From assembly GCA_028864975.1 (NCBI GenBank), contig JAGWLG010000015.1, positions 1 to 64,000 on the forward strand: a stretch of 64,000 nt of DNA. Reading direction: 5' to 3'. Positions 1-64,000 of the stretch are shown piece by piece. The notes beneath the pieces are model-generated. The model searched no databases, was not told the origin of the DNA, and worked only from the letters and a program-made list of their open reading frames with translations. The stretch is from Thermoplasmata archaeon (GTDB lineage: Archaea > Thermoplasmatota > Thermoplasmata > Lutacidiplasmatales > UBA184). The position numbers were made by a program, and so were the translations under genes. The number at the start of each line of letters is the position of its first letter. Positions within the stretch are counted from its first letter, which is position 1.

Positions 1-626
1 TCCTTGAGCTTCGCGATCTTCTTCTTCAGGTCCGGGACGCGGGCGAGGAGGTGCTCTTCCTGAGCCTCCTTCTTGTCGTTCTCGTCGAGCTCGCGTAGAT
101 ACCGGGCGATCTTCTCATCCAGCGTAGCCAGGCTCTCCTTCAGGGAGTCAGGGGTGAAGTGCCGCTTCGGGGAGTTCATCGCCTTGAACTTGCTCCCATC
201 GACCGCGACGAGCTTGTCGTCGAGGAGATCGAGACGCCTACAGAGGGCGACCAGTTCCCGGAAGACCGGACGAATCTGGCCGACATTGTCCCGGCGGAAG
301 TCAGCGATGGTCTTGAAATCCGGAGCGAGCTTCCCCATGAGCCACATCACCTCGACGTTCCGCTGGCACTCGCGCTCGAGTCTTCGGGTGGAGCGGACCT
401 TGTTGAGGTAACCGTAGAGGTAGAGTTTGAGCAGGTCTGCGGGGTCGTAGGGGGGGCGGCCCTCGTCGAGCGGCTGCGCATGAGTGAACCCCATCGCTCG
501 CAGGTCCAGCGAGTCCACGAAGGCGTCGATGAAGCGGACGGAGTTGTCTTCGGTCACGTAGTCGTCCAGGGCCTCGGGGAAGAGGACCATCTGCTGACGA
601 TGGCAGCCCTCTACGAAGCCGCTCAT
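1..626 (-). CDS. IS1182-family transposase, N-terminal part (truncated by window edge)
   Basis: This is a DDE transposase that moves the surrounding insertion sequence. About 208 residues are visible from the ATG at 624-626; the rest lies beyond the left edge. Recognisable IS1182 motifs are FIDAFVDSLDLRAMGF near the N-terminus, then YDPADLLKLYLYGYLNKVRS, ECQRNVEVMWLMGKLAPDFK, and LVAVDGSKFKAMNS, whose Asp is likely the first residue of the DDE triad. A charged Lys/Glu-rich helix follows (DEKIARYLRELDENDKKEAQ). The start codon overlaps the stop of the small upstream gene as ATGA, which suggests translational coupling. The visible part has no frameshift or stop, so it may be intact. Confidence 0.9.
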   Translation of the reverse strand, partial: MSGFVEGCHRQQMVLFPEALDDYVTEDNSVRFIDAFVDSLDLRAMGFTHAQPLDEGRPPYDPADLLKLYLYGYLNKVRSTRRLERECQRNVEVMWLMGKLAPDFKTIADFRRDNVGQIRPVFRELVALCRRLDLLDDKLVAVDGSKFKAMNSPKRHFTPDSLKESLATLDEKIARYLRELDENDKKEAQEEHLLARVPDLKKKIAKLK

Positions 627-817
627 GACCTGCCCCCCGCGGACTCCTCCAGCCAGTCTTCGTCGGTGATCACGAGGTAGGCGGTCTTCCCGAGGAACTC
701 CTTCGGACAGGTTACCTTCGCGCCGGTGCCATGGGGAACGACGGGGCGCCGAACGAACCCGACAATCCCGTCGACTGTCAGCTTGGTCTTCCTCTCGAGT
801 TGGACTACTCTCGGCAT
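623..817 (-). CDS. DUF2080-like transposase-associated small protein
   Basis: This 64-residue protein precedes the transposase and overlaps it by ATGA. Its core, PHGTGAKVTCPKEFLGKTAY followed by LVITDEDW, matches the DUF2080 pattern (KxFGNGAKVxVPKEYLGKxVYVIVED) found beside archaeal transposases. That fold is thought to be AbrB-like, so DNA binding or control of transposase expression is possible but not shown here. The perfect inverted repeat directly upstream of its start could be its operator. The gene is small but the motif match and the coupling make it convincing. Confidence 0.75.
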   Translation of the reverse strand: MPRVVQLERKTKLTVDGIVGFVRRPVVPHGTGAKVTCPKEFLGKTAYLVITDEDWLEESAGGRS

Positions 818-818
818 A

Positions 819-837
819 ATGGCTCTATAAGAGCCAT
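819..837. repeat. Perfect inverted repeat upstream of the IS operon
   Basis: ATGGCTCT-ATA-AGAGCCAT is an 8-bp perfect inverted repeat with a 3-bp spacer. It ends one base before the start codon of the DUF2080-like gene. It could be an operator for that protein or a 5' UTR hairpin that limits transposase translation. The AT-rich stretch GTTATCTAG (841-849 on the complementary strand) lies about 27-30 bp upstream of the start and is a possible TATA box. Confidence 0.55.
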
Positions 838-876
838 CTTCTAGATAACGCTACCTCGGGGTTTTCACACACTCTG

Positions 877-1096
877 AATTGCGGTCGAATCCCAGACAGG
901 GCCGCCGCGAGTCGAGGGCAAGGCTGAAGAGCGCCCCGAAGCTACCCTCTGTCCCGGCCTCATCGTCGCGCGGTTCGCCACGGGCGGTATCTGAACTTAG
1001 CTAAGTTTAGACGCCGACGCGTCCACTACGCTTGACGGATCGGGCCGCCGAATAAAGTTGGAGCAGTGAGCCCGCTACGTCAAACGGATAATAGGC
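877..1096. other. Intergenic region with a 14-bp perfect palindrome
   Basis: No gene is seen between the IS end and the AAA ATPase promoter region. The only clear structure is the palindrome AACTTAGCTAAGTT at 994-1007, which is AT-rich in otherwise GC-rich DNA. A T-loop-like GGTCGAATCC at 887-896 is not part of a recognisable tRNA. Confidence 0.4.
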
Positions 1097-1142
1097 GATT
1101 ATTAGCCCCTTTGCCAATAATCACAAATAAACGGCAATAATC
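1097..1142. promoter_or_regulatory. Three phased AATAATC repeats upstream of AAA ATPase
   Basis: AATAATC occurs inverted at 1097-1103 and direct at 1116-1122 and 1136-1142, spaced 19 and 20 bp (about two helical turns). Each is preceded by GC or GGC. The block is AT-rich and ends 19 bp before the GTG start. It probably serves as promoter plus operator: the TATA-like CAAATAAAC at 1124-1132 is about 34 bp from the start, and the last repeat is about 23 bp away. An origin-like iteron function is also conceivable next to an AAA ATPase, but nothing else supports it. Confidence 0.5.
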
Positions 1143-1161
1143 CTGAAAACCAAGGCGACAC

Positions 1162-2340
1162 GTGGACCCGATCGAGAATCCCTTCGCGCCCGGAGCCGGC
1201 TCGCCCCCTCCCGAGCTTGTGGGTAGGGACCAGATCATTGAGCAAGTCCGCATACTCGCCGAACGGGTAAAGCGCGGGAGGTCGGAGAAATCTGTCGTGT
1301 TAACAGGACTTCGAGGGGTCGGAAAGACTGTGCTCCTCAACAGGCTCGGTTCGGTCGCGAGCGAATTGGAATACCGGGTGGTTCAGTTCGAGGGACTTGA
1401 AGACAAGGCGTTCCTTGCCATCCTTGCTCCGCAACTGCGCAAGTTGTTGTACGATCTCGATCGCATGGCGGGTGCCGGCGACAAGGTACGACGGGGTTTG
1501 GCCGCCCTCAAGAGCCTCCTGTCGACCTTCAAGGTCTCCGTCGGGGAAGTGGGGATCGGTTTGGACATCAACGCGTCGCCAGGGGTTGCGGATAGCGGTG
1601 AGCTCGAGGTGGACCTTCCCGACCTCATGCAGTCCATCGGGGAAGCCGCGGTCGAACGTAAGACGGCCGTCGCCCTCCTGATCGACGAGCTGCAGTACCT
1701 GGACTCAGAGGAGCTGGGGGCACTCATCGTTTCGATGCATCGTATGCAGCAGAAGTCGCTACCCTTGATCTTGGTGGCCGCCGGCTTGCCGACCTTGCCG
1801 GCCCTCGCGGGGGAGGCGAAGTCGTACTCCGAAAGGCTCCTCAGCTACCCGGAATTGGGCCCTCTCTCGCGGGAGGATGCGGACAAGGCCGTTAGGGATC
1901 CCGTGGTAGAGCGAGAGGGCAGGATCCGCGCGGATGCGCTCGATGAGATCTACCGGCACACGCGTGGCTACCCCTATTTCATCCAGATGTGGGGATACCA
2001 GTCTTGGAATCGTGCTTCGAGGTTCCCCATCGAACTGGGGGACGTCAAGGCAGCGAGCACCGTCTCCGTCCAGGAACTCGACGCGAACTTCTTCCGAGTT
2101 CGCTTCGGTCGTCTCATCCCGAGCGAAAAACGATTCCTTCGAGGCATGGCCGAACTCGGGCCGGGTCCACATCCTACAGGGTCCGTGGCGGACGTACTGA
2201 AGATGCGGAGCACAAGCCTTGGGCCGGTCCGCGCTAGTCTCCTGAGAAAGGGGATGATCTACAGTCCCGCGCACGGTCAGTTGGCCTTCACAGTGCCTCT
2301 CTTTGACGAATTCATGCGACGGGCCATTCCCGACCTCTAA
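1162..2340 (+). CDS. AAA family ATPase (Orc1/Cdc6-like or COG1672-type P-loop ATPase)
   Basis: This 392-residue P-loop ATPase starts with GTG. Walker A is GLRGVGKT (residues 49-56) and Walker B with its glutamate is ALLIDELQYL (171-180). The N-terminal PELVGRDQIIEQV is the usual box preceding the P-loop in this superfamily. The C-terminal ~110 residues look like a winged-helix region (PSEKRFLRGMAELGPGPHPT...VRASLLRKGMIY). Bacterial and archaeal homologues are often standalone ATPases of unknown role found near mobile elements, which fits the adjacent IS. A true replication initiator would be expected to show a clearer initiator motif and origin repeats, so a defence or mobile-element role is at least as likely. 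Confidence 0.8.
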   Translation: MDPIENPFAPGAGSPPPELVGRDQIIEQVRILAERVKRGRSEKSVVLTGLRGVGKTVLLNRLGSVASELEYRVVQFEGLEDKAFLAILAPQLRKLLYDLDRMAGAGDKVRRGLAALKSLLSTFKVSVGEVGIGLDINASPGVADSGELEVDLPDLMQSIGEAAVERKTAVALLIDELQYLDSEELGALIVSMHRMQQKSLPLILVAAGLPTLPALAGEAKSYSERLLSYPELGPLSREDADKAVRDPVVEREGRIRADALDEIYRHTRGYPYFIQMWGYQSWNRASRFPIELGDVKAASTVSVQELDANFFRVRFGRLIPSEKRFLRGMAELGPGPHPTGSVADVLKMRSTSLGPVRASLLRKGMIYSPAHGQLAFTVPLFDEFMRRAIPDL

Positions 2341-2502
2341 CCTTGACTCGAGCGGCTCTTGGGATACCGGTGCGAAGGGGCCGACCCTTCACGACGTTCG
2401 AACCCCGATGCGCCCATCCCCTTCCCCCTTCCCTCGTGGAAGTCGTCCGGGGGAACACGATGCACCGAGCAGGTCGATGGCGCCGAGTCGATCATCCGGG
2501 GC

Positions 2503-3261
2503 CTATCCGGTCGGTTTCTTGACGATCTTGTAGTGATACCTGTGCTTCCAGCGTATCGAGGTCTTTCGATGATCGATGATGTAATCGATCGCCTTCTTGC
2601 CGAAGATGAAGCCGTAGGTTCGGAGCATCTTCTCCACCGTCCCATAGTTCGAGGTGGCGTAGAAGTCCTTGTGGCGGAACCCGAACTCCTTCGAGAACAT
2701 CGCATCAACAACGCCGAGCTCGTTGACATCCGCGATGACCTTGTCGAGCTCCCCACCGTACCAACCTGGTGGGATGGCCTTCACCACAATGAGCCCGCCA
2801 TTCTTCACCACTCGGGTCGCCTCCCGTGCGAAGGCGCGCCATCCTTCGGGAGGGTAGATCGCAAGGGTGATCCCCATCACGACGTCCACCGACCCGTCCT
2901 GAAGGGGCATGGAACGAGCGTCCCCGAGCAAGAACTCGACGTTGTCGGCCCCCTCTTCCTTTAGGGCTCGCTTGGCGACCGCCGCCATGGGCCGTTCGAT
3001 ATCGATCCCTATGACCTCCTTCGCGATTCTCGAAACCGGCAAGGAGGATTTTCCGGTCCCAGACCCTGCATCGAGGACCACCTTCTCCTTGAGGTCGAAG
3101 ATCTCGTGCACCTGCTTCTCACGTGTCCCTACTACCGATTCAAATTCGTGGTAAACCTCGGGATAGTCGCTGTAGAGGAGATCCCAACGATTCTCCACGG
3201 TGGGGACCGGGACTGTCCAGCGGGGATGGGTCACGATTTGGAGTCGTGGTTTGAATGGCAT
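2503..3261 (-). CDS. Class I SAM-dependent methyltransferase
   Basis: This 252-residue cytosolic protein has the Rossmann methyltransferase fold. Motif I is VVLDAGSGTG (61-70), followed by the acidic end of beta-2 in VIGIDIE and the motif II/III region FLLGDARSMPLQDGSVDVVM. The middle part fits the Methyltransf_11 family (REATRVVKNGGLIVVKAIPP). The substrate cannot be told from sequence. It runs convergent to the AAA gene with about 160 bp between the stops, where nothing else is seen. Confidence 0.85.
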   Translation of the reverse strand: MPFKPRLQIVTHPRWTVPVPTVENRWDLLYSDYPEVYHEFESVVGTREKQVHEIFDLKEKVVLDAGSGTGKSSLPVSRIAKEVIGIDIERPMAAVAKRALKEEGADNVEFLLGDARSMPLQDGSVDVVMGITLAIYPPEGWRAFAREATRVVKNGGLIVVKAIPPGWYGGELDKVIADVNELGVVDAMFSKEFGFRHKDFYATSNYGTVEKMLRTYGFIFGKKAIDYIIDHRKTSIRWKHRYHYKIVKKPTG

Positions 3262-3356
3262 AGGTCACGCTTGCCGGGGCAGACTTGTGGGAGTTCGCAT
3301 CCCAGAGATCAGGCCCCCGTGCCTAAGTCCAGGACCTCAAAGCATCTCTAGCCTGC

Positions 3357-3790
3357 GTGCCTCGCGAGAAGCTGGCGACCCTTTCCACGATCCTGGCGCG
3401 CGGAGCGCTCTCCTGCGGGTTCTCGACCGACCTCTCGACCATCTCACGCATCCTCGAGGTCACGGACGCCGGGTGGGTGGTCCGGTACGACGAAGCGCAG
3501 TGTGGAGGATCCTGACGCGCCAAGGTCCCTCCAGGCAGCGACCCTCGCGCCAAGCGAAGGAGAAGAACCAGGTCGCGGTTAGGAGCTGGAAACAACGCAA
3601 CTAGCCGCGCCCGAAAAAAGAGCCCAATGACGGCGAGCCGTAGTGGTGTTCATCGACGATAGATGCTCGGCTCAACGATGAGCCAATCCAACGGACTCTG
3701 GGCCAACACTTAGGGCGAGTTGTCGGTAGAAGGAGATGCCCCGGCTCTGGCCGTGGACATCTCCGCCCTGACACAGCTCCATGTTGCTGC
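3357..3790 (+). pseudogene. Decayed IS630-family transposase (N-terminal half)
   Basis: A GTG-initiated reading frame gives 52 residues including LSCGFSTDLSTISRILEV, which matches the winged-helix GFATDLWTLxRIAEV block of IS630 transposases. A frameshift near 3499 moves the homology to the next plus frame: VWRILTRQGPSRQRPSRQ, then AKEKNQVAVRSWKQRN, a TAG at 3601-3603 where the family has Trp, then PRPKKEP (family: HVWRLLRRLGW...ARERDEEAIARW...DWPRIKK). Weaker matches follow in shifted frames: VVFIDD (family FLDES, catalytic Asp) and VDISALT (family VISALT). The gene is dead. It is unrelated to the IS1182 element at the left edge, so this segment has taken in at least two elements. Confidence 0.8.
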
Positions 3791-3802
3791 CTCGAGCCCG
3801 GC

Positions 3803-4396
3803 CTAGGCTGGTAGGTCCAGCCACCAAACATTGACATGCAGTTGGCGCCCGCTCCCGGGCGGATACTCGCTGCTGATGTCTTCCTTCAGCCTGAACCTGA
3901 GGCGCTTGCACAGGGCGTTGGATGCGTGGTTGTCCACCGACGGGAAGGCTATGGCGGCACGGGGACCGTTGAGCTTGGTGAGCCGATCGACCACCTGCCG
4001 GGTCGCTGAGGTCGCAACTCCGCGCCCTTGATGCTCTGGAAGTACGAACCACCCCAACTCCCAAGCCTTCTGCCCCTTCCACTCGCTCTCCCAGTATCCC
4101 ACATTCCCGGCGGGGGTCTTTCCCGGGCCCACCAGGATAGTGTACTGGCACCCCGCGCGAGGTTCCGCCGACATGGAGATGAACAGCTTGTGGCGCTTCT
4201 GGATCCTCTCCGGGCTCTCTGGCCCGTTCAAGTGGACCATCTGACCCGGGTCGCCCAGTGTCTTCCCCAGGAGCCACATGTCGCCCTCCGCGTAGGGACG
4301 GATCGAGACCTGGGTTCCGGCTGACATGGAGCAGATGACCATCGGCTCAGGCATAACGCCTCGCCCAGCCGGGCCATGGTCCTCCTCGAGGGTCAC
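3803..4396 (-). CDS. GNAT-family N-acetyltransferase
   Basis: Up to 197 residues. The acetyl-CoA binding motif A is ELGWFVLPEHQGRGVATSAT (Q/RxxGxG/A type), and the first strand is VSIRPYAEGD, as in RimJ/RimL-like members. The C-terminal SVDNHASNALCKRLRFR is the usual N-x-x-S-x-x-x-x-x-x-x-GF region. The substrate is unknown. The start is uncertain: the GTG at 4396 gives the longest form, but ATGs at 4354 and 4327 (just before SAGTQVSIRPY) would still keep the whole domain. Confidence 0.8.
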   Translation of the reverse strand: MTLEEDHGPAGRGVMPEPMVICSMSAGTQVSIRPYAEGDMWLLGKTLGDPGQMVHLNGPESPERIQKRHKLFISMSAEPRAGCQYTILVGPGKTPAGNVGYWESEWKGQKAWELGWFVLPEHQGRGVATSATRQVVDRLTKLNGPRAAIAFPSVDNHASNALCKRLRFRLKEDISSEYPPGSGRQLHVNVWWLDLPA

Positions 4397-4565
4397 TCTG
4401 GACGGGTCCGCTCATTCCAGGGCTCCGCGCACCTGCACGACGCGGCGACTGAACGGGGATGGGGCCCGAACTCAGGGCGCGTTTTCGGCGGGAGGTGTCA
4501 GGCTATTTTGTCAGGGGTCAGCCGGGGTCCTCGCCGACCATCACTGTCGGATTCGCTGCACCTAA

Positions 4566-4573
4566 ACATATAT
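4566..4573 (+). promoter_or_regulatory. TATA box for cupin gene
   Basis: ACATATAT within AAACATATATGG lies about 28 bp upstream of the ATG at 4598, the spacing expected for a leaderless archaeal transcript. It is the clearest TATA box in the left part of the window. Confidence 0.6.
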
Positions 4574-4597
4574 GGATAGGGCGCCCGGGGGGTCATC

Positions 4598-5485
4598 ATG
4601 CGGATCATCCTCGATACGCGACCAAGAGCGGGAGCCGTCCGAGCTGACCGCGCGTGGGCCTTCTTCTGTCGCGGCACCCGATCGCTCAAGGGTGCGAGAG
4701 GATTCTGGGGGTTCACCAACTGGCTGTGGGATGAACTTGGACAAAGAGCGGGGCCGTTGAACGTAGCCGCGCGGGGACGCGTCCAAGTGTGCATGCCTTC
4801 GCTGAAGGACGACGCGCTCGACCTTCTCGTTCGGATCCTCTCCTTCTGGTGCTCAGACGTCCGAATGCGGCGTGGGAGCTCGCTCTCCGCGAACCTCTGG
4901 AGTCCACCCATCGTGAACCTGTTGAACGACCGAGGGAGAACCGGGGCAGCACGGGCGCTGTTCGGTGAGTTCAGCGACCAAGGTTCGAAAGAACTGAACC
5001 TGATGCCCATCCTCGGCCCTGGCCGCTCGTTCTTCAGCCTTCAGGTGATCAAGAAAGGGGACAGCTCCGCCCGCATGCACAGCCACACTTCGGTGGACGA
5101 GTACTACCTGATCTTGGAAGGAAAGGGCACCCTTCGGTTCAACGGCAAGAAGATCTCGGTGGGTCCGGGCGACCTCATCTCCAAGCCCACCGGCCCCGAT
5201 GCTGCAACGCATCTCAATGCAGATCGGGGAGGTCCCCTTCGGATCCTCGACATGGAGGTGTGGAACGACCGGTACCGAGGGAATGGCGCGCCGACCAAGG
5301 ACCTGATCTACTGGCCCGACTTCGACGAGGCGATGCTGCGGGGCCCGGGCTGGGAGGCGGGCCTTCCTACGCGCGCCCTGTTCTCGACCAAGGACATCGA
5401 GGATCACTGGAGCGATGCGTACCGACGCGCGAAGGACGGACATCGGGTGAGCCGCATACGCCCGACAGGACGACCCGGCCGCTGA
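4598..5485 (+). CDS. Cupin-domain protein
   Basis: Up to 295 residues; the recognisable part is a single cupin barrel in the C-terminal two thirds. Cupin motif 1 is HSHTSVDEYYLILEGKG, with metal ligands His-His-Glu, and the second motif region is VGPGDLISKPTGPDAATHLN. The family binds a metal and may be an isomerase, dioxygenase or ligand sensor; nothing narrows it further. The ATG used here is fixed by the TATA box 28 bp upstream. However, the first ~105 residues are rich in Arg/Trp/Gly and resemble no domain, so translation could instead begin at the GTG at 4913 just before the barrel. Confidence 0.7.
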   Translation: MRIILDTRPRAGAVRADRAWAFFCRGTRSLKGARGFWGFTNWLWDELGQRAGPLNVAARGRVQVCMPSLKDDALDLLVRILSFWCSDVRMRRGSSLSANLWSPPIVNLLNDRGRTGAARALFGEFSDQGSKELNLMPILGPGRSFFSLQVIKKGDSSARMHSHTSVDEYYLILEGKGTLRFNGKKISVGPGDLISKPTGPDAATHLNADRGGPLRILDMEVWNDRYRGNGAPTKDLIYWPDFDEAMLRGPGWEAGLPTRALFSTKDIEDHWSDAYRRAKDGHRVSRIRPTGRPGR

Positions 5486-5627
5486 CCTGACGGGGATGAG
5501 CATGGCCGTTTCGAGCTTCGCGGGTGTCACAGGGCTCTGACGAGGCGGTTAGTCCCAAAAGCCCGTGCTGGGCCGCGCGCTGAGGCACTTCGGGGGAGGA
5601 AGGACGCCCCCCATGGGTTCGGTTGAC

Positions 5628-6104
5628 CTAGAGAGACCACCTCTCGCCCGCGGCGCGTCTTGGAACGGCAGGCGAGGTCGGGGGCGGTTTGGACGCGCGC
5701 CCGAGGGTCCTACCTGGATCACCGACCTCGCTACGCCCCTTCGAGGCGAGGAGCCGCGGGACGAAACGAGCAGTGCGGAGCTCGCACCGTACGCCCAAGC
5801 GGCATATGGCCCCGGCAGGGAACCACGACTCCGGAGCGGGGAGCACGACGATCCTTCGGCACCCGTAGCAGTAGAGAAAATCGTCGGTCTCTCGAGTGAC
5901 CTCCCGTCCCCCGCAGTGCGGGCACCTCTCGAAGCTCCGTGCGAACGAAAGGTAGTCACCCTCCGCCTGGCGGACGGGGACGAACCTGCCGCTGGGGTCC
6001 TCGTGCGAACCGCACGACGGGCAGAACAGGTATCCCCCCTCGTCCACTTCGCACTCTGCCTTCTCACATACGTTGCAACGTCCGAACGAGCGGGCCAGCG
6101 CCAT
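5628..6104 (-). CDS. Small double zinc-ribbon protein
   Basis: A 158-residue protein whose first ~90 residues carry two zinc ribbons: CNVCEKAEC...CPSC near the N-terminus, then CPHCGG...CYGC. The last ~65 residues are low-complexity and may be a reading-through tail. No catalytic motif is present. Archaeal proteins of this kind are often transcription-associated or nucleic-acid-binding, but no function can be assigned. An AT-rich GAATATCC (6154-6161, complementary strand) about 50 bp upstream could be its TATA box. Confidence 0.6.
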   Translation of the reverse strand: MALARSFGRCNVCEKAECEVDEGGYLFCPSCGSHEDPSGRFVPVRQAEGDYLSFARSFERCPHCGGREVTRETDDFLYCYGCRRIVVLPAPESWFPAGAICRLGVRCELRTARFVPRLLASKGRSEVGDPGRTLGRASKPPPTSPAVPRRAAGERWSL

Positions 6105-6334
6105 ACCGACACCTCGTACCCCCCCGGTGGGCTCCGCCGAAGGGATGTCGAAGGATATTCACTCCCTACAGAGTACTTCTTCCCGCCCTATCGATGAGAA
6201 TACTTGGCTCTCGGTTCCCTGTCCTGAACCGGAGATTGCGACATTCGAACCGACATTTGGTCGGCGAGGTCGTCAATTCTGTTTGACCGCTCCGTCATCT
6301 CGCCACGAGAGGTAGACCGGTTGCGCAGGTTCGT

Positions 6335-6994
6335 ATGTTGGCGAGTCCTCGACCGCCCGTTGCCTCCTTTAGCCGCGCCGACCCCCGGATGCGTGCGGTC
6401 TGGGTTCACCTGCCCTTCCGGCGCTCGGGGTCCCTTCCCCTGCTCAACCTCATCCTGCTGTCGGCTGCCTTGGTCGCCAGCGCTCTCGCTATCGGTGGAG
6501 CGCTTTACTTTGCCAGCGCCCCTCCCGCAGCCCCGACCTCGGTCCAACAACTGACCCTCACCGTGAATGTTGTTCCTGGGACGGATCACACCTACTTCTC
6601 GCCAGGGAACCTTACGCTGAGGACCGGTGTGGTGAGGATCACGATCGTCGACTATGACACGGTCGCGGCGCAAGGGCCTCCGATGGCGGGGCAGGTCCGC
6701 GGGCTCATGGGAGGGACGGAGACCGTGCACTTCTCGCTAGCGGCGGCCCCTGTGCTCCTCTCCTCGATGAACTCCAACGACATCGCCCACACCTTCAGTG
6801 TGGCGGACGGGACCTACTACGACATCAACGCACCCGTGCCGGTCGCGGCGGGACCCGGAGCACCCTCCCAGGTCACCTTCCTCGTCTATTTTGCCCACCC
6901 TGGAGAGTTCACCTGGTGGTGTGGCGCGGTCTGCGGCTTCATGCCGATGTCCCCGGGCGGGGGGATGGCCGGCACCCTCACGATCACGTCGTAG
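6335..6994 (+). CDS. Membrane-anchored cupredoxin (CuA/cytochrome-oxidase-II-like)
   Basis: This 219-residue protein has one N-terminal membrane segment (about residues 34-60), with the rest predicted outside. The C-terminal half is a cupredoxin barrel: AHTFSVADG (His152, a likely copper ligand) and HPGEFTWWCGAVCGFMPM (Cys196 and Cys200). The Cys-x3-Cys spacing is that of CuA in cytochrome oxidase subunit II, but Pro204 sits where CuA proteins have His and Met205 is nearby. A changed or mononuclear copper site is therefore likely. No oxidase subunit I is adjacent, so it may be a free-standing electron carrier or copper-binding protein. The start could also be the ATG at 6389. Confidence 0.75.
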   Translation: MLASPRPPVASFSRADPRMRAVWVHLPFRRSGSLPLLNLILLSAALVASALAIGGALYFASAPPAAPTSVQQLTLTVNVVPGTDHTYFSPGNLTLRTGVVRITIVDYDTVAAQGPPMAGQVRGLMGGTETVHFSLAAAPVLLSSMNSNDIAHTFSVADGTYYDINAPVPVAAGPGAPSQVTFLVYFAHPGEFTWWCGAVCGFMPMSPGGGMAGTLTITS

Positions 6995-7179
6995 GGACGC
7001 AAACGCGTCGCCAGCCCCGCAGCGAGGGCCGGGAGCGTCATAGGAGCTTACGGGTCGCCCGATCTTCCTCTCCCGTCAGGAAGTCCTACCACACCCGTGC
7101 GGGTCCCCCTCTCAACGGCCCCCTCCAAGCTCATATCCTCCGTTGGCTCCAGTAGTACCCGGGCTGCGAGAGAACCTCC

Positions 7180-8613
7180 ATGAGCGGGGCTTACCGTCAG
7201 TCAAGGGTCGACATCCCCGAAGTGTCCGTCCAGGAGCGGTGCTCCCACATGGGGGAGATCCTCCATGCCTACGACAGGGGGGAGGCCATCATGGAGGCCC
7301 AGCGCTGCCTCCAGTGCAGCATGCCCTACTGTGTGCAGGCCTGCCCGATCACCCAGGACTGCAAGGGATACATCGACATGGTCGCGCAGGGGCGGTTCGA
7401 CGATGCCGCCAGGGTCACGCTTCTGGGGAACCCTCTCGCGACGGTCCTTTGCAAGTCCTGCTACCATTACTGTGAGGAGGACTGCGTCAAGGGCGGAAAG
7501 GGGGTCGCCATCGCCATCCGCCACCTCAAACGTGCCTCGCTCCAGTTCGGGGACTCGGACCTGCAGTACGTGCCCATGCCCTCCCGTGGCGAGAGGGTCG
7601 CGGTGGTGGGCGGAGGACCTGCCGGGATCATGGCGACCTGGGAGCTCTGCCTTCGGGGGTACTCCGTGACCCTCTACGAGGCGCAACCCTTCCTGGGAGG
7701 ACAGGTCGAGACCATCCCTAAGTACCACTTGGACGGCGATGAGCTCGAGATCGACATGGCACGGTTCAAGAGGTTCGACCTCAAGATTGTCACGGGCAAG
7801 CGTTGCGGGGTGGATTTCACCCCGGAGCAGCTGCTGGCCGACGGGAACCTCGCGGTCTTCCTCGCGATCGGGGCTTCTGCCTCAGGACCCCTCAAGATCC
7901 CCGGAGAGGAGCTTCCAGGGGTCTTCCATGCTCTGCCTTTCCTGCTCAATGCGAACCACAACCCCGAGGGCTTCCTCGGACGTCGGGACCGCAAGGCGAT
8001 CATCATCGGGGGCGGGGATGTGGCGATGGACGCGGCCCGGTCCTGCATTCGGTTCTTCCCAGGACAACCTGTGACCGTCTGCTATCGCAGGAGCGAGGAG
8101 GAGATGCCGGCCTCCGAAGAGGAACGGGAAGGGATGTACATCGAGGGTGTGAAGTTCATGCCGTGGCGCGCCCCGGTCCGCATCCTGGGCAAGGACCACG
8201 TGGAAGGCCTCGTGGTCGCACGGACGGAGCTCGGCCCACCGGATGCCCGAGGGAAGAGGAGCGTCATCGTGCTGCCCAACACGGAGGAGACGATCCCCTG
8301 CGACACGATCATCGCAGCGGTCGGACAGGTCGCGGACCTGCGCGGCTTCCCCCAGGAACTGGACCTCAAGACCCCAAGAGGGTGGCCCGAGGGAAAGGCT
8401 TCGGACTGGGCCACCGGAGTTGAGGGGGTCTTTGCATCAGGTAACAAGTCCATCGTCTTCGCGATGAGCGCGGGGAGCCGTGCGGCAGAGGCCATTGACG
8501 CCTACCTCGCTAAGAAGCTCGGACGGGCAGTGATCCCCCGCCCCCACCCCTTCGGTGAACCCGTTCCCGTGCCGCCCCCCAGCGGCTACGGCGACCCGGC
8601 CTGGAGCCTCTGA
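7180..8613 (+). CDS. GltD-like NAD(P)H-dependent FAD/Fe-S oxidoreductase
   Basis: This 477-residue protein resembles the small (beta) subunit of glutamate synthase and related electron-transfer flavoproteins. The N-terminal domain holds the Fe-S cysteines (43, 46, 51, 55 and 91, 94, 98, 102: CLQCSMPYCVQAC and CKSCYHYCEEDC). The FAD motif is VAVVGGGPAG (141-149) and the NAD(P)H motif is AIIIGGGDVAMDAA. In glutamate synthase it passes electrons to the large GltB subunit, which is not nearby, so the partner is unknown. Many archaea use such subunits alone or with other redox enzymes. The AT-rich CTCATATCC about 45 bp upstream is a possible TATA box. Confidence 0.85.
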   Translation: MSGAYRQSRVDIPEVSVQERCSHMGEILHAYDRGEAIMEAQRCLQCSMPYCVQACPITQDCKGYIDMVAQGRFDDAARVTLLGNPLATVLCKSCYHYCEEDCVKGGKGVAIAIRHLKRASLQFGDSDLQYVPMPSRGERVAVVGGGPAGIMATWELCLRGYSVTLYEAQPFLGGQVETIPKYHLDGDELEIDMARFKRFDLKIVTGKRCGVDFTPEQLLADGNLAVFLAIGASASGPLKIPGEELPGVFHALPFLLNANHNPEGFLGRRDRKAIIIGGGDVAMDAARSCIRFFPGQPVTVCYRRSEEEMPASEEEREGMYIEGVKFMPWRAPVRILGKDHVEGLVVARTELGPPDARGKRSVIVLPNTEETIPCDTIIAAVGQVADLRGFPQELDLKTPRGWPEGKASDWATGVEGVFASGNKSIVFAMSAGSRAAEAIDAYLAKKLGRAVIPRPHPFGEPVPVPPPSGYGDPAWSL

Positions 8614-8646
8614 TCCCAGCGTCGCCTTCCTACAGCGGACGGCACG

Positions 8647-9588
8647 TTAGAGGGTCAGTCGACCCGTCATCACGACCACCACATGTCCCCCAACACGGAC
8701 CTTGGTGGGTCGCCCGCGGTCGATCCCCACCGTCACGGACATCTCACTCGGACGGCGGATCTCGATCCCCTGCTCGATCACGACCGTCTCCTCGGGTTGG
8801 ATCAGCTTGTGGATCAGCATCCAGGTCGCGGCGGGCCCCGCGGCCGACCCCGTCGCGGGGTCCTCGGAACCGGGGAAGATCATCCGCGCATGGAGCTTGG
8901 CCTGAGGGTCAACGGTGTCGCGGCAGACGAGGTAGAACAGCGTCCCGTCGGTCGTCTGCAAGTAGTGCTGCATGCGACGCACGTCCGGGTTGAGACGGGA
9001 GAGGAAGTCGAGCGATCGAAACGGGACGATGACGAAAGCGTTCCCCGTTGAGACCGTCTGAATGGGGTAGCTGGGGTCGAAGTCCTCGGCGACGCAGCCG
9101 AGCGCCTTCGCGACCTCCTCGGGACGGTGCAATCGTCCCACCCAGGGCTCGGGCTGAGTCATCTCCGCGTAGACGCGGGATTCCTCCCAGCCCTCGAACC
9201 GAACGGGAATCGTCCCGGAGTTGAGTTCCAGCGAGATCTCCTTGCGGCGGTCCTCTCTCGCTAGGACGGTCGCGGTTCCAAGGGAGGGGTGGCCCGCGAA
9301 GTTGAGCTCCTGGGAGAGCGTGAAGATCCGAGCACGGACCCCCTTCTCCCGCTCCACCTCAGGCTCGCGAGGGATCACGAAGGTCGTCTCGGAAAGTGCG
9401 GTCTCTCGCGCGAGGGCTTGCATTTCGGGGTCAGACAAGCCACGTGCGTCGTTGAAGACCGCGAGCTGATTGCCCTCCAGCGGGCGCTTAGAGAAGACGT
9501 CCACCCACGTGAACTCGAAGGTGCGCGACAATGCTCCCTGGCGGGGAGGGAGAGGGTTCAGGATGAAAACGTTCTGGTTGAGTCCCAT
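8647..9588 (-). CDS. PhzF-family isomerase/epimerase
   Basis: 313 residues from the chosen ATG. The family core begins around FTWVDVFSKRPLEGNQLAVF. It continues through ALSETTFVIPRE, whose Glu is the PhzF catalytic acid, then ELNFAGHPSLGTATVLA and FPGSEDPATGSAAGPAATWM, the second conserved DPATGSA block. Homologues isomerise small metabolites such as the phenazine precursor DHHA, but in genomes without phenazine genes the substrate is unknown, as here. The frame stays open upstream to 9876. I reject that longer form because the extra ~96 residues have no homology and family members start close to the WVDVF strand. It is convergent with the GltD-like gene. Confidence 0.85.
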   Translation of the reverse strand: MGLNQNVFILNPLPPRQGALSRTFEFTWVDVFSKRPLEGNQLAVFNDARGLSDPEMQALARETALSETTFVIPREPEVEREKGVRARIFTLSQELNFAGHPSLGTATVLAREDRRKEISLELNSGTIPVRFEGWEESRVYAEMTQPEPWVGRLHRPEEVAKALGCVAEDFDPSYPIQTVSTGNAFVIVPFRSLDFLSRLNPDVRRMQHYLQTTDGTLFYLVCRDTVDPQAKLHARMIFPGSEDPATGSAAGPAATWMLIHKLIQPEETVVIEQGIEIRRPSEMSVTVGIDRGRPTKVRVGGHVVVVMTGRLTL

Positions 9589-9909
9589 GACCGCCTCGAA
9601 CCCAAAGGGCAGCTCAGGGGACGGGTCGCCCTCCAGTAGCCCCTCCTCCCCTGCCCGCGCCTTATCCCTTCGTTGAGCTCCTCCTCGCCTAGTCAGGCCC
9701 TCCACCATCGCCTTCAGGGCACACCGGGCAAGCTGCTTCGAGATTCGAAGCCCGCCAGCCGACACGGGGCCGGCCCTCCACCACGAAAACCTGACGGAGG
9801 AACGCTCTGAACCAGAGGGGGTAACGGACCCCCACGGGCTCTCCGGAAACCTCTCCGCTAGCCTGACAAGTGACAAAACGGTTATGTTCTCCCTGCGCGC
9901 ATCCCCGGC
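9589..9909. other. Divergent intergenic region with TATA-like box
   Basis: This region separates the PhzF-like gene from the first surface protein. CGGTTATGTT at 9880-9889 is centred about 26 bp upstream of the GTG at 9910 and fits a leaderless promoter for the surface-protein gene. On the other strand GGGATAAGG (9662-9670) is a possible promoter for the PhzF gene with a ~45-nt leader. No additional gene is seen. Confidence 0.4.
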
Positions 9910-12900
9910 GTGCAGCCGGTTCCCAGTTCCGCCGTGCGCTACTCCAAGCCGAACGGATTCACCGAAACCACCTCGTTCCTTTGGACCGGGTTGCTCATAT
10001 TCCTCCTACTGTTGCTGCTCTCTCCCACTGGTACCGGGTCCGGACGTTCGCTCGCGCACGCGGCCGCTCCCTCAAGTGAACTGCGGGCGACGACCGCTCA
10101 CGACCTCGTTGGGTCGTCCTCAGTTCGAGCGTCCTGCTGGGTCCAACCGCTCTCCCCGGTCTCCTGCGCTTCACAGATTCCCTCGTCTCAGATTCGTTCT
10201 CCCACTGCCTCTTCGGACGGGGCAACGTCCCAGGTGCCTCTGGCCGGCTCGTTCTGGCGGCAGATCTGCTACACGGGCAATTGCGGCCCAGGCTCGCGTG
10301 AAAGCCCTATGGTCGCCTACGACCCCACGGATGGCTACCTTGTGCTCTTCGGAGGGTACAACGGCACCAGCGGGCAAGTGCTGGGGGACACATGGACCTA
10401 CACCTACCCGTCGGGCACTTGGACCCAGATCTTTCCGACGACCTCTCCACCCGCTCGCTATGACGGGCAATTGGCGTGGGACCCGGTGGACGGCTACCTG
10501 GTGCTCTTCTCCGGCTGCGGATCGTCAGCCTGCCCCCCGGGACTGACCGACACGTGGAAGTTCATCGGTGGTCAGTGGACCCAGCTCACTCCGACCACGA
10601 GTCCTGCCGGCCGGTACTTCTTCGGGCTGTCCTGGGACACGGCCGACAACTACATGCTCCTCTTCGGGGGCTACGGCTCGAGCGGCTACCAGGGGGATAC
10701 GTGGAAGTTCCTTGGGGGACAGTGGACCCAACTTGCCCCTGCCGCGAGCCCGCCCGCACGCCTCGACTTTGGGATGAGCGATGACCCCACCGACAGCCAA
10801 GTCGTTCTCTTCGGCGGGTACACCTCGTCAGGTGCGCTGGGCGACACCTGGACGTATTCTGGAGGGACCTGGACCCAGATCTTCCCGTCCACTCCTCCCC
10901 CGGCACTGACCCTCCAAAACCATCAGATGGACACGGACACCGGTTACCCGCTCATCTGGGGAGGGTACGACACCGCCACCAGCTCGTACGTCAGCACCAC
11001 TTGGACCTACGCCGCCGGACAATGGACACAGCAGAGCCCCTCGACTTCCCCTCCCGCCAAAGGCTGGGGGGCCATGAACTACTACGGCGGCGTGGGAACG
11101 ATCGACTTCGGTGGGTACAATCCGGCCACTGGCGACGTGGGAGATTCTTGGCTTTACGTGTCGGGGTTCCGTGCCTCGGCCACGGCGACGCCTGATCCGA
11201 CCGATGTGGGAGGTGCAGTGGCCTTCTCGGGTACGGCGAGCGGGGGCACTCCCCCTTACGTTTATGCCTGGGTCTACGGCGATGGAGGGAAAAGCGCCTA
11301 CATCTCGCCCACCCACACGTACAACTCGACCGGGAGCTTCGGTGCCCACTTCTGGACGAACGAAACAACCGGTCTCCTGCGCTCCCGAGAGGCCAACCTG
11401 TCGGTGGTCGTCAACAGCCTTCCAACCGTGGCCCCCACCGCCACCCCGAGCACTGTCGACGCCAAGGTGGGGATCACCTTCGCCTCCGGTGTGGCCGGTG
11501 GTGCACCGCCCTACACCGTCACTTGGAGGTTCGGGAACGGCGCGTCGGCGGTCGGTGACCCCATCTCCTACCCTTTCCCTAGCCCGGGATCTTACACGGT
11601 CCATGTCTGGGCGAACGATTCCTCGATCGGAAGAGCAACGGGGGCGGTGGCGGTCACCGTCAATCCCGCGTTGGTCTACTCGTCCAACGTCCACCCGCTT
11701 GCCCTGGACGTCGGGTCCAGCGCTCACTACTTCTCGAACGTGACGTCGGGCACTCCTCCGCGCTCATCGGCCTGGACCTTCGGTGATGGAGGGAGGGCGG
11801 CCACGGGGAACGCGAGCCACACCTACACCGCCGTCGGGACGTACGCCGCGGTCCTTTGGGCGAACGACTCCGGAGGGAGCGCCTGGTCCATGTGGTACAA
11901 CATCACGGTGAACCCGCTTCCTGGGGTCTCCATCGCGGCCACCTACCCGAACGTCGACGTAGGGGTCCTCGACTCGTTCGTTGAGACCACTTCTGGCGGG
12001 ACCGCCCCGTGGGCCTACGCGTGGAGGTTCGGAGATGGCGGAACCGCGGCCGCCTCTACCGCGACCCACACCTACACCGCCGTGGGTGCCTTCGTGGTCT
12101 CAGCATGGGCGAACGACAGTTCGGGGAACTCCGCGGTCTCTACCCTCGCAGTCACGGTCTATCCCCCCCTCGTGGCCTGGGCCAACGCCACCAAGACCAC
12201 CGTGGACCTGGGCATGGTCGATGGCTTCATCGCTGCTCACCGTGGTGGAGCGCCACCGGTTTCGATCACCTGGTCCCTTGGCGACGGGACCTGGGGCTCA
12301 GGGAGCCCCATATCGCATACGTACACGGCCCTCGGAAACTACACCGTGAATGCGTGGGTCAACGACTCGGGCGGGGGCCTCTGGTCGGGAGGCGGCTTTA
12401 CGGTCACGGTCAGCCGCGACCCTAGGATCTCCGCGAACGTGTCGAACCCAACCACCGACGTGGGTAATGTCGAAACCTTCTCCGTGGTGACCTGGGGTGG
12501 CAGCACACCCTATGCCTATCACTGGGCGTTCGGCGACGGGACCTCGAGCTCGCTCGCCTCTCCGACCCACGCCTTTAACGTCGCGGGCGCGTACTTCGCC
12601 CAGATCTGGGCCAACGACTCGGCGGGTGGGTCGGTGTCGACCCTGGTCCCCGTAGTCGTCCATCCTGCCCTTGTCGCCCACGCGTCGCCCGCCACGGCCT
12701 GGGCGGACGTGGGGGGACAGCTCGGGTTCGCGGGGTCCGCCAGGGGTGGCACAGCCCCCTACACCTTCGCTTGGAGCTTTGGAGACGGGTCGCGCGCCAC
12801 GGGCGCGGGAGCGGCCCACACCTACCTGAGCGCCGGGACCTACACGGGTAGCCTTTGGGTCAACGACTCCGCCGGGGGCGCGAGCTCCCAGACGATCACG

Positions 12901-14070
12901 GTCACGGTCAACCCTCCCCTCACGGTCACCCTCTCGGCCTCGCCGACCTCCCTGGACGTGGGGGCGACGACCTCTCTAGGTGCCACCGTGGGCGGCGGGA
13001 ACGCCTCGACCCTGACCTTCTCCTACTCCGGACTCCCGGGTGGCTGCGCGAGCTCGAACGCGAACCCGCTCTCGTGCCGACCCACCGTGGCCGGCAGCTT
13101 CGGGGTCGCTGTGCAGGTCTCGGACGGGCTTTCGACGGCGACCTCGCCCCCCGTGGTGGTCACCGTGGGTGGACCCCTGGCGGTCTCCCTCAGTTTCACC
13201 CCCTCCATCATCACCGTAGGACGGACGACGGTCGTAGCGGTGGCCGTTCTCGGGGGAACGGGAACTCTGTCTTTCACCTACACCGGTCTTCCCTCAGGCT
13301 GCAGCGGCCCCTCGGGTGCCAGCAGCTTCACTTGCCGGCCCGCCGCGTCGGGGACCGCGGTCGTGACCGTTCAGGCGACGGACGGATCAGGAGCGACCGG
13401 GCAAGCCAGCTCGCCGCTGATGGTGAACCCCGCCCCGTCCATCACGGCGTTCACCGCGACCCCCTCAACCGGGAACGTTGGATCCGCGATCACCTTCTCG
13501 GTCGCGGCCCAAGGAGGTACGGGGGCCCTTGTCTACTCTTATACTGGCCTGCCGACGGGGTGCAGCTCGGAGAACCTTGCGACCTTCAGCTGCACGCCGA
13601 CGATGGCGAACTCCTACGCGGTCGTCGCGACGGTCACCGACTCCCAAGGGGTTAGCGCCAACTCCACCACGCTGAGCGTCGTCGTCGCCGGGGCGATCTC
13701 GCCTGCCGTGGCAGCGAACCCGCTAGAGACCTTCGGCCTCCTCCTGATCGCGGTCGTGGTGGTGTTCCTGGCCCTCGCCTTGGTCGTGATGTTCCTCGGC
13801 CGCCGTCGCCGGGGCTCATCGCCGCAGACGGTAGCGCCACCCTCATCCAGCCCCGAAGCTGCTCCGGTAGCCCCCGCTCCTCCGAGCTCCCCGAGCTACT
13901 CTGAGGCAGCGCTTCCGCCGGAGGCCGCCCCGGCCCCGGTTTCCGCGACGACGTCCCCACCGTCGTCCACGACGGCGGCAGCTTCGCCGAGCTCGACCTG
14001 TCTCATCTGCGGTAGACCGATGGACGGGTCGGGCACCTGTGGTTCGTGCGGGTGGCAAGCTCCCCGGTAG
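9910..14070 (+). CDS. Kelch-PKD surface protein with C-terminal membrane anchor and zinc-ribbon tail
   Basis: 1386 residues. An N-terminal hydrophobic segment (WTGLLIFLLLLLLSP) acts as signal or anchor. Residues ~115-420 contain five or six kelch-like repeats (YLVLFGGY...DTWTY...GTWTQIFP...SPPAR), probably a beta-propeller. Seven PKD repeats follow (Y-x-W-x-F-G-D-G), then three two-cysteine Ig-like repeats (YTGLPSGC...CRP). A membrane helix lies at ~1274-1297, followed by RRRR and a Pro/Ser/Ala-rich tail that ends in a zinc ribbon, CLICG...CGSCG. The positive residues place the tail, and so the ribbon, in the cytoplasm. N-x-S/T sequons are frequent. A role in adhesion or cell-surface structure is inferred from the domains only. 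Confidence 0.85.
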   Translation: MQPVPSSAVRYSKPNGFTETTSFLWTGLLIFLLLLLLSPTGTGSGRSLAHAAAPSSELRATTAHDLVGSSSVRASCWVQPLSPVSCASQIPSSQIRSPTASSDGATSQVPLAGSFWRQICYTGNCGPGSRESPMVAYDPTDGYLVLFGGYNGTSGQVLGDTWTYTYPSGTWTQIFPTTSPPARYDGQLAWDPVDGYLVLFSGCGSSACPPGLTDTWKFIGGQWTQLTPTTSPAGRYFFGLSWDTADNYMLLFGGYGSSGYQGDTWKFLGGQWTQLAPAASPPARLDFGMSDDPTDSQVVLFGGYTSSGALGDTWTYSGGTWTQIFPSTPPPALTLQNHQMDTDTGYPLIWGGYDTATSSYVSTTWTYAAGQWTQQSPSTSPPAKGWGAMNYYGGVGTIDFGGYNPATGDVGDSWLYVSGFRASATATPDPTDVGGAVAFSGTASGGTPPYVYAWVYGDGGKSAYISPTHTYNSTGSFGAHFWTNETTGLLRSREANLSVVVNSLPTVAPTATPSTVDAKVGITFASGVAGGAPPYTVTWRFGNGASAVGDPISYPFPSPGSYTVHVWANDSSIGRATGAVAVTVNPALVYSSNVHPLALDVGSSAHYFSNVTSGTPPRSSAWTFGDGGRAATGNASHTYTAVGTYAAVLWANDSGGSAWSMWYNITVNPLPGVSIAATYPNVDVGVLDSFVETTSGGTAPWAYAWRFGDGGTAAASTATHTYTAVGAFVVSAWANDSSGNSAVSTLAVTVYPPLVAWANATKTTVDLGMVDGFIAAHRGGAPPVSITWSLGDGTWGSGSPISHTYTALGNYTVNAWVNDSGGGLWSGGGFTVTVSRDPRISANVSNPTTDVGNVETFSVVTWGGSTPYAYHWAFGDGTSSSLASPTHAFNVAGAYFAQIWANDSAGGSVSTLVPVVVHPALVAHASPATAWADVGGQLGFAGSARGGTAPYTFAWSFGDGSRATGAGAAHTYLSAGTYTGSLWVNDSAGGASSQTITVTVNPPLTVTLSASPTSLDVGATTSLGATVGGGNASTLTFSYSGLPGGCASSNANPLSCRPTVAGSFGVAVQVSDGLSTATSPPVVVTVGGPLAVSLSFTPSIITVGRTTVVAVAVLGGTGTLSFTYTGLPSGCSGPSGASSFTCRPAASGTAVVTVQATDGSGATGQASSPLMVNPAPSITAFTATPSTGNVGSAITFSVAAQGGTGALVYSYTGLPTGCSSENLATFSCTPTMANSYAVVATVTDSQGVSANSTTLSVVVAGAISPAVAANPLETFGLLLIAVVVVFLALALVVMFLGRRRRGSSPQTVAPPSSSPEAAPVAPAPPSSPSYSEAALPPEAAPAPVSATTSPPSSTTAAASPSSTCLICGRPMDGSGTCGSCGWQAPR

Positions 14071-14074
14071 GACC

Positions 14075-17000
14075 ATGAGAGGACCCATGATCTCCACACA
14101 AGGAAGTTCCATGAAGTGCGAAAGAAGAGTCTCGAAGGAAGACGAAGGAGCCAAGACGGACCGAACGAACGACCCGCGGACCGGCCGAGGCAAGGCCCTC
14201 CTCTCCGTGCTGGCCCTCGCGCTGTTGGTGGTCTACTTGCCTAGCCCCGTATCTGCGTCAGCTACAGCTCCGCTGCCCCACGAGATCGCCCAAGGGCAGC
14301 ATGGTCCGATTGCGGCAGCTCCGCTTCGTGGTCCCTCGATCCCGAACCTCCCACCGTGGCACGGACCAAGGACCCAGCTCTTCGCGTGGGGATCCGATCA
14401 ACAAGCCAACTTCATGGGAGTTTACCGACCGGCTCCATACGCTCCACAAACGCCAGCCTCCGCGCCCGCACCACGTTCCCCCGCGACCGCTGGAGCCTAC
14501 TTCAACGGCACGATCGGGTTGTACGGGGTGGACGACAACGCTCCCAACCCATGTGGGTGCGCCCCACCGGACACCACGAACTCCGTGGGCGCGGGGTACG
14601 TCGTCGAGATGGCCAATACCGCTAGCGAGATGTGGACGACCTCCGGAACCGTCGCTCAGCCCTCGACCCCGCTCACCACCCTCTTCGGAACTTCGGACTC
14701 GCTTTCGGACCCACAGGTCCAATACGATCCCATCTCGGGCCGTTGGTTCGCAGAGATCCTTTCGGTGACGACCTTCGGAAACGTCTTCTTCGCGGTCTCC
14801 CAAACGAGCAACCCCACAGGCTCGTGGTACCAGTATTCGGTCAGTATGCCCATCACCGGGGACCTTCCCGACCAGTGTGTCATCGGGGTCGATGCCAACA
14901 CCGTCGTCCTGTCCGGGAACGACTTCGCCGGCGGCTCGAGCTTCGTGGGTGCGGTCTTTTTCGTCATCAACAAGACCCAGGCCGTCGCAGGGAGCGCGCC
15001 CACCTACGCGGTCGATGGTCCCGGAAGCACGTCCTACGCGTCCATCCACCCTGCGCGGGAGCTCTCCCTCTCCAACACGATCTACATGGTCGGTCGGGGC
15101 AACAACGTGGGCGGCTCCCCCACGACCCTGGTCTACATGACGATCACCGGGGCACCGCCCAGCGCGTTCACGTTCACCTACCAGAACATCACGACCACGG
15201 GCAGCATGCCCGGCGGCGCTCCTCAACCGGGAGGTTCCGTCAACGTCGATGATGAACGGGTCGTCACGGCTACGTGGCTCAACGGGAACTTCTGGGCCGC
15301 CGCGAACGAAGGGACCTGCACCGGAGGCGATGCCGTCTGCCTCCACTTGTGGGAGTTCACCGCGACGGGTCCGACGGCGACCGTGGTCAACGATTTCATC
15401 TGGTCGCCTGCGGGGGGTCTCAGCGGGTACTACCCAGCCGTCACGCTGAGCTTGAGCGGCAATCTTGGGGTCGTCTACAGCTTCTCGGACGCCTCGACGT
15501 ATCCCTCCGTGGCGATCACGGGATGGTCCCCTTCCGACGGGACGAACCTGGAAGCGCCCACCGTCGTCCACCCGGGCACGTCGAACGAGCTCGCCGGCAG
15601 GTTCGGGGACTACTCCGGGGCGGCGACTGACACGTCCACGAACATCTTCTGGGTCTCGGGAGAGTACATCACCCCCGCCTCGTACTGGAACACTTGGGTC
15701 CAGAGCTTCTCGATGCCGGGCTTCATCGCCAATAGCCTCGTGACCCCAAATCCGGTTGACGTGGGGGTTCCGGTCTACTTCAACGGGACGGCGTCAGGCG
15801 GCACCGCTCCTTTCACCTTCCGCTGGGTCTATGGCGACGGTGGCCCTACGAGCTCTGCGCGGAACCCCTCGCACATCTACAATGCGACCTGCAGCTGCGC
15901 CGGGCACTTCTGGATCAACGAGACGTCCGGTTTGCTGCGCTCCCGCGAAGCGAACTTTACGGTCACGGTCAACGCACTTCCGACCGCCACCCTCCGTGCC
16001 ACCCCCAATCCGACCGATGTCGGGATCAACGCCACCTTCACCTCGGTCGTGACAGGTGGGACCTCGCCCTTCGCCTACGCCTGGTCGTTCGGGGATGGGT
16101 TCCAGAGCACCAGCGCCTCTCCGGTGCACCAGTATTCCGCCGCCGGGACCTACGCGGCACAGCTCTGGGTGAACGACTCTGGGGGAGGGAGCGGCCACGT
16201 CACAGGCTCGATCGTGGTGAATCCTCAGCCTAGCATCACCTTCAGCGCCACTCCTGTGCCCGTGGACGCTGGCGTTGGGGTCGTCCTGACCTCGAGCATC
16301 GCGGGGGGCACAGGGCTTGTGAACATCACCTGGGTCCTTGGGGATGGGAACGTCGCGACAGGCCCGACGGTCGCTCACACGTATGCGCTGCGCGGGAACT
16401 ACACGGTCCGTGCCTGGGCCAACGATTCGATCGGAGGGACTGGGAACAGCACTCAGGTGATCGTGGTCAATCCGTACCTCGCACTCCTGCTCGTTTCCGC
16501 CTCGCCCCTGGTCCTCGACGTGGGCAGGCCCGTGACCTTCGGGGCATCCTACTGGGGAGGCACGGCGAGCTACACCTACGAATGGAGGTTCGGCGATGGG
16601 ACCACCGCAGCGACGATCAGCCCCGTCCATGCCTTCCTGTCGGCCGGCTCCCCCCTCGTACGGTTCTGGCTGAACGACAGTGGCGGAGGTTCCGCGACGG
16701 CCCAGGTCTCCATCACGGTGAACCCGGCCCTGACCATCTCCTCGTTCCAAGGGTCGTGGACCGGAGGGGCCAGGAACGCCCTGGACAAAGGGCAGACCGT
16801 CTCGCTCTCGGCCAGCGTCACGGGGGGGACCGGCTCCTACAGCTACCTCTATTCCGGGCTCCCCACAGGCTGCACGAGCTGGAACTTCGCGACCATCTCC
16901 TGCGCTCCGAATGAGACAGGGAACTTCACGGTCGAGCTCAAGGTCACCGACCAGAACGGAGCGTCCGCGTTCTCCAACACGACCTTCGTCGTCAATCCAC

Positions 17001-17878
17001 CGTTGTCGGTCGGCTCGTTCTGGGCATCTCCCGCCATCGATACCGTGAACGGACCGACGACCCTGACCGTTGTCGCGGTGCACGGGACCCCGGGCTACCG
17101 CTACAGCTTCCCGATCCTGCCCCCGGGTTGCTCGATCTCCACGAACGCGTCGGTGAGCTGCTCCCCCACGACCGTTGGGACCAACTCCGCCGAGGTCCGG
17201 GTTACCGACGCGGTCGGCGTCAACGCGTTCGCGAACACGACCTTCCTCGTGAACCCGAGCCCGCAGGTGCTGAGCTTCGTGGCCACCCCGAGCACGGTCA
17301 CCGCGGGCGACCTGGTCAGCTTCACGGTCACGGCGAGCGGTGGAACGGCGCCATACAGCTACGCGTACACTGGCTTGCCTTCGGGGTGCTCGCTCTCGGG
17401 GAACGGAGGGAGCTGCCACCCGAGCTCCACGGGGAAGTTCACCGTACAGGTTACCGTAACGGACTCCAACGGACAGAAGGGGACGGCGGTCACGACCGTG
17501 ACCGTGAACGCCCCGCCGGGCATCTTCGCCGGAGGGCTCTATTCCTTCGGGTTCCTCTGGACCCTCCTGGCCCTGCTCGCGATCGTCGTCCTGGTGTTCG
17601 TCATCTTGGTGCTTCGGAGATACCGTGCGCTCAAGGGCCAGACCCCGACGTACGCACCCGGTGGCGGAGCCGCGACCACCTCCTACGAGAGCACCGATCA
17701 TTCGGTCGCCCCGTCCCCGGAGGGGCACGCCTTCCCCAACGAACCTGCGCCCACATCCGAGCAGACGCAACCGGGCTTCGCGCCCCCGCCGCCCCCACCC
17801 AGCTCCTCGTCGCCCCCGCCGCCGCCTCCGCCGCCACCGCCTTCGGGAACCGGCGGCATGGGAGGGTGGCCACAATGA
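14075..17878 (+). CDS. Propeller-PKD surface protein with polyproline cytoplasmic tail
   Basis: 1267 residues from the ATG at 14075, five bases after the previous stop; ATGs at 14087 and 14111 are alternatives. The signal segment is ALLSVLALALLVVYLPSPVSA. A ~450-residue globular ectodomain with YGVDDNAPNPCGCAPPDT looks like a propeller or sialidase-like fold, but I do not recognise the family. Four PKD repeats, three two-cysteine Ig-like repeats (GLPTGC...CAP) and a membrane helix (~1155-1182) follow. The cytoplasmic end contains long proline runs (PPPPPPPPPP) interrupted by serines. It follows the kelch-PKD gene directly and its stop overlaps the next start as ATGA, so the three genes probably form an operon. 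Confidence 0.8.
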   Translation: MRGPMISTQGSSMKCERRVSKEDEGAKTDRTNDPRTGRGKALLSVLALALLVVYLPSPVSASATAPLPHEIAQGQHGPIAAAPLRGPSIPNLPPWHGPRTQLFAWGSDQQANFMGVYRPAPYAPQTPASAPAPRSPATAGAYFNGTIGLYGVDDNAPNPCGCAPPDTTNSVGAGYVVEMANTASEMWTTSGTVAQPSTPLTTLFGTSDSLSDPQVQYDPISGRWFAEILSVTTFGNVFFAVSQTSNPTGSWYQYSVSMPITGDLPDQCVIGVDANTVVLSGNDFAGGSSFVGAVFFVINKTQAVAGSAPTYAVDGPGSTSYASIHPARELSLSNTIYMVGRGNNVGGSPTTLVYMTITGAPPSAFTFTYQNITTTGSMPGGAPQPGGSVNVDDERVVTATWLNGNFWAAANEGTCTGGDAVCLHLWEFTATGPTATVVNDFIWSPAGGLSGYYPAVTLSLSGNLGVVYSFSDASTYPSVAITGWSPSDGTNLEAPTVVHPGTSNELAGRFGDYSGAATDTSTNIFWVSGEYITPASYWNTWVQSFSMPGFIANSLVTPNPVDVGVPVYFNGTASGGTAPFTFRWVYGDGGPTSSARNPSHIYNATCSCAGHFWINETSGLLRSREANFTVTVNALPTATLRATPNPTDVGINATFTSVVTGGTSPFAYAWSFGDGFQSTSASPVHQYSAAGTYAAQLWVNDSGGGSGHVTGSIVVNPQPSITFSATPVPVDAGVGVVLTSSIAGGTGLVNITWVLGDGNVATGPTVAHTYALRGNYTVRAWANDSIGGTGNSTQVIVVNPYLALLLVSASPLVLDVGRPVTFGASYWGGTASYTYEWRFGDGTTAATISPVHAFLSAGSPLVRFWLNDSGGGSATAQVSITVNPALTISSFQGSWTGGARNALDKGQTVSLSASVTGGTGSYSYLYSGLPTGCTSWNFATISCAPNETGNFTVELKVTDQNGASAFSNTTFVVNPPLSVGSFWASPAIDTVNGPTTLTVVAVHGTPGYRYSFPILPPGCSISTNASVSCSPTTVGTNSAEVRVTDAVGVNAFANTTFLVNPSPQVLSFVATPSTVTAGDLVSFTVTASGGTAPYSYAYTGLPSGCSLSGNGGSCHPSSTGKFTVQVTVTDSNGQKGTAVTTVTVNAPPGIFAGGLYSFGFLWTLLALLAIVVLVFVILVLRRYRALKGQTPTYAPGGGAATTSYESTDHSVAPSPEGHAFPNEPAPTSEQTQPGFAPPPPPPSSSSPPPPPPPPPPSGTGGMGGWPQ

Positions 17879-20800
17879 GGACGAGTCTCGTGGCTTCGTT
17901 CCTCGGCGTGGTCGTCGTCCTCGCCCTGGCCGCGTTGATGCTCGTGCCGACGGTGCCCTCCACCAGTGTGAGTGTCAGAGATACGTCAGCGAGGCTCCCG
18001 CACGGGTTCGATACCGCGCAAGTGGGTGCGGCAGCCCTTCCATGCATGCTCCGGCCCGCGATGATGCTTCATTGCACCTCCTCGGGAGCAAGCGTGTCGG
18101 GGGTCGCTCGGGGGGTTGTCTCGTCTTCGGCGTGGTCGAGCGCCTCTCCATCTCCCTTCTGGAAGGAGATCTGTGGAACGGGAGGGTGCGGGTTGGGCGA
18201 CCGGGAGGACCCGCAGGCCGCCTTCGATCCTATCGACAATGAGGTGGTGCTCTTCGGGGGTGTCAACGCCTCAGGGTCCGGGACGGTCTACGGCGATACG
18301 TGGACGTTCGCTAACGGCGTATGGACCCAGATCTTTCCTGCCGTCTCCCCCCCTGCGCGCTTCGACGGCGTCATGACCTGGGACGCGGCGGACGGGTACA
18401 TCGTCCTCTTCAGCGGGTGCGCGAGCCTCGCGGGATGTCCTCCGGCCCTGACGGACACTTGGAGCTTCATTGGGGGGGTTTGGACCCAGCTCACACCGAC
18501 GTCGGTGCCGACAGGACGCTTCTTCGGTTCCATGGCGTGGGACGGAGTCGACAACTATGACCTCTTGTACGGGGGATACAGCAGCGCCGGTTTCCTGGGT
18601 GACACCTGGAGCTTCGTCGGCGGTCAGTGGACCCAGCTCACTCCCACCACCACGCCGGGCCTCCGCTACGCCATGGGCCTGGCCTGGGACCCTTCGGATG
18701 GGTACGATGTGCTCTTCGGAGGGGACAGTTCGACAAGCGGGCAGGTCGGAGACACCTGGTCCTACGTGGGCGGCGTCTGGACCCAGCTCGCCCCCACCAC
18801 CTCGCCCCCGGCCCGTGGACTTCAGAACAGTCAGATGGATACCGACGGCGGATCCCCCTTGATCTGGGGGGGGTATGACTTCAACACCGGCCAGTGCTTT
18901 GCCGACACCTGGACCTTCGCGGGAGGTCAATGGACCCAACAGTCCCCAACGACCTCTCCTCCACCCAAGGGTTGGGGGTTGGTGGTGGGAACGCCGGCGG
19001 GGAGCCTCACCATCGGCGGATACCAGTGCGGTCTCAGCGATGTCGGGGACACCTGGCAGTACATCTCTGGCCCCCACGTCTCCACACCCGTCCCTTCACC
19101 CGCGAACCCTGAGTCCGGAGTGAAGGTCACGTTCACCTCATCGGTGCTCTACGCGGGTACCTCTCCGGACACCTTGTCCTGGACCTGGGCCCCCGCCAAA
19201 TGGATCCAGTGCACACCTTCCACCTCCCTCTACCTGAACTGCACCCCGCTGCGGGAAGGGAACTACTCCATCACCATCCACATCACAGATGCCACCGGGA
19301 TGACGGGAAGCGCCACCCTATCCCCGTTCTTCGTCTCCAGGGGCCCTCAGGTCAGCCAGCCTCAACCCACTCGGGTCAAGCTCGATGTGGGACAGACCGT
19401 GACGCTCACGTCCACCCTCGTGTACGCGGGGTCGGGAAGCGACACCTTCTCCTGGAGCTCCTCGGGTAGCGGGATGGGGTGCGCGGTCTCGTCCACCTTG
19501 ACCGACACCTGCAAGCCCACGGCAGCAGGGACCTACAATGTCACGGCCTACGTGTCCGACGGGGTGGGGCAAGGCTGGAACACCTCGGTCAACATCGTGG
19601 TCTCGGCGCTACCCGCTTCGAACGCACCGATACCCTGGCCTGGCCCCAGCGCGGACGTCGGACAGACGGTCCGCTTCTCCGCCAACATCACCAACGTCGG
19701 CTCCGGGGGCGACAAGTTCAGTTGGACCTTCGCTCCCGCTCAGGGGCTTGACTGTTCGGCGAGCTTCTCGGTCAGCACCGTCTGCGCGACGGCCACCGCA
19801 GGCTGGTACAATGTTAGTTTCAACATGGTGGACTCGAACGGGGGTCAGGGCTTCGGGACGCTAGGGTTCCAGGTCTTCGCCCTGCCGAACCTGAGCGCCC
19901 CCAGTCCCAGCAAGACGAGCGTCGATGTGGGGCAGACCGTCAGCTTCTCGCCCACGGTCAATTGGGCGGGTTCGGGCGGGCTCTCCTACCTCTGGAACTC
20001 CTCCGGCGACGGGTTTGGATGCGGGGCGAACACGCTGGGAAGCTACTCCTGCACCCCTTCGACCGCGGGAACCTACTCCGTGGCCACCCGGGGAACGGAT
20101 TCGAACGGAGGAGTAGGACGCAGCGTGTCGTTGGCGTACACGGTGTTCGCCCTTCCCCAGGCCACCGCCCCCATGCCGTCGAACCTGCATCCGCAGGTCG
20201 GTGAGAGCATCACCTTCTCCACCTCTCTGCTCTCCCACGGCTCGGGCGGGGTCGTCTACAGTTGGACCTCTTCCTCGAGCCAGCTCGGCTGCGCATCCTC
20301 GACCTCGGGGAACCTGACCTGCACGCCGTCGGCTACGGGGAGCTACACCGTGACGGTGACCGTAAAGGACTCGAACCACGGTTGGTCGAGCGTGATCTCG
20401 CTTCCGGTTTCCGTGACCAATACGCTCACGCTCTCGGTCTCAGCGTCCCCCACCAGCGGTACAGCCCCAGTCCAGGTGACCTTCACGAGCGCACCCTCCG
20501 GAGGGACGGCGCCCTACCTCTATACCTGGAAGTTCGGGGACGACTCCGCCGCGGCCAACGAGCCCAGCCCGACCCACACCTACGCATCTGGGGGAACGTT
20601 CCTCGTCAGCGTTTGGGTGAACGACTCGGCGGGCCACTCCGCCACGGACACCGTCTCCGTCTCGGTCCTCGCGCCTGCGAGCCCATCGGTCTTCTCCGTC
20701 ATCCCTGGAGGAATGGTTACCTTCGCTCTGCTCCTCCTTCTGGCGGTCGTGATCATCGCAGCCATGGTCCTGCTTTATCGACGGGCTCGACACCACGCGG

Positions 20801-20889
20801 TCGCCGCGGCGGCCGCCACCTCCTCTGCGACCTACGCGCCGTCGCCCACCTCGACCGGCCCGGGAGGCTCCACCGAGCCTCCGGCCTAG
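17875..20889 (+). CDS. Kelch/two-cysteine-repeat surface protein, membrane-anchored
   Basis: 1004 residues. The start is set by the ATGA overlap with the previous stop and by the signal segment directly after it (LVASFLGVVVVLALAALMLV). The frame is open further upstream, but that part is only a shadow of the neighbour. About five kelch units (residues ~100-400; VVLFGGV...DTWTF...GVWTQIFP) are close relatives of those in the first surface protein, so this gene probably arose by duplication. Five two-cysteine Ig-like repeats follow (each with C...TxxxxC-x-P), then one PKD repeat, a membrane helix (~943-968) and a short basic then Ala/Ser/Pro-rich tail without a zinc ribbon. Confidence 0.85.
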   Translation: MRTSLVASFLGVVVVLALAALMLVPTVPSTSVSVRDTSARLPHGFDTAQVGAAALPCMLRPAMMLHCTSSGASVSGVARGVVSSSAWSSASPSPFWKEICGTGGCGLGDREDPQAAFDPIDNEVVLFGGVNASGSGTVYGDTWTFANGVWTQIFPAVSPPARFDGVMTWDAADGYIVLFSGCASLAGCPPALTDTWSFIGGVWTQLTPTSVPTGRFFGSMAWDGVDNYDLLYGGYSSAGFLGDTWSFVGGQWTQLTPTTTPGLRYAMGLAWDPSDGYDVLFGGDSSTSGQVGDTWSYVGGVWTQLAPTTSPPARGLQNSQMDTDGGSPLIWGGYDFNTGQCFADTWTFAGGQWTQQSPTTSPPPKGWGLVVGTPAGSLTIGGYQCGLSDVGDTWQYISGPHVSTPVPSPANPESGVKVTFTSSVLYAGTSPDTLSWTWAPAKWIQCTPSTSLYLNCTPLREGNYSITIHITDATGMTGSATLSPFFVSRGPQVSQPQPTRVKLDVGQTVTLTSTLVYAGSGSDTFSWSSSGSGMGCAVSSTLTDTCKPTAAGTYNVTAYVSDGVGQGWNTSVNIVVSALPASNAPIPWPGPSADVGQTVRFSANITNVGSGGDKFSWTFAPAQGLDCSASFSVSTVCATATAGWYNVSFNMVDSNGGQGFGTLGFQVFALPNLSAPSPSKTSVDVGQTVSFSPTVNWAGSGGLSYLWNSSGDGFGCGANTLGSYSCTPSTAGTYSVATRGTDSNGGVGRSVSLAYTVFALPQATAPMPSNLHPQVGESITFSTSLLSHGSGGVVYSWTSSSSQLGCASSTSGNLTCTPSATGSYTVTVTVKDSNHGWSSVISLPVSVTNTLTLSVSASPTSGTAPVQVTFTSAPSGGTAPYLYTWKFGDDSAAANEPSPTHTYASGGTFLVSVWVNDSAGHSATDTVSVSVLAPASPSVFSVIPGGMVTFALLLLLAVVIIAAMVLLYRRARHHAVAAAAATSSATYAPSPTSTGPGGSTEPPA

Positions 20890-21101
20890 GGGGGCCTGGG
20901 GGTCGCTCCTCCGAGATGGGAGCGCACCATCCTCTCCGTCTGAACGCGAACCTCCTCTCAGGACGCATCCCGAGAACGCATCGGCACACGTCCCAGGGTC
21001 GTCGTCACGGGACCCGTGACGAAGTTCACGAGGAGCCCCCAGCGAGTTCGTGGGGGAGGTAGCGGCAACGGGACCCCTCGGGCTCCCTTCGCGGCCGTTC
21101 C

Positions 21102-21109
21102 CTTAATGG
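21102..21109 (+). promoter_or_regulatory. TATA box for usp gene
   Basis: CTTAATGG is centred about 27 bp upstream of the ATG at 21132, consistent with a leaderless transcript for the stress protein and its overlapping downstream gene. Confidence 0.45.
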
Positions 21110-21131
21110 GGCACGCCGCGTAAGCCCCTCC

Positions 21132-21605
21132 ATGACGGATGGATCCGCCGTCGCGCTCGCGGTCGATGGATCGGAGGAATCGAAAAGGGCGTTGGACCTT
21201 GCATGTCAACTCTGCCGAGGTCTAGGGGCCTCTCTCGTCATCATCACGGTGGTCCCTCCACCCCCCATTTATCCCATGGAGACCGTCCCCCTCGTGATCG
21301 AGCCACCACACCTGCTCGAGGCCTACCAGAAGGCCCTCGGCAACGCGGTCGGAGATGCCCGCGCTCAGGGGGTGGCTTCGGTCGAGTCCAAGCTCTTGGA
21401 AGGGCCGGTCGTGGACTCGATCGTCCAGTTCTTGAAGGAGGCCCAACCTCGCATGCTCGTCATGGGGGCGCGGGGACTGTCCGCGGGTGCCCGGCTCTTC
21501 CTCGGCAGCGTCTCCGACGGCGTCGTGCACCATGCGCCGTGCCCGGTGCTCATTGTACGGGACGGGCGCTCCGCGACCTCGAAGGTCAAGGAGGATAGCG
21601 CATGA
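21132..21605 (+). CDS. Universal stress protein (UspA family)
   Basis: 157 residues, a single Usp domain. The N-terminal ALAVDGSEESKRAL strand-loop and the C-terminal GARGLSAGARLFLGSVSDGV match the G-x2-G-x9-G-(S/T) nucleotide-binding signature of ATP-binding members, followed by CPVLIVR. Usp proteins act as stress-linked nucleotide-binding regulators in the cytoplasm, and no specific target is known here. The stop overlaps the start of the F420-dependent reductase gene (ATGA), so the two are probably co-expressed. Confidence 0.9.
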   Translation: MTDGSAVALAVDGSEESKRALDLACQLCRGLGASLVIITVVPPPPIYPMETVPLVIEPPHLLEAYQKALGNAVGDARAQGVASVESKLLEGPVVDSIVQFLKEAQPRMLVMGARGLSAGARLFLGSVSDGVVHHAPCPVLIVRDGRSATSKVKEDSA

Positions 21606-22249
21606 AGGTGGGGATCCTGGGGAGCGGGGATGTGGCGAGGGCGCTGGGTCGGGGGTTCGCTTCCCGAGGACATGACGTCATGCTTGGCTCGCGAGAGCCC
21701 GAGAGTGAGAAGCTTAGGACCTGGAAGAAGGAGGTCGGAGGGCGAGGATCGACCGGGACCTCTGAGCAGGCCGCCACCCACGGCGAGATGATCCTCGTTT
21801 GCGTTCACGGGACCGGAGCGGAGGAAGCGGTCTCGACCGCGGGCCCCGATCACTTCCAGGGGAAGGTCGTTATCGATACGACCAATCCGTTGGACACCTC
21901 GCGAGGGTTCCCCCCAGGCCTGTTCGTGGGGATCACCGACTCCCTGGGAGAGCGCCTCCAACGAAAGCTCCCTGGCGCGAAGCTGGTGAAGGCCTTCAAC
22001 ACCATTTCCTCGGTCCAGATGGTCGACCCCAAGTTCCCTGGGGGGGCCCCGGAGCTCATGATCTGCGGGAACGATGCAGGGGCGAAGGCCCGGGTCACGG
22101 AGGTCGCGAAGGAGCTCGGGTGGCCAGGTACCCTCGACCTGGGTGGCATCGAGGCCTCCCGATGGATGGAGGCGTTCGTGCCGCTGTGGGTGACCGTCGG
22201 GATGAAGCTCAACACCTGGCACCACGCCGCGAAGTGGGTGCACCCGTAG
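21602..22249 (+). CDS. NADPH-dependent F420 reductase-like protein
   Basis: 215 residues. The N-terminal Rossmann motif is MKVGILGSGDVARALGRGF, and LGSREPES follows the second strand at the position that selects NADPH in F420:NADP+ oxidoreductases (Fno). The internal VVIDTTNPL and VKAFNTISS are family hallmarks. The expected reaction is hydride transfer between F420H2 and NADP+, but distant members reduce other substrates. It is translationally coupled to the universal stress gene, which hints at a redox-stress role (inference). Confidence 0.8.
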   Translation: MKVGILGSGDVARALGRGFASRGHDVMLGSREPESEKLRTWKKEVGGRGSTGTSEQAATHGEMILVCVHGTGAEEAVSTAGPDHFQGKVVIDTTNPLDTSRGFPPGLFVGITDSLGERLQRKLPGAKLVKAFNTISSVQMVDPKFPGGAPELMICGNDAGAKARVTEVAKELGWPGTLDLGGIEASRWMEAFVPLWVTVGMKLNTWHHAAKWVHP

Positions 22250-22297
22250 GTCCGGCCCTCTGCGGAGGGTGCGTGGCCCCGAATGAGCACTCGAGGT

Positions 22298-22543
22298 TCA
22301 GCCCGGGGGACGAGGCGGAGCCTCGAACGCTGAGTTGATCGCACCCTGTAGAGGGTCGAAGGTGATCTCCAGGCTCGAGCCATCCTTGCAGACGAACTCT
22401 ACCTTCACCTTGTTCTGAGGCTGGACCCCGTAGCGTTTGAAGGCGTACCTCAGCTCTCCGGCCAATGCAGCAGCGTCTCCCGCGTCCATGGACGTACCCG
22501 GTGGGGCGACCGCAAGGAGCAAAAAAGTCCTCTGCTCGCGCAC
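22298..22543 (-). CDS. Small hypothetical protein
   Basis: 81 residues from GTG, or 63 from the ATG at 22489. The part after the ATG (YAFKRYGVQPQNKVKVEF, then CKDGSSLEITFDPLQG) looks like a compact alpha/beta domain, while the segment before it is unconvincing and contains a T6 run. I prefer the short form but give the longer limit. It lies downstream of the ROK kinase gene on the same strand. No family is recognised. Confidence 0.45.
   Translation of the reverse strand: MREQRTFLLLAVAPPGTSMDAGDAAALAGELRYAFKRYGVQPQNKVKVEFVCKDGSSLEITFDPLQGAINSAFEAPPRPPG
22521..22526 (-). terminator. Possible T-tract terminator after ROK gene
   Basis: Six consecutive T on the transcribed-sense strand, 29 bp after the ROK stop. 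This is an unusual run in GC-rich DNA and would suit archaeal T-tract termination. It lies before the preferred start of the small downstream gene. Confidence 0.3.
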
Positions 22544-22554
22544 AAGAGGGCCGC

Positions 22555-23523
22555 CTACCTCCCACTCTTACGAGTTCGAGCGAGCAGGATCGCACCCATC
22601 GAGTTGCGATGCTTCCAGGAGCGACTTCGGCAGAACCGGACGCGTCCGCGAAGAGAGGGGAGGAGGGAGGCCTGGAACGCCCGACGGATCCCCTGCTCGT
22701 ATCCCGGGGCCTTGTGGAGGAGACGTCCCCCCAGCACGACCCTGGGGACCCCGAGGACGTTGACGACCGAACCCAGCACCTCTCCGAGCGCCTCGGCTGC
22801 CGTGTCTCGGGCCCTGCGGCAGGCGATGTCTCCCTCTTCCGCGAGTCGAAGGAGGTCCCAAGCGGTCAATGCAGATCCTGCGCGCTCCCGCAGGGCACGA
22901 CCCAGACCTGACCTTGGGGAGCTTCGGGCGAGGCGGACCGCCGTCTCGGCCAGAGCACGACCTCCTGCGAGCGCCTCTACACATCCACGCTTTCCACACC
23001 CACAACGACGTGCAAAGCCGTGGACCCTGACGTGCCCGAGCTCCCCCCCGGTACCCCACACGCCGCGTTGAAGGACCCCTCCCATGACCAGCCCGCCACC
23101 GATGCCTGTACCCAACACCACATAGAGCAGGTCGGAAGGGGGACCCCGCCCCAGCTCGTGCTCCGCCCAGGCCGCGCAGTTCGCATCGTTCTCGACCAGG
23201 ACCCGGCGTCCGAGCGCCTTCGAGAGCATCTGCGGGGCGGACCTCCCGAGCCAGTCCGGATTGTTCGGGGCGAAGGTCACCCTGCCTTTTCGGCCTTCGA
23301 GCACTCCCGGGAAGGCGACCCCTACGGTCCCGACGACTCGACATCGTTCGAAGGCCGTGGCCCCGTCCGCCGCAGCTCGGACCGCCTGCAGGGTGCCTTC
23401 GGCCCCGTTCTGGGGATTATGGGGCTGCACGACAGAGGCGCGGACGCGCCCGCGGGCGTCGAGCGTCACCGCTGCGACGTGCGAGCCTCCGATGTCCACG
23501 CCCAAACGGACCGATAGCGCCAC
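22555..23523 (-). CDS. ROK-family sugar kinase
   Basis: 322 residues, probable GTG start. The phosphate-binding LGVDIGGSHVAAV lies at the N-terminus. The catalytic Asp is in VENDANCAAWAEHELG. The ROK zinc motif is GHVRVH...CGCGKRGCVEALAGG (Cys-x-Cys-x4-Cys). Members phosphorylate glucose, N-acetylglucosamine or N-acetylmannosamine; ADP-dependent and repressor members exist, but there is no N-terminal DNA-binding domain here. Glucose is the likeliest substrate in an archaeon, without direct evidence. It shares a very short divergent promoter region with the macrodomain gene. Confidence 0.85.
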   Translation of the reverse strand: MALSVRLGVDIGGSHVAAVTLDARGRVRASVVQPHNPQNGAEGTLQAVRAAADGATAFERCRVVGTVGVAFPGVLEGRKGRVTFAPNNPDWLGRSAPQMLSKALGRRVLVENDANCAAWAEHELGRGPPSDLLYVVLGTGIGGGLVMGGVLQRGVWGTGGELGHVRVHGFARRCGCGKRGCVEALAGGRALAETAVRLARSSPRSGLGRALRERAGSALTAWDLLRLAEEGDIACRRARDTAAEALGEVLGSVVNVLGVPRVVLGGRLLHKAPGYEQGIRRAFQASLLPSLRGRVRFCRSRSWKHRNSMGAILLARTRKSGR

Positions 23524-23543
23524 GGTTCCCCCAGGAAAGAGCG

Positions 23544-23551
23544 CATATAAC
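23544..23551. promoter_or_regulatory. Shared symmetrical TATA box between divergent genes
   Basis: CATATAAC reads as a TATA box on both strands. It is centred 24 bp from the ROK start on one side and 36 bp from the macrodomain start on the other. The whole gap is 59 bp, so the two genes may use the same box in opposite orientations. Confidence 0.5.
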
Positions 23552-23582
23552 CGGAGAGGGGTCCCATTCGAGAACGGGAACG

Positions 23583-24185
23583 ATGGCGCAGATCGAGTTC
23601 GGAGGGACCCGGGTCCGGGTTCTCCAAGGGGACCTTTGCGACCAGGACACGGACGCCATCGTCAACGCCGCCAACTCCTCGTTGATGGGCGGAGGGGGGG
23701 TAGACGGGGCGATCCATGCTCGTGGTGGACCCCAGATCGCCGAGGCTTGCCGACGCATCCTGGAGAGCGAGTGGCCGGGCGGACTTCCGGCGGGGAAGGC
23801 CGTCATCACGGCCGGGGGAAGACTTCCCGCCCGGCACGTCATCCATACGGTAGGTCCGGTCTGGCGAGGAGGCGAGTCCCTCGAGGAGATGATCCTCGCG
23901 GACGCCTATCGGAACTGCCTCTCGCTCGCGGTCGCGAGGGACCTCAGAACGATCGCCTTCCCCGCCATCAGCGCAGGGGCGTACGGGTATCCGATCGAGA
24001 AGGCGGCGCGGGTCGCCTTGGGAACGACCCGGGTGTTCCTGGTCGGCGGGCTCAACATCCCTCCACCGGGTCGCGTGCGGAGGTCGACGCTCGAGGAGGT
24101 CCGTTTTGTCCTCTTCCGGAGCGAGGATAGAGAAGTGTACGAGCGGGCCCTACGGGAGATCTTTGCGCTCGCAGGCCCCGACTGA
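23583..24185 (+). CDS. Macrodomain protein (ADP-ribose/O-acetyl-ADP-ribose hydrolase type)
   Basis: 200 residues. The macrodomain fits the MacroD/YmdB class: AIVNAANSSLMGGGGVDGAI (ADP-ribose loop with the catalytic Asn and Asp), HVIHTVGPVW, and the phosphate loop AISAGAYGYP. Such enzymes hydrolyse O-acetyl-ADP-ribose or remove mono-ADP-ribose from proteins or nucleic acids. The ~30 C-terminal residues beyond the domain are not recognised. The next gene is the DUF835-containing ATPase on the same strand, 77 bp away with its own TATA box. Confidence 0.9.
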   Translation: MAQIEFGGTRVRVLQGDLCDQDTDAIVNAANSSLMGGGGVDGAIHARGGPQIAEACRRILESEWPGGLPAGKAVITAGGRLPARHVIHTVGPVWRGGESLEEMILADAYRNCLSLAVARDLRTIAFPAISAGAYGYPIEKAARVALGTTRVFLVGGLNIPPPGRVRRSTLEEVRFVLFRSEDREVYERALREIFALAGPD

Positions 24186-24230
24186 AGCTCCGGGCGTGCA
24201 GAGGTCGGAGCTACCGGAGCCACCGCGGCG

Positions 24231-24240
24231 TTCATAGACT
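24231..24240 (+). promoter_or_regulatory. TATA box for DUF835-ATPase gene
   Basis: TTCATAGACT is centred about 28 bp upstream of the GTG at 24263, consistent with a leaderless transcript starting at that GTG. Confidence 0.4.
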
Positions 24241-24262
24241 TCGGACGTTCACGGGTGACGAA

Positions 24263-27200
24263 GTGCCGGCAGAACCCGCGACCTCCGACCCCCTGACGCA
24301 GGCGATCCCCCTGATCGGGCGGGGAGCGGAGACGCGTCAGCTTCGGCAAGCCCTCGACTCGGCCTTGGCCGGCCGAGGCTCGGCGTGGACCCTGGAGGGT
24401 CCGGGGGGGATCGGAAAGACCCGGCTCCTCCGATGGATGGAATCGTCCGCCCGTGGTGAGGGGTTCGAGGTGCTCTGGGGCTACTGCCTCAAAGAGACCA
24501 TCTCACCATTCTTCGCGTTCGAACAGGTCTTTCGGCCCCGGGCGACGGGGGTCGGAGCGACCGCGACGTCCTCGGGGGCCGTGGAGGGCAAGTCCGTGGT
24601 AGGACGCGAGCTCCCAGCCGTGGGGAACCTCCCTTCGGTCCTCATTCTGGAGGAAGAGAGGCCCCGACGGATCTTCGAAATGGTTCGGAAGTACGGTCCT
24701 GAGACCCCGACGCTCCTGCTCTCCCGTGAACGCCCCTCCACGTTGCGGCTGAAGGACCCCTCCCTGGACCCGGGAACGACCATCCTCTGGCTCTCCCGGT
24801 CCGAGGGAGAGGATGTGGTCCCACCTTCCCAGATGGACGCCCTGGGAGAGAGGCTCCAGCTGCACTTGGTCCGCCATCCCGGGGCGATCGTCGCGGTCAG
24901 CGGGCTCGAATACCTGGTCAGTCAGAACGCGTTCTTGCCCGTCCTGCGCCTGCTCCAGTTCCTCCGCGACACGGCGGAGAGCTCGGGGGGCCATCTGCTG
25001 ATCTCCCTCCCCTCTGCCGCGTTCGAGGCCCGGGAGCTGTCCCTGCTGGAAGGGGAGGGCGAGGTGCTCCGTCCGTCGACCGCGCCCCCGGTGCCCCCAG
25101 GGGCCCCCGAGTCCCACCCGTCTGAGCGCGGCGGAGTATCCCCGGGGCCGGAGGCCCCCGCGACCACGCTGCTCCGGTACCTCGACCAGCTGGAGCGCAC
25201 CTCTTCGACCCGCCCTGCGCTCCTCATCGTCGATGATCTCCAATGGGCGGACGCCCAGAGCGCGCTGACCTTCCAGTTCCTCGCACGCAATCTGGGTTCG
25301 CTCCGGGTCGTGCTTGTGGCGGGACTCCGAGATGAGGCGACCGAAGGCTCCGGGAGCGGAGAGACCTCGCTCTCTTCCTCCCTGGAGTCGCTCCGCCACC
25401 AGGGGCATCTTCGCTCGCTTTCCCTGGGGGGCCTCGCCGAATCGGAGATGATGGAGCTGATCGATCGCCGATTGGGCGGCCCGCTCCGGCTCGACGCGCA
25501 TGACCAGGAGTTCCGGGACTTCCTCCAGCGTTCCGGAGGGAACCCTTTCTTCCTCCTCGAGACGGTTGAGCAGCTTCGCGACGAGGGATGGGTCCGACGG
25601 CAGGACGGAGCGTTCACGCTCACCTCCCCCGGGTCTGCTGGCGGGGCCGCGGCCGAGGGGCCGGGTACCGCTCAGCTCCCCGCGACCATCCGAAAGCTGG
25701 TCGGCCACCGCATCGCACACTTGCCTGCGGACCTTCGCCGAACGCTCGAGGTCGCGTCGGTCGTCGGGAGCGAGTTCGAGATGGCCCCGCTCGTCTCGGT
25801 GCTGGGTCGCTCCCAAGTGGAGGTCGAGGGTCAGCTCAAGGCCCTCCATGAGCGTTACCGCCTGCTCGAAACGATCCCAGGGACCCCCCGGTATGCCTTC
25901 GGGCACCCTCTCGTGTGGGAGGCGACCCGACTGACCCTCCCGAAGGAAGACCTCGCGAAGATCGCCCAGCAGCTCGCCGCCTGGTGGGCGACCAGCCGAC
26001 CGGAGGATGTCGAGCTCATCGCCCGCTTGTACCACGATGCCCGGGACGGGAAGGAGGGCATCCCATGGTTCCGACGCGCGGCGGAGCAGGCGAAGAGATC
26101 CTTGGCGGCGGACGCGCTCCTGACCTACTTCCGCTGGTGGAAGGAGCTCACCGGCCACACCGAAGGGGAGGTGGAAGCCCTGCTCACCTCGCTCTATGAA
26201 GCGAACTGGCACATCGCGACCTCGGGCGCATTCCGAGAGGCCATCGAGCTGGCGGAACTGGCTGAGACCCTTCCCGTGAACGAGCAGCAGCGCTGGCTCG
26301 TGGAGCTCGGCACCGCGGATCTCCTGGGTCAACGCGATGCCGCCCGGGGCGCGGCCATCCTAGAACGGCTGACGCGCGAGTTCGAGGCGGCGGGGCCCCG
26401 AGTCCCGCTGGGTCTTCGCAGCCATCTCCAAGTGGCGAGAGGCTCGCAGTTCCTGGCCCAGGGACGGTTCGAGGAGGCGGTCGGGCTCCTCCTGCCCACC
26501 CTCTCGGCACCACCGACCTCTCCCGAGCTCCTGCGCCTCCAGGTCCGCGTCATGCTCCAGGCTCCGGCAGCGCTCCTGGGCGCGAACCGGAGGGAGGAGG
26601 CCCGCGAGATCTTCGCGCAATTCCGTGCCGAGCGGCTCGACCGCCGGCTGGAGGGCGAGGGGCTTGGCGCTCGCGGGGCGCTCGGAGGTATCCTCTCCAG
26701 CGAGGCCCAGCTCCTCCTGCTCGAAGGGGACGTCCCGGGGGCGATCGCGCGCTTCCAGGAAGCCATCGACCACATGCGGCAGACCGGCATCCTTCGATGG
26801 CTCACGGTCGCGCTCTCCTTCCAGGCGGAGGCTCTGCTGGAGCGAGGGGACCTCGCGGCCGCGAGGGCCTCGCTCGACGAGGCCCGCGCGCTTTCGGACA
26901 AGTTCGAATTCGCACAGGGAGCGGCCAGCGAGCGCTGGGGACGCGGGCTTCTCCATCTCCAGTCGAAGGCGTGGGACCTCGCGAGGTCGGCCTTCGAGGA
27001 TGCGCTCCAACGCTATGCGCTCCTGGGAGATCCCGACGCCCCGGAGGTGCGCCTCGGCCTGGCCCGGGTCCGCTCCGAGACCGGTGACCCGACGGGCGCC
27101 CTCGAGGACCTTCGAAGGCTCGAGCCTTCGGTGGCGAGGATGGAGAGCCGTTGGCGTCCACAATTCTACCGCTTCCGGTCGCGGGTTCGCGGTCGACTTG

Positions 27201-27412
27201 GCGACGCACGCGGCGCCCGGGAGGACCTCGAGAAAGGTCTCGAGCTCGCGCGGGCCTCCGGGAACCGGCTCGCGGAAGGCTTTCTGCTGGGCGCTCTCGG
27301 GCGCTGGGAAAGGACCCGAGGTGAGGGGGCCCGAGCTGACGAGTTCCAACACCGCGCTGCCTCTCTGCTCCGGGCCTGCGGTGTCGAGCGGGACCCCTGG
27401 GTGCTCGTCTGA
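24263..27412 (+). CDS. STAND/AAA-16 ATPase with inserted DUF835 domain and TPR-like C-terminus
   Basis: 1049 residues. Walker A is GPGGIGKT (46-53) and Walker B is LLIVDDLQWAD (320-330), as in MalT/adenylate-cyclase-associated STAND ATPases. Instead of the usual ~60-80 residues, about 265 residues lie between them. Most of that is a DUF835 domain (~125-270): RPRRIFEM..., TLLLSRERP..., TILWLSRSEGED, AVSGLEYLVSQNAFLPVLRL and the C-terminal ARELSLLEGEGEV. A winged-helix-like region and roughly 500 residues of TPR-like helices follow, with no C-terminal DNA-binding domain. STAND proteins switch on ligand-induced oligomerisation; here DUF835 could be the sensor. A paralogue lies at 51571-54591. 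Confidence 0.85.
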   Translation: MPAEPATSDPLTQAIPLIGRGAETRQLRQALDSALAGRGSAWTLEGPGGIGKTRLLRWMESSARGEGFEVLWGYCLKETISPFFAFEQVFRPRATGVGATATSSGAVEGKSVVGRELPAVGNLPSVLILEEERPRRIFEMVRKYGPETPTLLLSRERPSTLRLKDPSLDPGTTILWLSRSEGEDVVPPSQMDALGERLQLHLVRHPGAIVAVSGLEYLVSQNAFLPVLRLLQFLRDTAESSGGHLLISLPSAAFEARELSLLEGEGEVLRPSTAPPVPPGAPESHPSERGGVSPGPEAPATTLLRYLDQLERTSSTRPALLIVDDLQWADAQSALTFQFLARNLGSLRVVLVAGLRDEATEGSGSGETSLSSSLESLRHQGHLRSLSLGGLAESEMMELIDRRLGGPLRLDAHDQEFRDFLQRSGGNPFFLLETVEQLRDEGWVRRQDGAFTLTSPGSAGGAAAEGPGTAQLPATIRKLVGHRIAHLPADLRRTLEVASVVGSEFEMAPLVSVLGRSQVEVEGQLKALHERYRLLETIPGTPRYAFGHPLVWEATRLTLPKEDLAKIAQQLAAWWATSRPEDVELIARLYHDARDGKEGIPWFRRAAEQAKRSLAADALLTYFRWWKELTGHTEGEVEALLTSLYEANWHIATSGAFREAIELAELAETLPVNEQQRWLVELGTADLLGQRDAARGAAILERLTREFEAAGPRVPLGLRSHLQVARGSQFLAQGRFEEAVGLLLPTLSAPPTSPELLRLQVRVMLQAPAALLGANRREEAREIFAQFRAERLDRRLEGEGLGARGALGGILSSEAQLLLLEGDVPGAIARFQEAIDHMRQTGILRWLTVALSFQAEALLERGDLAAARASLDEARALSDKFEFAQGAASERWGRGLLHLQSKAWDLARSAFEDALQRYALLGDPDAPEVRLGLARVRSETGDPTGALEDLRRLEPSVARMESRWRPQFYRFRSRVRGRLGDARGAREDLEKGLELARASGNRLAEGFLLGALGRWERTRGEGARADEFQHRAASLLRACGVERDPWVLV

Positions 27413-28594
27413 TCAGCGAGAAGCGCCGAGCAGCTTGCGTGCCGCGACGACCTTCAGGATCTCATCGGTCCCGTGGGCGGAGGTCCCGGAACGGACGTCC
27501 CTCCAGCGCTGTTCGTGGGGGAGCCGCGAAGAGTACCCGGCGCCCCCGTGGAACTGCATCGCGTGGTCCAGGACCTTGAGCGCGGTCGAGTTCCCGAGCC
27601 ACTTCGCGAGAGCGGCCTCCGCCGAGACCTCCTCGTGCCGATGCCAGCGGGCAAGGACATCCCAGGCGAAGAGCCGGGCGGAGCGAAGTTGGGCATGGTC
27701 CTCCACCAGAGGGAAGGAGACCCCCTCGAAGGAAGAGAGCGGCCGTCCGAAGGCGTTCCGGGAGGCCACGTGCTGTCGGGTCTCCCCCCAGGAAGCCCTC
27801 GCGACGGAGAGGTAGAGGAGGCCGAGCAGCGCTCGTTCGGGTGTCAGCTCCTCCATGAAATAGGAGAAGCCTTTGCCCTCTTCCCCGACCCGAGAACCTG
27901 ACGGAACCTGCACGTGATCATAGTGGACGGTGCCGCGGCGCATCCACTTCTCCCCCAGGTCCTCGCTGAGCTCGTGCGAGATCCCTCGGAGGTCCTGAGG
28001 CACGAGGAAGAGCGAGATCCCTTTCGCGCCCTCCCCGGGTGCGGTCTTAGCGTAGACGAGGGCAGCCTGTGCATCCTCCGCAAAGGCCACCTCGCTCTTG
28101 GTCCCGGAGATCACGTAGAGGTCGCCTTCGCGCTCGGCACGGGTGGAGAGGGCGGCGGCGTCAGAGCCGGCATGGGGCTCGGTCACCTGATTGGCGATGA
28201 GCAGCTCTCCTCGGAGGAGCGGACGGTACCACCTTTCCAGAAGTTCCGGGGACCCATGGAGGAGCGGCGAACAGAACTCGGGCTGAAGGACCAACTTGGC
28301 GAAGACGCTACCCCCCAGGAACCCGATCTCCTCGATGAGCGCAGCTTCATCGAGGACCGACCAGGCTTGGCCCCCGACCGAGGTCGGAGCACGAGGCCCG
28401 AGCCATCCTCGTGCCGCGAGGGCCTTCCACTCCCTCTGGGGGAAGGAGGGATGGCGGTCAAGCTCGCTATAGCGTCGTGCAAGGTCCAAGGCGAGAGCGA
28501 ACTCCCGAACCTCCTTTCGCAGCGCCGGTGCGCGTGGGGTAGCGAACGGGGAGGCAGGGTCGATCTCGGAGGCCGGCTCGGGAGTTCCGTTCAT
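27413..28594 (-). CDS. Acyl-CoA dehydrogenase
   Basis: 393 residues from the ATG that overlaps the CoA-transferase stop (ATGA). The FAD-dependent fold is clear: ANQVTEPHAGSDAAALSTRA (substrate/FAD loop), FMEELTPERALLGLLYLSVA, RNAFGRPLSSFEGV and the C-terminal QFHGGAGYSSRLPHEQRWRD, with GTDEILKVVAARKLLG. The expected reaction is oxidation of an acyl-CoA at the alpha-beta position, passing electrons to ETF. The usual catalytic Glu is not obvious in the C-terminal part; the position near HGGAGY or GTDEI would need alignment. The coupled CoA-transferase suggests activation and oxidation of one carboxylic acid. Confidence 0.85.
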   Translation of the reverse strand: MNGTPEPASEIDPASPFATPRAPALRKEVREFALALDLARRYSELDRHPSFPQREWKALAARGWLGPRAPTSVGGQAWSVLDEAALIEEIGFLGGSVFAKLVLQPEFCSPLLHGSPELLERWYRPLLRGELLIANQVTEPHAGSDAAALSTRAEREGDLYVISGTKSEVAFAEDAQAALVYAKTAPGEGAKGISLFLVPQDLRGISHELSEDLGEKWMRRGTVHYDHVQVPSGSRVGEEGKGFSYFMEELTPERALLGLLYLSVARASWGETRQHVASRNAFGRPLSSFEGVSFPLVEDHAQLRSARLFAWDVLARWHRHEEVSAEAALAKWLGNSTALKVLDHAMQFHGGAGYSSRLPHEQRWRDVRSGTSAHGTDEILKVVAARKLLGASR

Positions 28595-29994
28595 GGACTC
28601 CCTTCGTGGAGGGCACCGCCACCGTCCCTCGCTCGTTTCGGGTCCGGTCGGTACTCCCCCACGACCCCCGCTTGGCGGAGCGCCTTGCGCGCCGGTTCGG
28701 AGAGGCCGAGGATGCCGGAGAGCACCGCGTCGTTGTCCTGGCCCAGCCAGGGACCCCCACGCCAGACCCGCCCCGGGGTCCGGGAGAGCTTGGGAGCGAC
28801 CCCGGCGCCGCGCACAGGCCCCAGGACCGGGTCCTCCCATCCGAGCAACATCTCGCGGGCCCTGAACTGGGGATTCTCCGCGATCTCTTGCATGCCCAGG
28901 ATGGGAGCGAAAGCGACGTCGTTCTGAAGCCCCAGCTCCTCGAGGTCGTGGACTGACCTGGCGCGGGTGAACTCCCGGAGACGCAGATCGATCCGATCCC
29001 GGTCTGAGAGGCGTCCCTCCATGGTCCTCCAAGAAGGCTCCTCGGGGAGGCCTACTAGCGATCTCAGCTTCTCCCAGCTGAGGGGGGTGGGAGCCGCCAA
29101 GGCGACCCACCCGTCGCGTGCGGGATAGATTCCGTAAGGGTACAGTCGCGGGTGGGCGGCCCCGTGCCTCTGCCGGACCTCGCCCCGGGAGAAGTAGTCC
29201 ACCGCCATGTTCTCCATCATCAGGAAGAAGAGCTCGTAGGCGGCCACGTCCACGACCTGCCCTTCCCCGGTCCGCTCGGCGTGGTGGAGGGCCATGAGCG
29301 CCGCCGTCGCTGCGCCCAGGCCGGTCACGAGGTCATTGATCGCGGTCCCGCTCTGCATCGGAGGCTTCGGGTCGGGCTCTCCCTGGCAAGCGAGGTAGCC
29401 GCTCATCGCCTGGGCGATGAGGTCGTAGGACGCGCGCCGAACGTATCGTGGGTCGCCGGTCTGGCCGAAGCCGGAAACGTGGACGATCACCAAGGCGGGA
29501 TTGGCCTCGAGGACGGTCGCGTCGGAGAGACCCAACTTGTCGAAGGTCCCCGGGCGTGAGGCGTCGATCCAGATCTGGGAGCGCTCCAAGAGGTCGAGCA
29601 GCAGCTCGCGCCCCTTGGCGGTCGTCAGGTCCAGGCCGAGGGAGAGCTTGTTGCGGCCGTACTGGACCCAGGACTCGGAGACCTGTCCCGCGGAGGGGGC
29701 CCCGACCGGGAGGAGTGGGGGAAGCAATCGGGAAGGGTCGACGTAGGAAGGGCCGAACGGAGGTCCTTCCACGTGGACCACCTCGGCCCCAAAGTCGGCC
29801 AGGAAGGTGGCCGCCCAGGGCCCTGCGACCACCCGTCCGGTATCGACGACCCGCACATCTTGGAGGGGCCCGTAGACGGGTGGGACCCGCCGTTCCTCGG
29901 ACGGCGGGACGGACGCCCCGGCGCCCTTCGGGCTGGGGGCGGAGGCCACCACGCCTCGCGTGGGGACCCCCCCGGGATAATCCGGGAGGTTCAC
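28591..29994 (-). CDS. CaiB/BaiF family (class III) CoA-transferase
   Basis: 467 residues from GTG, though the first ~37 are low-complexity and the true start may be later. The fold starts at LQDVRVVDTGRVVAGPWAAT. YGRNKLSLGLDL and ASYDLIAQAMSG are class III signatures, the latter containing the catalytic Asp that forms the acyl anhydride. The family moves CoA between carboxylic acids (formyl/oxalyl, carnitine or succinyl/aryl substrates). The overlap with the acyl-CoA dehydrogenase gene shows they work together. The substrate cannot be named. Confidence 0.85.
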   Translation of the reverse strand: MNLPDYPGGVPTRGVVASAPSPKGAGASVPPSEERRVPPVYGPLQDVRVVDTGRVVAGPWAATFLADFGAEVVHVEGPPFGPSYVDPSRLLPPLLPVGAPSAGQVSESWVQYGRNKLSLGLDLTTAKGRELLLDLLERSQIWIDASRPGTFDKLGLSDATVLEANPALVIVHVSGFGQTGDPRYVRRASYDLIAQAMSGYLACQGEPDPKPPMQSGTAINDLVTGLGAATAALMALHHAERTGEGQVVDVAAYELFFLMMENMAVDYFSRGEVRQRHGAAHPRLYPYGIYPARDGWVALAAPTPLSWEKLRSLVGLPEEPSWRTMEGRLSDRDRIDLRLREFTRARSVHDLEELGLQNDVAFAPILGMQEIAENPQFRAREMLLGWEDPVLGPVRGAGVAPKLSRTPGRVWRGGPWLGQDNDAVLSGILGLSEPARKALRQAGVVGEYRPDPKRARDGGGALHEGSP

Positions 29995-30054
29995 CGGTGC
30001 ACCTCGCGACGCTTATGGCCGAGGCCCGGTCCCCGTCCTCGGAGTCGGGAACGC

Positions 30055-30831
30055 GTGTCCGGTTCACCCTGGGACCTCTCCCCCAAGGAGTTCTGCGAGG
30101 AACTGGCCCGGTACAAGCTCGCCCACCACCCCTTCCGGACCCATCCTTTCTTCCGGGAGTGGGAAGAAGGCAAGCTTCCCCTTGACCACATCCGCGCCTG
30201 GGCGCCCCAGTTCTACGCCTGGCTCTGTGTGATTCCAAGAGCTTACGCGCTCCGGTTCGCCCAGCTTCCTTGGGACGACGCGCACGCGAAGTACCGCGAC
30301 ATGCTCCTCGAACACCTGACCGAGGAGGCCGGCTACCCTTCGGAGCAACACCGACCTCACCCCGAGCTCTTCCTGAACTTCTGCAAGGGGATCGGGCTGT
30401 CGCGCGAGAAGGTGCAGTCGACCCCCTGGCTCCCAGGGACCTACCTCGCGGTCGATGACTTCCTCTACGTCAACCACTACGAGCCGTTCTACGTCTCCGC
30501 CGCAGGGTCCTCCGAGCCCCCGAACGTCGAGCTCTGCGAGCGACTTCTCCCCACCCTTCGGAACGTCTACAAGGTCCCCGAAGCGAACCTCGAGTACTAT
30601 GTCATGCACGGGGAGCTGGACAAGGAGCATAGCCAGCTCGTGAACTCGATCGTCGCCGATTTCGCGGGAGAGGGCCCCCAGACACGCCGGAGGATGTGGG
30701 AGGCGATGTTGCGCGGGATCGGAGTGCACCAGGCCCTGGTCGATGGGGTTCTCTGGTCCCTCCGAGCCATCCCCCCGAGGTCTCTCAAAGCGAACATGAT
30801 CCCTCCCGCAACGCTGTCACGAACCCGTTGA
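30055..30831 (+). CDS. PqqC/TenA-like (heme-oxygenase fold) protein
   Basis: 258 residues from GTG. The fold is the PqqC/CADD-type helical bundle: HPFRTHPFFREWEEGKL, IRAWAPQFYAWLCVIPRAYA, MLLEHLTEEAGYPSEQHRPH and YVMHGELDKEHSQL. The His/Glu residues in the last two are in the right places for the di-iron ligands of heme-oxygenase-like diiron oxidases. No PQQ genes are nearby, so PQQ synthesis is unlikely. Related proteins include fatty-acid decarboxylases and the CADD protein of p-aminobenzoate synthesis. It is divergent from the CoA-transferase gene. CTTATGG at 30012-30018 is a possible TATA box. Confidence 0.7.
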   Translation: MSGSPWDLSPKEFCEELARYKLAHHPFRTHPFFREWEEGKLPLDHIRAWAPQFYAWLCVIPRAYALRFAQLPWDDAHAKYRDMLLEHLTEEAGYPSEQHRPHPELFLNFCKGIGLSREKVQSTPWLPGTYLAVDDFLYVNHYEPFYVSAAGSSEPPNVELCERLLPTLRNVYKVPEANLEYYVMHGELDKEHSQLVNSIVADFAGEGPQTRRRMWEAMLRGIGVHQALVDGVLWSLRAIPPRSLKANMIPPATLSRTR

Positions 30832-30982
30832 TCTTCGGTTCTGGCACCTTCTCGACGTTCGCTGAACGGCCCAATCCCGACCCGGGGTCCGAGAAGAGGG
30901 CTCACTCCTCGGGCGGACCCTCCCCGGTGAGGGGGAACCGGCTTGACGCCACGTTCTCTCTCCAGGCCGGCGGGCCCGAGAT

Positions 30983-31474
30983 ATGTCGACGATCCAGGCG
31001 AAGGCGACATGGAAGGGAAGTTACGAGACTTGGCTGGAGGACGGAAGGGGTCACAGCGTCGGGGTCGACCTCCCTCACGACGAGGGGGGTTCCGACACCG
31101 GAACCTCCGCGCTCGAGCTTCAGGTCCTCTCTCTGGCGGGTTGCATCAGCACCATCTTCGCGCTCGTTGCGAAACGCCGTCGGCTCCGCTACCAGGGGCT
31201 CACGATCGAACTGGAAGCGCACCGCCCTCGTGGGGCCCCCACCGTGACGGCCGTGAATGGGACGTTCACCATCGAATCCGACGACGACCCGGGGGCCATC
31301 GACACGTCGCTGCAGATCACGGTCCGAACCTGCCCCGTGGGGGTCATCTACGAAAAGGCGGGGATCCCGGTCTCCATTCGGACCGTCGTTCGCCCGATGG
31401 TCGCCACCGCTCAGGCGGAGCGATCGGGCGTCCCCGCCGGGAACGGGCCCACCGAGGGGCCTGCTCTCACCTGA
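30983..31474 (+). CDS. OsmC-family protein (peroxide or organic hydroperoxide resistance)
   Basis: 163 residues with the two redox cysteines of OsmC/Ohr proteins: Cys54 in LAGCISTIFA and Cys117 in VRTCPVG. Gly-rich loops before the first Cys (GGSDTGTSALELQVLSL) match the family. Members reduce hydroperoxides using a dithiol, but many OsmC paralogues have no proven activity. The C-terminal ~25 residues are Pro/Gly-rich and extra. No convincing TATA box is seen in the ~150 bp upstream. Confidence 0.85.
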   Translation: MSTIQAKATWKGSYETWLEDGRGHSVGVDLPHDEGGSDTGTSALELQVLSLAGCISTIFALVAKRRRLRYQGLTIELEAHRPRGAPTVTAVNGTFTIESDDDPGAIDTSLQITVRTCPVGVIYEKAGIPVSIRTVVRPMVATAQAERSGVPAGNGPTEGPALT

Positions 31475-31564
31475 GCCGCCTGGAACGACTCCCGGGGGCC
31501 ACACGAAGGCGGGCTAACGCCTAATCTCCTCCGCCCCCATCGTAGGGAAGGCTCGACGCCCACC

Positions 31565-32356
31565 ATGGCGCCCAAGGACCTCTACCGGCTGCTGGGGGTG
31601 CCCTCCTACGCCTCCCAGGAGCGCATACGGACCGCCTACCGCAAGATGGTCCGCCGCTACCATCCCGACGTCTACCACGGGGACGCCGATGTGGCCCATG
31701 CCAACTTCCGAGAGCTCACGGAGGCGTACGATCTGCTCACCGACCCTTCCCGTCGGCGCGAGTACGACCGAAGGCGGGAGGAGGAACTGGCCGCAGCGGA
31801 GGTCCTCGACGCGGAGCAGCATCGTCGATGGCTGCACTTCCCTCCCCCCGAGACCTCCGCCACTCCCACCATTGAGGGACGCGGTGGCCTCCAGACCTTC
31901 CGTAAGGCCTTTCGCAAGGCGAACGAGCAGCGGCTCTCCCGCCAGGACATCTCTCGTAGGACGAAGCTCCTCCTGGTGGCGGGTTTCGCGACCTTCTGTG
32001 CGGTCCTTCTCCTTCTGGTTGCGGTCCCCGTCTCCCAGCCCTTCTCGTTCTCCCAGGCCCCGGCTCCCGGCTGTGGGAACGGAGGAGGGGCCACCTACCA
32101 GTTCCTTCGTGGGGACCGAGTCACCCTGGCGTGGACCGTCCTGTCCGGGAACTTCACGAACACTTCGACGCTGGACGTCCAAGTGACGGGCTCGGCAGGC
32201 ACAGTGTCCATGGAGAGCGAGGCGCTACCAGGTTCCTCCGGGACCTACTCCTTCGTGGCGGATGGGAACGCGTACCAGTTCGCCAGCTGCTATTGGGGGC
32301 GCGGCTCCATCTCCGAGGTCCAGTTCAGCGGGAACTTCGTGGGGCCTCTGGTCTGA
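31565..32356 (+). CDS. Membrane protein with N-terminal J-domain
   Basis: 263 residues: a J-domain at 1-70 with the HPD motif at 33-35 (RRYHPDVYHG), then a linker of ~60 residues, one membrane helix at ~134-156, and a ~100-residue extracytoplasmic beta-rich domain with two cysteines (C-x-N and SCYW). The J-domain should stimulate DnaK/Hsp70 at the inner face of the membrane. The outer domain is not recognised. No Gly/Phe or zinc domain is present, so this is not a general DnaJ. An AT-rich GCCTAATC about 40 bp upstream may be the promoter. Confidence 0.8.
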   Translation: MAPKDLYRLLGVPSYASQERIRTAYRKMVRRYHPDVYHGDADVAHANFRELTEAYDLLTDPSRRREYDRRREEELAAAEVLDAEQHRRWLHFPPPETSATPTIEGRGGLQTFRKAFRKANEQRLSRQDISRRTKLLLVAGFATFCAVLLLLVAVPVSQPFSFSQAPAPGCGNGGGATYQFLRGDRVTLAWTVLSGNFTNTSTLDVQVTGSAGTVSMESEALPGSSGTYSFVADGNAYQFASCYWGRGSISEVQFSGNFVGPLV

Positions 32357-32409
32357 GCTCCCCTTGGGGGGGCCGGGGCCAACGCCGTTCTTGGCGGGGC
32401 GCCCGCGAC

Positions 32410-32832
32410 CTATGCGAGCGCGATGTCGAGCCGGTCGAGCAACGCCCGGACGTGCTCCGGACCGATCGGTTTCCGCAGGTAGGCCTCCACCCGAAGCCCC
32501 TGAGCATTGAGCTCCTCGAGCTCGGGAAGCGAGCCGGTCAGGACCACGACGGGCAGACTCGAGGTCTTCGGGCGCGAGCGGATCTCCCCCAGGAAGTCGA
32601 CGCCCGACATGCCGGGCAGGTGCAGGTCAAGGAACACGATATCGGGCAGGTTGTCTTCAGAGGAGGTGCTCCAGCGCTGCAGCAGCTCCAGAGCGGCCTC
32701 GCCCGAGGTCGCGGTCATACTGGAGACGTCCAGCCCGGACCGCTGGAACACCTCCTGCATGTAGCGAGCGTCTCCGGGGTTGTCCTCGACGAGCAGGACG
32801 TGGAGCTTCCGGGTCGATCCTAAGGTGGCCAT
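32410..32832 (-). CDS. Single-domain response regulator (Rcp1-like)
   Basis: 140 residues, receiver domain only. VLLVEDNPGDARYMQEVF carries the acidic pocket, DIVFLDLHLPGMSG the phospho-acceptor Asp, VVVLTGS the conserved Thr and YLRKPIG the Lys. The VEDNPGDA motif is typical of regulators paired with phytochrome-like or PAS histidine kinases. No kinase is in the window. It is divergent from the aromatic amino-acid operon and convergent with the J-domain gene. Confidence 0.9.
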   Translation of the reverse strand: MATLGSTRKLHVLLVEDNPGDARYMQEVFQRSGLDVSSMTATSGEAALELLQRWSTSSEDNLPDIVFLDLHLPGMSGVDFLGEIRSRPKTSSLPVVVLTGSLPELEELNAQGLRVEAYLRKPIGPEHVRALLDRLDIALA

Positions 32833-32881
32833 GTGCGACGAGTGACGGGGGCAAGCCGTCTAAGGAGTCCATGGAGGAGGG

Positions 32882-32888
32882 GATATAG
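32882..32888 (-). promoter_or_regulatory. TATA box for response regulator gene
   Basis: On the complementary strand CCCTATATCCC contains a strong TATA element about 53 bp upstream of the ATG, implying a short leader of roughly 25 nt. Confidence 0.45.
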
Positions 32889-32954
32889 GGGAGGCCCGTA
32901 TCCATGCGTATAGCTGACCGCCCGGCGCCGACCCCGGACTCCCGCCTACAAGCC

Positions 32955-32962
32955 TGAAATAC
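32955..32962 (+). promoter_or_regulatory. Candidate promoter of the aro-trp leader
   Basis: TGAAATAC is the AT-rich element centred about 25 bp upstream of the leader-peptide ATG, as expected if the message starts at that ATG. A second candidate, GTATAG at 32908-32913, would give a ~45-nt untranslated leader. Both are weaker than the best TATA boxes elsewhere in the window. Confidence 0.4.
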
Positions 32963-32983
32963 GGTCGGAGGCTGGAGCCTTCG

Positions 32984-33052
32984 ATGACCATTCCGAGCGG
33001 AACAGCCAAGGCTGCGCGCGCGGGCGGTCGGTATTTCTGGTCCTGGTGGTGA
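32984..33052 (+). CDS. Putative aromatic leader peptide of the aro-trp operon
   Basis: A 22-codon ORF that begins ATG-ACC-ATT-CCG and ends TAT-TTC-TGG-TCC-TGG-TGG-TGA, giving Arg-Tyr-Phe-Trp-Ser-Trp-Trp-stop. Five of its last six residues are aromatic, and all three aromatic amino acids made from chorismate are represented. It lies 107 bp upstream of the first gene of a 14-gene operon that makes chorismate and tryptophan. In bacteria, trp, phe and his leader peptides have exactly this design: a ribosome that stalls on codons for the scarce product alters leader RNA folding. I know of no established archaeal case, so the regulatory role is inference; the ORF itself is read directly from the sequence. 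Confidence 0.75.
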   Translation: MTIPSGTAKAARAGGRYFWSWW

Positions 33053-33095
33053 GCGGAGGCGCCGAACCGGCCTCCTCCTCAGCGTCCACCAAGAC
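33040..33095 (+). promoter_or_regulatory. Leader RNA pairing between Trp codons and a downstream segment
   Basis: GTCCTGGTGG (33040-33049, over the Trp-Ser-Trp-Trp codons) can pair with CCACCAAGAC (33086-33095) at 9 of 10 positions. It encloses a second hairpin, GGAGGC (33055-33060) with GCCTCC (33070-33075), that begins three bases after the leader stop codon. A ribosome stalled on the Trp codons would block the outer pairing. This is the arrangement of segments 1 and 2 in bacterial attenuators. No bacterial-type terminator with a U-run follows, so the output may be on translation or on an archaeal termination signal. Confidence 0.5.
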
Positions 33096-33128
33096 TTGAT
33101 GAGCAGGACGGTCCGGTACCTCCCTCGC

Positions 33129-33150
33129 CTCTCCGGGAACGGAAGGAGAG
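33129..33150 (+). promoter_or_regulatory. Hairpin covering the ribosome-binding site of the first aro gene
   Basis: CTCTCC (33129-33134) pairs perfectly with GGAGAG (33145-33150) across a 10-nt loop. The 3' arm contains GGAG 11 nt before the ATG at 33160, part of the purine-rich stretch GGAAGGAGAGAAGGAA. The arm can also pair, over five bases, with the CTCCT repeats at 33072-33079. It could hide or expose the Shine-Dalgarno site according to the state of the leader. Confidence 0.45.
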
Positions 33151-33159
33151 AAGGAACGG

Positions 33160-33918
33160 ATGAACGGCAAGGAGCTGCGCCTGCGTCGACTCTTCCCTAG
33201 CCCACGGGCCCGACTCTTTGCGGTCCCCTTGGACCACAGCTTGTCGGTCGGACCCATCGAGGGGCTCCGCCAGTTGGAGCCTACGGCGCGATCGCTCCAG
33301 GAGGGCGGCGTGCGCTGCCTCATCGTTCACAAGGGGGGGGTTCGGACCATCGCCGCCTCGCTCATGCCCTCCACCCTCTTGGGGGTCCACCTCTCCGCCT
33401 CGACCTCCCTGGCCCAGGATACGGGGCGGAAGCGGATCGCAGGGACGGTCGCGGAAGCGGTCCGACTCGGCGCGGACCTGGTGAGCGTTCAGGTCAACTT
33501 TGGGGACCCGGCAGAGGGCGAGATGCTGGAGGACCTCGGGCACATGGCCGAGGAGTGCGAGGCGCTGGGGATGCCGCTCCTCTGCATGACCTACGTCAGA
33601 TCGAAGGGCAAGGAGATCGAAGAGGCGGCGCTCGCCCACGCGTGCCGGGCCGCCGCGGACCTGGGGGCCGACGTCATCAAGACCAACTTCCCGAGCTCCC
33701 ACGGGTTCCGCAGGCTCGTAGAGAGTACCCCCGTGCCCGTCCTCGTGGGGGGGGGGCCGAAGCTCGACCGGGAGGAGGACCTCCTCCAACTCGTCCGAGA
33801 CGCGACCGAAGCGGGTGCGCGAGGCATCTGCATCGGGAGGAACCTGTTCCAATCGTCGGACATTGTCGCGACCGCTCGCAAGGTCGCTTCGACGCTCGAC
33901 GGGGTCGCCAAGGGCTGA
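33160..33918 (+). CDS. aroA': 2-amino-3,7-dideoxy-D-threo-hept-6-ulosonate (ADH) synthase
   Basis: 252 residues, class I aldolase TIM barrel. It catalyses the first step of the archaeal shikimate route: transaldol transfer between 6-deoxy-5-ketofructose 1-phosphate and L-aspartate semialdehyde. The Schiff-base Lys174 lies in ADVIKTNFPSS, and FAVPLDHSLSVGP carries the conserved Asp near the N-terminus. The phosphate site is VLVGGGPKL and ARGICIGRNLFQ. It replaces DAHP synthase, which is absent. It is the first structural gene of the operon, preceded by the leader peptide and a ribosome-binding site in a hairpin. The next gene follows after 11 bp. Confidence 0.92.
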   Translation: MNGKELRLRRLFPSPRARLFAVPLDHSLSVGPIEGLRQLEPTARSLQEGGVRCLIVHKGGVRTIAASLMPSTLLGVHLSASTSLAQDTGRKRIAGTVAEAVRLGADLVSVQVNFGDPAEGEMLEDLGHMAEECEALGMPLLCMTYVRSKGKEIEEAALAHACRAAADLGADVIKTNFPSSHGFRRLVESTPVPVLVGGGPKLDREEDLLQLVRDATEAGARGICIGRNLFQSSDIVATARKVASTLDGVAKG

Positions 33919-33929
33919 GGGAGCAACGC

Positions 33930-34964
33930 ATGGACCGACAGAGGATCGTCCTGGAGCTCGAGGCGGGCGAGGCCGGCGAACGGCTTCGTGGGTACGCCGA
34001 ACGACGCGGGTTCCACCGGTTCCTCCTTGCGGTCGGCGCAGCGAAGTCCACCCTGGTCGGACGTGAGGTCGTCCTGCGCAAAGGGACCGCTCTTCGATTC
34101 CCCGGTGGGGGAGGGGAAGGCGAGGTGCTCCGGGTGGCCCGCCCTGCGGACCTCGAAGGGGTGCTTCGGGCGCTTCAGGCCCGGCCCCTGGTCCTGGTCG
34201 AATTCGATCGCGAGCGGGTCATCCCTCTGGAGAATCTCATCGCCATGCGGCAGACCGCGGGGGAACACGCTCCGGGGGCCCTTTGGGTCCGCGCCCAACG
34301 TGCCGAGGAAGTGCCGGGCCTCCTAGGTGCCCTGGAGCATGGTTCGGACGGAGCGGTCGTGGCCGTCTCGGTGACGGAAGAGATCGACCGGCTCGAGGCC
34401 CACATCGATCGCCCCCGACTCGAGCTCTCCTGGAAGATCGCCCAGGTCGCACGCGTGACGCCCGGGGGGATCGGGGAGCGCGTGGTGGTCGACACGACCA
34501 GTCTGCTTGCCGAGGACGAGGGGATGCTCGTGGGGAGCCAGGGTGCGTTCCTCCTCCTGGTGGCTTCCGAGGCGCAAGGGTCGCGCTACACGAGACCCCG
34601 ACCGTTCCGCGTCAACGCGGGAGCGGTGCACTCCTACACGCTGCTCGCCGATGGAACGACCCGCTACCTTAGCGAACTGGAGGCCGGGGACCGCGTGGTC
34701 GTGGCCCGGCCCCGAGGAGACGCGAGGAGCGTCCGCGTCGGTCGGCTCAAGATCGAGCGTCGCCCCTTCACCCTGGTCGAGGTCAAGGTGGGCGCCCGTC
34801 GCTACACCCTCTTCCTCCAGGAGGCGGAGACGGTGCGCCTGACCACGCCCAAGGGTCCCAAGCCCGTCCCGGAGCTCTCGATACGCGACCGCTTGCTGGG
34901 GGTCGAACTTCCCGCCGCACGCCACTTTGGCATGGCCGTGCACGAGACGATCCTGGAGCGCTAG
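33930..34964 (+). CDS. aroB': 3-dehydroquinate synthase II
   Basis: 344 residues from the ATG 11 bp after the previous stop; the frame is open further upstream, but only as a shadow. It converts ADH to 3-dehydroquinate with NAD+-dependent oxidative deamination and cyclisation. Family hallmarks are VEFDRERVIPLENLIA, VVDTTSLLAEDEGMLVGSQG, SRYTRPRPFRVNAGAVHSY and YLSELEAGDRVVV. It is unrelated to bacterial AroB and pairs with ADH synthase, both here and in other archaea. Confidence 0.93.
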   Translation: MDRQRIVLELEAGEAGERLRGYAERRGFHRFLLAVGAAKSTLVGREVVLRKGTALRFPGGGGEGEVLRVARPADLEGVLRALQARPLVLVEFDRERVIPLENLIAMRQTAGEHAPGALWVRAQRAEEVPGLLGALEHGSDGAVVAVSVTEEIDRLEAHIDRPRLELSWKIAQVARVTPGGIGERVVVDTTSLLAEDEGMLVGSQGAFLLLVASEAQGSRYTRPRPFRVNAGAVHSYTLLADGTTRYLSELEAGDRVVVARPRGDARSVRVGRLKIERRPFTLVEVKVGARRYTLFLQEAETVRLTTPKGPKPVPELSIRDRLLGVELPAARHFGMAVHETILER

Positions 34965-34967
34965 GAG

Positions 34968-36560
34968 ATGGGAGCGCGGGACCACGCGATCGACCCCGAG
35001 GTCCTCGCCCCCCGGCCCGGACATCCGCTCCTCGTGGCGACCCTCCCTGGCCGGAAGGCGGAGGACCTTCGAACCGAAGTGCAGCAAGCTGCCGAGGCTG
35101 GCGCCGACCTGGTCGAGTTCCGCCTGGATCGGTTGTCGCGGGGAGAGGTGGGGAGGCTCGAGAGGGTGCATGAGCTGCCGCTCCTGCACCCTTGGGTCCC
35201 CGCGATCGCCACGCTGCGCTCGAAGGCCGAAGGGGGAGAAGGCCCGGACGACCTCCCCTCGCGCCGTAAGCTCGTCCTGGAGGCCCTCGACTCGCTTCCG
35301 TTCAGTTTCGTCGACCTCGAGGTCGCGCGCGATCTGCCGATGCGGGAGGAGCTCCGGAGCGCGGAAGGCCGCCGGCTCGGGGTCGTGGGCTCGGCCCACC
35401 TGCCCGCCGGGACCCCTACGGAGAAGGCGGTCCGGACCCTTCGTGCGGCGATGCAGGGGAACGAGGTGGCCAAGGTCGTTCTCCCGGCTCCCGCGGGCCA
35501 GGTGGTCCGAGAGATCCTCCCGGCCCTGGAAAGTTTCCGAGGCTCTCCCTATGTTTGTCACACGACCGGGGGTGCCGGGTCGCTGCTCCGTGTCCTCGCG
35601 CCACGCCTCGGGATGGCCTGGGTCTACTGCCGCCTACCGGGCGACCGCGGGGTGGCGGAGGTCGAACGCTCTCAGGTCCCCCTCGATCGGATGCGGCGCT
35701 TCATCAACTCCGGTCCGGAGGCCCCCTGGATGGCGGTCGTCGGGAACCCTATCGGCCACACTCTCTCCCCCGACCTTCAGGCCTCCTTCCTGAAAGCGAC
35801 CCATACCGAGGGCATCTACGTCGCGCTCGAGCTCACGTCCGAGGAGGAGTTCATGACCGTCCTCCCGGCCCTCCGACGCTACGGGCTGCGGGGGGTGAAC
35901 GCGACCCGTCCGTTCAAGCGGGCCGCGTATCAGCTAGCCAAGGTCCGTAGCGAACACGCCAGCGCTAGCGCGGCGGTGAACACGCTCGTCGCGGACCCTG
36001 CCGATCCTACGGGGTTCCGTGGGCACAACACGGACGTCTCCGCCCTGCTTCGCTGGTGGGGAGAGCTCGAGAAGGCGGGGACCCCGCTGGACCGGGTCCT
36101 GGTGGTGGGGACCGGGGGGGCCGCGCGCGCGGCGGTGCTCGCGAGCGTCCTTCACGGAGCCCAGGTCTTCGTCCTGGGCCGCCGCCCCGAGCGGGTCCAG
36201 GAGCTGGTCCATGACTTCCCTCCCGAGACGGTGCACGCGATCCCGCCGGGGTCCCTGCGAGAGTTCCCGCTCGTCGTCCACGCCACCCCCGTGGGCCAGG
36301 AGGGGGAGGAAGGGGGGGTCCTCGAGGTCCCCCTACAACGTGCTCTCGGAAGCGGAAGCCTCTTGGTCGACCTCGTGTACCGCCCTCGAGCGTCCACCGT
36401 GCAAGACCTGGTGAAGGCCCCTGGCGCCCGCTACGTCGACGGGATGCGGATGCTCGTTTACCAGGCTGCCGAAACCTTCCGTCTTTTCACCGGGACCCAG
36501 GTCCCCGACCGTCTGGTCGAGGAGTGGGTAGCCCCCGCTGCCGAGGGGGTGGCGGCATGA
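34968..36560 (+). CDS. aroDE: Bifunctional 3-dehydroquinate dehydratase / shikimate dehydrogenase
   Basis: 530 residues, two enzymes fused. Residues 1-240 are a type I dehydroquinate dehydratase with Glu50 (VEFRLDRL), His144 (VGSAH) and the Schiff-base Lys169 (NEVAKVVLPA). Residues ~252-530 are shikimate dehydrogenase with VVGNPIGHTLSPDLQ, the catalytic Lys317 in GVNATRPFK, HNTD, the NADP-binding VVGTGGAARAA and the C-terminal VYQAAETFRLFTG. The enzyme performs two successive steps, 3-dehydroquinate to shikimate. The same order of fusion is known in plants and some bacteria; I am less sure how common it is in archaea. The start lies 3 bp after the previous stop. Confidence 0.93.
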   Translation: MGARDHAIDPEVLAPRPGHPLLVATLPGRKAEDLRTEVQQAAEAGADLVEFRLDRLSRGEVGRLERVHELPLLHPWVPAIATLRSKAEGGEGPDDLPSRRKLVLEALDSLPFSFVDLEVARDLPMREELRSAEGRRLGVVGSAHLPAGTPTEKAVRTLRAAMQGNEVAKVVLPAPAGQVVREILPALESFRGSPYVCHTTGGAGSLLRVLAPRLGMAWVYCRLPGDRGVAEVERSQVPLDRMRRFINSGPEAPWMAVVGNPIGHTLSPDLQASFLKATHTEGIYVALELTSEEEFMTVLPALRRYGLRGVNATRPFKRAAYQLAKVRSEHASASAAVNTLVADPADPTGFRGHNTDVSALLRWWGELEKAGTPLDRVLVVGTGGAARAAVLASVLHGAQVFVLGRRPERVQELVHDFPPETVHAIPPGSLREFPLVVHATPVGQEGEEGGVLEVPLQRALGSGSLLVDLVYRPRASTVQDLVKAPGARYVDGMRMLVYQAAETFRLFTGTQVPDRLVEEWVAPAAEGVAA

Positions 36561-37453
36561 GCGCCGCAGGTCCGGTGACGATGGGGCCGACGCTTCGTGA
36601 CGGCGCCTGGGGCGCCATCTCCTTCCTGAACGCGATCCCCCAGGGGATCGGCTGTGCCGCCGCGATCTCCCTTCCCGTCACGGTCGAGGTCCAGTACGTC
36701 CCGGCTCCGCCGCAGAGCAAGCCCTGGCTCGACACCACCGAGGGGGAGGCGACCCCGCTCCTGCGCTGGACCCTGGACAAGGTCTACGAGAGCGTTCCCG
36801 TCCCTCCCATCTACAAGTTCCATGTGGCGGTGAGGTCGGGGGTTCCCCCCCAAAAGGGCCTCAAGAGCTCCTCGGCGGTCTCCGTCGCCCTCGCGCGGGC
36901 GCTGCGTCGGGTCCTAGGCCAGAGCCCGACCCCTGCGGAAGTCGCCACGCTCTCCGCCAAGGCGGCCCTGGCGGCGGGGGTCTCGGTCACCGGCGCCTTC
37001 GACGACGCGCTCGCGTGCGCCATGGGCGGCGTGGTGGTCGCTGACGTCCGGGCGCACTGGCAGATGCTCTCCACCGAGGTCCCTTCGGGACTTCAGGCCC
37101 TCCTCTGGATACCGGAGACCACCCGCCCCGACCTTGCGAAGCGGAGCTCCGAGCTGAGGGCGCCCGACATGAACGCCAAGGAGGCGGTCCGCCTCGCGCT
37201 CCGGGGCGACTATCTCAAGGCGATGAAGTACAACTCGCTCGTCGTGGAGCGGGCGTTGGGTTACGATTACGCCAAGTTACGCGAGGCCGGGCTCACCAAG
37301 GGAGCGCTGTCGGCCGGGGTCACCGGGAACGGTCCGGCGGTGGCCTTCGTCTGCCCCCGGGAGCTGACCCCGCAGGTGGCCTCCGCCCTACCATGGCAGG
37401 GCGCGAAGCTGCTCACGGCGGAGTTCGTGCGCCCCGGGGTGGTGCCCGCGTGA
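36557..37453 (+). CDS. aroK: Archaeal shikimate kinase (GHMP family)
   Basis: 298 residues, ATGA overlap with aroDE. It phosphorylates shikimate with ATP. It belongs to the GHMP superfamily, not the bacterial NMP-kinase-like AroK. The ATP loop is PPQKGLKSSSA (97-107), GHMP motif 1 is WGAISFLNAIPQGIGCA, and the C-terminal motif is SAGVTGNGPAVAFVCP. GAFDDALACAMGG is also typical. This type is confined almost entirely to archaea and supports the taxonomic call. Confidence 0.92.
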   Translation: MSAAGPVTMGPTLRDGAWGAISFLNAIPQGIGCAAAISLPVTVEVQYVPAPPQSKPWLDTTEGEATPLLRWTLDKVYESVPVPPIYKFHVAVRSGVPPQKGLKSSSAVSVALARALRRVLGQSPTPAEVATLSAKAALAAGVSVTGAFDDALACAMGGVVVADVRAHWQMLSTEVPSGLQALLWIPETTRPDLAKRSSELRAPDMNAKEAVRLALRGDYLKAMKYNSLVVERALGYDYAKLREAGLTKGALSAGVTGNGPAVAFVCPRELTPQVASALPWQGAKLLTAEFVRPGVVPA

Positions 37454-38904
37454 TGGTGCCTGCCGAACGTCAACGACCCGCAAGGACCGCCACTTCGCCG
37501 GACCCCGAAGCGGCTCTTCTCAGGTTGAATGAGGGTGCGGGCCTGCCGCCGCTTCCAGGACGGGTCGTGGTCACCCCGGGCACCGCCCGCGGGACGCTGA
37601 CCGCTCCACCTTCCAAGAGCTACACCCACCGCGCGCTCGTCGTCGCCGCGCTCGCCGAGGGACCCACGAGGGTGATCGGGGGGCTCCGGAGCGAGGACAC
37701 GCTGGCCAGCCTTCGGGCGGTCATCAGGTTGGGTGGGCAGCTGCGGGCAGCCCCCCCTGAGGCGCCTCCGGGAGGGGAAAGCGTCCTTCCTCCGCTCGCG
37801 CTCGACCCTCTCCCCCTGGGCCCGAGTCATGGAGGGGTGGCGGAGATCGACACCGCCGAGTCCGGGACCACCCTGCGGCTCTTTAGCGCCGTCGCCGCGC
37901 TCCTCCCTCGTACCTCCCGCTTCTCCGGGAGTCCTTCTCTCGCCCGGCGCCCTCTGGGTGGGCTCCTCCAAGCCCTTGCTTGTCTGGGGGCCAGCTTCGA
38001 TGGCCCTCCTCCAGGTCGGTCCCTACCCTTCTCGGTCCGCGGGCCGCTCCACGGGGGGAGCGTCTCGGTCTCCGGGAGCGAAAGTAGCCAGTTCACTTCC
38101 GCGCTGCTCATCGCGCTCCCTTGCCTTGCGGAGGGCTCCGAGCTCCAGGTCGCAGGTGCGAGGGTGAGCCTTCCGTACGTGGAGGCAACGCTCGAGGTCC
38201 TGCGACAGCAAGGAGTGCACATCGAGAGCGCGCCCTCCAACCGCTACGTCATCCCGGGCGGTCAGCGCTACCGGGGAGGCCACCTCACGGTCACGGGCGA
38301 CGCCTCCTCCGCCGCGTACTTCCTCGCCTTGGGCGCCATCCAAGGTGGGCCCATCACGGTCAAAGGGGTTGACCTGCACGTCCCGCAGGCCGACCTGGCC
38401 CTGCTCCCTGTGCTCGAACGTGCAGGGGCACGCGTCCGTCGCGGCGAACGGGAGCTCACCGTGGAGCGCCGCGGGGGAAGGCTCTCGCCCTTCGAGGTCG
38501 ACCTGACGGCCTCGCCCGATCTTGCCCCCCTTCTGGCCGTCGTGGCCGCCTTCGCCCAGGGGCGATCAAAGCTGCTCGGGGCTTCCCATCTCGAGGCCAA
38601 GGAGAGCGACCGTCGACAGGGCTCCTTGAGGCTGGCCCAGGCGCTGGGCGCGAGCGCACGAGCGACCGAGGAAGGTATCGAGGTCGAGGGCCCCGTTCAG
38701 GTGTGCTCGCTGGACCTGAGGGACCTCTCGGACCACCGGATGTTCATGAGCGCCGCGGTCGCCGCTGCCGCCCTCAAGGAGCCCTCGACGCTCGAAGACC
38801 CCCGGGTGGTGCGCAAGTCCTACCCGGGTTTCCTGGAGGACCTGGGGAGCCTGGGGATACAGGTCGAAGGCGCTCGGGGGGGAGCTCCTGGGAGGTCGAC
38901 ATGA
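37453..38904 (+). CDS. aroA: EPSP synthase (3-phosphoshikimate 1-carboxyvinyltransferase)
   Basis: 483 residues; the start overlaps the aroK stop by one base (TGATG). It joins phosphoenolpyruvate to shikimate 3-phosphate. Motifs in order: APPSKSYTHRALV, TAESGTTLRLF, GSESSQFTSALL, TGDASSAAYFLAL and LEAKESDRRQG. Two segments depart from the compact core: a ~45-residue N-terminal extension and an insert near PPEAPPGGESVLPP. They account for the length above the usual ~430 and carry no known motif. Confidence 0.92.
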   Translation: MVPAERQRPARTATSPDPEAALLRLNEGAGLPPLPGRVVVTPGTARGTLTAPPSKSYTHRALVVAALAEGPTRVIGGLRSEDTLASLRAVIRLGGQLRAAPPEAPPGGESVLPPLALDPLPLGPSHGGVAEIDTAESGTTLRLFSAVAALLPRTSRFSGSPSLARRPLGGLLQALACLGASFDGPPPGRSLPFSVRGPLHGGSVSVSGSESSQFTSALLIALPCLAEGSELQVAGARVSLPYVEATLEVLRQQGVHIESAPSNRYVIPGGQRYRGGHLTVTGDASSAAYFLALGAIQGGPITVKGVDLHVPQADLALLPVLERAGARVRRGERELTVERRGGRLSPFEVDLTASPDLAPLLAVVAAFAQGRSKLLGASHLEAKESDRRQGSLRLAQALGASARATEEGIEVEGPVQVCSLDLRDLSDHRMFMSAAVAAAALKEPSTLEDPRVVRKSYPGFLEDLGSLGIQVEGARGGAPGRST

Positions 38905-39989
38905 GGATGGCGATCGGGGAAGCGCTCCGTCTCACCCTCTTTGGCTCAAGCCACGGTCCCGTCGTGGGTGCCGTGCTCGAGGGTCTCCCCGCGGGGACCC
39001 CTGTCGACCTTGAGGCGGTCCAGCGCGAGCTGGACCGTAGGCGCCCCATCGGTCGCGCGCTCGCGACCAAGCGGCGGGAAGAGGACCAGCTCCGAGTGGA
39101 ATCCGGGCTCGTCAACGGACGCACCACGGGAGACCCGCTCGTCGGGGTGGTCGAGAACCGGGACGTCCGGCGAGGGCCATACCGAGAGCTCGAGGACGTC
39201 CCTCGACCCGGGCATGCGGACTTCCCCGCGAGGATGCGATACGGCGAGGCCTTCGACCTTTCCGGAGGGGGGATCTTCTCCGGCCGGATGACCGTGGGGC
39301 TGGTCTTTGGAGGGGCGGTCGCCCGAGGCCTCCTCTCCCCTCAGGGGATCGATGTGCTCGCCTTCACCCGCTCCTTGGGAGGGGTCGACGCCTCGGCGGC
39401 CTCGCTCGAGCGACGGCTCCCTGAGCTTCGTGCCGACGTGCTGTCGCACGAGGTGGGGTGCCCGGACCTGTCCGCGTCCAAGCGGATGTCGGAGGCGATC
39501 GAGCGCGCACGGAAGGACGGCGACAGCGTCGGGGGTGTCATCGAGGTGCGGGCTGAGGGGCTGCCCGTCGGGGTGGGCGAGCCGTTCTTCGACTCGGTCG
39601 AGAGCACCCTCGCCCATGCGCTCTTCTCGGTCCCGGCGGTCAAGGGGGTCGAGTTCGGCGCGGGATTCACGGCCGCAAGGATGCGCGGGAGCGAGCACAA
39701 CGACCCGTTCTTCGTGGAGGACGGACGGGTCCGTAGCCGCACCAACCACGCCGGAGGCATCCTGGGGGGGCTCACCACGGGAATGCCCCTGGTGGCGCGG
39801 GTCGTGGTCAAGCCCACCTCCTCGATCGCCAAGGAGCAGGAGTCCGTCTCGCTGAGCACGAAGTCCTCACGTAGGCTTGTGGTCAAGGGGCGGCACGACC
39901 CATGTATCGTCCCGCGTGCGGTCCCCGTGGTGGAGAACCTCACCGCGTTCGTGCTGGCGGACCTGATGGCCCGCGGGGGGTTCCTGTGA
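38901..39989 (+). CDS. aroC: Chorismate synthase
   Basis: 362 residues, ATGA overlap with aroA. It eliminates phosphate from EPSP to give chorismate and needs reduced FMN. Motifs: LFGSSHGPVVGAVLEGLPAG, RRPIGRALATKRREEDQ, RPGHADFPARMRYGE, FGAGFTAARMRGSEHND and the C-terminal RHDPCIVPRAVPVVENLTA. Its product feeds TrpE/TrpG encoded three genes downstream. No tyrA, pheA or chorismate mutase is in the window. Confidence 0.94.
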   Translation: MRMAIGEALRLTLFGSSHGPVVGAVLEGLPAGTPVDLEAVQRELDRRRPIGRALATKRREEDQLRVESGLVNGRTTGDPLVGVVENRDVRRGPYRELEDVPRPGHADFPARMRYGEAFDLSGGGIFSGRMTVGLVFGGAVARGLLSPQGIDVLAFTRSLGGVDASAASLERRLPELRADVLSHEVGCPDLSASKRMSEAIERARKDGDSVGGVIEVRAEGLPVGVGEPFFDSVESTLAHALFSVPAVKGVEFGAGFTAARMRGSEHNDPFFVEDGRVRSRTNHAGGILGGLTTGMPLVARVVVKPTSSIAKEQESVSLSTKSSRRLVVKGRHDPCIVPRAVPVVENLTAFVLADLMARGGFL

Positions 39990-41074
39990 GCGAAGCGCGC
40001 CGGAGGACGGTGCTCCTGGGCGCGAGCGGCTGGATCGGGCAGCACTTCGCGCGGTTGTTGGACGACCATCCGTACTTCGACTCCCCGATCCTGACCGGGG
40101 CGACGAGCGCGGGGAAGAGCCTGGGCGAGCTCTGGCAGCTGGCGGACCAGCCCGTGCCCCAGGGGCTCGCAGAATCGAAGATCGAGAGGTTGACCCCTGC
40201 GGAGATCGCGCGGAGGGGGGTCGAGGTCGCCTTCAGCGCCCTTCCTTCGGGGGAGGCCGGAGCCTTCGAGGCCGAGCTCGCCCGCCGGGGGGTCGCCGTC
40301 TTCTCCAACGCTTCCGCGCATCGGATGGACCCCCAGGTCCCCTTGGTCATCCCCGAGATCAACGGGGACCATCTCGACGCCATCGAACGGCAGCCGTGGG
40401 AAGGCAGCATCGTCACGAACTCGAACTGTTCTACGGCAGGCCTCGTGCTGGCCCTCGCTCCCCTGGTGCCCTTGCTCCGGCCCAAGGAGGTCTTCGTGGC
40501 GACCTACCAGGCCCTCTCCGGGGCAGGCTACCCTGGGGTCCCCTCCCTGTCGATCGAGGACAACGTCCTTCCGTTCATCGCGGAGGAGGAGGAGAAGATG
40601 GAGCGTGAGACCGCGAAGATCCTGGGGGGCTTTCGGGGCGGACGTTTCCGTCCCCTCTCGCTTCCCGTGAGCGCGCACTGCGCTCGCGTAGGCTCCCGGG
40701 AGGGCCACCTCGAGGCCGTGACCCTCAAGGCCGGGACCCCTGCCAAGGCCTCGGAGATCGTTCGGGCTTGGGAGGACTTCCAACCCCTCTCCCCTCGAGC
40801 GCGTGGCGACCGTGAAACGCTCCCGACCGCCCCTGATCACCCCGTGGTCTACCGGCGGGAGGTGGACCGTCCTCAGCCCATCCGCGACCGTTGGGCCGGG
40901 ACCCCCGCGCGCGCACGGGGCATGGCCGTGAGCGTCGGCCGCCTCCGGGTCGACCGTGAGCATGTCCGGTTCTTCACGCTCTCGCACAACGCGGTCCGAG
41001 GGGGAGCTGGTGGGAGCGTGCTCAATGCCGAGCTCGCCCTTCGGAAGGGGCTTCTCGGAGGGCGACGGAGATGA
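39986..41074 (+). CDS. asd: Aspartate-semialdehyde dehydrogenase
   Basis: 362 residues, GTG start overlapping the aroC stop (GTGA). It reduces aspartyl phosphate with NADPH to aspartate semialdehyde. The Rossmann start is TVLLGASGWIGQHFARLL, the catalytic Cys is in VTNSNCSTAGLVLALAP, and the His lies in LPVSAHCARVGSREGH. It is of the archaeal/fungal class. Its product is a co-substrate of ADH synthase, the first enzyme of this operon, which explains its place among aromatic genes. The product also feeds threonine, methionine and lysine synthesis. Confidence 0.92.
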   Translation: MSEARRRTVLLGASGWIGQHFARLLDDHPYFDSPILTGATSAGKSLGELWQLADQPVPQGLAESKIERLTPAEIARRGVEVAFSALPSGEAGAFEAELARRGVAVFSNASAHRMDPQVPLVIPEINGDHLDAIERQPWEGSIVTNSNCSTAGLVLALAPLVPLLRPKEVFVATYQALSGAGYPGVPSLSIEDNVLPFIAEEEEKMERETAKILGGFRGGRFRPLSLPVSAHCARVGSREGHLEAVTLKAGTPAKASEIVRAWEDFQPLSPRARGDRETLPTAPDHPVVYRREVDRPQPIRDRWAGTPARARGMAVSVGRLRVDREHVRFFTLSHNAVRGGAGGSVLNAELALRKGLLGGRRR

Positions 41075-42456
41075 CCACGGAAGCGCTTTGCGTCGTCAAG
41101 TACGGAGGGGCCGCCCTCGGTTCGGAGGAGAGCCTCCGGGACGTGATCCGTGAACTGCGAGCTCGCAAAGGCCCCATCGTAACGGTCGTTTCCGCACGGG
41201 AAGGGGTCACGGACCTGCTCAAGGCGGCGACCGCCGACCCCGCGAGCCGCGCTCGGCACGAAGAGGTCCTTCGCAAGCTCACCGCGCTCCATGCGGGGGG
41301 ACCCCGAGAGGTTACGCTCGCGCTGCGCGCGCTCGAACGGCAGCTCACCCGTCTGCGGAGCGCGATGCGTCAGCTGCCTCCCAGGGCCCGCCGCTACCCC
41401 TCCACCCGCGCGCCGGTCGTCCTTTCGGACGCTATCCTCGCGCAGGGAGAGCGCCTGGCGGCGCATTGGTTCGCCGACCGTCTCCGACATGGGCGGGTAG
41501 CGGCACGGGCCTTGGAAGCGGACCTGATCGGGCTCTCGACGGACGACCACCACGGCGAGGCGATCGTCCTGCTCGACCGGTCGGAGCTCCCGGTCCGCCG
41601 CGCCGTGACGCCCCTGCTGAGGCGGGGCCAGGTGCCGGTGGTCACCGGGTTCCTGGGCCGATCTCCCTCCGGGAAGGTCGCGACGCTCGGCCGAGGAGGG
41701 TCGGACTACTCGGCGACGTGCCTCGGGTACCTTCTCGGGGCCTCCCGCGTGGAGCTGGTCAAGAAGGACGTCTCGATCCTTACAGCGGACCCCCGCATCG
41801 TCCCGGCCGCCCGGCCTCTCTCGCGCCTCTCCTACGAGGAGGCGGAGGAGCTGGCGCAGTTTGGCGCCAAGGTCCTCCACCCGCTCACCGTCGAGCCCGC
41901 CCGCGCGCGTGGCGTCGAGGTCGTGATCCGCTCCCTCGAGGACCCGACCAGGACCACGACCATCGGACCCGCCCTTCCGGGGGAAGGCATCCGGGCCTTG
42001 ACGCTCCTTTCGCCCACGGCGATGCTCCTGCTCCGCGTTCCGGGGGGGCGCCAGCGGAGGGGGGTGATCGCCGAGGTGAGCCGCACGCTCGCCGCGGCGG
42101 AGGTGAACGTCATCACGATGTTCACCTCCTCGGCCCTCCTGATCGTGCTCGTTGAGATGGCCTCGGGCCGCAAGGCCCGCAGGGCCTTGGACCCGTTCGC
42201 TCGGGGGGACGGGGCCTCGCTGGAAGGGCCGCTGGAGGCCGCCCTGGTGACCGCGATCGGGGAGGGGGTGCTCGCGGACCTCGGAGGGCTTCCGGGGGAC
42301 GTGGCCTCCCGGGCGCTCGGGGTCTCGGCGACCTCCCGGACCCTCTCCTTCGCCGTGCCCATGGCCTCGGGTCGCGAATCGCTCGTGAGCCTCCACCGTG
42401 CCCTGGTCGAGCTTCCCCGAGCGGTCACGCTCGAGGGCACCGTCCGGGGCACCTGA
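41071..42456 (+). CDS. lysC: Aspartate kinase
   Basis: 461 residues, ATGA overlap with asd. It phosphorylates aspartate, the step before Asd. The N-terminal VVKYGGAALGS stands for the usual KFGGTS loop, so two positions are changed. VATLGRGGSDYSATCLGYLL and VELVKKDVSILTADPR are typical of the kinase domain. The C-terminal ~150 residues form two ACT-like regulatory domains (IAEVSRTLAAAEVNVITMFT), so feedback control is likely, but the effector is unknown. Placement with asd supplies aspartate semialdehyde to ADH synthase. Confidence 0.9.
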   Translation: MTTEALCVVKYGGAALGSEESLRDVIRELRARKGPIVTVVSAREGVTDLLKAATADPASRARHEEVLRKLTALHAGGPREVTLALRALERQLTRLRSAMRQLPPRARRYPSTRAPVVLSDAILAQGERLAAHWFADRLRHGRVAARALEADLIGLSTDDHHGEAIVLLDRSELPVRRAVTPLLRRGQVPVVTGFLGRSPSGKVATLGRGGSDYSATCLGYLLGASRVELVKKDVSILTADPRIVPAARPLSRLSYEEAEELAQFGAKVLHPLTVEPARARGVEVVIRSLEDPTRTTTIGPALPGEGIRALTLLSPTAMLLLRVPGGRQRRGVIAEVSRTLAAAEVNVITMFTSSALLIVLVEMASGRKARRALDPFARGDGASLEGPLEAALVTAIGEGVLADLGGLPGDVASRALGVSATSRTLSFAVPMASGRESLVSLHRALVELPRAVTLEGTVRGT

Positions 42457-42471
42457 AAGGGGGAGCATGCG

Positions 42472-43758
42472 ATGCCGGCACCCACCCCCCGAGCCGGCCC
42501 CCACCGCGACCCGTGGTGGAACTTCGTTCGTCGGAGCGCGGAGGACCCCGCGAGCGCCTTCTACTTCGAGCGGGGGGCCTCCCCCGGTCGGAGCGGACGC
42601 TACTCGTTCTTCGGGTTCGGCCCGTCCGAGCGAGAGGAATGGTCCGAACCTCGGGACGTGTCGGCCTCGCGCCTCCGCGTCCGGGGGAACGACCCACATC
42701 GCGCGGACGGAAGCTGGGTCGGGTTCGTCGGGTTCGACGCCGTAGGGCTTTTCGAACCTCTGCTCGGGCCCTCGACCCCCCGAGGCTCACCCTTCCCGGT
42801 CGCCCTGTTCGACCGGTACCCGCATGTCGAGCACGCCCACCATCTTGGGGCCCCCGAAAGGGGGGCCGCGCCCGGTCTTCCCCCGAGCCCCGAAGTTGGT
42901 GAGGTCGAGGACTCCACAACGCGCGACCGCTTCGAGCGCTCGGTGGAGCATCTCCGCGAGGCGATCTACGACGGCGAGGCCTTCCAGGTCGTCCTCGCGC
43001 ACCGGCGGTCCCGGCGCTTCAGGGGGAGCCTGCTCCCGGTGGTCGACCGCCTGCGTCGCGAGGAGCACTTCGCCTTCCTGTACTATCTCCGCATCGTGGA
43101 CGGGACCTCGGCAGGAGGAACGCCCATCGAGATCGCGGGGGCGTCGCCCGAGTCCGTAGTCGAGATCCGGGACGGGACGGTCGCGGTCAACCCGATCGCC
43201 GGGACCCGCCCCCTCCCCGCCCCCACGCGGGGACCCGCGGCCCGCCTTCCGTTGGACAAGGACCCCAAGGAGCTCGCGGAGCACCGGATGCTCGTCGATC
43301 TCGCCCGCAACGATATCGGACGGGTCTCCCAGGTGGGGAGCGTCCACCTCTCTCGACGTGAGACCCGCGTGCCTTACGCACGTCTGGAGCACCTCGTCAG
43401 CCGGGTCGTCGGCCGTCTGAGCAACGGCGCGAGCGCGATCGACGCGCTGGTCGCGACCTTCCCGGCGGGGACGGTGAGCGGGGCGCCCAAGATCCGTGCC
43501 ACCGAGCTTTTGCGCAGGGAGGAGCGGTCCTGGCGCGGGACGTACGGGGGGACGGTCGGGATCGTGACCCCCGGCGGGGAGGCCGATTTCGCGCTCGCGA
43601 TCCGCTCGGCCGCCGCGGCCCGGGGCCGGGTCTACACGCAGGCCGGAGCGGGGATCGTCCACCTCTCGAAACCCGCCCAGGAATGGGAGGAGACCCTCGC
43701 CAAGCTGGCGACCGTCGAGCGGGCCCTCGAGGGAAAGATACGGAGGGTCCGGCGTTGA
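42472..43758 (+). CDS. trpE: Anthranilate synthase component I
   Basis: 428 residues. With TrpG it turns chorismate and glutamine (or ammonia) into anthranilate. The chorismate-binding part is standard: EAFQVVLAHR, IAGASPESVVEIRDG, NPIAGTRPLP, HRMLVDLARNDIGRV, FPAGTVSGAPKIRATELL and YTQAGAGIVHLSKPAQEWEE. At the N-terminus, the LLES tryptophan-binding element of feedback-inhibited TrpE is replaced by YFER (residues 31-34, in FYFERGASPGRSGRYSF). The start is 15 bp after the aspartate kinase stop, the largest gap in the operon and a possible internal re-initiation point. Confidence 0.92.
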   Translation: MPAPTPRAGPHRDPWWNFVRRSAEDPASAFYFERGASPGRSGRYSFFGFGPSEREEWSEPRDVSASRLRVRGNDPHRADGSWVGFVGFDAVGLFEPLLGPSTPRGSPFPVALFDRYPHVEHAHHLGAPERGAAPGLPPSPEVGEVEDSTTRDRFERSVEHLREAIYDGEAFQVVLAHRRSRRFRGSLLPVVDRLRREEHFAFLYYLRIVDGTSAGGTPIEIAGASPESVVEIRDGTVAVNPIAGTRPLPAPTRGPAARLPLDKDPKELAEHRMLVDLARNDIGRVSQVGSVHLSRRETRVPYARLEHLVSRVVGRLSNGASAIDALVATFPAGTVSGAPKIRATELLRREERSWRGTYGGTVGIVTPGGEADFALAIRSAAAARGRVYTQAGAGIVHLSKPAQEWEETLAKLATVERALEGKIRRVRR

Positions 43759-44342
43759 AGCTCGTGCTCATCGACCATCAGGATTCCTTCGTCTACAACC
43801 TCGCCCAGGCCCTCGGTCGGCTTGGGGCCGAGGTCGTCACGCTGCGCTCGAGCCTTCCGCTGCGAGCGGTCCTGCGCGAGGACCCGGACCTCCTCGTCCT
43901 CTCCCCGGGGCCGGGCCATCCTTCGGACCCCCGAACGATGGGAGTGACCCCTCGACTGCTTTCCCGGGGAGGGCTGGCGCGCGAGCTCCCCACGCTGGGG
44001 GTCTGTCTGGGACACCAGGCGATCGGTGCGGCGTTCGGAGGGACGGTGCACCGAGGCCCCTACCCCTGCCACGGAGAGACCTCGCGGGTCCTGCATCACC
44101 GAGAAGGGCTCTACGAAGGGGTCCCCAGCCCCTTCTCGGCGGCCCGGTACCACTCTCTGGTCGTGGACCGCCACGACCTCCCCGCCGAGCTCGAGGAAAC
44201 GAGCTGGGAGGCGGGTGGAGTACTGATGGGCCTGCGCCACCGGACGCTTCCCATCGAGGGCGTTCAGTTCCACCCCGAGTCCTATCTTACGCGGTACGGC
44301 GATAGGCTCCTCGGGAACTTCCTGAAGAGGGCCCGCCGATGA
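43755..44342 (+). CDS. trpG: Anthranilate synthase glutamine amidotransferase component
   Basis: 195 residues, beginning with TTG that overlaps the trpE stop (TTGA). No ATG or GTG exists that keeps the first beta strand (LVLIDHQDSFVYNL) complete. It hydrolyses glutamine for TrpE. The nucleophile Cys84 is in LGVCLGHQAIG, and the His-Glu pair is in GVQFHPESYLT. LLVLSPGPGHPSD is the oxyanion loop. It may also serve aminodeoxychorismate synthesis, but no pabB is nearby. Confidence 0.92.
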   Translation: MKLVLIDHQDSFVYNLAQALGRLGAEVVTLRSSLPLRAVLREDPDLLVLSPGPGHPSDPRTMGVTPRLLSRGGLARELPTLGVCLGHQAIGAAFGGTVHRGPYPCHGETSRVLHHREGLYEGVPSPFSAARYHSLVVDRHDLPAELEETSWEAGGVLMGLRHRTLPIEGVQFHPESYLTRYGDRLLGNFLKRARR

Positions 44343-45412
44343 ACGTGGATCCCTCGACAGGACCCGCGGCCTTGCAGCACCTGGTCCAGGGGGAGGACCT
44401 CGGACCTGAGGAGGCCCGAGAGGTCGCCGAGGGTCTGTTGACGGGGGCCTTCCCCCCGGAGGTCGTGGCGTCCCTCCTCACGGCCCTGGCTGCGAAAGGA
44501 GAGAGCCCGGAGGAGCTCTACGCCTTCTCCTCGACCCTGCGGGCGCGAGCTCGACCCTTCCCGGGACCCGCGGAGGCCGGGGCCGTGGACCTGTGCGGGA
44601 CGGGGGGGGCGAAGACGCCGACGTTCAACATCTCGACGGTCAGCGCCTTCGTCCTCGCGGGGGCGGGCGTCCCGGTCGCCAAACATGGGAACGTCTCCGC
44701 CCGAAGGCCGTGCGGGTCCTCGGACGTACTGAGCGCCCTAGGGCTTCCGGTCCTTCGCTCCGTGGCCTTCGCCGAGGCCTCCTGGAGGAAGGAACGGCTC
44801 TGCTTCCTCCATGCTCCGCTCTTCCATGCCGCGACCCGGAGCGTGGCGCCGGTCCGCAAGGCGCTTGGGCTCCGGACCATCTTCAATCAGCTGGGGCCTC
44901 TCACGAACCCTGCAGGGGTCTCGACGCAGCTCGTAGGGTGTTTCTCGAGGGAGTATGCCCGGCGGGTCACCCCCGTGCTCCACCGGTTGGGCGTGCACCG
45001 GTCCCTCGCGGTCCACGGGAAGGGAGGGATGGACGAGCTCAGCTCCAAGGGGACGGACTGGCTCCTCCGATCGGTCGAAGCGAGCGGTGAGGGCGGGGGC
45101 GCGACCGAGGTCTCGATCGACCCTTCCACGCTCCTGTCGCCCGAGGAGCGCCGTGGCGACCTTCGTCCCCGGTCGCCTGGGGAGGCGGCCGAGCTCACGC
45201 GGGCGGTCCTCTCGGGAGAAGGGGACGGAGCGGTCCGCGGGGCCGTCCTGCTGACCGCAGGGGCCGCGATATGGCTTCACGGCTCCGCCCCCGAGCTGCC
45301 GAGTGGCGTGGCGTTGGCGAGGTCGGCCCTTCAGGACGGCCGGGCGCTCGACAAGCTCCAGAAGCTCCAAGCGCTCGCCCGCTCCCAGGACTGGCCGGAG
45401 GGGTCCCCTTGA
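44339..45412 (+). CDS. trpD: Anthranilate phosphoribosyltransferase
   Basis: 357 residues, ATGA overlap with trpG. It transfers phosphoribosyl from PRPP to anthranilate. Motifs: DLCGTGGAKTPTFNIST (PRPP loop), VPVAKHGNVSARRPCGSSDV, KALGLRTIFNQLGPLTNPAG and VHGKGGMDELSSKG. The usual N-terminal helical domain is present, so the length is normal. Confidence 0.93.
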   Translation: MNVDPSTGPAALQHLVQGEDLGPEEAREVAEGLLTGAFPPEVVASLLTALAAKGESPEELYAFSSTLRARARPFPGPAEAGAVDLCGTGGAKTPTFNISTVSAFVLAGAGVPVAKHGNVSARRPCGSSDVLSALGLPVLRSVAFAEASWRKERLCFLHAPLFHAATRSVAPVRKALGLRTIFNQLGPLTNPAGVSTQLVGCFSREYARRVTPVLHRLGVHRSLAVHGKGGMDELSSKGTDWLLRSVEASGEGGGATEVSIDPSTLLSPEERRGDLRPRSPGEAAELTRAVLSGEGDGAVRGAVLLTAGAAIWLHGSAPELPSGVALARSALQDGRALDKLQKLQALARSQDWPEGSP

Positions 45413-46287
45413 GCCCACGGTCTCCCACGAACCCGGCACGGGCCGACGCGAAGTCCGCTCCAGGGAACTTCCTGGACACCATGGTGAAGACGGTGGAGGA
45501 GGAACTGCGCGCGGGGCTCTACGCACGGCGCCCACCCCGAGGGGACGAGCCCCCGCCGGGACGTCCCCGGTTCGCGGAGGCCCTTCATCGGGTCTCGGAG
45601 GGGCCGGCCTTGATGGTGGAGCTCAAGCATGCCTCCCCCGGGCGCTCGCAGCCGCGGCTTCCTGCGCTCTCTCCGGAGCGTTTCGTTCGGGTGTGCGAGG
45701 ACGCGGGGATCAGCGCGCTCTCGGTGATCCCTCAGCCCTACGAGTTCGGAGGCAACCTGGAGGAGTTCGGGAAGGTCGCCCACCTATCCCGTCTGCCGCT
45801 CCTTTTCAAGGACTTCATCATCGATGAGGCCCAGATCCAGGCCGCGAAAGTGCACGGAGCTTCGGCGGTCCTGCTCCTCGCCCGGCTCGCGCGCGCCCAG
45901 TCCCTGCACGGCAACCTGGAAGGGCTGGTGAAGGCGGCCCATGCTCGAGGGCTGGAGACCCTGGTGGAAGTGCATGCGAAGGCCGAGGTACCCCTAGCGC
46001 TCAGCTCCGGGACGGACGCCCTTGGGGTCAACGCCCGAGACCTCGGAACGCTCCACCTGGACCCTCGCTCCGCGCTGCCGGTGCTGCGCGAGCTGCGCAA
46101 GGACCCCCGGCCGCTCGTGGCCATGAGCGGCGTGGAAGGACCGCGCGAGGTGGCCCTCTACGGCGCCTCGGGGGCCGACGCGATCCTCATCGGGACGGCC
46201 TTCGCGCGTTCCCACGACCCGCTCGCGTTCCTGCGGGGCCTGCGTGCGGAGCCCCCCCGCAACGAGGCCGCGGTGGGGGACCGTTGA
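45409..46287 (+). CDS. trpC: Indole-3-glycerol-phosphate synthase
   Basis: 292 residues from a TTG that overlaps the trpD stop (TTGA). The family core begins near NFLDTMVKTVEEELRAGLY, so the first ~25 residues are extra and the ATG at 45481 would be too late. It is a TIM barrel: MVELKHASPGRSQPR (catalytic Lys), ISALSVIPQPYEFGG, LLFKDFIIDEAQI (catalytic Lys), DALGVNARDLGTLHLD and VAMSGVEGPREV. FGGN and NARDL stand for the usual F.G and NRdL. It closes the indole ring from CdRP. Confidence 0.9.
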   Translation: MSPRSPTNPARADAKSAPGNFLDTMVKTVEEELRAGLYARRPPRGDEPPPGRPRFAEALHRVSEGPALMVELKHASPGRSQPRLPALSPERFVRVCEDAGISALSVIPQPYEFGGNLEEFGKVAHLSRLPLLFKDFIIDEAQIQAAKVHGASAVLLLARLARAQSLHGNLEGLVKAAHARGLETLVEVHAKAEVPLALSSGTDALGVNARDLGTLHLDPRSALPVLRELRKDPRPLVAMSGVEGPREVALYGASGADAILIGTAFARSHDPLAFLRGLRAEPPRNEAAVGDR

Positions 46288-46967
46288 CCCGATCGCAGGA
46301 CCGACCGCTGGTGAAGGTCTGTGGTCTCCGGACCTCACGAGACCTCGAGGCCGCGGAAGGAGCGGACCTCATTGGGGTCGTGGTGGAGGTGCCGGGGTCT
46401 CCCCGATCGGTATCGCTCAGAGAAGCGGAGGCCCTCTTCGAGCTCGCCCGAGGACGCTTCGATCGCGTGGCCGTCATGTGGGGCCCAGATGCAACTCGGA
46501 TCCGGGAGGTCCTTCGTGTAGCGGCCCCCGACCTCGTACAGGTGCACGGACCAGTCCCGACGGGGTTGAAGGAGGAAGAAGTGGGCAAGGTGGTCCCCTC
46601 CCTAGCGGTCCCGCAGGCCACCCCTCGGGACGCCCCTGCACCGGTGAAGGTGCCCGATGAGGGGGGGTACCCCTTCCTCCATCTGGACACCGCGGGAGGA
46701 CCGCTACCTGGGGGGACGGGACAGCGTTCCGATTGGTCCCTTTGCAGAGATCTCGTGGTCTCGCACCCTACGCAACGGTTTCTTCTGGGCGGTGGTCTCA
46801 CACCTGAGAACGTGGCGGAAGCGATCGAGCGGGTCCAGCCGCATGGCGTCGACGTCTCGAGCGGGGTCGAGGAGCGACCCGGGGTGAAGTCCCGCGAGAA
46901 GGTCGAGCGATTCCTTCGGGCCTCCCTTTCGGCCACGAAGCGTGGTAGGAGCGCGCGCGATGCCTGA
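46284..46967 (+). CDS. trpF: Phosphoribosylanthranilate isomerase
   Basis: 227 residues, TTG start overlapping the trpC stop (TTGA), the third such junction in the operon. It isomerises PRA to CdRP. Motifs: [16 protein letters not shown] (catalytic Cys), [23 protein letters not shown] and [15 protein letters not shown]. The order trpC-trpF means the genes are not in step order. The sequence between is diverged and contains [12 protein letters not shown] at the catalytic Asp region. Confidence 0.9.
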
Positions 46968-48129
46968 GTGGTACGGCCCCTTCGGAGGTACGTTCGTTCC
47001 GGAGACCCTCGTCCCCGCGCTGCAGGAGCTTGAGTCCGCCTGGCGCTCGGCGAGGAAGGACCCGGCCTTCAAGAGGGAGTTCCAGCGCCTGGCACGGGAG
47101 TGGGGAGGACGGCCGACCCCCCTCTACTTTGCCGAGAACCTGACCCGGGAGGTCGGTGGCGCGCAGATCTACCTCAAACGAGAGGACCTCGTCCACGGTG
47201 GAGCGCACAAGTTCAACAACGCCTTGGGGCAGGGGCTGCTGGCGAAGCGCCTCGGGAAGACCCGACTGATCGCCGAAACGGGCGCGGGACAGCACGGCGT
47301 CGCCACGGCCATGGTCGGAGCCAAGCTCGCGCTCCGGACCGAGGTGTACATGGGGGCCGTCGACATGGAACGCCAGAAGCCCAACGTCCAGCGCATGCGG
47401 CTCCTGGGCGCCACGGTTCGGCCCGTCGACCACGGGGGGAAGACGCTCAAGGAAGCGATCAACGAGGCGTTCCGGGATTGGATCACGAACGTCCAGTCCA
47501 CCTACTACCTGCTCGGGAGCGCGGTGGGTCCTCATCCGTTCCCTTCGATCGTGTGCGAGTTCCAGTCCGTGATCGGACGGGAGATCTTGCAGCAGGCGCG
47601 AAGCGCGTGGAAGGCGCTACCGGACCTGGTCGTCGCCTGCGTGGGCGGAGGCTCCAACGCCATCGGGACCTTCCACCCGCTGCTCAAGACCCCGGCGAAG
47701 CTTCTCGGGGTGGAGGCGGCGGGTTCGGGAGCCCCCCAAGCGGTCGGGTCCGCCTCCCTCACCAAGGGGCGGCCGGGGGTCCTGCAAGGGATGCGGACCT
47801 ACCTGCTCCAGGACGCGGAAGGCCAGATCCTGGAGACCGATTCCATCGCCGCGGGTCTCGACTACGCCGGCGTGGGGCCGGAGCACGCGTACCTGAAAGA
47901 GACGGGCCGGGTGGAGTACACGTCGGCGACCGACACGCAGGCGCTCGAGGCGTTCCATCGCCTGGCGAGGACGGAGGGCATCCTTCCGGCCCTCGAGCCT
48001 TCTCATGCCCTTGCCGAAGCGATCCGACGCGCCGCGACCATGCCGAAAGAGGCACGTATCGTGGTGACCCTCTCGGGGAGGGGCGACAAGGATCTGGAGG
48101 TGGTCGGCCAGCATGCCTCACCTGGGTGA
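46960..48129 (+). CDS. trpB: Tryptophan synthase beta chain (TrpB1 type)
   Basis: 389 residues; the ATG overlaps trpF by 8 bases. It condenses indole with serine using pyridoxal phosphate. The PLP Lys lies in [20 protein letters not shown], the phosphate loop in [12 protein letters not shown], and [14 protein letters not shown] is the catalytic Glu region. The N-terminal [20 protein letters not shown] marks it as the TrpA-dependent TrpB1 type. Its partner TrpA is encoded directly downstream. Confidence 0.95.
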
Positions 48130-48934
48130 GGTCCTAGCGTCCCGCCGGGCCGAGAGGACGCCCTCGCTCTTGGTCTACATGATGGCGGGGTCGGTCCCGG
48201 ACGAGCGTTTCCTCGCCACCGTCGACGCGCTCAAGGGCGTCGGGGTCACGGGTCTCGAGCTAGGTTTCCCCTTCAGCGACCCCATGGCCGAAGGTCCGGT
48301 GATCCAGAAGGCGGCCTCCGATGCTCTCGCTCGTGGTTTCCACTGGCCGGACCTGCTCCGTCTGCTTCGTTCCTGCTCGGAGAAGCTCCCGTGTGCGGTC
48401 ATGACCTACACGAACCCTATCGTCCAGCGAGGAGAGCTCTCCGCGCTGCAGGACCTCGCGAGCGCCGGAGGGAGCGCGCTGATCCTTCCGGACCTCCCCG
48501 TCGAGGCGCTGGCTCCCTTCCGAAGGGCCCGCCAGACCACACGCGTGGACACGGTCCTGCTAGCGTCGCCGGCGACTCAGGCAGAAAGATTGCGGACCCT
48601 TGTCGTTCGGACCGAGGGGTTCCTCTACCTGGTCTCCCGCTACGGCACCACGGGCGCAGGGGGAGGGAACACTCCCTCGACCCAGGGTCGGGAGGGGGAG
48701 CTCCGCCCGCTCCTCGATGCGTCCCACGCCCTACGCCCGAAGCTCCCCGTTCTCGTCGGGTTCGGGGTCTCCACTCCCGAAGATGTCCGTCGACACCTCT
48801 CGGCGGGGGCCGACGGCGTTGTCGTGGGAAGCGCGGTCCAGCGGCGTTTGAGCGAAGGAGAGAGCCCGCAGGGCATCGCGGGATATGTGAGAGGCCTCTG
48901 CGATGGGCTCACATCCAAGGGCCCGTCCGCCTGA
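48113..48934 (+). CDS. trpA: Tryptophan synthase alpha chain
   Basis: 273 residues, overlapping trpB by 17 bases. It cleaves indole-3-glycerol phosphate to indole. Catalytic Glu49 is present ([16 protein letters not shown]), but the second catalytic residue, Asp60 in the usual ADGP, is Glu here; numbering matches the E. coli enzyme exactly. The phosphate site ([25 protein letters not shown]) and the loop [13 protein letters not shown] are conserved. It is the last gene of the operon. The 177 bp to the next (convergent) gene hold no T-run or recognisable RNA. Confidence 0.93.
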
Positions 48935-49111
48935 GGGCGGGCAAGTTCGCGCACCAGCGTTGAGGGCTGGACAGTGGCCCAGGGGTTAGCTGCAGGAGAG
49001 GACCCAGGCGCCGAGATCGAAGCAACGAGTGGAATCAAGAGCTCCTGACAGGCATCCGGTGGGGTTGGACCTCGCGACCGGAGTCATGTCGGGAGCTGCT
49101 GCTGAAAATCA

Positions 49112-50236
49112 CTATGGGCGCATCCGCTCGAGATGCAGGTATCGAGGAGCCGAATCTCCCGGCGGGAGCGAGGCCAGGAGGAGCTGCTTGCGCACGCCCT
49201 GGGCGAGACGGATCGCCCTGGCCACCTCGGGCCAGGGGGCGCTCCAGTTCGCGGGCACCACGTGAACGAGGTAGCGAGCGTGGCTGCTCGCCGGATCGTG
49301 CTCGTACGCGCGAAAGTGCGCTCCGTACTTGAACCCCGTCTTCGGCACCAGCCCCTGGGCGCGCAAGTGCTGATAGACCGGGAGGCGGGCGAGAAGGTCA
49401 GGCTCGGTCTGCGAGGCCTTCGACTCGAAATCCTTCGGAAGGAGCATGCCCGTCCCCTTCGAGGACTGGAGGGTCAACCGACCCTCTCGCTCGAGGTAGA
49501 GTGCTTCGAGCAGAGAGAGCTCCAGGCGTTCACCGATCTTGCTCCCGAAATGCTCGCTCTTGTCCAGGGCCTGCGCCTGAGCGGCGTCGAAGATGCTGAC
49601 GCGGTCCCCGAGCAGGACGCCGTCGACCTTGCTCAGGGGGTTTGGGGGTGGGCTCTCCCCATGCGGGAGAACCTCGCGCACGCGGTAGTAGGTGAGGTCG
49701 CTCTCCTCGTCGATGATCCCTACGAGCAGCGTCCGTCGTGCTCCGCGCACCTGCGCGAGATGTTCGGTCAGCTCGGGAAGGCAGAAGGGGACCCGTTCCG
49801 ACCGGGACTCGACCCACCATTTCGAGGGGGTCTTGCTCGGGGTCCCCCCACGCGGGAGGAGCGAGAACTCGAGGGGGGGCGCGCCGCGAAGGACGACATA
49901 TCCTCGTTGCCGGAGGTCGCGGTAGACCAGGTAGCGGATCTCGAACGCACTGTCCCGTACGTGGGCCTGGGCCAGCAGGTCTCGGAATCCCACCGAGACC
50001 CCGTCGGGGCCGTGGACCTTCAGCCGCTCCATCTCGGTGAGGTAGACCGTCTCGAGAGGGTCGAGCTCGAGAGCGCCACCCGGGACCACGTTACCGTAAC
50101 CCCCACGACCATGCAGCGCGGAGCCGGCGGTCGGGTCTTCGATGCGAGAACCGCCGTCAGCACGGAGCGCCGCGGAAGGGACCTGGGCGGCGCCCTCGGG
50201 CCGGGAGGAGGGTTCCATGCGAGCGCCCTGCAACAT
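49112..50236 (-). CDS. endA: tRNA-splicing endonuclease (duplicated, alpha-2 type)
   Basis: 374 residues, two tandem EndA units. The C-terminal unit carries the catalytic triad: Tyr in KTGFKYGAHFRAYE, His in SSHARYLVHVV and Lys in GVRKQLLLASLP. The N-terminal unit (IRYLVYRDLRQRGYVVLRG) keeps the fold but lacks these residues, as is usual for euryarchaeal alpha-2 enzymes. It cuts bulge-helix-bulge introns from tRNA. It is the last gene after carS and pyrE; the start overlaps the pyrE stop by one base. The first ~55 residues are a low-complexity extension. Confidence 0.9.
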   Translation of the reverse strand: MLQGARMEPSSRPEGAAQVPSAALRADGGSRIEDPTAGSALHGRGGYGNVVPGGALELDPLETVYLTEMERLKVHGPDGVSVGFRDLLAQAHVRDSAFEIRYLVYRDLRQRGYVVLRGAPPLEFSLLPRGGTPSKTPSKWWVESRSERVPFCLPELTEHLAQVRGARRTLLVGIIDEESDLTYYRVREVLPHGESPPPNPLSKVDGVLLGDRVSIFDAAQAQALDKSEHFGSKIGERLELSLLEALYLEREGRLTLQSSKGTGMLLPKDFESKASQTEPDLLARLPVYQHLRAQGLVPKTGFKYGAHFRAYEHDPASSHARYLVHVVPANWSAPWPEVARAIRLAQGVRKQLLLASLPPGDSAPRYLHLERMRP

Positions 50237-50955
50237 CAGGCGCTCCCCACGGCCCCCGCGGCGCTCGTCGGGGGCAGCGAGGCCTTGGGGGGCTCCCGGG
50301 ACTTGCTCTGAAGCTGCTCGACCACGCCCTGCATGCCCTTCTGGACCAGGAGGATCTCGTTCTCGTTCAGCGAACCCATCGTCCGGGCGCGGGCGAGGAG
50401 GTGGGAGAGGTCGGTGAGCGTGAACCAGGAGAGGCCTTCCGCGTTCATCCTCTCCTCCGCTTGCGGCAGTCCGTAGGTGACGATCGCCGTCGCCGCGAGC
50501 ACCTTGGCACCCGTGGCCCTGAGCTGCCTAGCCGCCCCGACCAAGGAACTGGCGGTGGAGATCAGGTCCTCGATCACGACGACCCGGGAGCCGGAGGGGA
50601 GGACCCCCTCGACCGCGCGACCGAGCCCGTGGTCCTTCGCTTCCGACCGGACGTAGACCATGGGGAGGTGGAGCTTCTCGGCCAAGAGCGCCGCATGGGG
50701 GATCCCTGCCGTCGCGACCCCCGCCAGCACCTGGGCGTCCGGGCAGCGGGTCAGGATCAGCTGGGCCCAGGAGGCGATGACCTGCTCTCGCACGTCCGGA
50801 AAGGACAGGACCTTGCGGTTGTCGCAGTAGATCGGGGACCTCACGCCCGAGGCCCAGGTGTAGAGCTCGCGGGGGGAGAGCGTCACCGCCCCGATCTGAA
50901 GGAGGTGGCCGGCCACCTCATCGGCCACCGCCGCCGCGGTCGTCGACCCGGGCAT
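50236..50955 (-). CDS. pyrE: Orotate phosphoribosyltransferase
   Basis: 239 residues. It joins orotate and PRPP to form OMP in pyrimidine synthesis. The PRPP loop is RVVVIEDLISTASSLVGAA, and SPIYCDNRKVLSFPDVR and VLAGVATAGIPHAALLAEKL are OPRTase signatures. A ~60-residue C-terminal tail beyond the core is unusual and has no known motif. It begins 3 bp after the carS stop and overlaps endA by one base, so the three are probably co-transcribed. Confidence 0.92.
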   Translation of the reverse strand: MPGSTTAAAVADEVAGHLLQIGAVTLSPRELYTWASGVRSPIYCDNRKVLSFPDVREQVIASWAQLILTRCPDAQVLAGVATAGIPHAALLAEKLHLPMVYVRSEAKDHGLGRAVEGVLPSGSRVVVIEDLISTASSLVGAARQLRATGAKVLAATAIVTYGLPQAEERMNAEGLSWFTLTDLSHLLARARTMGSLNENEILLVQKGMQGVVEQLQSKSREPPKASLPPTSAAGAVGSA

Positions 50956-50958
50956 GGT

Positions 50959-51546
50959 TCACCAGGGGACCCGCTTCGCGCCGATAAAGTAACCCACCCA
51001 GTTGAAGCTCGTGTGAAGAAAGAGCGTGAGCAGGAGGACCCACGCCACGGTGAGCAGTCCCGGGAGGGTCCCTGGCCAGAAAGCGGCGGAGAAGAGCGAG
51101 GGGGTCAAGAGACCGAGCAGGACCATGGGAACGATCAGGAAGGGGAGCTGGTCCAAGAGCGGGAAGGGCGCACTGCTTTCGCGGGCCATCCTCCGCTTGA
51201 AGAACGACCCGACGGCGTCGCCGGTGAGGGCACCGAACCCTAGCAACAACAGGGGGACGAAGGACCCTCCCCAGGTGCTCGCGAAGGCGGGGACGAGTTG
51301 GAGCGAGGGGGGCGCCATGAGGATCAGCCAAGCCTGAAAGGCCCCTACGGCCACGCCGACCCCGCCTCCGATGAGGAATCCCAGCCAGGTCTTGGACCGA
51401 CCCAGGACCCTGCGGCCGTCGCGCCAGAGAAGGCCACCATCCATTGCGGGGCCCTTGCCTCGAGAGAGCGTCGCCGCCGCGTTGGCGACGTACGCGGGGA
51501 TCAGCACCCAGAGCGAGGAGGCGAAGAGCAGCAGCAGGGGCTCCAC
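50959..51546 (-). CDS. carS: CDP-archaeol synthase
   Basis: 195 residues from GTG, about five membrane helices. It transfers CMP from CTP to 2,3-di-O-geranylgeranylglyceryl phosphate, a committed step of archaeal membrane lipid synthesis. Family signatures: IPAYVANAAATL, GKGPAMDGGLLWRDGRRVLG, KTWLGFLIGGGVG and LLLGFGALTGDAVGSFFKRR. The C-terminal LHTSFNWVGYFIG is also typical. This gene is diagnostic for archaea. Its promoter appears to overlap the stop codon of the upstream ATPase gene. Confidence 0.93.
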   Translation of the reverse strand: MEPLLLLFASSLWVLIPAYVANAAATLSRGKGPAMDGGLLWRDGRRVLGRSKTWLGFLIGGGVGVAVGAFQAWLILMAPPSLQLVPAFASTWGGSFVPLLLLGFGALTGDAVGSFFKRRMARESSAPFPLLDQLPFLIVPMVLLGLLTPSLFSAAFWPGTLPGLLTVAWVLLLTLFLHTSFNWVGYFIGAKRVPW

Positions 51547-51568
51547 GGGAACGGGCCGGGACGGAACC

Positions 51569-51578
51569 GCCTATAATG
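51569..51578 (-). promoter_or_regulatory. TATA box of carS inside the end of the ATPase gene
   Basis: CCATTATAGG on the complementary strand is formed by the last sense codons and stop (CCA TTA TAG) of the upstream gene. It is centred about 27 bp from the carS GTG. The TTA leucine codon is rare in DNA this rich in GC, which suggests selection for the box. Confidence 0.55.
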
Positions 51579-54500
51579 GCTTGGCCGCAGGTTCGGGGGC
51601 CCCGCCGGTCCCCTTCGAAGAGGTCGTCAGGCGAGCGAGCGTCTCGCGCATCTGGCGCTCTACGACCGGGTTCTTGAAGGAGATCGCGGCTGCCAGGGCC
51701 TTCTCTGCCGCGACACGGCAACGGTCCTCCAGGCCTCTCCTCTCGAAGAACCGAACCATAGAGGGCAACTGGGAGACCGCGGCAGCGCCATGGTCGAAGA
51801 CGCCCTCCCGCGCGAGGGCGTCGTAGGTGGCGAGGGCCTCGTTCAGGTTCCCCGCCTCTCCCTTCATTTCGGCGACGAGGAGCTGACACTCCCAGATGTC
51901 GTCGTTCCGCTGCATCGCCAGCGCCTCCTGGAGCGACCGCTCGGCCCACTGGACCGCGGCGGGGGCGTTCTTCCGTGTCCCTTCGGAGCGTGCGATGAGG
52001 AACGCCCCGCAGCATCGGACACGCGGAACGTCGAACTTCGTCCCAAGGTCCCAGAGGTGACGCCCCACCTGTTCGGCCTCCTCGGCCTTCCCGGCCTCGA
52101 CCAGAGAGATCGCGGCGTTGTACTCGTAGATGGCGGCGTTCGTGAAGCTCCCCGCCCGGCGAGCGTGGTCGGCGGCCTTCTCCGCCATTTCCCGCATGCC
52201 CACCGCATCGCCCCTGGCCTCGGCCATCATGCCCTGGAGGTTGTAGGCCTGCGCCACGGTCGCGTCGTCGTCCTGTGCGGTCTCCAAGACCTCTCCGAGC
52301 CAAGCCTCTGCCCGATCGGGCCGTCCCAGAACGTAGTGACACCAGGCCCCGTGGGTCAACGCTCTCCCCCTCGTCTCAGGGCTGACCTCGGACTTGGGCG
52401 CCTCCACGATGGAGGTCAGCAGGGTCATCGCGCGCTCGTGATCGCCCTGTTGCATCCATAGGTACGCCTGGAAGCTTTCGAGGTCGTGGCGAAGTCGGGC
52501 CGGGACGTCGCTCCCGCGGCGCTGGAACTCCCCCTCCAGCTCGTTGGCGATGCGTCGGGCCTCCTGGGTATCGAAAGGATCGGTGGCGCGAGCGAGGGCC
52601 TCGCGGGCGGCCCATCGAAGGCGGTCCGAGAGGGGCTCGGTCAAGAGCTCGAGCAGGGACCGACGGGCGTGCCGCGGCCCTCCGATACGGGAGAGCCGTC
52701 CTGCCGCTTGGATCTCGGACTCGACCTGGCCCTCTTCGCCGGGATGGGCCGCGGAGCGACGTAGCTCCCGCATCCAGGAAAGATAGGTCGACGCGGACTC
52801 GGGGAGGGAGGCCGCGAGCGAGCGCTCGAGCGCTCTGCGCACCCAGGGCAGCCCTCGGTCGAGGTCTCCCGAAGCATGCCCGAGCCTCGCCAGGGTCTCC
52901 ACCTCCTCGGAACGGTGCTCCTCCCACCAGTCGAGAAGGGCCAGGGCCTCTTCCTTCCGACGGGCGATGGAGAGCTCCCCCATCGTGACCTCCCAGACCA
53001 GGGGGTGGGAGAAGGACCATCGCGAGCCCGGCGATTCGATCGAGGGTTCGAGCAGCCGCCTACGGTGGACCAAGGACTCGACGTTCCGCTGCGCCTCTTG
53101 CAAGCTCGACCTTCTCACCGCGGCGACCGGGGGAAGGTCGAACTCGCTTCCCGCGACCGCGGCGCTGTCAAGGAAGGCCCTTTCCTCCGCCGGAAGTCGG
53201 CCGATCCGTTGCAGGACCATCCTACGCAAGGATGGGGGTACGGTCGCCAGAAGCGCATCGGAACCGTGAGGGGCGCGCGCGAACCGGTATCCGTTGCCAT
53301 CCTCCTCCAGCGTGCCTTCTTCCCGAAGTTGGACAAAGATCTCGCGGAGGAAGTAGGGGTTGCCTTCCGTCCGCCGTAGCAGCTCTCGCACCTCCACCTC
53401 GCCCGAGGTCGGGGAGAGCGAGCCCCCCAGGACCTCCTTCAGGAGGGACCGAGCCTCTTCCTCCCCGAAACCTCGCAGCGCGATCCGTTCAAGCAGCCCC
53501 TCGCGAGAGAGCATCTCCAGTCGCTCCGAGAGCGAACCCCCTTCCTCCTCCGCGTTCGCCGGGATCTCCTCTTCCCGGGCACCCCCCACCAACAACACGG
53601 GGAGGTCACGGAGGTTCCTGGCGAGGAACTGGAACGCGGTCCCGGATTGGGGGTCGGCCCAGTGAAGGTCATCGACGACGACGAGCTGGGGGGCTTCCCG
53701 TGCCGCACTTTCCAGCGCCTGCAGGTACCTCAACAGCGTGGCGGACGGGCTCTCGGCTCCCCCGCCAGCGACCTGGGGGGTCACCCCCTCGGGGCTCGCA
53801 ACGGGCCGGATGACCTCGGCATCCGACTCGAGGAGCGAGACCTCGCGTTTCTCGAAGGCCGAGGGATTGATCGCGACGAGAAGATGTCCGTCGGCCTCTT
53901 GCGCGAGGTCCCGAAGGAACTGGAGCAACCGGAGCACCGCCGCGAAACTGTTCTGGCTCGTCAGGTACTCGATCCCGTCCACCGCCACGACGCCCCCAGG
54001 GTGCTCCTTGAGATGACGCGCGGTACGTTCTCCTAGGGTGTCGAGGTCTCCTGGCGTGACGCGGCCCTCTCCCTCCATCCGGGTGATCCAAAGCGGATGT
54101 GTCCCTGGGGGAAGGGTCTGGCCCCGTTCCTTGAGCGACCCAGGATTCTCTCGTGTCACCAACAGTAGCGCACACTCTCGGGGAAGCGCGGACAGGGTTG
54201 CACGAAAGCGGCGAGGCCGTTCGTCCTCGAAGAGCGTATAGGCGCCGAGCTCCCCGGCCGGGACTGCGCTCGAGGCAGGGCTCCCTGGATCGGTTGCCCC
54301 CCCCTTCGAAGCCCTCCGTCGGAAGACCTGCTCGAAGACGAAGAAAGGGGCCACCGACTCCTGCAGGCCGTTCCCCCAGGAGACCTGGAAACCGCTCGAC
54401 AAGGCCTCCCGTTCGAGCCAGCGGAGCAGCCGCGTCTTGCCCATCCCACCGGGCCCGAGCACCAGACACGAGTTCCCGTGTCCTTGGCGGGCGGCAGCCA

Positions 54501-54591
54501 GACCACGCTGAAGGCGACCCATCTCCGCCCTGCGGCCGATGAGGGAGGAGGGGGAAGCCGTCGCCACTCCTTCCCCGGAGGTCGCGCTCAC
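51571..54591 (-). CDS. STAND/AAA-16 ATPase with inserted DUF835 domain, paralogue
   Basis: 1006 residues, the same architecture as the gene at 24263-27412. Walker A is GPGGMGKT (46-53), DUF835 lies at ~117-262 (AYTLFEDERPRRFRAT, PLWITRMEGEG, VVAVDGIEYLTSQNSFAAVL, INPSAFEKREVSLLE), and Walker B is LVVVDDLHWAD (303-313). A helical TPR-like region follows, with GPRHARRSLLELL and several W-A-x-x-x-L-x-x-A-L units. There is no DNA-binding or kinase domain. Here DUF835 keeps the family's VDGIEYL element, where the paralogue has VSGLEYL. Membership of the same family is certain; the function is unknown. carS follows directly. Confidence 0.85.
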   Translation of the reverse strand: MSATSGEGVATASPSSLIGRRAEMGRLQRGLAAARQGHGNSCLVLGPGGMGKTRLLRWLEREALSSGFQVSWGNGLQESVAPFFVFEQVFRRRASKGGATDPGSPASSAVPAGELGAYTLFEDERPRRFRATLSALPRECALLLVTRENPGSLKERGQTLPPGTHPLWITRMEGEGRVTPGDLDTLGERTARHLKEHPGGVVAVDGIEYLTSQNSFAAVLRLLQFLRDLAQEADGHLLVAINPSAFEKREVSLLESDAEVIRPVASPEGVTPQVAGGGAESPSATLLRYLQALESAAREAPQLVVVDDLHWADPQSGTAFQFLARNLRDLPVLLVGGAREEEIPANAEEEGGSLSERLEMLSREGLLERIALRGFGEEEARSLLKEVLGGSLSPTSGEVEVRELLRRTEGNPYFLREIFVQLREEGTLEEDGNGYRFARAPHGSDALLATVPPSLRRMVLQRIGRLPAEERAFLDSAAVAGSEFDLPPVAAVRRSSLQEAQRNVESLVHRRRLLEPSIESPGSRWSFSHPLVWEVTMGELSIARRKEEALALLDWWEEHRSEEVETLARLGHASGDLDRGLPWVRRALERSLAASLPESASTYLSWMRELRRSAAHPGEEGQVESEIQAAGRLSRIGGPRHARRSLLELLTEPLSDRLRWAAREALARATDPFDTQEARRIANELEGEFQRRGSDVPARLRHDLESFQAYLWMQQGDHERAMTLLTSIVEAPKSEVSPETRGRALTHGAWCHYVLGRPDRAEAWLGEVLETAQDDDATVAQAYNLQGMMAEARGDAVGMREMAEKAADHARRAGSFTNAAIYEYNAAISLVEAGKAEEAEQVGRHLWDLGTKFDVPRVRCCGAFLIARSEGTRKNAPAAVQWAERSLQEALAMQRNDDIWECQLLVAEMKGEAGNLNEALATYDALAREGVFDHGAAAVSQLPSMVRFFERRGLEDRCRVAAEKALAAAISFKNPVVERQMRETLARLTTSSKGTGGAPEPAAKPL

Positions 54592-54731
54592 GGGCGGGGC
54601 GGAACCCTCCGGAGGACTTAGTCATCACGGGGTCGACCTGTGCATGGTTTCGCGACCTCTTCCCGTACCTCCAAAGGGGATGGGTTCCCCTTTCGCAGTC
54701 CGAAGGGGCCAACATGCCCGCAAGTCACCGT

Positions 54732-55118
54732 ATGGACCGAGCCGCGCCAGCGCCTCGCCCCTGGATAAGGAGCACCGCGGTGGTCGTCTCTAGCAGGAAG
54801 CGCGCTCTCGACGGCTATGTTCACGAGCTCGGTCTGGTACCAGTCCACCAGGGGGGCCACTGGGTGACCGTGGGACGCAGGGGACGCGGAGGAGCGCTCC
54901 ACCTATGCCAACTTTCCGAGCTCGACTCGACCGCACCCCTTGAGCCCGGGAACCCGGGTGTTCTTCTCTTCCTGCGCGGGGACTTCCAACGAGCTGTCGG
55001 AAACTTCGCGACCGCGGGGTGCCATTCGAGGAAGGGCCCACCCTGTAGCCATGGGGGTGGGATGCCACCATCCGAGACCCGGACGGCAACGAGCTCCTGC
55101 TCATGCCGGCTCCTTGAG
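54732..55118 (+). pseudogene. VOC/glyoxalase-family protein, inactivated
   Basis: One frame reads STAVVVSSRKRALDGYVHEL, GGHWVTVGRRGRGGALHLCQL and PGVLLFLRGDFQRAV, the first half of a VOC dioxygenase/glyoxalase-like domain. The homology then moves to another plus frame near 55000 (a one-base deletion): KLRDRGVPFEEGPTL, a TAG at 55046-55048, PWGWDATIRDPDGNELLLM, PAP and TGA. DPDGN is the typical C-terminal VOC motif. Two independent lesions indicate a true pseudogene. Reading the TAG as a sense codon would not repair the frameshift. Confidence 0.75.
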
Positions 55119-55162
55119 GGGCCGACCAGGGTTCGACCTCGGCCCGCGACCCTTTGCGCAAC

Positions 55163-55170
55163 GGTTTATC
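55163..55170 (+). promoter_or_regulatory. TATA box for DUF2064 gene
   Basis: GGTTTATC is centred about 30 bp upstream of the GTG at 55197, which decides the start of that gene as a separate unit from the pseudogene in front. Confidence 0.5.
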
Positions 55171-55196
55171 AGCTGAAGAGCTCCCAATTCCCGGAC

Positions 55197-55877
55197 GTGG
55201 CAGCGACCCGGACCCCCTCCACCGGCCGAGAGTCTGGGGAGGAGCTCCTCATCGTCTTTGGCCACGTGCCGAGCCTGGGCGTGGGACTCAAGGAGATCAC
55301 GCGCGCCCACGGTCCCCAGGCCGCTTACAGTCTGCAACGCCACCTTCTGGACACGTGCTTGCAACATGCGAGCGAGGTCGCCGTGCGCAAGTGGTTCCGC
55401 TACCCTGTGGGAACGCCCGCTCCCCCCTTGGCGAACGACTGGTCCTCCCGCCCCCACGAACCGGGTCCCATTGGAGAGCTGATCACCGTTGCGATGGCCG
55501 AGGGCTTTGAACGGGGCTTCCAGCGGATCGTCCTGTTCTACGCCGACTGCCCCTCGCTCGTCCCAGAGTTCTTGGAGAGCGCTTTCGAGGCGCTGGAGAA
55601 CGGGGATGACCTGGTCCTGGGCCCGACCCGTCGCGGTGGCCTCTACCTCGTTGGCGCTGACCGAAAGGTCGGGGACCTCTTCGGCAGCCTTCCCTGGGGT
55701 ACCCATCAGGTCTTTGCGGTCGCCCAACGCCACGCCCAAGAAGGGCATCTCAGGGTGTTCGTTCTGCCCCCGAAGGTCGCCGTGGAATACCTCGAGGACT
55801 GGCGCGAGGCGGCCTCCGAGGGGTGGATCCCGCCCCCACCGGTGGTTTCCGGAGGATCTGGGCGACCGGAAGGATGA
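55197..55877 (+). CDS. DUF2064 (glycosyltransferase-A-like) protein
   Basis: 226 residues from GTG. The fold is the nucleotide-diphospho-sugar transferase-like DUF2064 family. GFQRIVLFYADCPSLVPEFL corresponds to the family GTDxPxL, followed by EALENGDDLVLGPTRRGGLY and LVGADRKVGDLFGSLPWGTH (family VLGPAxDGGYYLIGL...WST). The N-terminal family motif KxPxxGxxKTRL is degenerate here (FGHVPSLGVGLKEI), so nucleotide binding may be lost or changed. The same frame is open upstream through the VOC pseudogene, but the TATA box supports this start. No partner gene is nearby. Confidence 0.7.
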   Translation: MAATRTPSTGRESGEELLIVFGHVPSLGVGLKEITRAHGPQAAYSLQRHLLDTCLQHASEVAVRKWFRYPVGTPAPPLANDWSSRPHEPGPIGELITVAMAEGFERGFQRIVLFYADCPSLVPEFLESAFEALENGDDLVLGPTRRGGLYLVGADRKVGDLFGSLPWGTHQVFAVAQRHAQEGHLRVFVLPPKVAVEYLEDWREAASEGWIPPPPVVSGGSGRPEG

Positions 55878-56076
55878 GGCTCGTCGAGCCGTCATTCGGC
55901 GAGCCGCGATCTCCATCCGCCCTCCTTCTGACGGCGAAGGCGATCGCCTAGGTGCCCCATGGCCTCGAAGGAAGTTCCGCGGCTTCAGTTGCGGCCGCGT
56001 CAGCTTCATTAGGGGGGCTAGGCGATAGGCCGCGCGCGGGCCCCTTGGGCCTTCCCATCGACCAAGGTCCACATCC

Positions 56077-56799
56077 ATGTCCGGAGCGGTGAACCCGTCA
56101 TCCGCGGCCTCCCGGGTCTCCAGTTTCGCCTTTGTACAGCTTCCGGAGCTCGAACCTCGACGCTACCAGGTCCTGGTGGTCGACGATGACGAGTCTGCGC
56201 TCCAGCTCATCGAGCACTGCCTGAAGAGCGCGACGGACTTCGAGTGCGAAGCCTCGCTCGCCAAGGACGCCGCGGAGGCGAAGAGCAAGCTCTCCTCAGA
56301 CCGCTTCGATGCGGTGCTCGCCGACCAGATGATGCCGGGGGAGAACGGCATCGAGCTCCTGATGCACGTGAAGGAGGAGTATCCCCAGACCCTTCGTATC
56401 CTGATCACGGCCTACTCGAGCCTGGGCGCGGTCCTGCGCGCCGTGAACCTTGCCCAGGTCCACAGCTACATCGAGAAGCCCTTCGACCCTCGCCACCTCA
56501 ATCGCGCGGTCTACGAGGCTCTGTTACGGCGCCAAGAGCGGCAGAAGACGCAGGTGATGAACGCGAGATCGGTGGAGGACGCGCTCCAGATGCTCCAAGG
56601 CCTCGAGCGTGCACTGGGAGGGGCCCCGACGCGCCCGGACGGGGCGGGAGTGACCTTCACGTTTGACTCCCCCGTCGACTTTAACCAGTTCATCTTCGAG
56701 ATCCTTCAAGCGAAGGCTTCGGTGATCAAGGACGTTCACGTCTTCGAAGGACGATTCCACGTGATGGTCTCCATCCAGTCCACCTCGGGTAAGGCGTGA
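56077..56799 (+). CDS. Response regulator with unrecognised C-terminal domain
   Basis: 240 residues. The receiver domain (~30-150) has VLVVDDDESALQLIEHCLK, the phospho-acceptor Asp83 in VLADQMMPGENGIELLM, ILITAYSS (conserved Thr) and YIEKPFD (conserved Lys). About 85 further residues (VTFTFDSPVDFNQFIFEIL) are not HTH-like and resemble no output domain I know. The N-terminal ~28 residues are extra. No histidine kinase is in the window. A weak AT-rich stretch lies about 65 bp upstream. Confidence 0.85.
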   Translation: MSGAVNPSSAASRVSSFAFVQLPELEPRRYQVLVVDDDESALQLIEHCLKSATDFECEASLAKDAAEAKSKLSSDRFDAVLADQMMPGENGIELLMHVKEEYPQTLRILITAYSSLGAVLRAVNLAQVHSYIEKPFDPRHLNRAVYEALLRRQERQKTQVMNARSVEDALQMLQGLERALGGAPTRPDGAGVTFTFDSPVDFNQFIFEILQAKASVIKDVHVFEGRFHVMVSIQSTSGKA

Positions 56800-56835
56800 C
56801 CGGGCGCCCTGCGCCCGGGCCGACGCGAACGGGGC

Positions 56836-57213
56836 CTACCTTGGAACGAAGAGCAGGGAGATCGAGTTCACGCAGTGGCGCGTGTTCCGTGGCGTGAACC
56901 CCTCCCCTTCGAAGACGTGGCCCAGGTGGCCGCCGCAGCGAGCGCAGGTGATCTCGACCCGCTGCCCGTCCGCGTCCGTCTCGCGGTGGACGGCTCCGGG
57001 GACCTCCTGGTCGAAGGAGGGCCACCCGCAGCCCGCATCGAACTTGTCGTCGGAGCGGTAGAGTGGGGTCCCACACCGCTTGCACACGTAGGTCCCCGAC
57101 TTCCATTGCTTCTCGTACTCCCCCGAGAAGGGCGCCTCGGTCCCCTTGTGGAGGATGACCCTCTCTTCTTCACGTGTGAGTTTTCGGAGACCGGGGGCGG
57201 CGGCGCCCGACAT
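56836..57213 (-). CDS. msrB: Peptide-methionine (R)-S-oxide reductase
   Basis: 125 residues. It reduces methionine-R-sulfoxide in proteins. The catalytic Cys is in [13 protein letters not shown]. The zinc site is formed by CKRCG (near the N-terminus) and [31 protein letters not shown] and [14 protein letters not shown] are characteristic; the Cys in AGCGWPSF may be a resolving residue. Full-length for the family. Confidence 0.95.
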
Positions 57214-57275
57214 GGAACGAGGAGCCCCCCGGCCCTCTTCAAGCTAGGGGAGGACGCAGCCTCTACCCGAACCGG

Positions 57276-57431
57276 TCAGGGGGTCGGGACAGGGCAGGAG
57301 GGGCAGCAAGCTGTAGCCGTGGAGCAGCAAGCGCAGCAACGGCAGCAACCCCCCTCGCACTGACAACAGCTGCAAGAGGGTCGGAAGGGTGGTGCTGCGC
57401 GTGCGCCGGCAAGTGTCTGAGCCGCGTTCAT
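57276..57431 (-). CDS. Very cysteine-rich 51-residue protein (metallothionein-like)
   Basis: An ATG-initiated ORF of 51 codons with 13 cysteines, arranged SCSCCQC-EGG-CCRCCACC-STATA-CCPSC. The first ~18 residues are ordinary and the protein ends in VPTP. Cys pairs and C-x-C units of this density are known in metallothioneins and in some short metal-handling proteins, so thiolate metal binding is the obvious inference. No family match is claimed. CTTAAG at 57461-57466 is about 33 bp upstream and could be the TATA box. It lies between msrB and ribA on the same strand. Confidence 0.55.
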   Translation of the reverse strand: MNAAQTLAGARAAPPFRPSCSCCQCEGGCCRCCACCSTATACCPSCPVPTP

Positions 57432-57539
57432 GGCTACAGGCATCTCAGGCGGGGCCCCACCTTAAGCCCTCCCGGGCACGGTAGCAGCCTCCGTCCACTA
57501 CCATGCCCGGGCTGCCACCCCCGCGGTCGCATTCCCGCC

Positions 57540-58298
57540 CTACGAAGGGGAAGGAGGGGCCTCGTCGGCCCCAGCATTGTCCAGCTGTTCGGAGAACTCC
57601 ACCCCGCTCGACGGCCCCAGGAGGTGCCCCGCCTTCGTCCGCTTCGTCTCGAGATACCGACGGTTGTGCGGGTTGGGGGGGATGACGATCGGGATACGTC
57701 CTTCGACCTCGATCCCGTGGAACTTGAGGTCCGCGATCTTGTCAGGGTTGTTCGACATGAGCTGGATCGACCGGACGTTGAGCGAGTTCAGCATGTGGGC
57801 GGCCACCTCGTAGTCGCGTTCGTCGGGGCGGAAACCGAGCGCGCGGTTCGCTTCGATCGTGTCCAGCCCTTGCTCCTGGAGTTGGTAGGCCTTGATCTTG
57901 TTCTCGAAGCCGATGCCCCTTCCCTCCTGCCGGAGGTAGAGGACGATCCCCAGGTCCCGCTTGCCGATCTCCTTGAGGGCCTGCTCGAGCTGGTCGCGGC
58001 AATCGCAGCGCAGGGACCCCAGGGCATCTCCCGTCAGGCATTCGGAGTGCAGCCGCACGGGAACGTGCTGCTGTCCCAGTGGGTCACCGCGGACGAGCGC
58101 CGCGTGCTCCTTCCCGTCGAAGGGGCTGTGGAAGGCCACGACCTGGAAGTCTCCGAAGCGCGTAGGAAGGTCGGCGATCGCGGTGATCCGGACGCAGACA
58201 TGCTTCCCGCCTTCAGAGCAATCGTGGTCCTTGTTCTCCTCCAGGACACGCTCGACGGTCGCGTGAGGAATGGCCATGTGGAGCGCCCTCGGGACCAC
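57540..58298 (-). CDS. ribA: GTP cyclohydrolase II
   Basis: 252 residues (GTG at 58298, or ATG at 58277). It opens the imidazole ring of GTP in riboflavin and F420 precursor synthesis. Zinc ligands are Cys87, Cys98 and Cys100 (HSECLTGDALGSLRCDC). The catalytic region is GIVLYLRQEGRGIGFENKIK, and the phosphate site follows in LMSNNPDKIADLKFHGI. Many archaea instead use the unrelated type III enzyme, so this bacterial-type ribA may be a transfer. The last ~25 residues are an unrelated tail. Confidence 0.92.
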   Translation of the reverse strand: MVPRALHMAIPHATVERVLEENKDHDCSEGGKHVCVRITAIADLPTRFGDFQVVAFHSPFDGKEHAALVRGDPLGQQHVPVRLHSECLTGDALGSLRCDCRDQLEQALKEIGKRDLGIVLYLRQEGRGIGFENKIKAYQLQEQGLDTIEANRALGFRPDERDYEVAAHMLNSLNVRSIQLMSNNPDKIADLKFHGIEVEGRIPIVIPPNPHNRRYLETKRTKAGHLLGPSSGVEFSEQLDNAGADEAPPSPS

Positions 58299-58432
58299 CG
58301 AGACCAGACCACGAACGGCTCAAAAGGACGAGGTTCGCGCCCGTTCGCTCAGGACGGAGGTCCCATAAGCTCCGCCTTGCATGGGCGGGGTCCCCCCGAA
58401 GGCAGAGTAGGAGCGATGAGCCCAGACCTGCC

Positions 58433-59725
58433 ATGATGGACCGCAGCCACCTCTCCTTCGGCTTCCTCCCGGGGGCCCAAGCTCCTAGCTATCGACGGGT
58501 TCTGCGCACACCCTCTCTTGGGTTGCTCTGGGCGAGCCAGCTCGTGAGCCAGTCCGGGGACTACGTCTTCGATGTGGCCCTGATCTGGTATGTCGCCCAG
58601 CGGTCGGCCCTCTCGCCGCTCGACATCGCCTCGGTCAGCATCGCCGCCTTCGTTCCTTGGATCGTGCTCTCTCCCCTGATCGGAACCCTGATCGACGAGT
58701 CGAACCGAAGGACCGCCCTCCTGGTGAGCAATCTGGTCCAGGCCGCGGTGGTCGGCCTGCTGGCCTACCTGGTCCTTGTGCGGGCTTTCGCGCTCGGGCC
58801 CATCCTCGTCCTGGTCATGGTCCTGAACTCGGGGGGGGTCGCCGTAGGGGTCTCTGCGCGCTCGATGCTCGCCCACATCGTGGCCAAGGAGGACCTCTCC
58901 GCCGCGAACGGGATCTTCTTCTTCTCGAACAGCGCGAACCAGCTCCTGGGCTTCAGCCTGGGGGGGGTCGTGGTGGCGCTCGCGGGAAGCGCCCTCCCGA
59001 TCGAGTACGACGCGTTGACCTTCGTGGTCGCGGCCGCCCTGGTGATCAGCATCGCCCCGAAGGCCGGGGAGGTCCCGCCCCTCCCCGGAGGGCGGGAACC
59101 GGGTCCCTGGTGGAAGAGGTTCTGGCCCGACCTGAAAGCGGGGGCCAGCTACGTTCATGGCCACCAGACCCTCCGACGCATGCTCCTGATGGTGACCTTC
59201 TCGACCTTCGTCCTCAACGGCTACACGGTCCTCTCGGTCCTCTACGTTTACGACGTGGTCGGGTCGCACAGCGCGCTGTCCTACGGGGCGTTCCTGGCGT
59301 CCATGGCGGCGGGGGGCACCCTCGGCTCGATCCTTATCGGACGGATCGATGCTCGGGCCCATGTGGGAACGGCGCTCTTTCTCGGGACCGGAGGTCTCGG
59401 GGCCATCACCGCCCTCCTGGGCGTGGCCCACTTCCTCGCTCTGGGACTCCTCCTCGCCTTCCTCCTGAACGCTTCCGGGGCACTCGTTACGGTCTCAAGC
59501 TCCTCTTGGATCCAAGCCCAGGTCCCCGAGGCGCTGCAAGCCCGCGTCTGGGGCTACACCGGGCTCACGCGCGCGGGGGCCCCGGCAGGGGCGGCGCTCG
59601 TCGGTGGACTTGCGAGTGGGGGGTACACCGTCCCAGCAATCATGCTCGGGGTGGGGCTCGGCGTACTCGCTCTGGTCGGGGTCCTCCATGTGGCGTTCCG
59701 CGACCTTCGGAGCGTCAGCTACTGA
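58433..59725 (+). CDS. MFS transporter (EntS-like)
   Basis: 430 residues, about twelve membrane helices. TPSLGLLWASQLVSQSGDYV is the MFS_3-type N-terminus, and GTLIDESNRRTALLVSNLVQ is the cytoplasmic loop between helices 2 and 3. ARSMLAHIVAKEDLSAANGI is also typical of the enterobactin-exporter-like branch. Likely a proton-coupled exporter; the substrate is unknown. It is divergent from ribA, with 134 bp between them. Confidence 0.88.
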   Translation: MMDRSHLSFGFLPGAQAPSYRRVLRTPSLGLLWASQLVSQSGDYVFDVALIWYVAQRSALSPLDIASVSIAAFVPWIVLSPLIGTLIDESNRRTALLVSNLVQAAVVGLLAYLVLVRAFALGPILVLVMVLNSGGVAVGVSARSMLAHIVAKEDLSAANGIFFFSNSANQLLGFSLGGVVVALAGSALPIEYDALTFVVAAALVISIAPKAGEVPPLPGGREPGPWWKRFWPDLKAGASYVHGHQTLRRMLLMVTFSTFVLNGYTVLSVLYVYDVVGSHSALSYGAFLASMAAGGTLGSILIGRIDARAHVGTALFLGTGGLGAITALLGVAHFLALGLLLAFLLNASGALVTVSSSSWIQAQVPEALQARVWGYTGLTRAGAPAGAALVGGLASGGYTVPAIMLGVGLGVLALVGVLHVAFRDLRSVSY

Positions 59726-59796
59726 GCGGGCCCACGCTCGACAGGGTCGCCGGTCGCGCGGCGAACGACCTGTGCGAGACTCTGGAAGTGCGCGGT

Positions 59797-62700
59797 TCAG
59801 CTCTCGTGGTAGTCGTCCGGCTCCGTCCCCTCGTCGGGGGGAACTGGGGTGGACGCTGGGACGGGGGGGAGCGGAGTCTCCGGGCCACCTGGCGTTGGCG
59901 ACGGTGCAGAGGCCGAGGGTGGTGTCGGCTCGGAGACATCGTCCGAGCTCTTCGAGGGACCCCCAGTGCCACCGGCCGAGGGCTTGCCGCCCCCGCGACG
60001 GTTCCTCAGGAGCAAGACGAGCAGGAGCAACCCGAGGATGGCCACCACGGCGATCAGAGCCAGCTCACCGGAGATGCCGCTCGCTCCGAACAAGGAGGTC
60101 GTGAGAGTCGGTTTCGCCCCGACGTTGACCGTCGAGGTCGCGGAACTCGTCACCCCGAGCGAATCCGACACGACCACTTTCACCGAGCTGTTCCCAACGA
60201 CGGTCGGGCGGCAGACAATGGTCGCCGAGTTGGAGCTCGCGCATCCCGCAGGGAGACCCGTCCAGCTGTAGCTGAGGCTCCCCGTTCCACCCGCGGCGGA
60301 GGCCGAGAACGTCACGAGGCCTCCCAGCGTCAAGCTCGAGGGGCTTGCGACGAGCGACACCGTCGGGTCCGCGCTCACGGTCACCACAACGACCGAGGTG
60401 CCCGTGCGACCTTGGGTGTCCGTCGCGGTCAACGTCGCGGTGAAGGTGCCCGGCGCCGAGTAGGTGTGGTTCGCGTAGCGCCCGGTCGCGCTCGACCCGT
60501 CACCGAAGGTCCAGGAGAACGTGCTGGCACCGGTGCCCTGGGCAGCGAAGCCGCCGAAGGCGACGGCGCTGCCCACATCGGTCGTGGCAGGAGCCGCGCT
60601 GCCGGTGACGGCGAGAGCCTGCGCGACCTGGACCGTCACCGAGCTCGAGGAGGTGCCTCCCACCGAGTCGTTGACGATCAACGCGACTCGGAAGCTCCCC
60701 GCGAGAGAGAACGTGTGCCTGGGCGTGGGGGAGGTCGAGAAGCCCCCGTCACCGAAGTTCCACAGGTAGGTGTAGGGGCCCGTGCCGCCCGTCTGGGAGC
60801 CGGTGAAGGAGACCGGGACCCCCGTGTCCGTCGCGGTGGGGGTCGCACTGGCCGATGCCCCCAGAGCCGCGTTCACGGTCACCGTCAAGATGGCCGTCCC
60901 GACCCCGCCGTGTGTGTCGTTCGCCCAGACCGTCACGGTGTAGCTTCCCGCCGACGCGAAAGCGTGGGAGATGGAGGCTGTAGCAGCTCCGGTGGAGCCG
61001 TCCCCGAACCACCAAGCGTAGGAGAGCGTCCCGGTGCCGCCGGTGGCGGTCGAAGCAAAGGCGACAGGGATGGCCACGTCCGTCGTCAGGGGGGTCCCTG
61101 AGGCCGTCACGCTCGGGGCCGCCTGTACGGTGACCACGACCGTAGAGGTCGAGCTCTGAGCGCGGGCGTCCGTGACCGTGAGGGTGGCGGTGTAGGTCCC
61201 CGGCGCCGTGTAGGTGTGGTTGCCGTAGCGGGCCGCCGAGGTGCCGGTGTCGCCGAAGCTCCAGGCATAGGTGTCGGCACCCGTCCCTCCCGAGGCGAAT
61301 CCACCGAAGGAGACGGGGACGCCAACATCCGTCGCACCGGTGCTCGAGCTTGCGACCACCGAAACGGCGACGTTCACGGTCATCGGGACCGACGCACTCG
61401 AGGTTCCTCCGACCGCGTCCGTGACCGTCAGGGTGGGAGTGTACGTTCCCGCGGTAGCATAGACATGGTTGGGGGAGGCGACCGTCGAGTACCCGCCGTC
61501 CCCGAAGTTCCAGAGGTAGGTGTACGCACCCGTGCCGGCCGCGCCCGAGCCCACGAACGCGACGGTCAAGCCCGCGTCCGTCGTTGCGGGGGTGGCACTG
61601 GCGGAGGCCGCGAGGACCGCGTTCACGAGGACCGAGGCCGTGGCCATGGCGGTCCCGCCCACGGTGTCGTTCACCCAGAGGACCGCGGTGTAGGTCCCCG
61701 CCGCAGCGTAGATGTGCGAGGGTTGGGCCAGCGAGCTGGTCAGGCCGTCGCCGAAGCGCCAGGCGTAGGTGAGGCTACCTGTTCCGCCGCTCGCCGTGGA
61801 CGCGAAAGCGACGCCGATACCGGCATCGGTGGCCCCGGGGGTCACGCTTGTGGTGGCGGCGAGGGCTGCGTTCACGGTGACCGGGAGGGTCGCAGCCGTC
61901 GCGACCACGCCCTGGGCGTCGGTGACGGCCAGGGTCGCGGTGTAGGTACCCGACACGTTGTAGGTGTGTGTCGGAGCGGTCGCGTGCGAGACCGGGGTCG
62001 AATCCCCGTAGTTCCAGATGTAGGTGAAAGGACCGACACCACCCGTCAGGGAGGACACGAAGGCCACCGGGACGCCGACATCGGTGGGAGAGGGGGCGGC
62101 GGAGTCCGAAACCGCCGGGTCGGCGACGACCGTGATCGAGACGGTGCTCGTCGAGGTTTGACCCACGGCGTCCGTCACCGTCAGGACCACGCTGTAGCTC
62201 CCGGGCGCGACGAACGCATGGCTTGGGTTCTGGGCCGAGGAGGAGCTACCGTCCGCGAAGTTCCACGCGTACCCGTAGGCCGTCGTCCCGAGGGTCGCGG
62301 AACCGAGGAAGGCGACTGGTACGCCCGCGTCCACCGTCGTCGGCGTCCCGCTCGCGCTCGCGATGGGGTCGGCGTTCACGGTCAGGGAGAGCGTGTGAGT
62401 CGCGGTGGTTCCCAAACTGTCGGTCACGGTGAGGACGACCGTATAGGCGGTGGCCGTAGTGTAAGTGTGCGTCGGGTTCGAGGCCGTGCTCGTGGTCGAG
62501 TCGCCGAAGTCCCAGGCGTAAGTGTAGGGGGCCGTTCCGAAGGTTACGCCGGAGGTGAAAGCGACCGGGGTCCCCACGTCGGTCGGGTTAGGCGCGGCCG
62601 TGAAGGTGACGCCGGGCACCTCGTTCACCGCGACCGCGACGGGCTGGGAAGAGACCGCACCGACCGCGTCCGTCACCGTGAAGATGGCCGAGAAGGTCCC

Positions 62701-64000
62701 GGAGACGTTGTAGACGTGCGTCGGAGTCAGGTATCCCGAGGAGGGGCTCCCGTCGCCATAGTTCCAGCTGTAGGCCAGGGGGGCGGTGCCGCCGCTCACG
62801 GAGCCCGTGAAGGCTACGGTAGTACCCACGTCTGCAGGGTTAGGCGCGGCTAGACCCGCGGCGGTCGGGAGGGCGTTCACCGTGATCCCGACCGTAGAGA
62901 TACTGGTGAGCCCGATCGCGTCCGTGACAGTGAGGCTCGCCGTGTAGGTCCCCGCAAGAGCGTAGGCGTGACTGGGACGCTGAGCCGTGCTCGTCCCCCC
63001 GTCGCCGAAAGTCCAGGCGTAGGTGTATCCCGGCTGCCCGCCCGTCGCGCTGCCCGCGAAGCTCACGGGGAGGCCCACATCCGTGGAGGTGGGGGCGGCC
63101 CCCGCGGTCGCCACGAGACCTGTCACGACGTTGATGCTGAACGACTGCCAGGCTACGGTCCCGATGTTGTCGAGGACCGTCTCGGTCGCCGTGAAGGTCC
63201 CCGTCGCGCTGTACGTGTGGTTCACGTAGCGCCCGGTCGTCGAGGTGGAGTCCCCGAAGGTCCAGCTGTAGCTGTATCCGGGTGATCCCCCGACCGCCCA
63301 GGTCGAGAAATCGACCACGAGCGGCACGGCCCCCGCACTCGGGGTGGCCGAACCACGGAGCGTTAGCGGCGTTGGACCCACCTTGACCTGGTTCATGGTC
63401 GAGCCCACCACGCCCCTACTATCCGTCACGGTCAGGGTCGCGCTGAAGGGTCCGGAGCTGTTGTAGACATGGACCGGGTTCCTTGCCGCGCTCGTGGCCC
63501 CGTCGCCGAAATCCCAGGACCACGTGTAAGGCGCGAGCCCTCCACTGACCGAGCCGTTGAAGGCCACGTTGAGGGGGGCCATGCCCGTGGCCGGGGTGAA
63601 CGTGAAGCTCGGCGCAACCTGGCTCCAAGAGACCTGGAGCGAGATCTGGGCATTGGCCACGCTACCGTTCGCATCCATGACCATCAGCATCGCCCCGAAA
63701 CCACCGCTCCCGTTGTAGACGTGGGTCGGGTCCGCATACAACGAGCCGAGGGATCCGTCGCCGAAGTTCCAACGGTACGTGTACGGCCCGGTACCTCCCC
63801 ACGCCCCTCCCGTGAACACCACGGTGGTGGGAGCGAACCCAGCGGTGGGCGTGGCCTGTGCCCAGGCGGAGAGCGGGACGGAGCCAGAGCCGACAATCAC
63901 GACGACGTTCGCACCCGTGGACGTCCCCGAAGAGTCCGTAACGGAGAGCTGGACCGTGAAGGTCCCGCTGGCGTTGTAGGTATGAACGGGAGTGGGCGAG
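59797..64000 (-). CDS. PKD-repeat surface protein, truncated at window edge
   Basis: About 1400 residues visible; the N-terminus is beyond the right edge, since the PKD frame continues unbroken to position 64000 (HTYNASGTFTVQLSVTDSSG). Fourteen complete PKD repeats are visible (each with Y-x-W-x-F-G-D-G or a close variant), then one two-cysteine Ig-like repeat (WTGLPAGC...CRPT). A membrane helix (IAVVAILGLLLLVLLL) and a cytoplasmic tail rich in Gly, Ser, Pro, Asp and Glu follow. The repeats are similar enough to allow unequal recombination. No kelch part is seen in the visible portion. Confidence 0.88.
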   Translation of the reverse strand, partial: SPTPVHTYNASGTFTVQLSVTDSSGTSTGANVVVIVGSGSVPLSAWAQATPTAGFAPTTVVFTGGAWGGTGPYTYRWNFGDGSLGSLYADPTHVYNGSGGFGAMLMVMDANGSVANAQISLQVSWSQVAPSFTFTPATGMAPLNVAFNGSVSGGLAPYTWSWDFGDGATSAARNPVHVYNSSGPFSATLTVTDSRGVVGSTMNQVKVGPTPLTLRGSATPSAGAVPLVVDFSTWAVGGSPGYSYSWTFGDSTSTTGRYVNHTYSATGTFTATETVLDNIGTVAWQSFSINVVTGLVATAGAAPTSTDVGLPVSFAGSATGGQPGYTYAWTFGDGGTSTAQRPSHAYALAGTYTASLTVTDAIGLTSISTVGITVNALPTAAGLAAPNPADVGTTVAFTGSVSGGTAPLAYSWNYGDGSPSSGYLTPTHVYNVSGTFSAIFTVTDAVGAVSSQPVAVAVNEVPGVTFTAAPNPTDVGTPVAFTSGVTFGTAPYTYAWDFGDSTTSTASNPTHTYTTATAYTVVLTVTDSLGTTATHTLSLTVNADPIASASGTPTTVDAGVPVAFLGSATLGTTAYGYAWNFADGSSSSAQNPSHAFVAPGSYSVVLTVTDAVGQTSTSTVSITVVADPAVSDSAAPSPTDVGVPVAFVSSLTGGVGPFTYIWNYGDSTPVSHATAPTHTYNVSGTYTATLAVTDAQGVVATAATLPVTVNAALAATTSVTPGATDAGIGVAFASTASGGTGSLTYAWRFGDGLTSSLAQPSHIYAAAGTYTAVLWVNDTVGGTAMATASVLVNAVLAASASATPATTDAGLTVAFVGSGAAGTGAYTYLWNFGDGGYSTVASPNHVYATAGTYTPTLTVTDAVGGTSSASVPMTVNVAVSVVASSSTGATDVGVPVSFGGFASGGTGADTYAWSFGDTGTSAARYGNHTYTAPGTYTATLTVTDARAQSSTSTVVVTVQAAPSVTASGTPLTTDVAIPVAFASTATGGTGTLSYAWWFGDGSTGAATASISHAFASAGSYTVTVWANDTHGGVGTAILTVTVNAALGASASATPTATDTGVPVSFTGSQTGGTGPYTYLWNFGDGGFSTSPTPRHTFSLAGSFRVALIVNDSVGGTSSSSVTVQVAQALAVTGSAAPATTDVGSAVAFGGFAAQGTGASTFSWTFGDGSSATGRYANHTYSAPGTFTATLTATDTQGRTGTSVVVVTVSADPTVSLVASPSSLTLGGLVTFSASAAGGTGSLSYSWTGLPAGCASSNSATIVCRPTVVGNSSVKVVVSDSLGVTSSATSTVNVGAKPTLTTSLFGASGISGELALIAVVAILGLLLLVLLLRNRRGGGKPSAGGTGGPSKSSDDVSEPTPPSASAPSPTPGGPETPLPPVPASTPVPPDEGTEPDDYHES

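Follow-up and report, generated by a model that had tools for sequence, protein, structure and literature searches.

Textbooks describe attenuation by leader peptides as a mechanism of bacteria. Enterobacteria and actinobacteria have trpL attenuators, in which the trp genes are preceded by a short open reading frame (ORF) that carries Trp codons towards its end, and mutually exclusive RNA pairings are chosen by a stalled or a terminated ribosome. In ermC-like translational attenuators, the position of the ribosome on the leader ORF decides whether the Shine-Dalgarno region of the next gene is masked, the signal being an antibiotic-stalled ribosome. In the case of TnaC, a Trp-linked leader peptide for which the ribosome at UGA is the key state, free Trp is sensed via conserved tunnel residues and a catabolic operon is induced. 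For archaea, the aromatic and trp operon control described as responding to aromatic amino acids involves the TrpY repressor and the TK0271 (Tar) activator, and beyond these two little is known about the control of archaeal trp genes (PMC6737238). Both are DNA-binding transcription regulators that act without a leader peptide. A 2023 tool paper made the general statement that archaeal genes, too, are regulated by uORFs (PMC10219788), and Ribo-seq of Methanosarcina mazei revealed translated ORFs in 5' UTRs, with no claim of attenuation (PMC11456600). The open-access literature, to which our search was confined, yielded no archaeal leader-peptide attenuator.

The window analyzed here, the whole stretch of 64,000 nucleotides, contains on its forward strand a 22-codon ORF (positions 32984 to 33052; ATG at 32984, TGA at 33050 to 33052) encoding MTIPSGTAKAARAGGRYFWSWW and predicted to be leaderless. 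Its putative regulatory codons, Tyr-Phe-Trp-Ser-Trp-Trp (33032 to 33049, forward strand; W-X-W in relatives), precede the stop directly, and the sequence TAT TTC TGG TCC TGG TGG TGA reported in a preliminary description of this DNA was exactly the one present. That description also held such an aromatic tail to be unlikely by chance, in agreement with our count: the 64-kb window has 412 ATG-started ORFs of 10 to 50 codons, counting both strands, and this was the sole case with at least four (here five) aromatics in the last six residues. The leader-peptide interpretation was likewise supported by the analysis, and we infer a regulatory role for the ORF.

A gap of 107 nt separates the leader from the ADH synthase gene (33160 to 33918, forward strand; Pfam PF01791), which encodes an enzyme of the archaeal shikimate pathway with a DeoC/LacD fold and is the first gene of the operon. 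It is followed on the same strand by the genes for DHQ synthase II, a DHquinase-shikimate DH fusion, a GHMP shikimate kinase, EPSP synthase, chorismate synthase and aspartate-semialdehyde DH (33921 to 41074), by an aspartokinase-like gene (41071 to 42456) and by trpE, trpG, trpD, trpC, trpF, trpB and trpA (42472 to 48934). The operon thus comprises 15 genes, and not the fourteen first counted: six serve chorismate synthesis, the next two encode aspartate-semialdehyde DH and aspartokinase, and the last seven are trpE-G-D-C-F-B-A. In the archaeal pathway, aspartate-semialdehyde is fed to ADH synthase, so the presence of the semialdehyde DH and aspartokinase genes (39986 to 42456) within the aro-trp operon fits its content; on general knowledge of the pathway, the aspartokinase and the preceding semialdehyde DH would make the substrate of ADH synthase. 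In many relatives (ADH synthase loci of genera g5 and g7), a TenA/haem-oxygenase-like gene lies directly upstream of the operon. In the window, OsmC-like, DnaJ-domain and response-regulator genes stand between such a gene (29773 to 30831) and the operon.

The named relatives closest to this genome are Thermoplasmata assembled from metagenomes, including Candidatus Lutacidiplasma silvani, of the order Lutacidiplasmatales (PMC9287336). The DNA 5' of ADH synthase, correctly oriented, was compared in about 89 relatives with readable loci, drawn from a family sample of 103 genomes in seven genera that includes the window genome (G000). The preliminary description would have been contradicted by relatives devoid of the ORF; a Trp-tailed ORF was found at the equivalent place before the same operon in 60 of these approximately 89 loci. 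Since the leaders are phylogenetically related, the counts that follow (n = 60) are not independent. Fifty leaders had 23 codons, five had 22, three had 24 and two had 20; all 60 ended in UGA and carried Trp at position -1, and 58 carried it at -3, the most frequent tails being TWLW and AWLW. Nucleotide identity reached 85% in the tail versus 42% in the body, and the peptide body (18 residues in the 23-mers) was only 18% identical between species. In-frame TGG did not occur in the leader bodies (0 of 1,072 codons), compared with 18 of 2,024 off-frame triplets. The leader length was always a multiple of 3, and the distance from its stop to ADH synthase fell in all three classes. The middle codon of W-X-W was represented by six different codons across the leaders, with both UGG codons kept, while in genus g1 the W positions were shifted (WSWW, GPWW and SWWW). 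The leader ORF is therefore a real feature of these genomes and not a product of chance.

All copies read had an intact ORF, except for the loss of one of the two Trp codons in genome G044. The tail of that leader (L251) reads RTGSW before the stop, the -3 Trp codon being now GGG, the sole such case among the copies read outside g1; decay or a sequencing error would account for it. In a further observation, all 45 W-L-W tails used CUC for the Leu codon (-2), a uniformity greater than Trp sensing needs. Together, the fixed 23-codon length (50 of 60, despite a body that can vary freely) and the invariant CUC go beyond what Trp sensing alone explains.

A covariance model built from the tail and the following hairpin, with the start codon outside it, found the element essentially once per genome, before ADH synthase. 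Extra strong matches in G072 and G082, near the ends of short contigs and with scores equal to that of the main copy, look like assembly duplicates. Among 260 sampled genomes of the class, the RNA model gave no match at E ≤ 0.001 outside the family, and the curated RNA families of Rfam gave none above the gathering score. In 40 other Thermoplasmata genomes, no recurrent Trp-rich ORF emerged from up to 6 kb of sequence preceding trpE; operon starts lying farther away would escape this search.

Archaeal TATA boxes are centered near -26. In all 60 loci, a TATA-like hexamer, most commonly TAAATA, began 27 to 33 nt ahead of the leader ATG, and in 55 of them the spacing was 28 to 30 nt; in the window, the TATA-like box TGAAATAC (32955 to 32962, forward strand), with the hexamer AAATAC, belongs to the predicted operon promoter. 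From this spacing, the transcript is predicted to start at the leader ATG. A start downstream of 33052 had been named as evidence against the leader, and the predicted promoter places it at or just before the ATG. The leader transcript is thus probably leaderless, as judged from promoter position; leaderless mRNAs are in wide use in Thermoplasma and haloarchaea (PMC7531240).

The presence of the leader was closely related to that of the trp genes. Thus, trpE was found in 54 of 65 leader-bearing genomes, the 11 without it all being less than 90% complete, and it was absent from 22 of the 27 genomes that kept ADH synthase with no leader before it. Among genomes at least 90% complete, trpE occurred in 21 of 21 with the leader versus 4 of 15 without (11 of 15 lack trpE; Fisher 2e-6). 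All five genomes with trpE and no leader at ADH synthase belong to genus g2, and their trpE contig differs from the ADH synthase contig. In one of them, G001, the full element (TATA, MAAGPCHVSYDARPAMSSCAWGW, A, C and D; segments described below) sits immediately in front of trpE, with 99 nt to the probable ATG of that gene and a computed A:C duplex of -34.2 kcal/mol, and ADH synthase has no leader. In the other four (G002 to G005), trpE follows closely behind a zinc-ribbon gene with no leader. On the basis of the G001 relocation and the co-occurrence with trpE, the element tracks the trp genes rather than ADH synthase.

The earlier remark that the tail covers all three aromatic amino acids needs a refinement: Trp alone is conserved in the relatives, and the combination of Tyr and Phe is peculiar to the window genome, a lone Tyr being found in G036. 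Prephenate dehydratase was present in 1 of the 103 family genomes, the window's own. The link between the Tyr/Phe codons and this enzyme is a single case that agrees with the earlier remark on three aromatics, and contamination may still explain the prephenate dehydratase locus despite its window-like composition (tetranucleotide correlation, 0.97). No convincing leader was found near the HisG or prephenate dehydratase genes when leaders for other amino acids were considered. As a separate observation, many archaea of the family seem unable to make several amino acids, with HisG in 3 of 28 genomes, prephenate dehydratase as above and trpE missing in 22.

Segment A (typically CGGGAGGCGCCGGGA) follows the UGA directly; B (GGCGCC and neighbors) is next, and C (typically CCGGCGCCTCCC) and D lie farther downstream. 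In the window, all on the forward strand, A is CGGAGGCGCCGAACCGG (33054 to 33070), whose first part would lie beneath a ribosome positioned on the stop codon; B (GCCTCC, 33070 to 33075) is the local hairpin partner of A (33055 to 33060); C is ACGGTCCGGTACCTCCC (33108 to 33124); and D, the Shine-Dalgarno region of ADH synthase, is GGAAGGAGAGAAGG (33141 to 33154). The computed pairings were mutually exclusive, A pairing with adjacent B (predicted off state) or distant C (on), and C with A (on) or D (off). Applied to the full alignment, RNAalifold returned a weak structure because lengths vary, and pairwise swap and anchored-helix tests were therefore used. Cognate A:C duplexes were stronger than those swapped between species (mean, -29.7 versus -27.1 kcal/mol; p 2e-4, z -7.6), and cognate C:D duplexes were stronger than those with swapped partners (p 0.002); within genus g7 alone, both swap tests were near the significance limit. 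In the anchored 10-pair A:C alignment, 90% of cells paired, a value that dropped to 56 to 71% on sliding and that is flattered by the choice of C as the best match to A, which favors this helix. Double changes were seen in 12 cells (0 of 500 shuffles).

To model the ribosome, we treated it as a moving edge hiding everything 5' of it and took as output the unpaired probability of the Shine-Dalgarno/start region. Across the 60 leaders, the mean unpaired probability of the Shine-Dalgarno region was 0.56 up to about +3, 0.44 at +10, 0.42 at +12 and 0.40 from +16. With the 3' edge of the ribosome about 12 to 15 nt past the A-site codon, as assumed from bacterial toeprints, a wait at W(-3) would put the edge at 0 to +3 and a wait at the stop at +9 to +12, so that the accessibility transition was bracketed. 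Accessibility dropped from the Trp codons to the stop in 54 of 60 leaders (Wilcoxon p 2e-10), with no drop in six; the mean change was 0.137, compared with a mean of -0.012 and at most 0.005 in shuffled sets. In the window leader, it fell from 0.63 to 0.43 at +12 and 0.26 at +18. The modelled switch is thus partial and not all-or-none.

Read from the sequences by comparative and computational means alone, the leader ORF with its Trp tail, the placement of the promoter, the alternative pairings and the co-inheritance with the trp genes point with considerable probability to a ribosome-mediated attenuator, most likely acting on translation initiation. The mRNA would begin at the leader ATG, and a ribosome translating about 23 codons would meet the Trp codons just before UGA. 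When Trp is scarce, it would wait on UGG with its leading edge near the stop, leaving A free to pair with C, the Shine-Dalgarno region D would stay open and the operon would be on. When Trp is plentiful, the ribosome at the stop would hide the start of A, C would pair with D, and initiation at ADH synthase would fall, as would expression of the downstream genes, by coupling or polarity, turning the operon off. A shortage of Tyr or Phe would act likewise in the window genome, through the codons for these amino acids in its leader.

The same sensor could instead cause premature transcription termination, either factor-dependent or through polarity with the first gene untranslated, and bacterial trp leader-peptide attenuators do usually act on transcription (PMC1262725). 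However, U-runs between the leader and ADH synthase did not exceed 4 in any of the 60 loci, which makes a U-tract terminator unlikely, and the 3' partner in the predicted off state is the Shine-Dalgarno region itself. Archaeal terminators need U-tracts; factors can terminate untranslated archaeal RNA. We regard termination as an unlikely output and, given the lack of a U-tract, blocked translation initiation as more likely than a bacterial-type terminator. It is very unlikely that the leader is a TnaC-like arrest peptide, with free Trp stalling the ribosome at UGA so that A stays covered and the operon is off. At termination, the conserved W-X-W-UGA would lie at the peptidyl-transferase center, the stop is always UGA, and the off state is that of a ribosome at the stop; nevertheless, TnaC requires specific upstream residues, conserved at a fixed distance in the tunnel, and here the residues farther up are unconserved (body 18% identical) and include no Trp, and the W positions shift in genus g1.

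A DNA operator or a protein-binding RNA, with the ORF incidental to it, can scarcely be credited. The identity of the tail and the invariant Leu codon do imply some constraint at the nucleotide level, but the ATG, the frame, the length and the freedom from in-frame stops and, in the body, from Trp codons persist even though nucleotide identity in the body has sunk to 42%; six codons occur in the middle of W-X-W between two UGG codons that stay unchanged, and codon content tracks pathway content in the window genome. Apart from its shortness, nothing favors a functionless chance ORF, whose probability is negligible in the face of more than 60 conserved copies that are lost together with the trp genes.

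The preferred reading, a translational attenuator, shares with the trpL systems the conserved short ORF upstream of trp genes, the codons for the end product near its end and the exclusive helices, here computed. It differs in being archaeal, with a predicted leaderless ORF after a TATA box, in a predicted off state that masks the Shine-Dalgarno region and in its putative control of the whole chorismate and Trp operon; having no intrinsic terminator (hairpin plus U-tract), it is not classed as a bacterial-type transcription attenuator. As in ermC-like systems, the off state would sequester the Shine-Dalgarno region in a helix and the on state would release it, a partial switch that the model shows in 54 of 60 leaders, the predicted signal being a lack of charged tRNA-Trp rather than an antibiotic. 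We think it likely that this is the first leader-peptide amino-acid attenuator in Archaea, a leaderless Trp-codon ORF controlling Shine-Dalgarno access of a chorismate-tryptophan operon, following relocated trp genes, absent without them and with its codons re-tuned (Tyr, Phe) in the sole prephenate dehydratase genome.

If so, ribosome-sensed amino-acid control would extend to a second domain and would work on leaderless mRNA without a bacterial terminator, raising the question of independent evolution. It would also offer a clear and testable design of three short RNA segments, one start codon and a pair of UGG codons. The conserved Trp leader in dozens of species of soil archaea suggests that archaea share with bacteria this way of sensing a missing amino acid.
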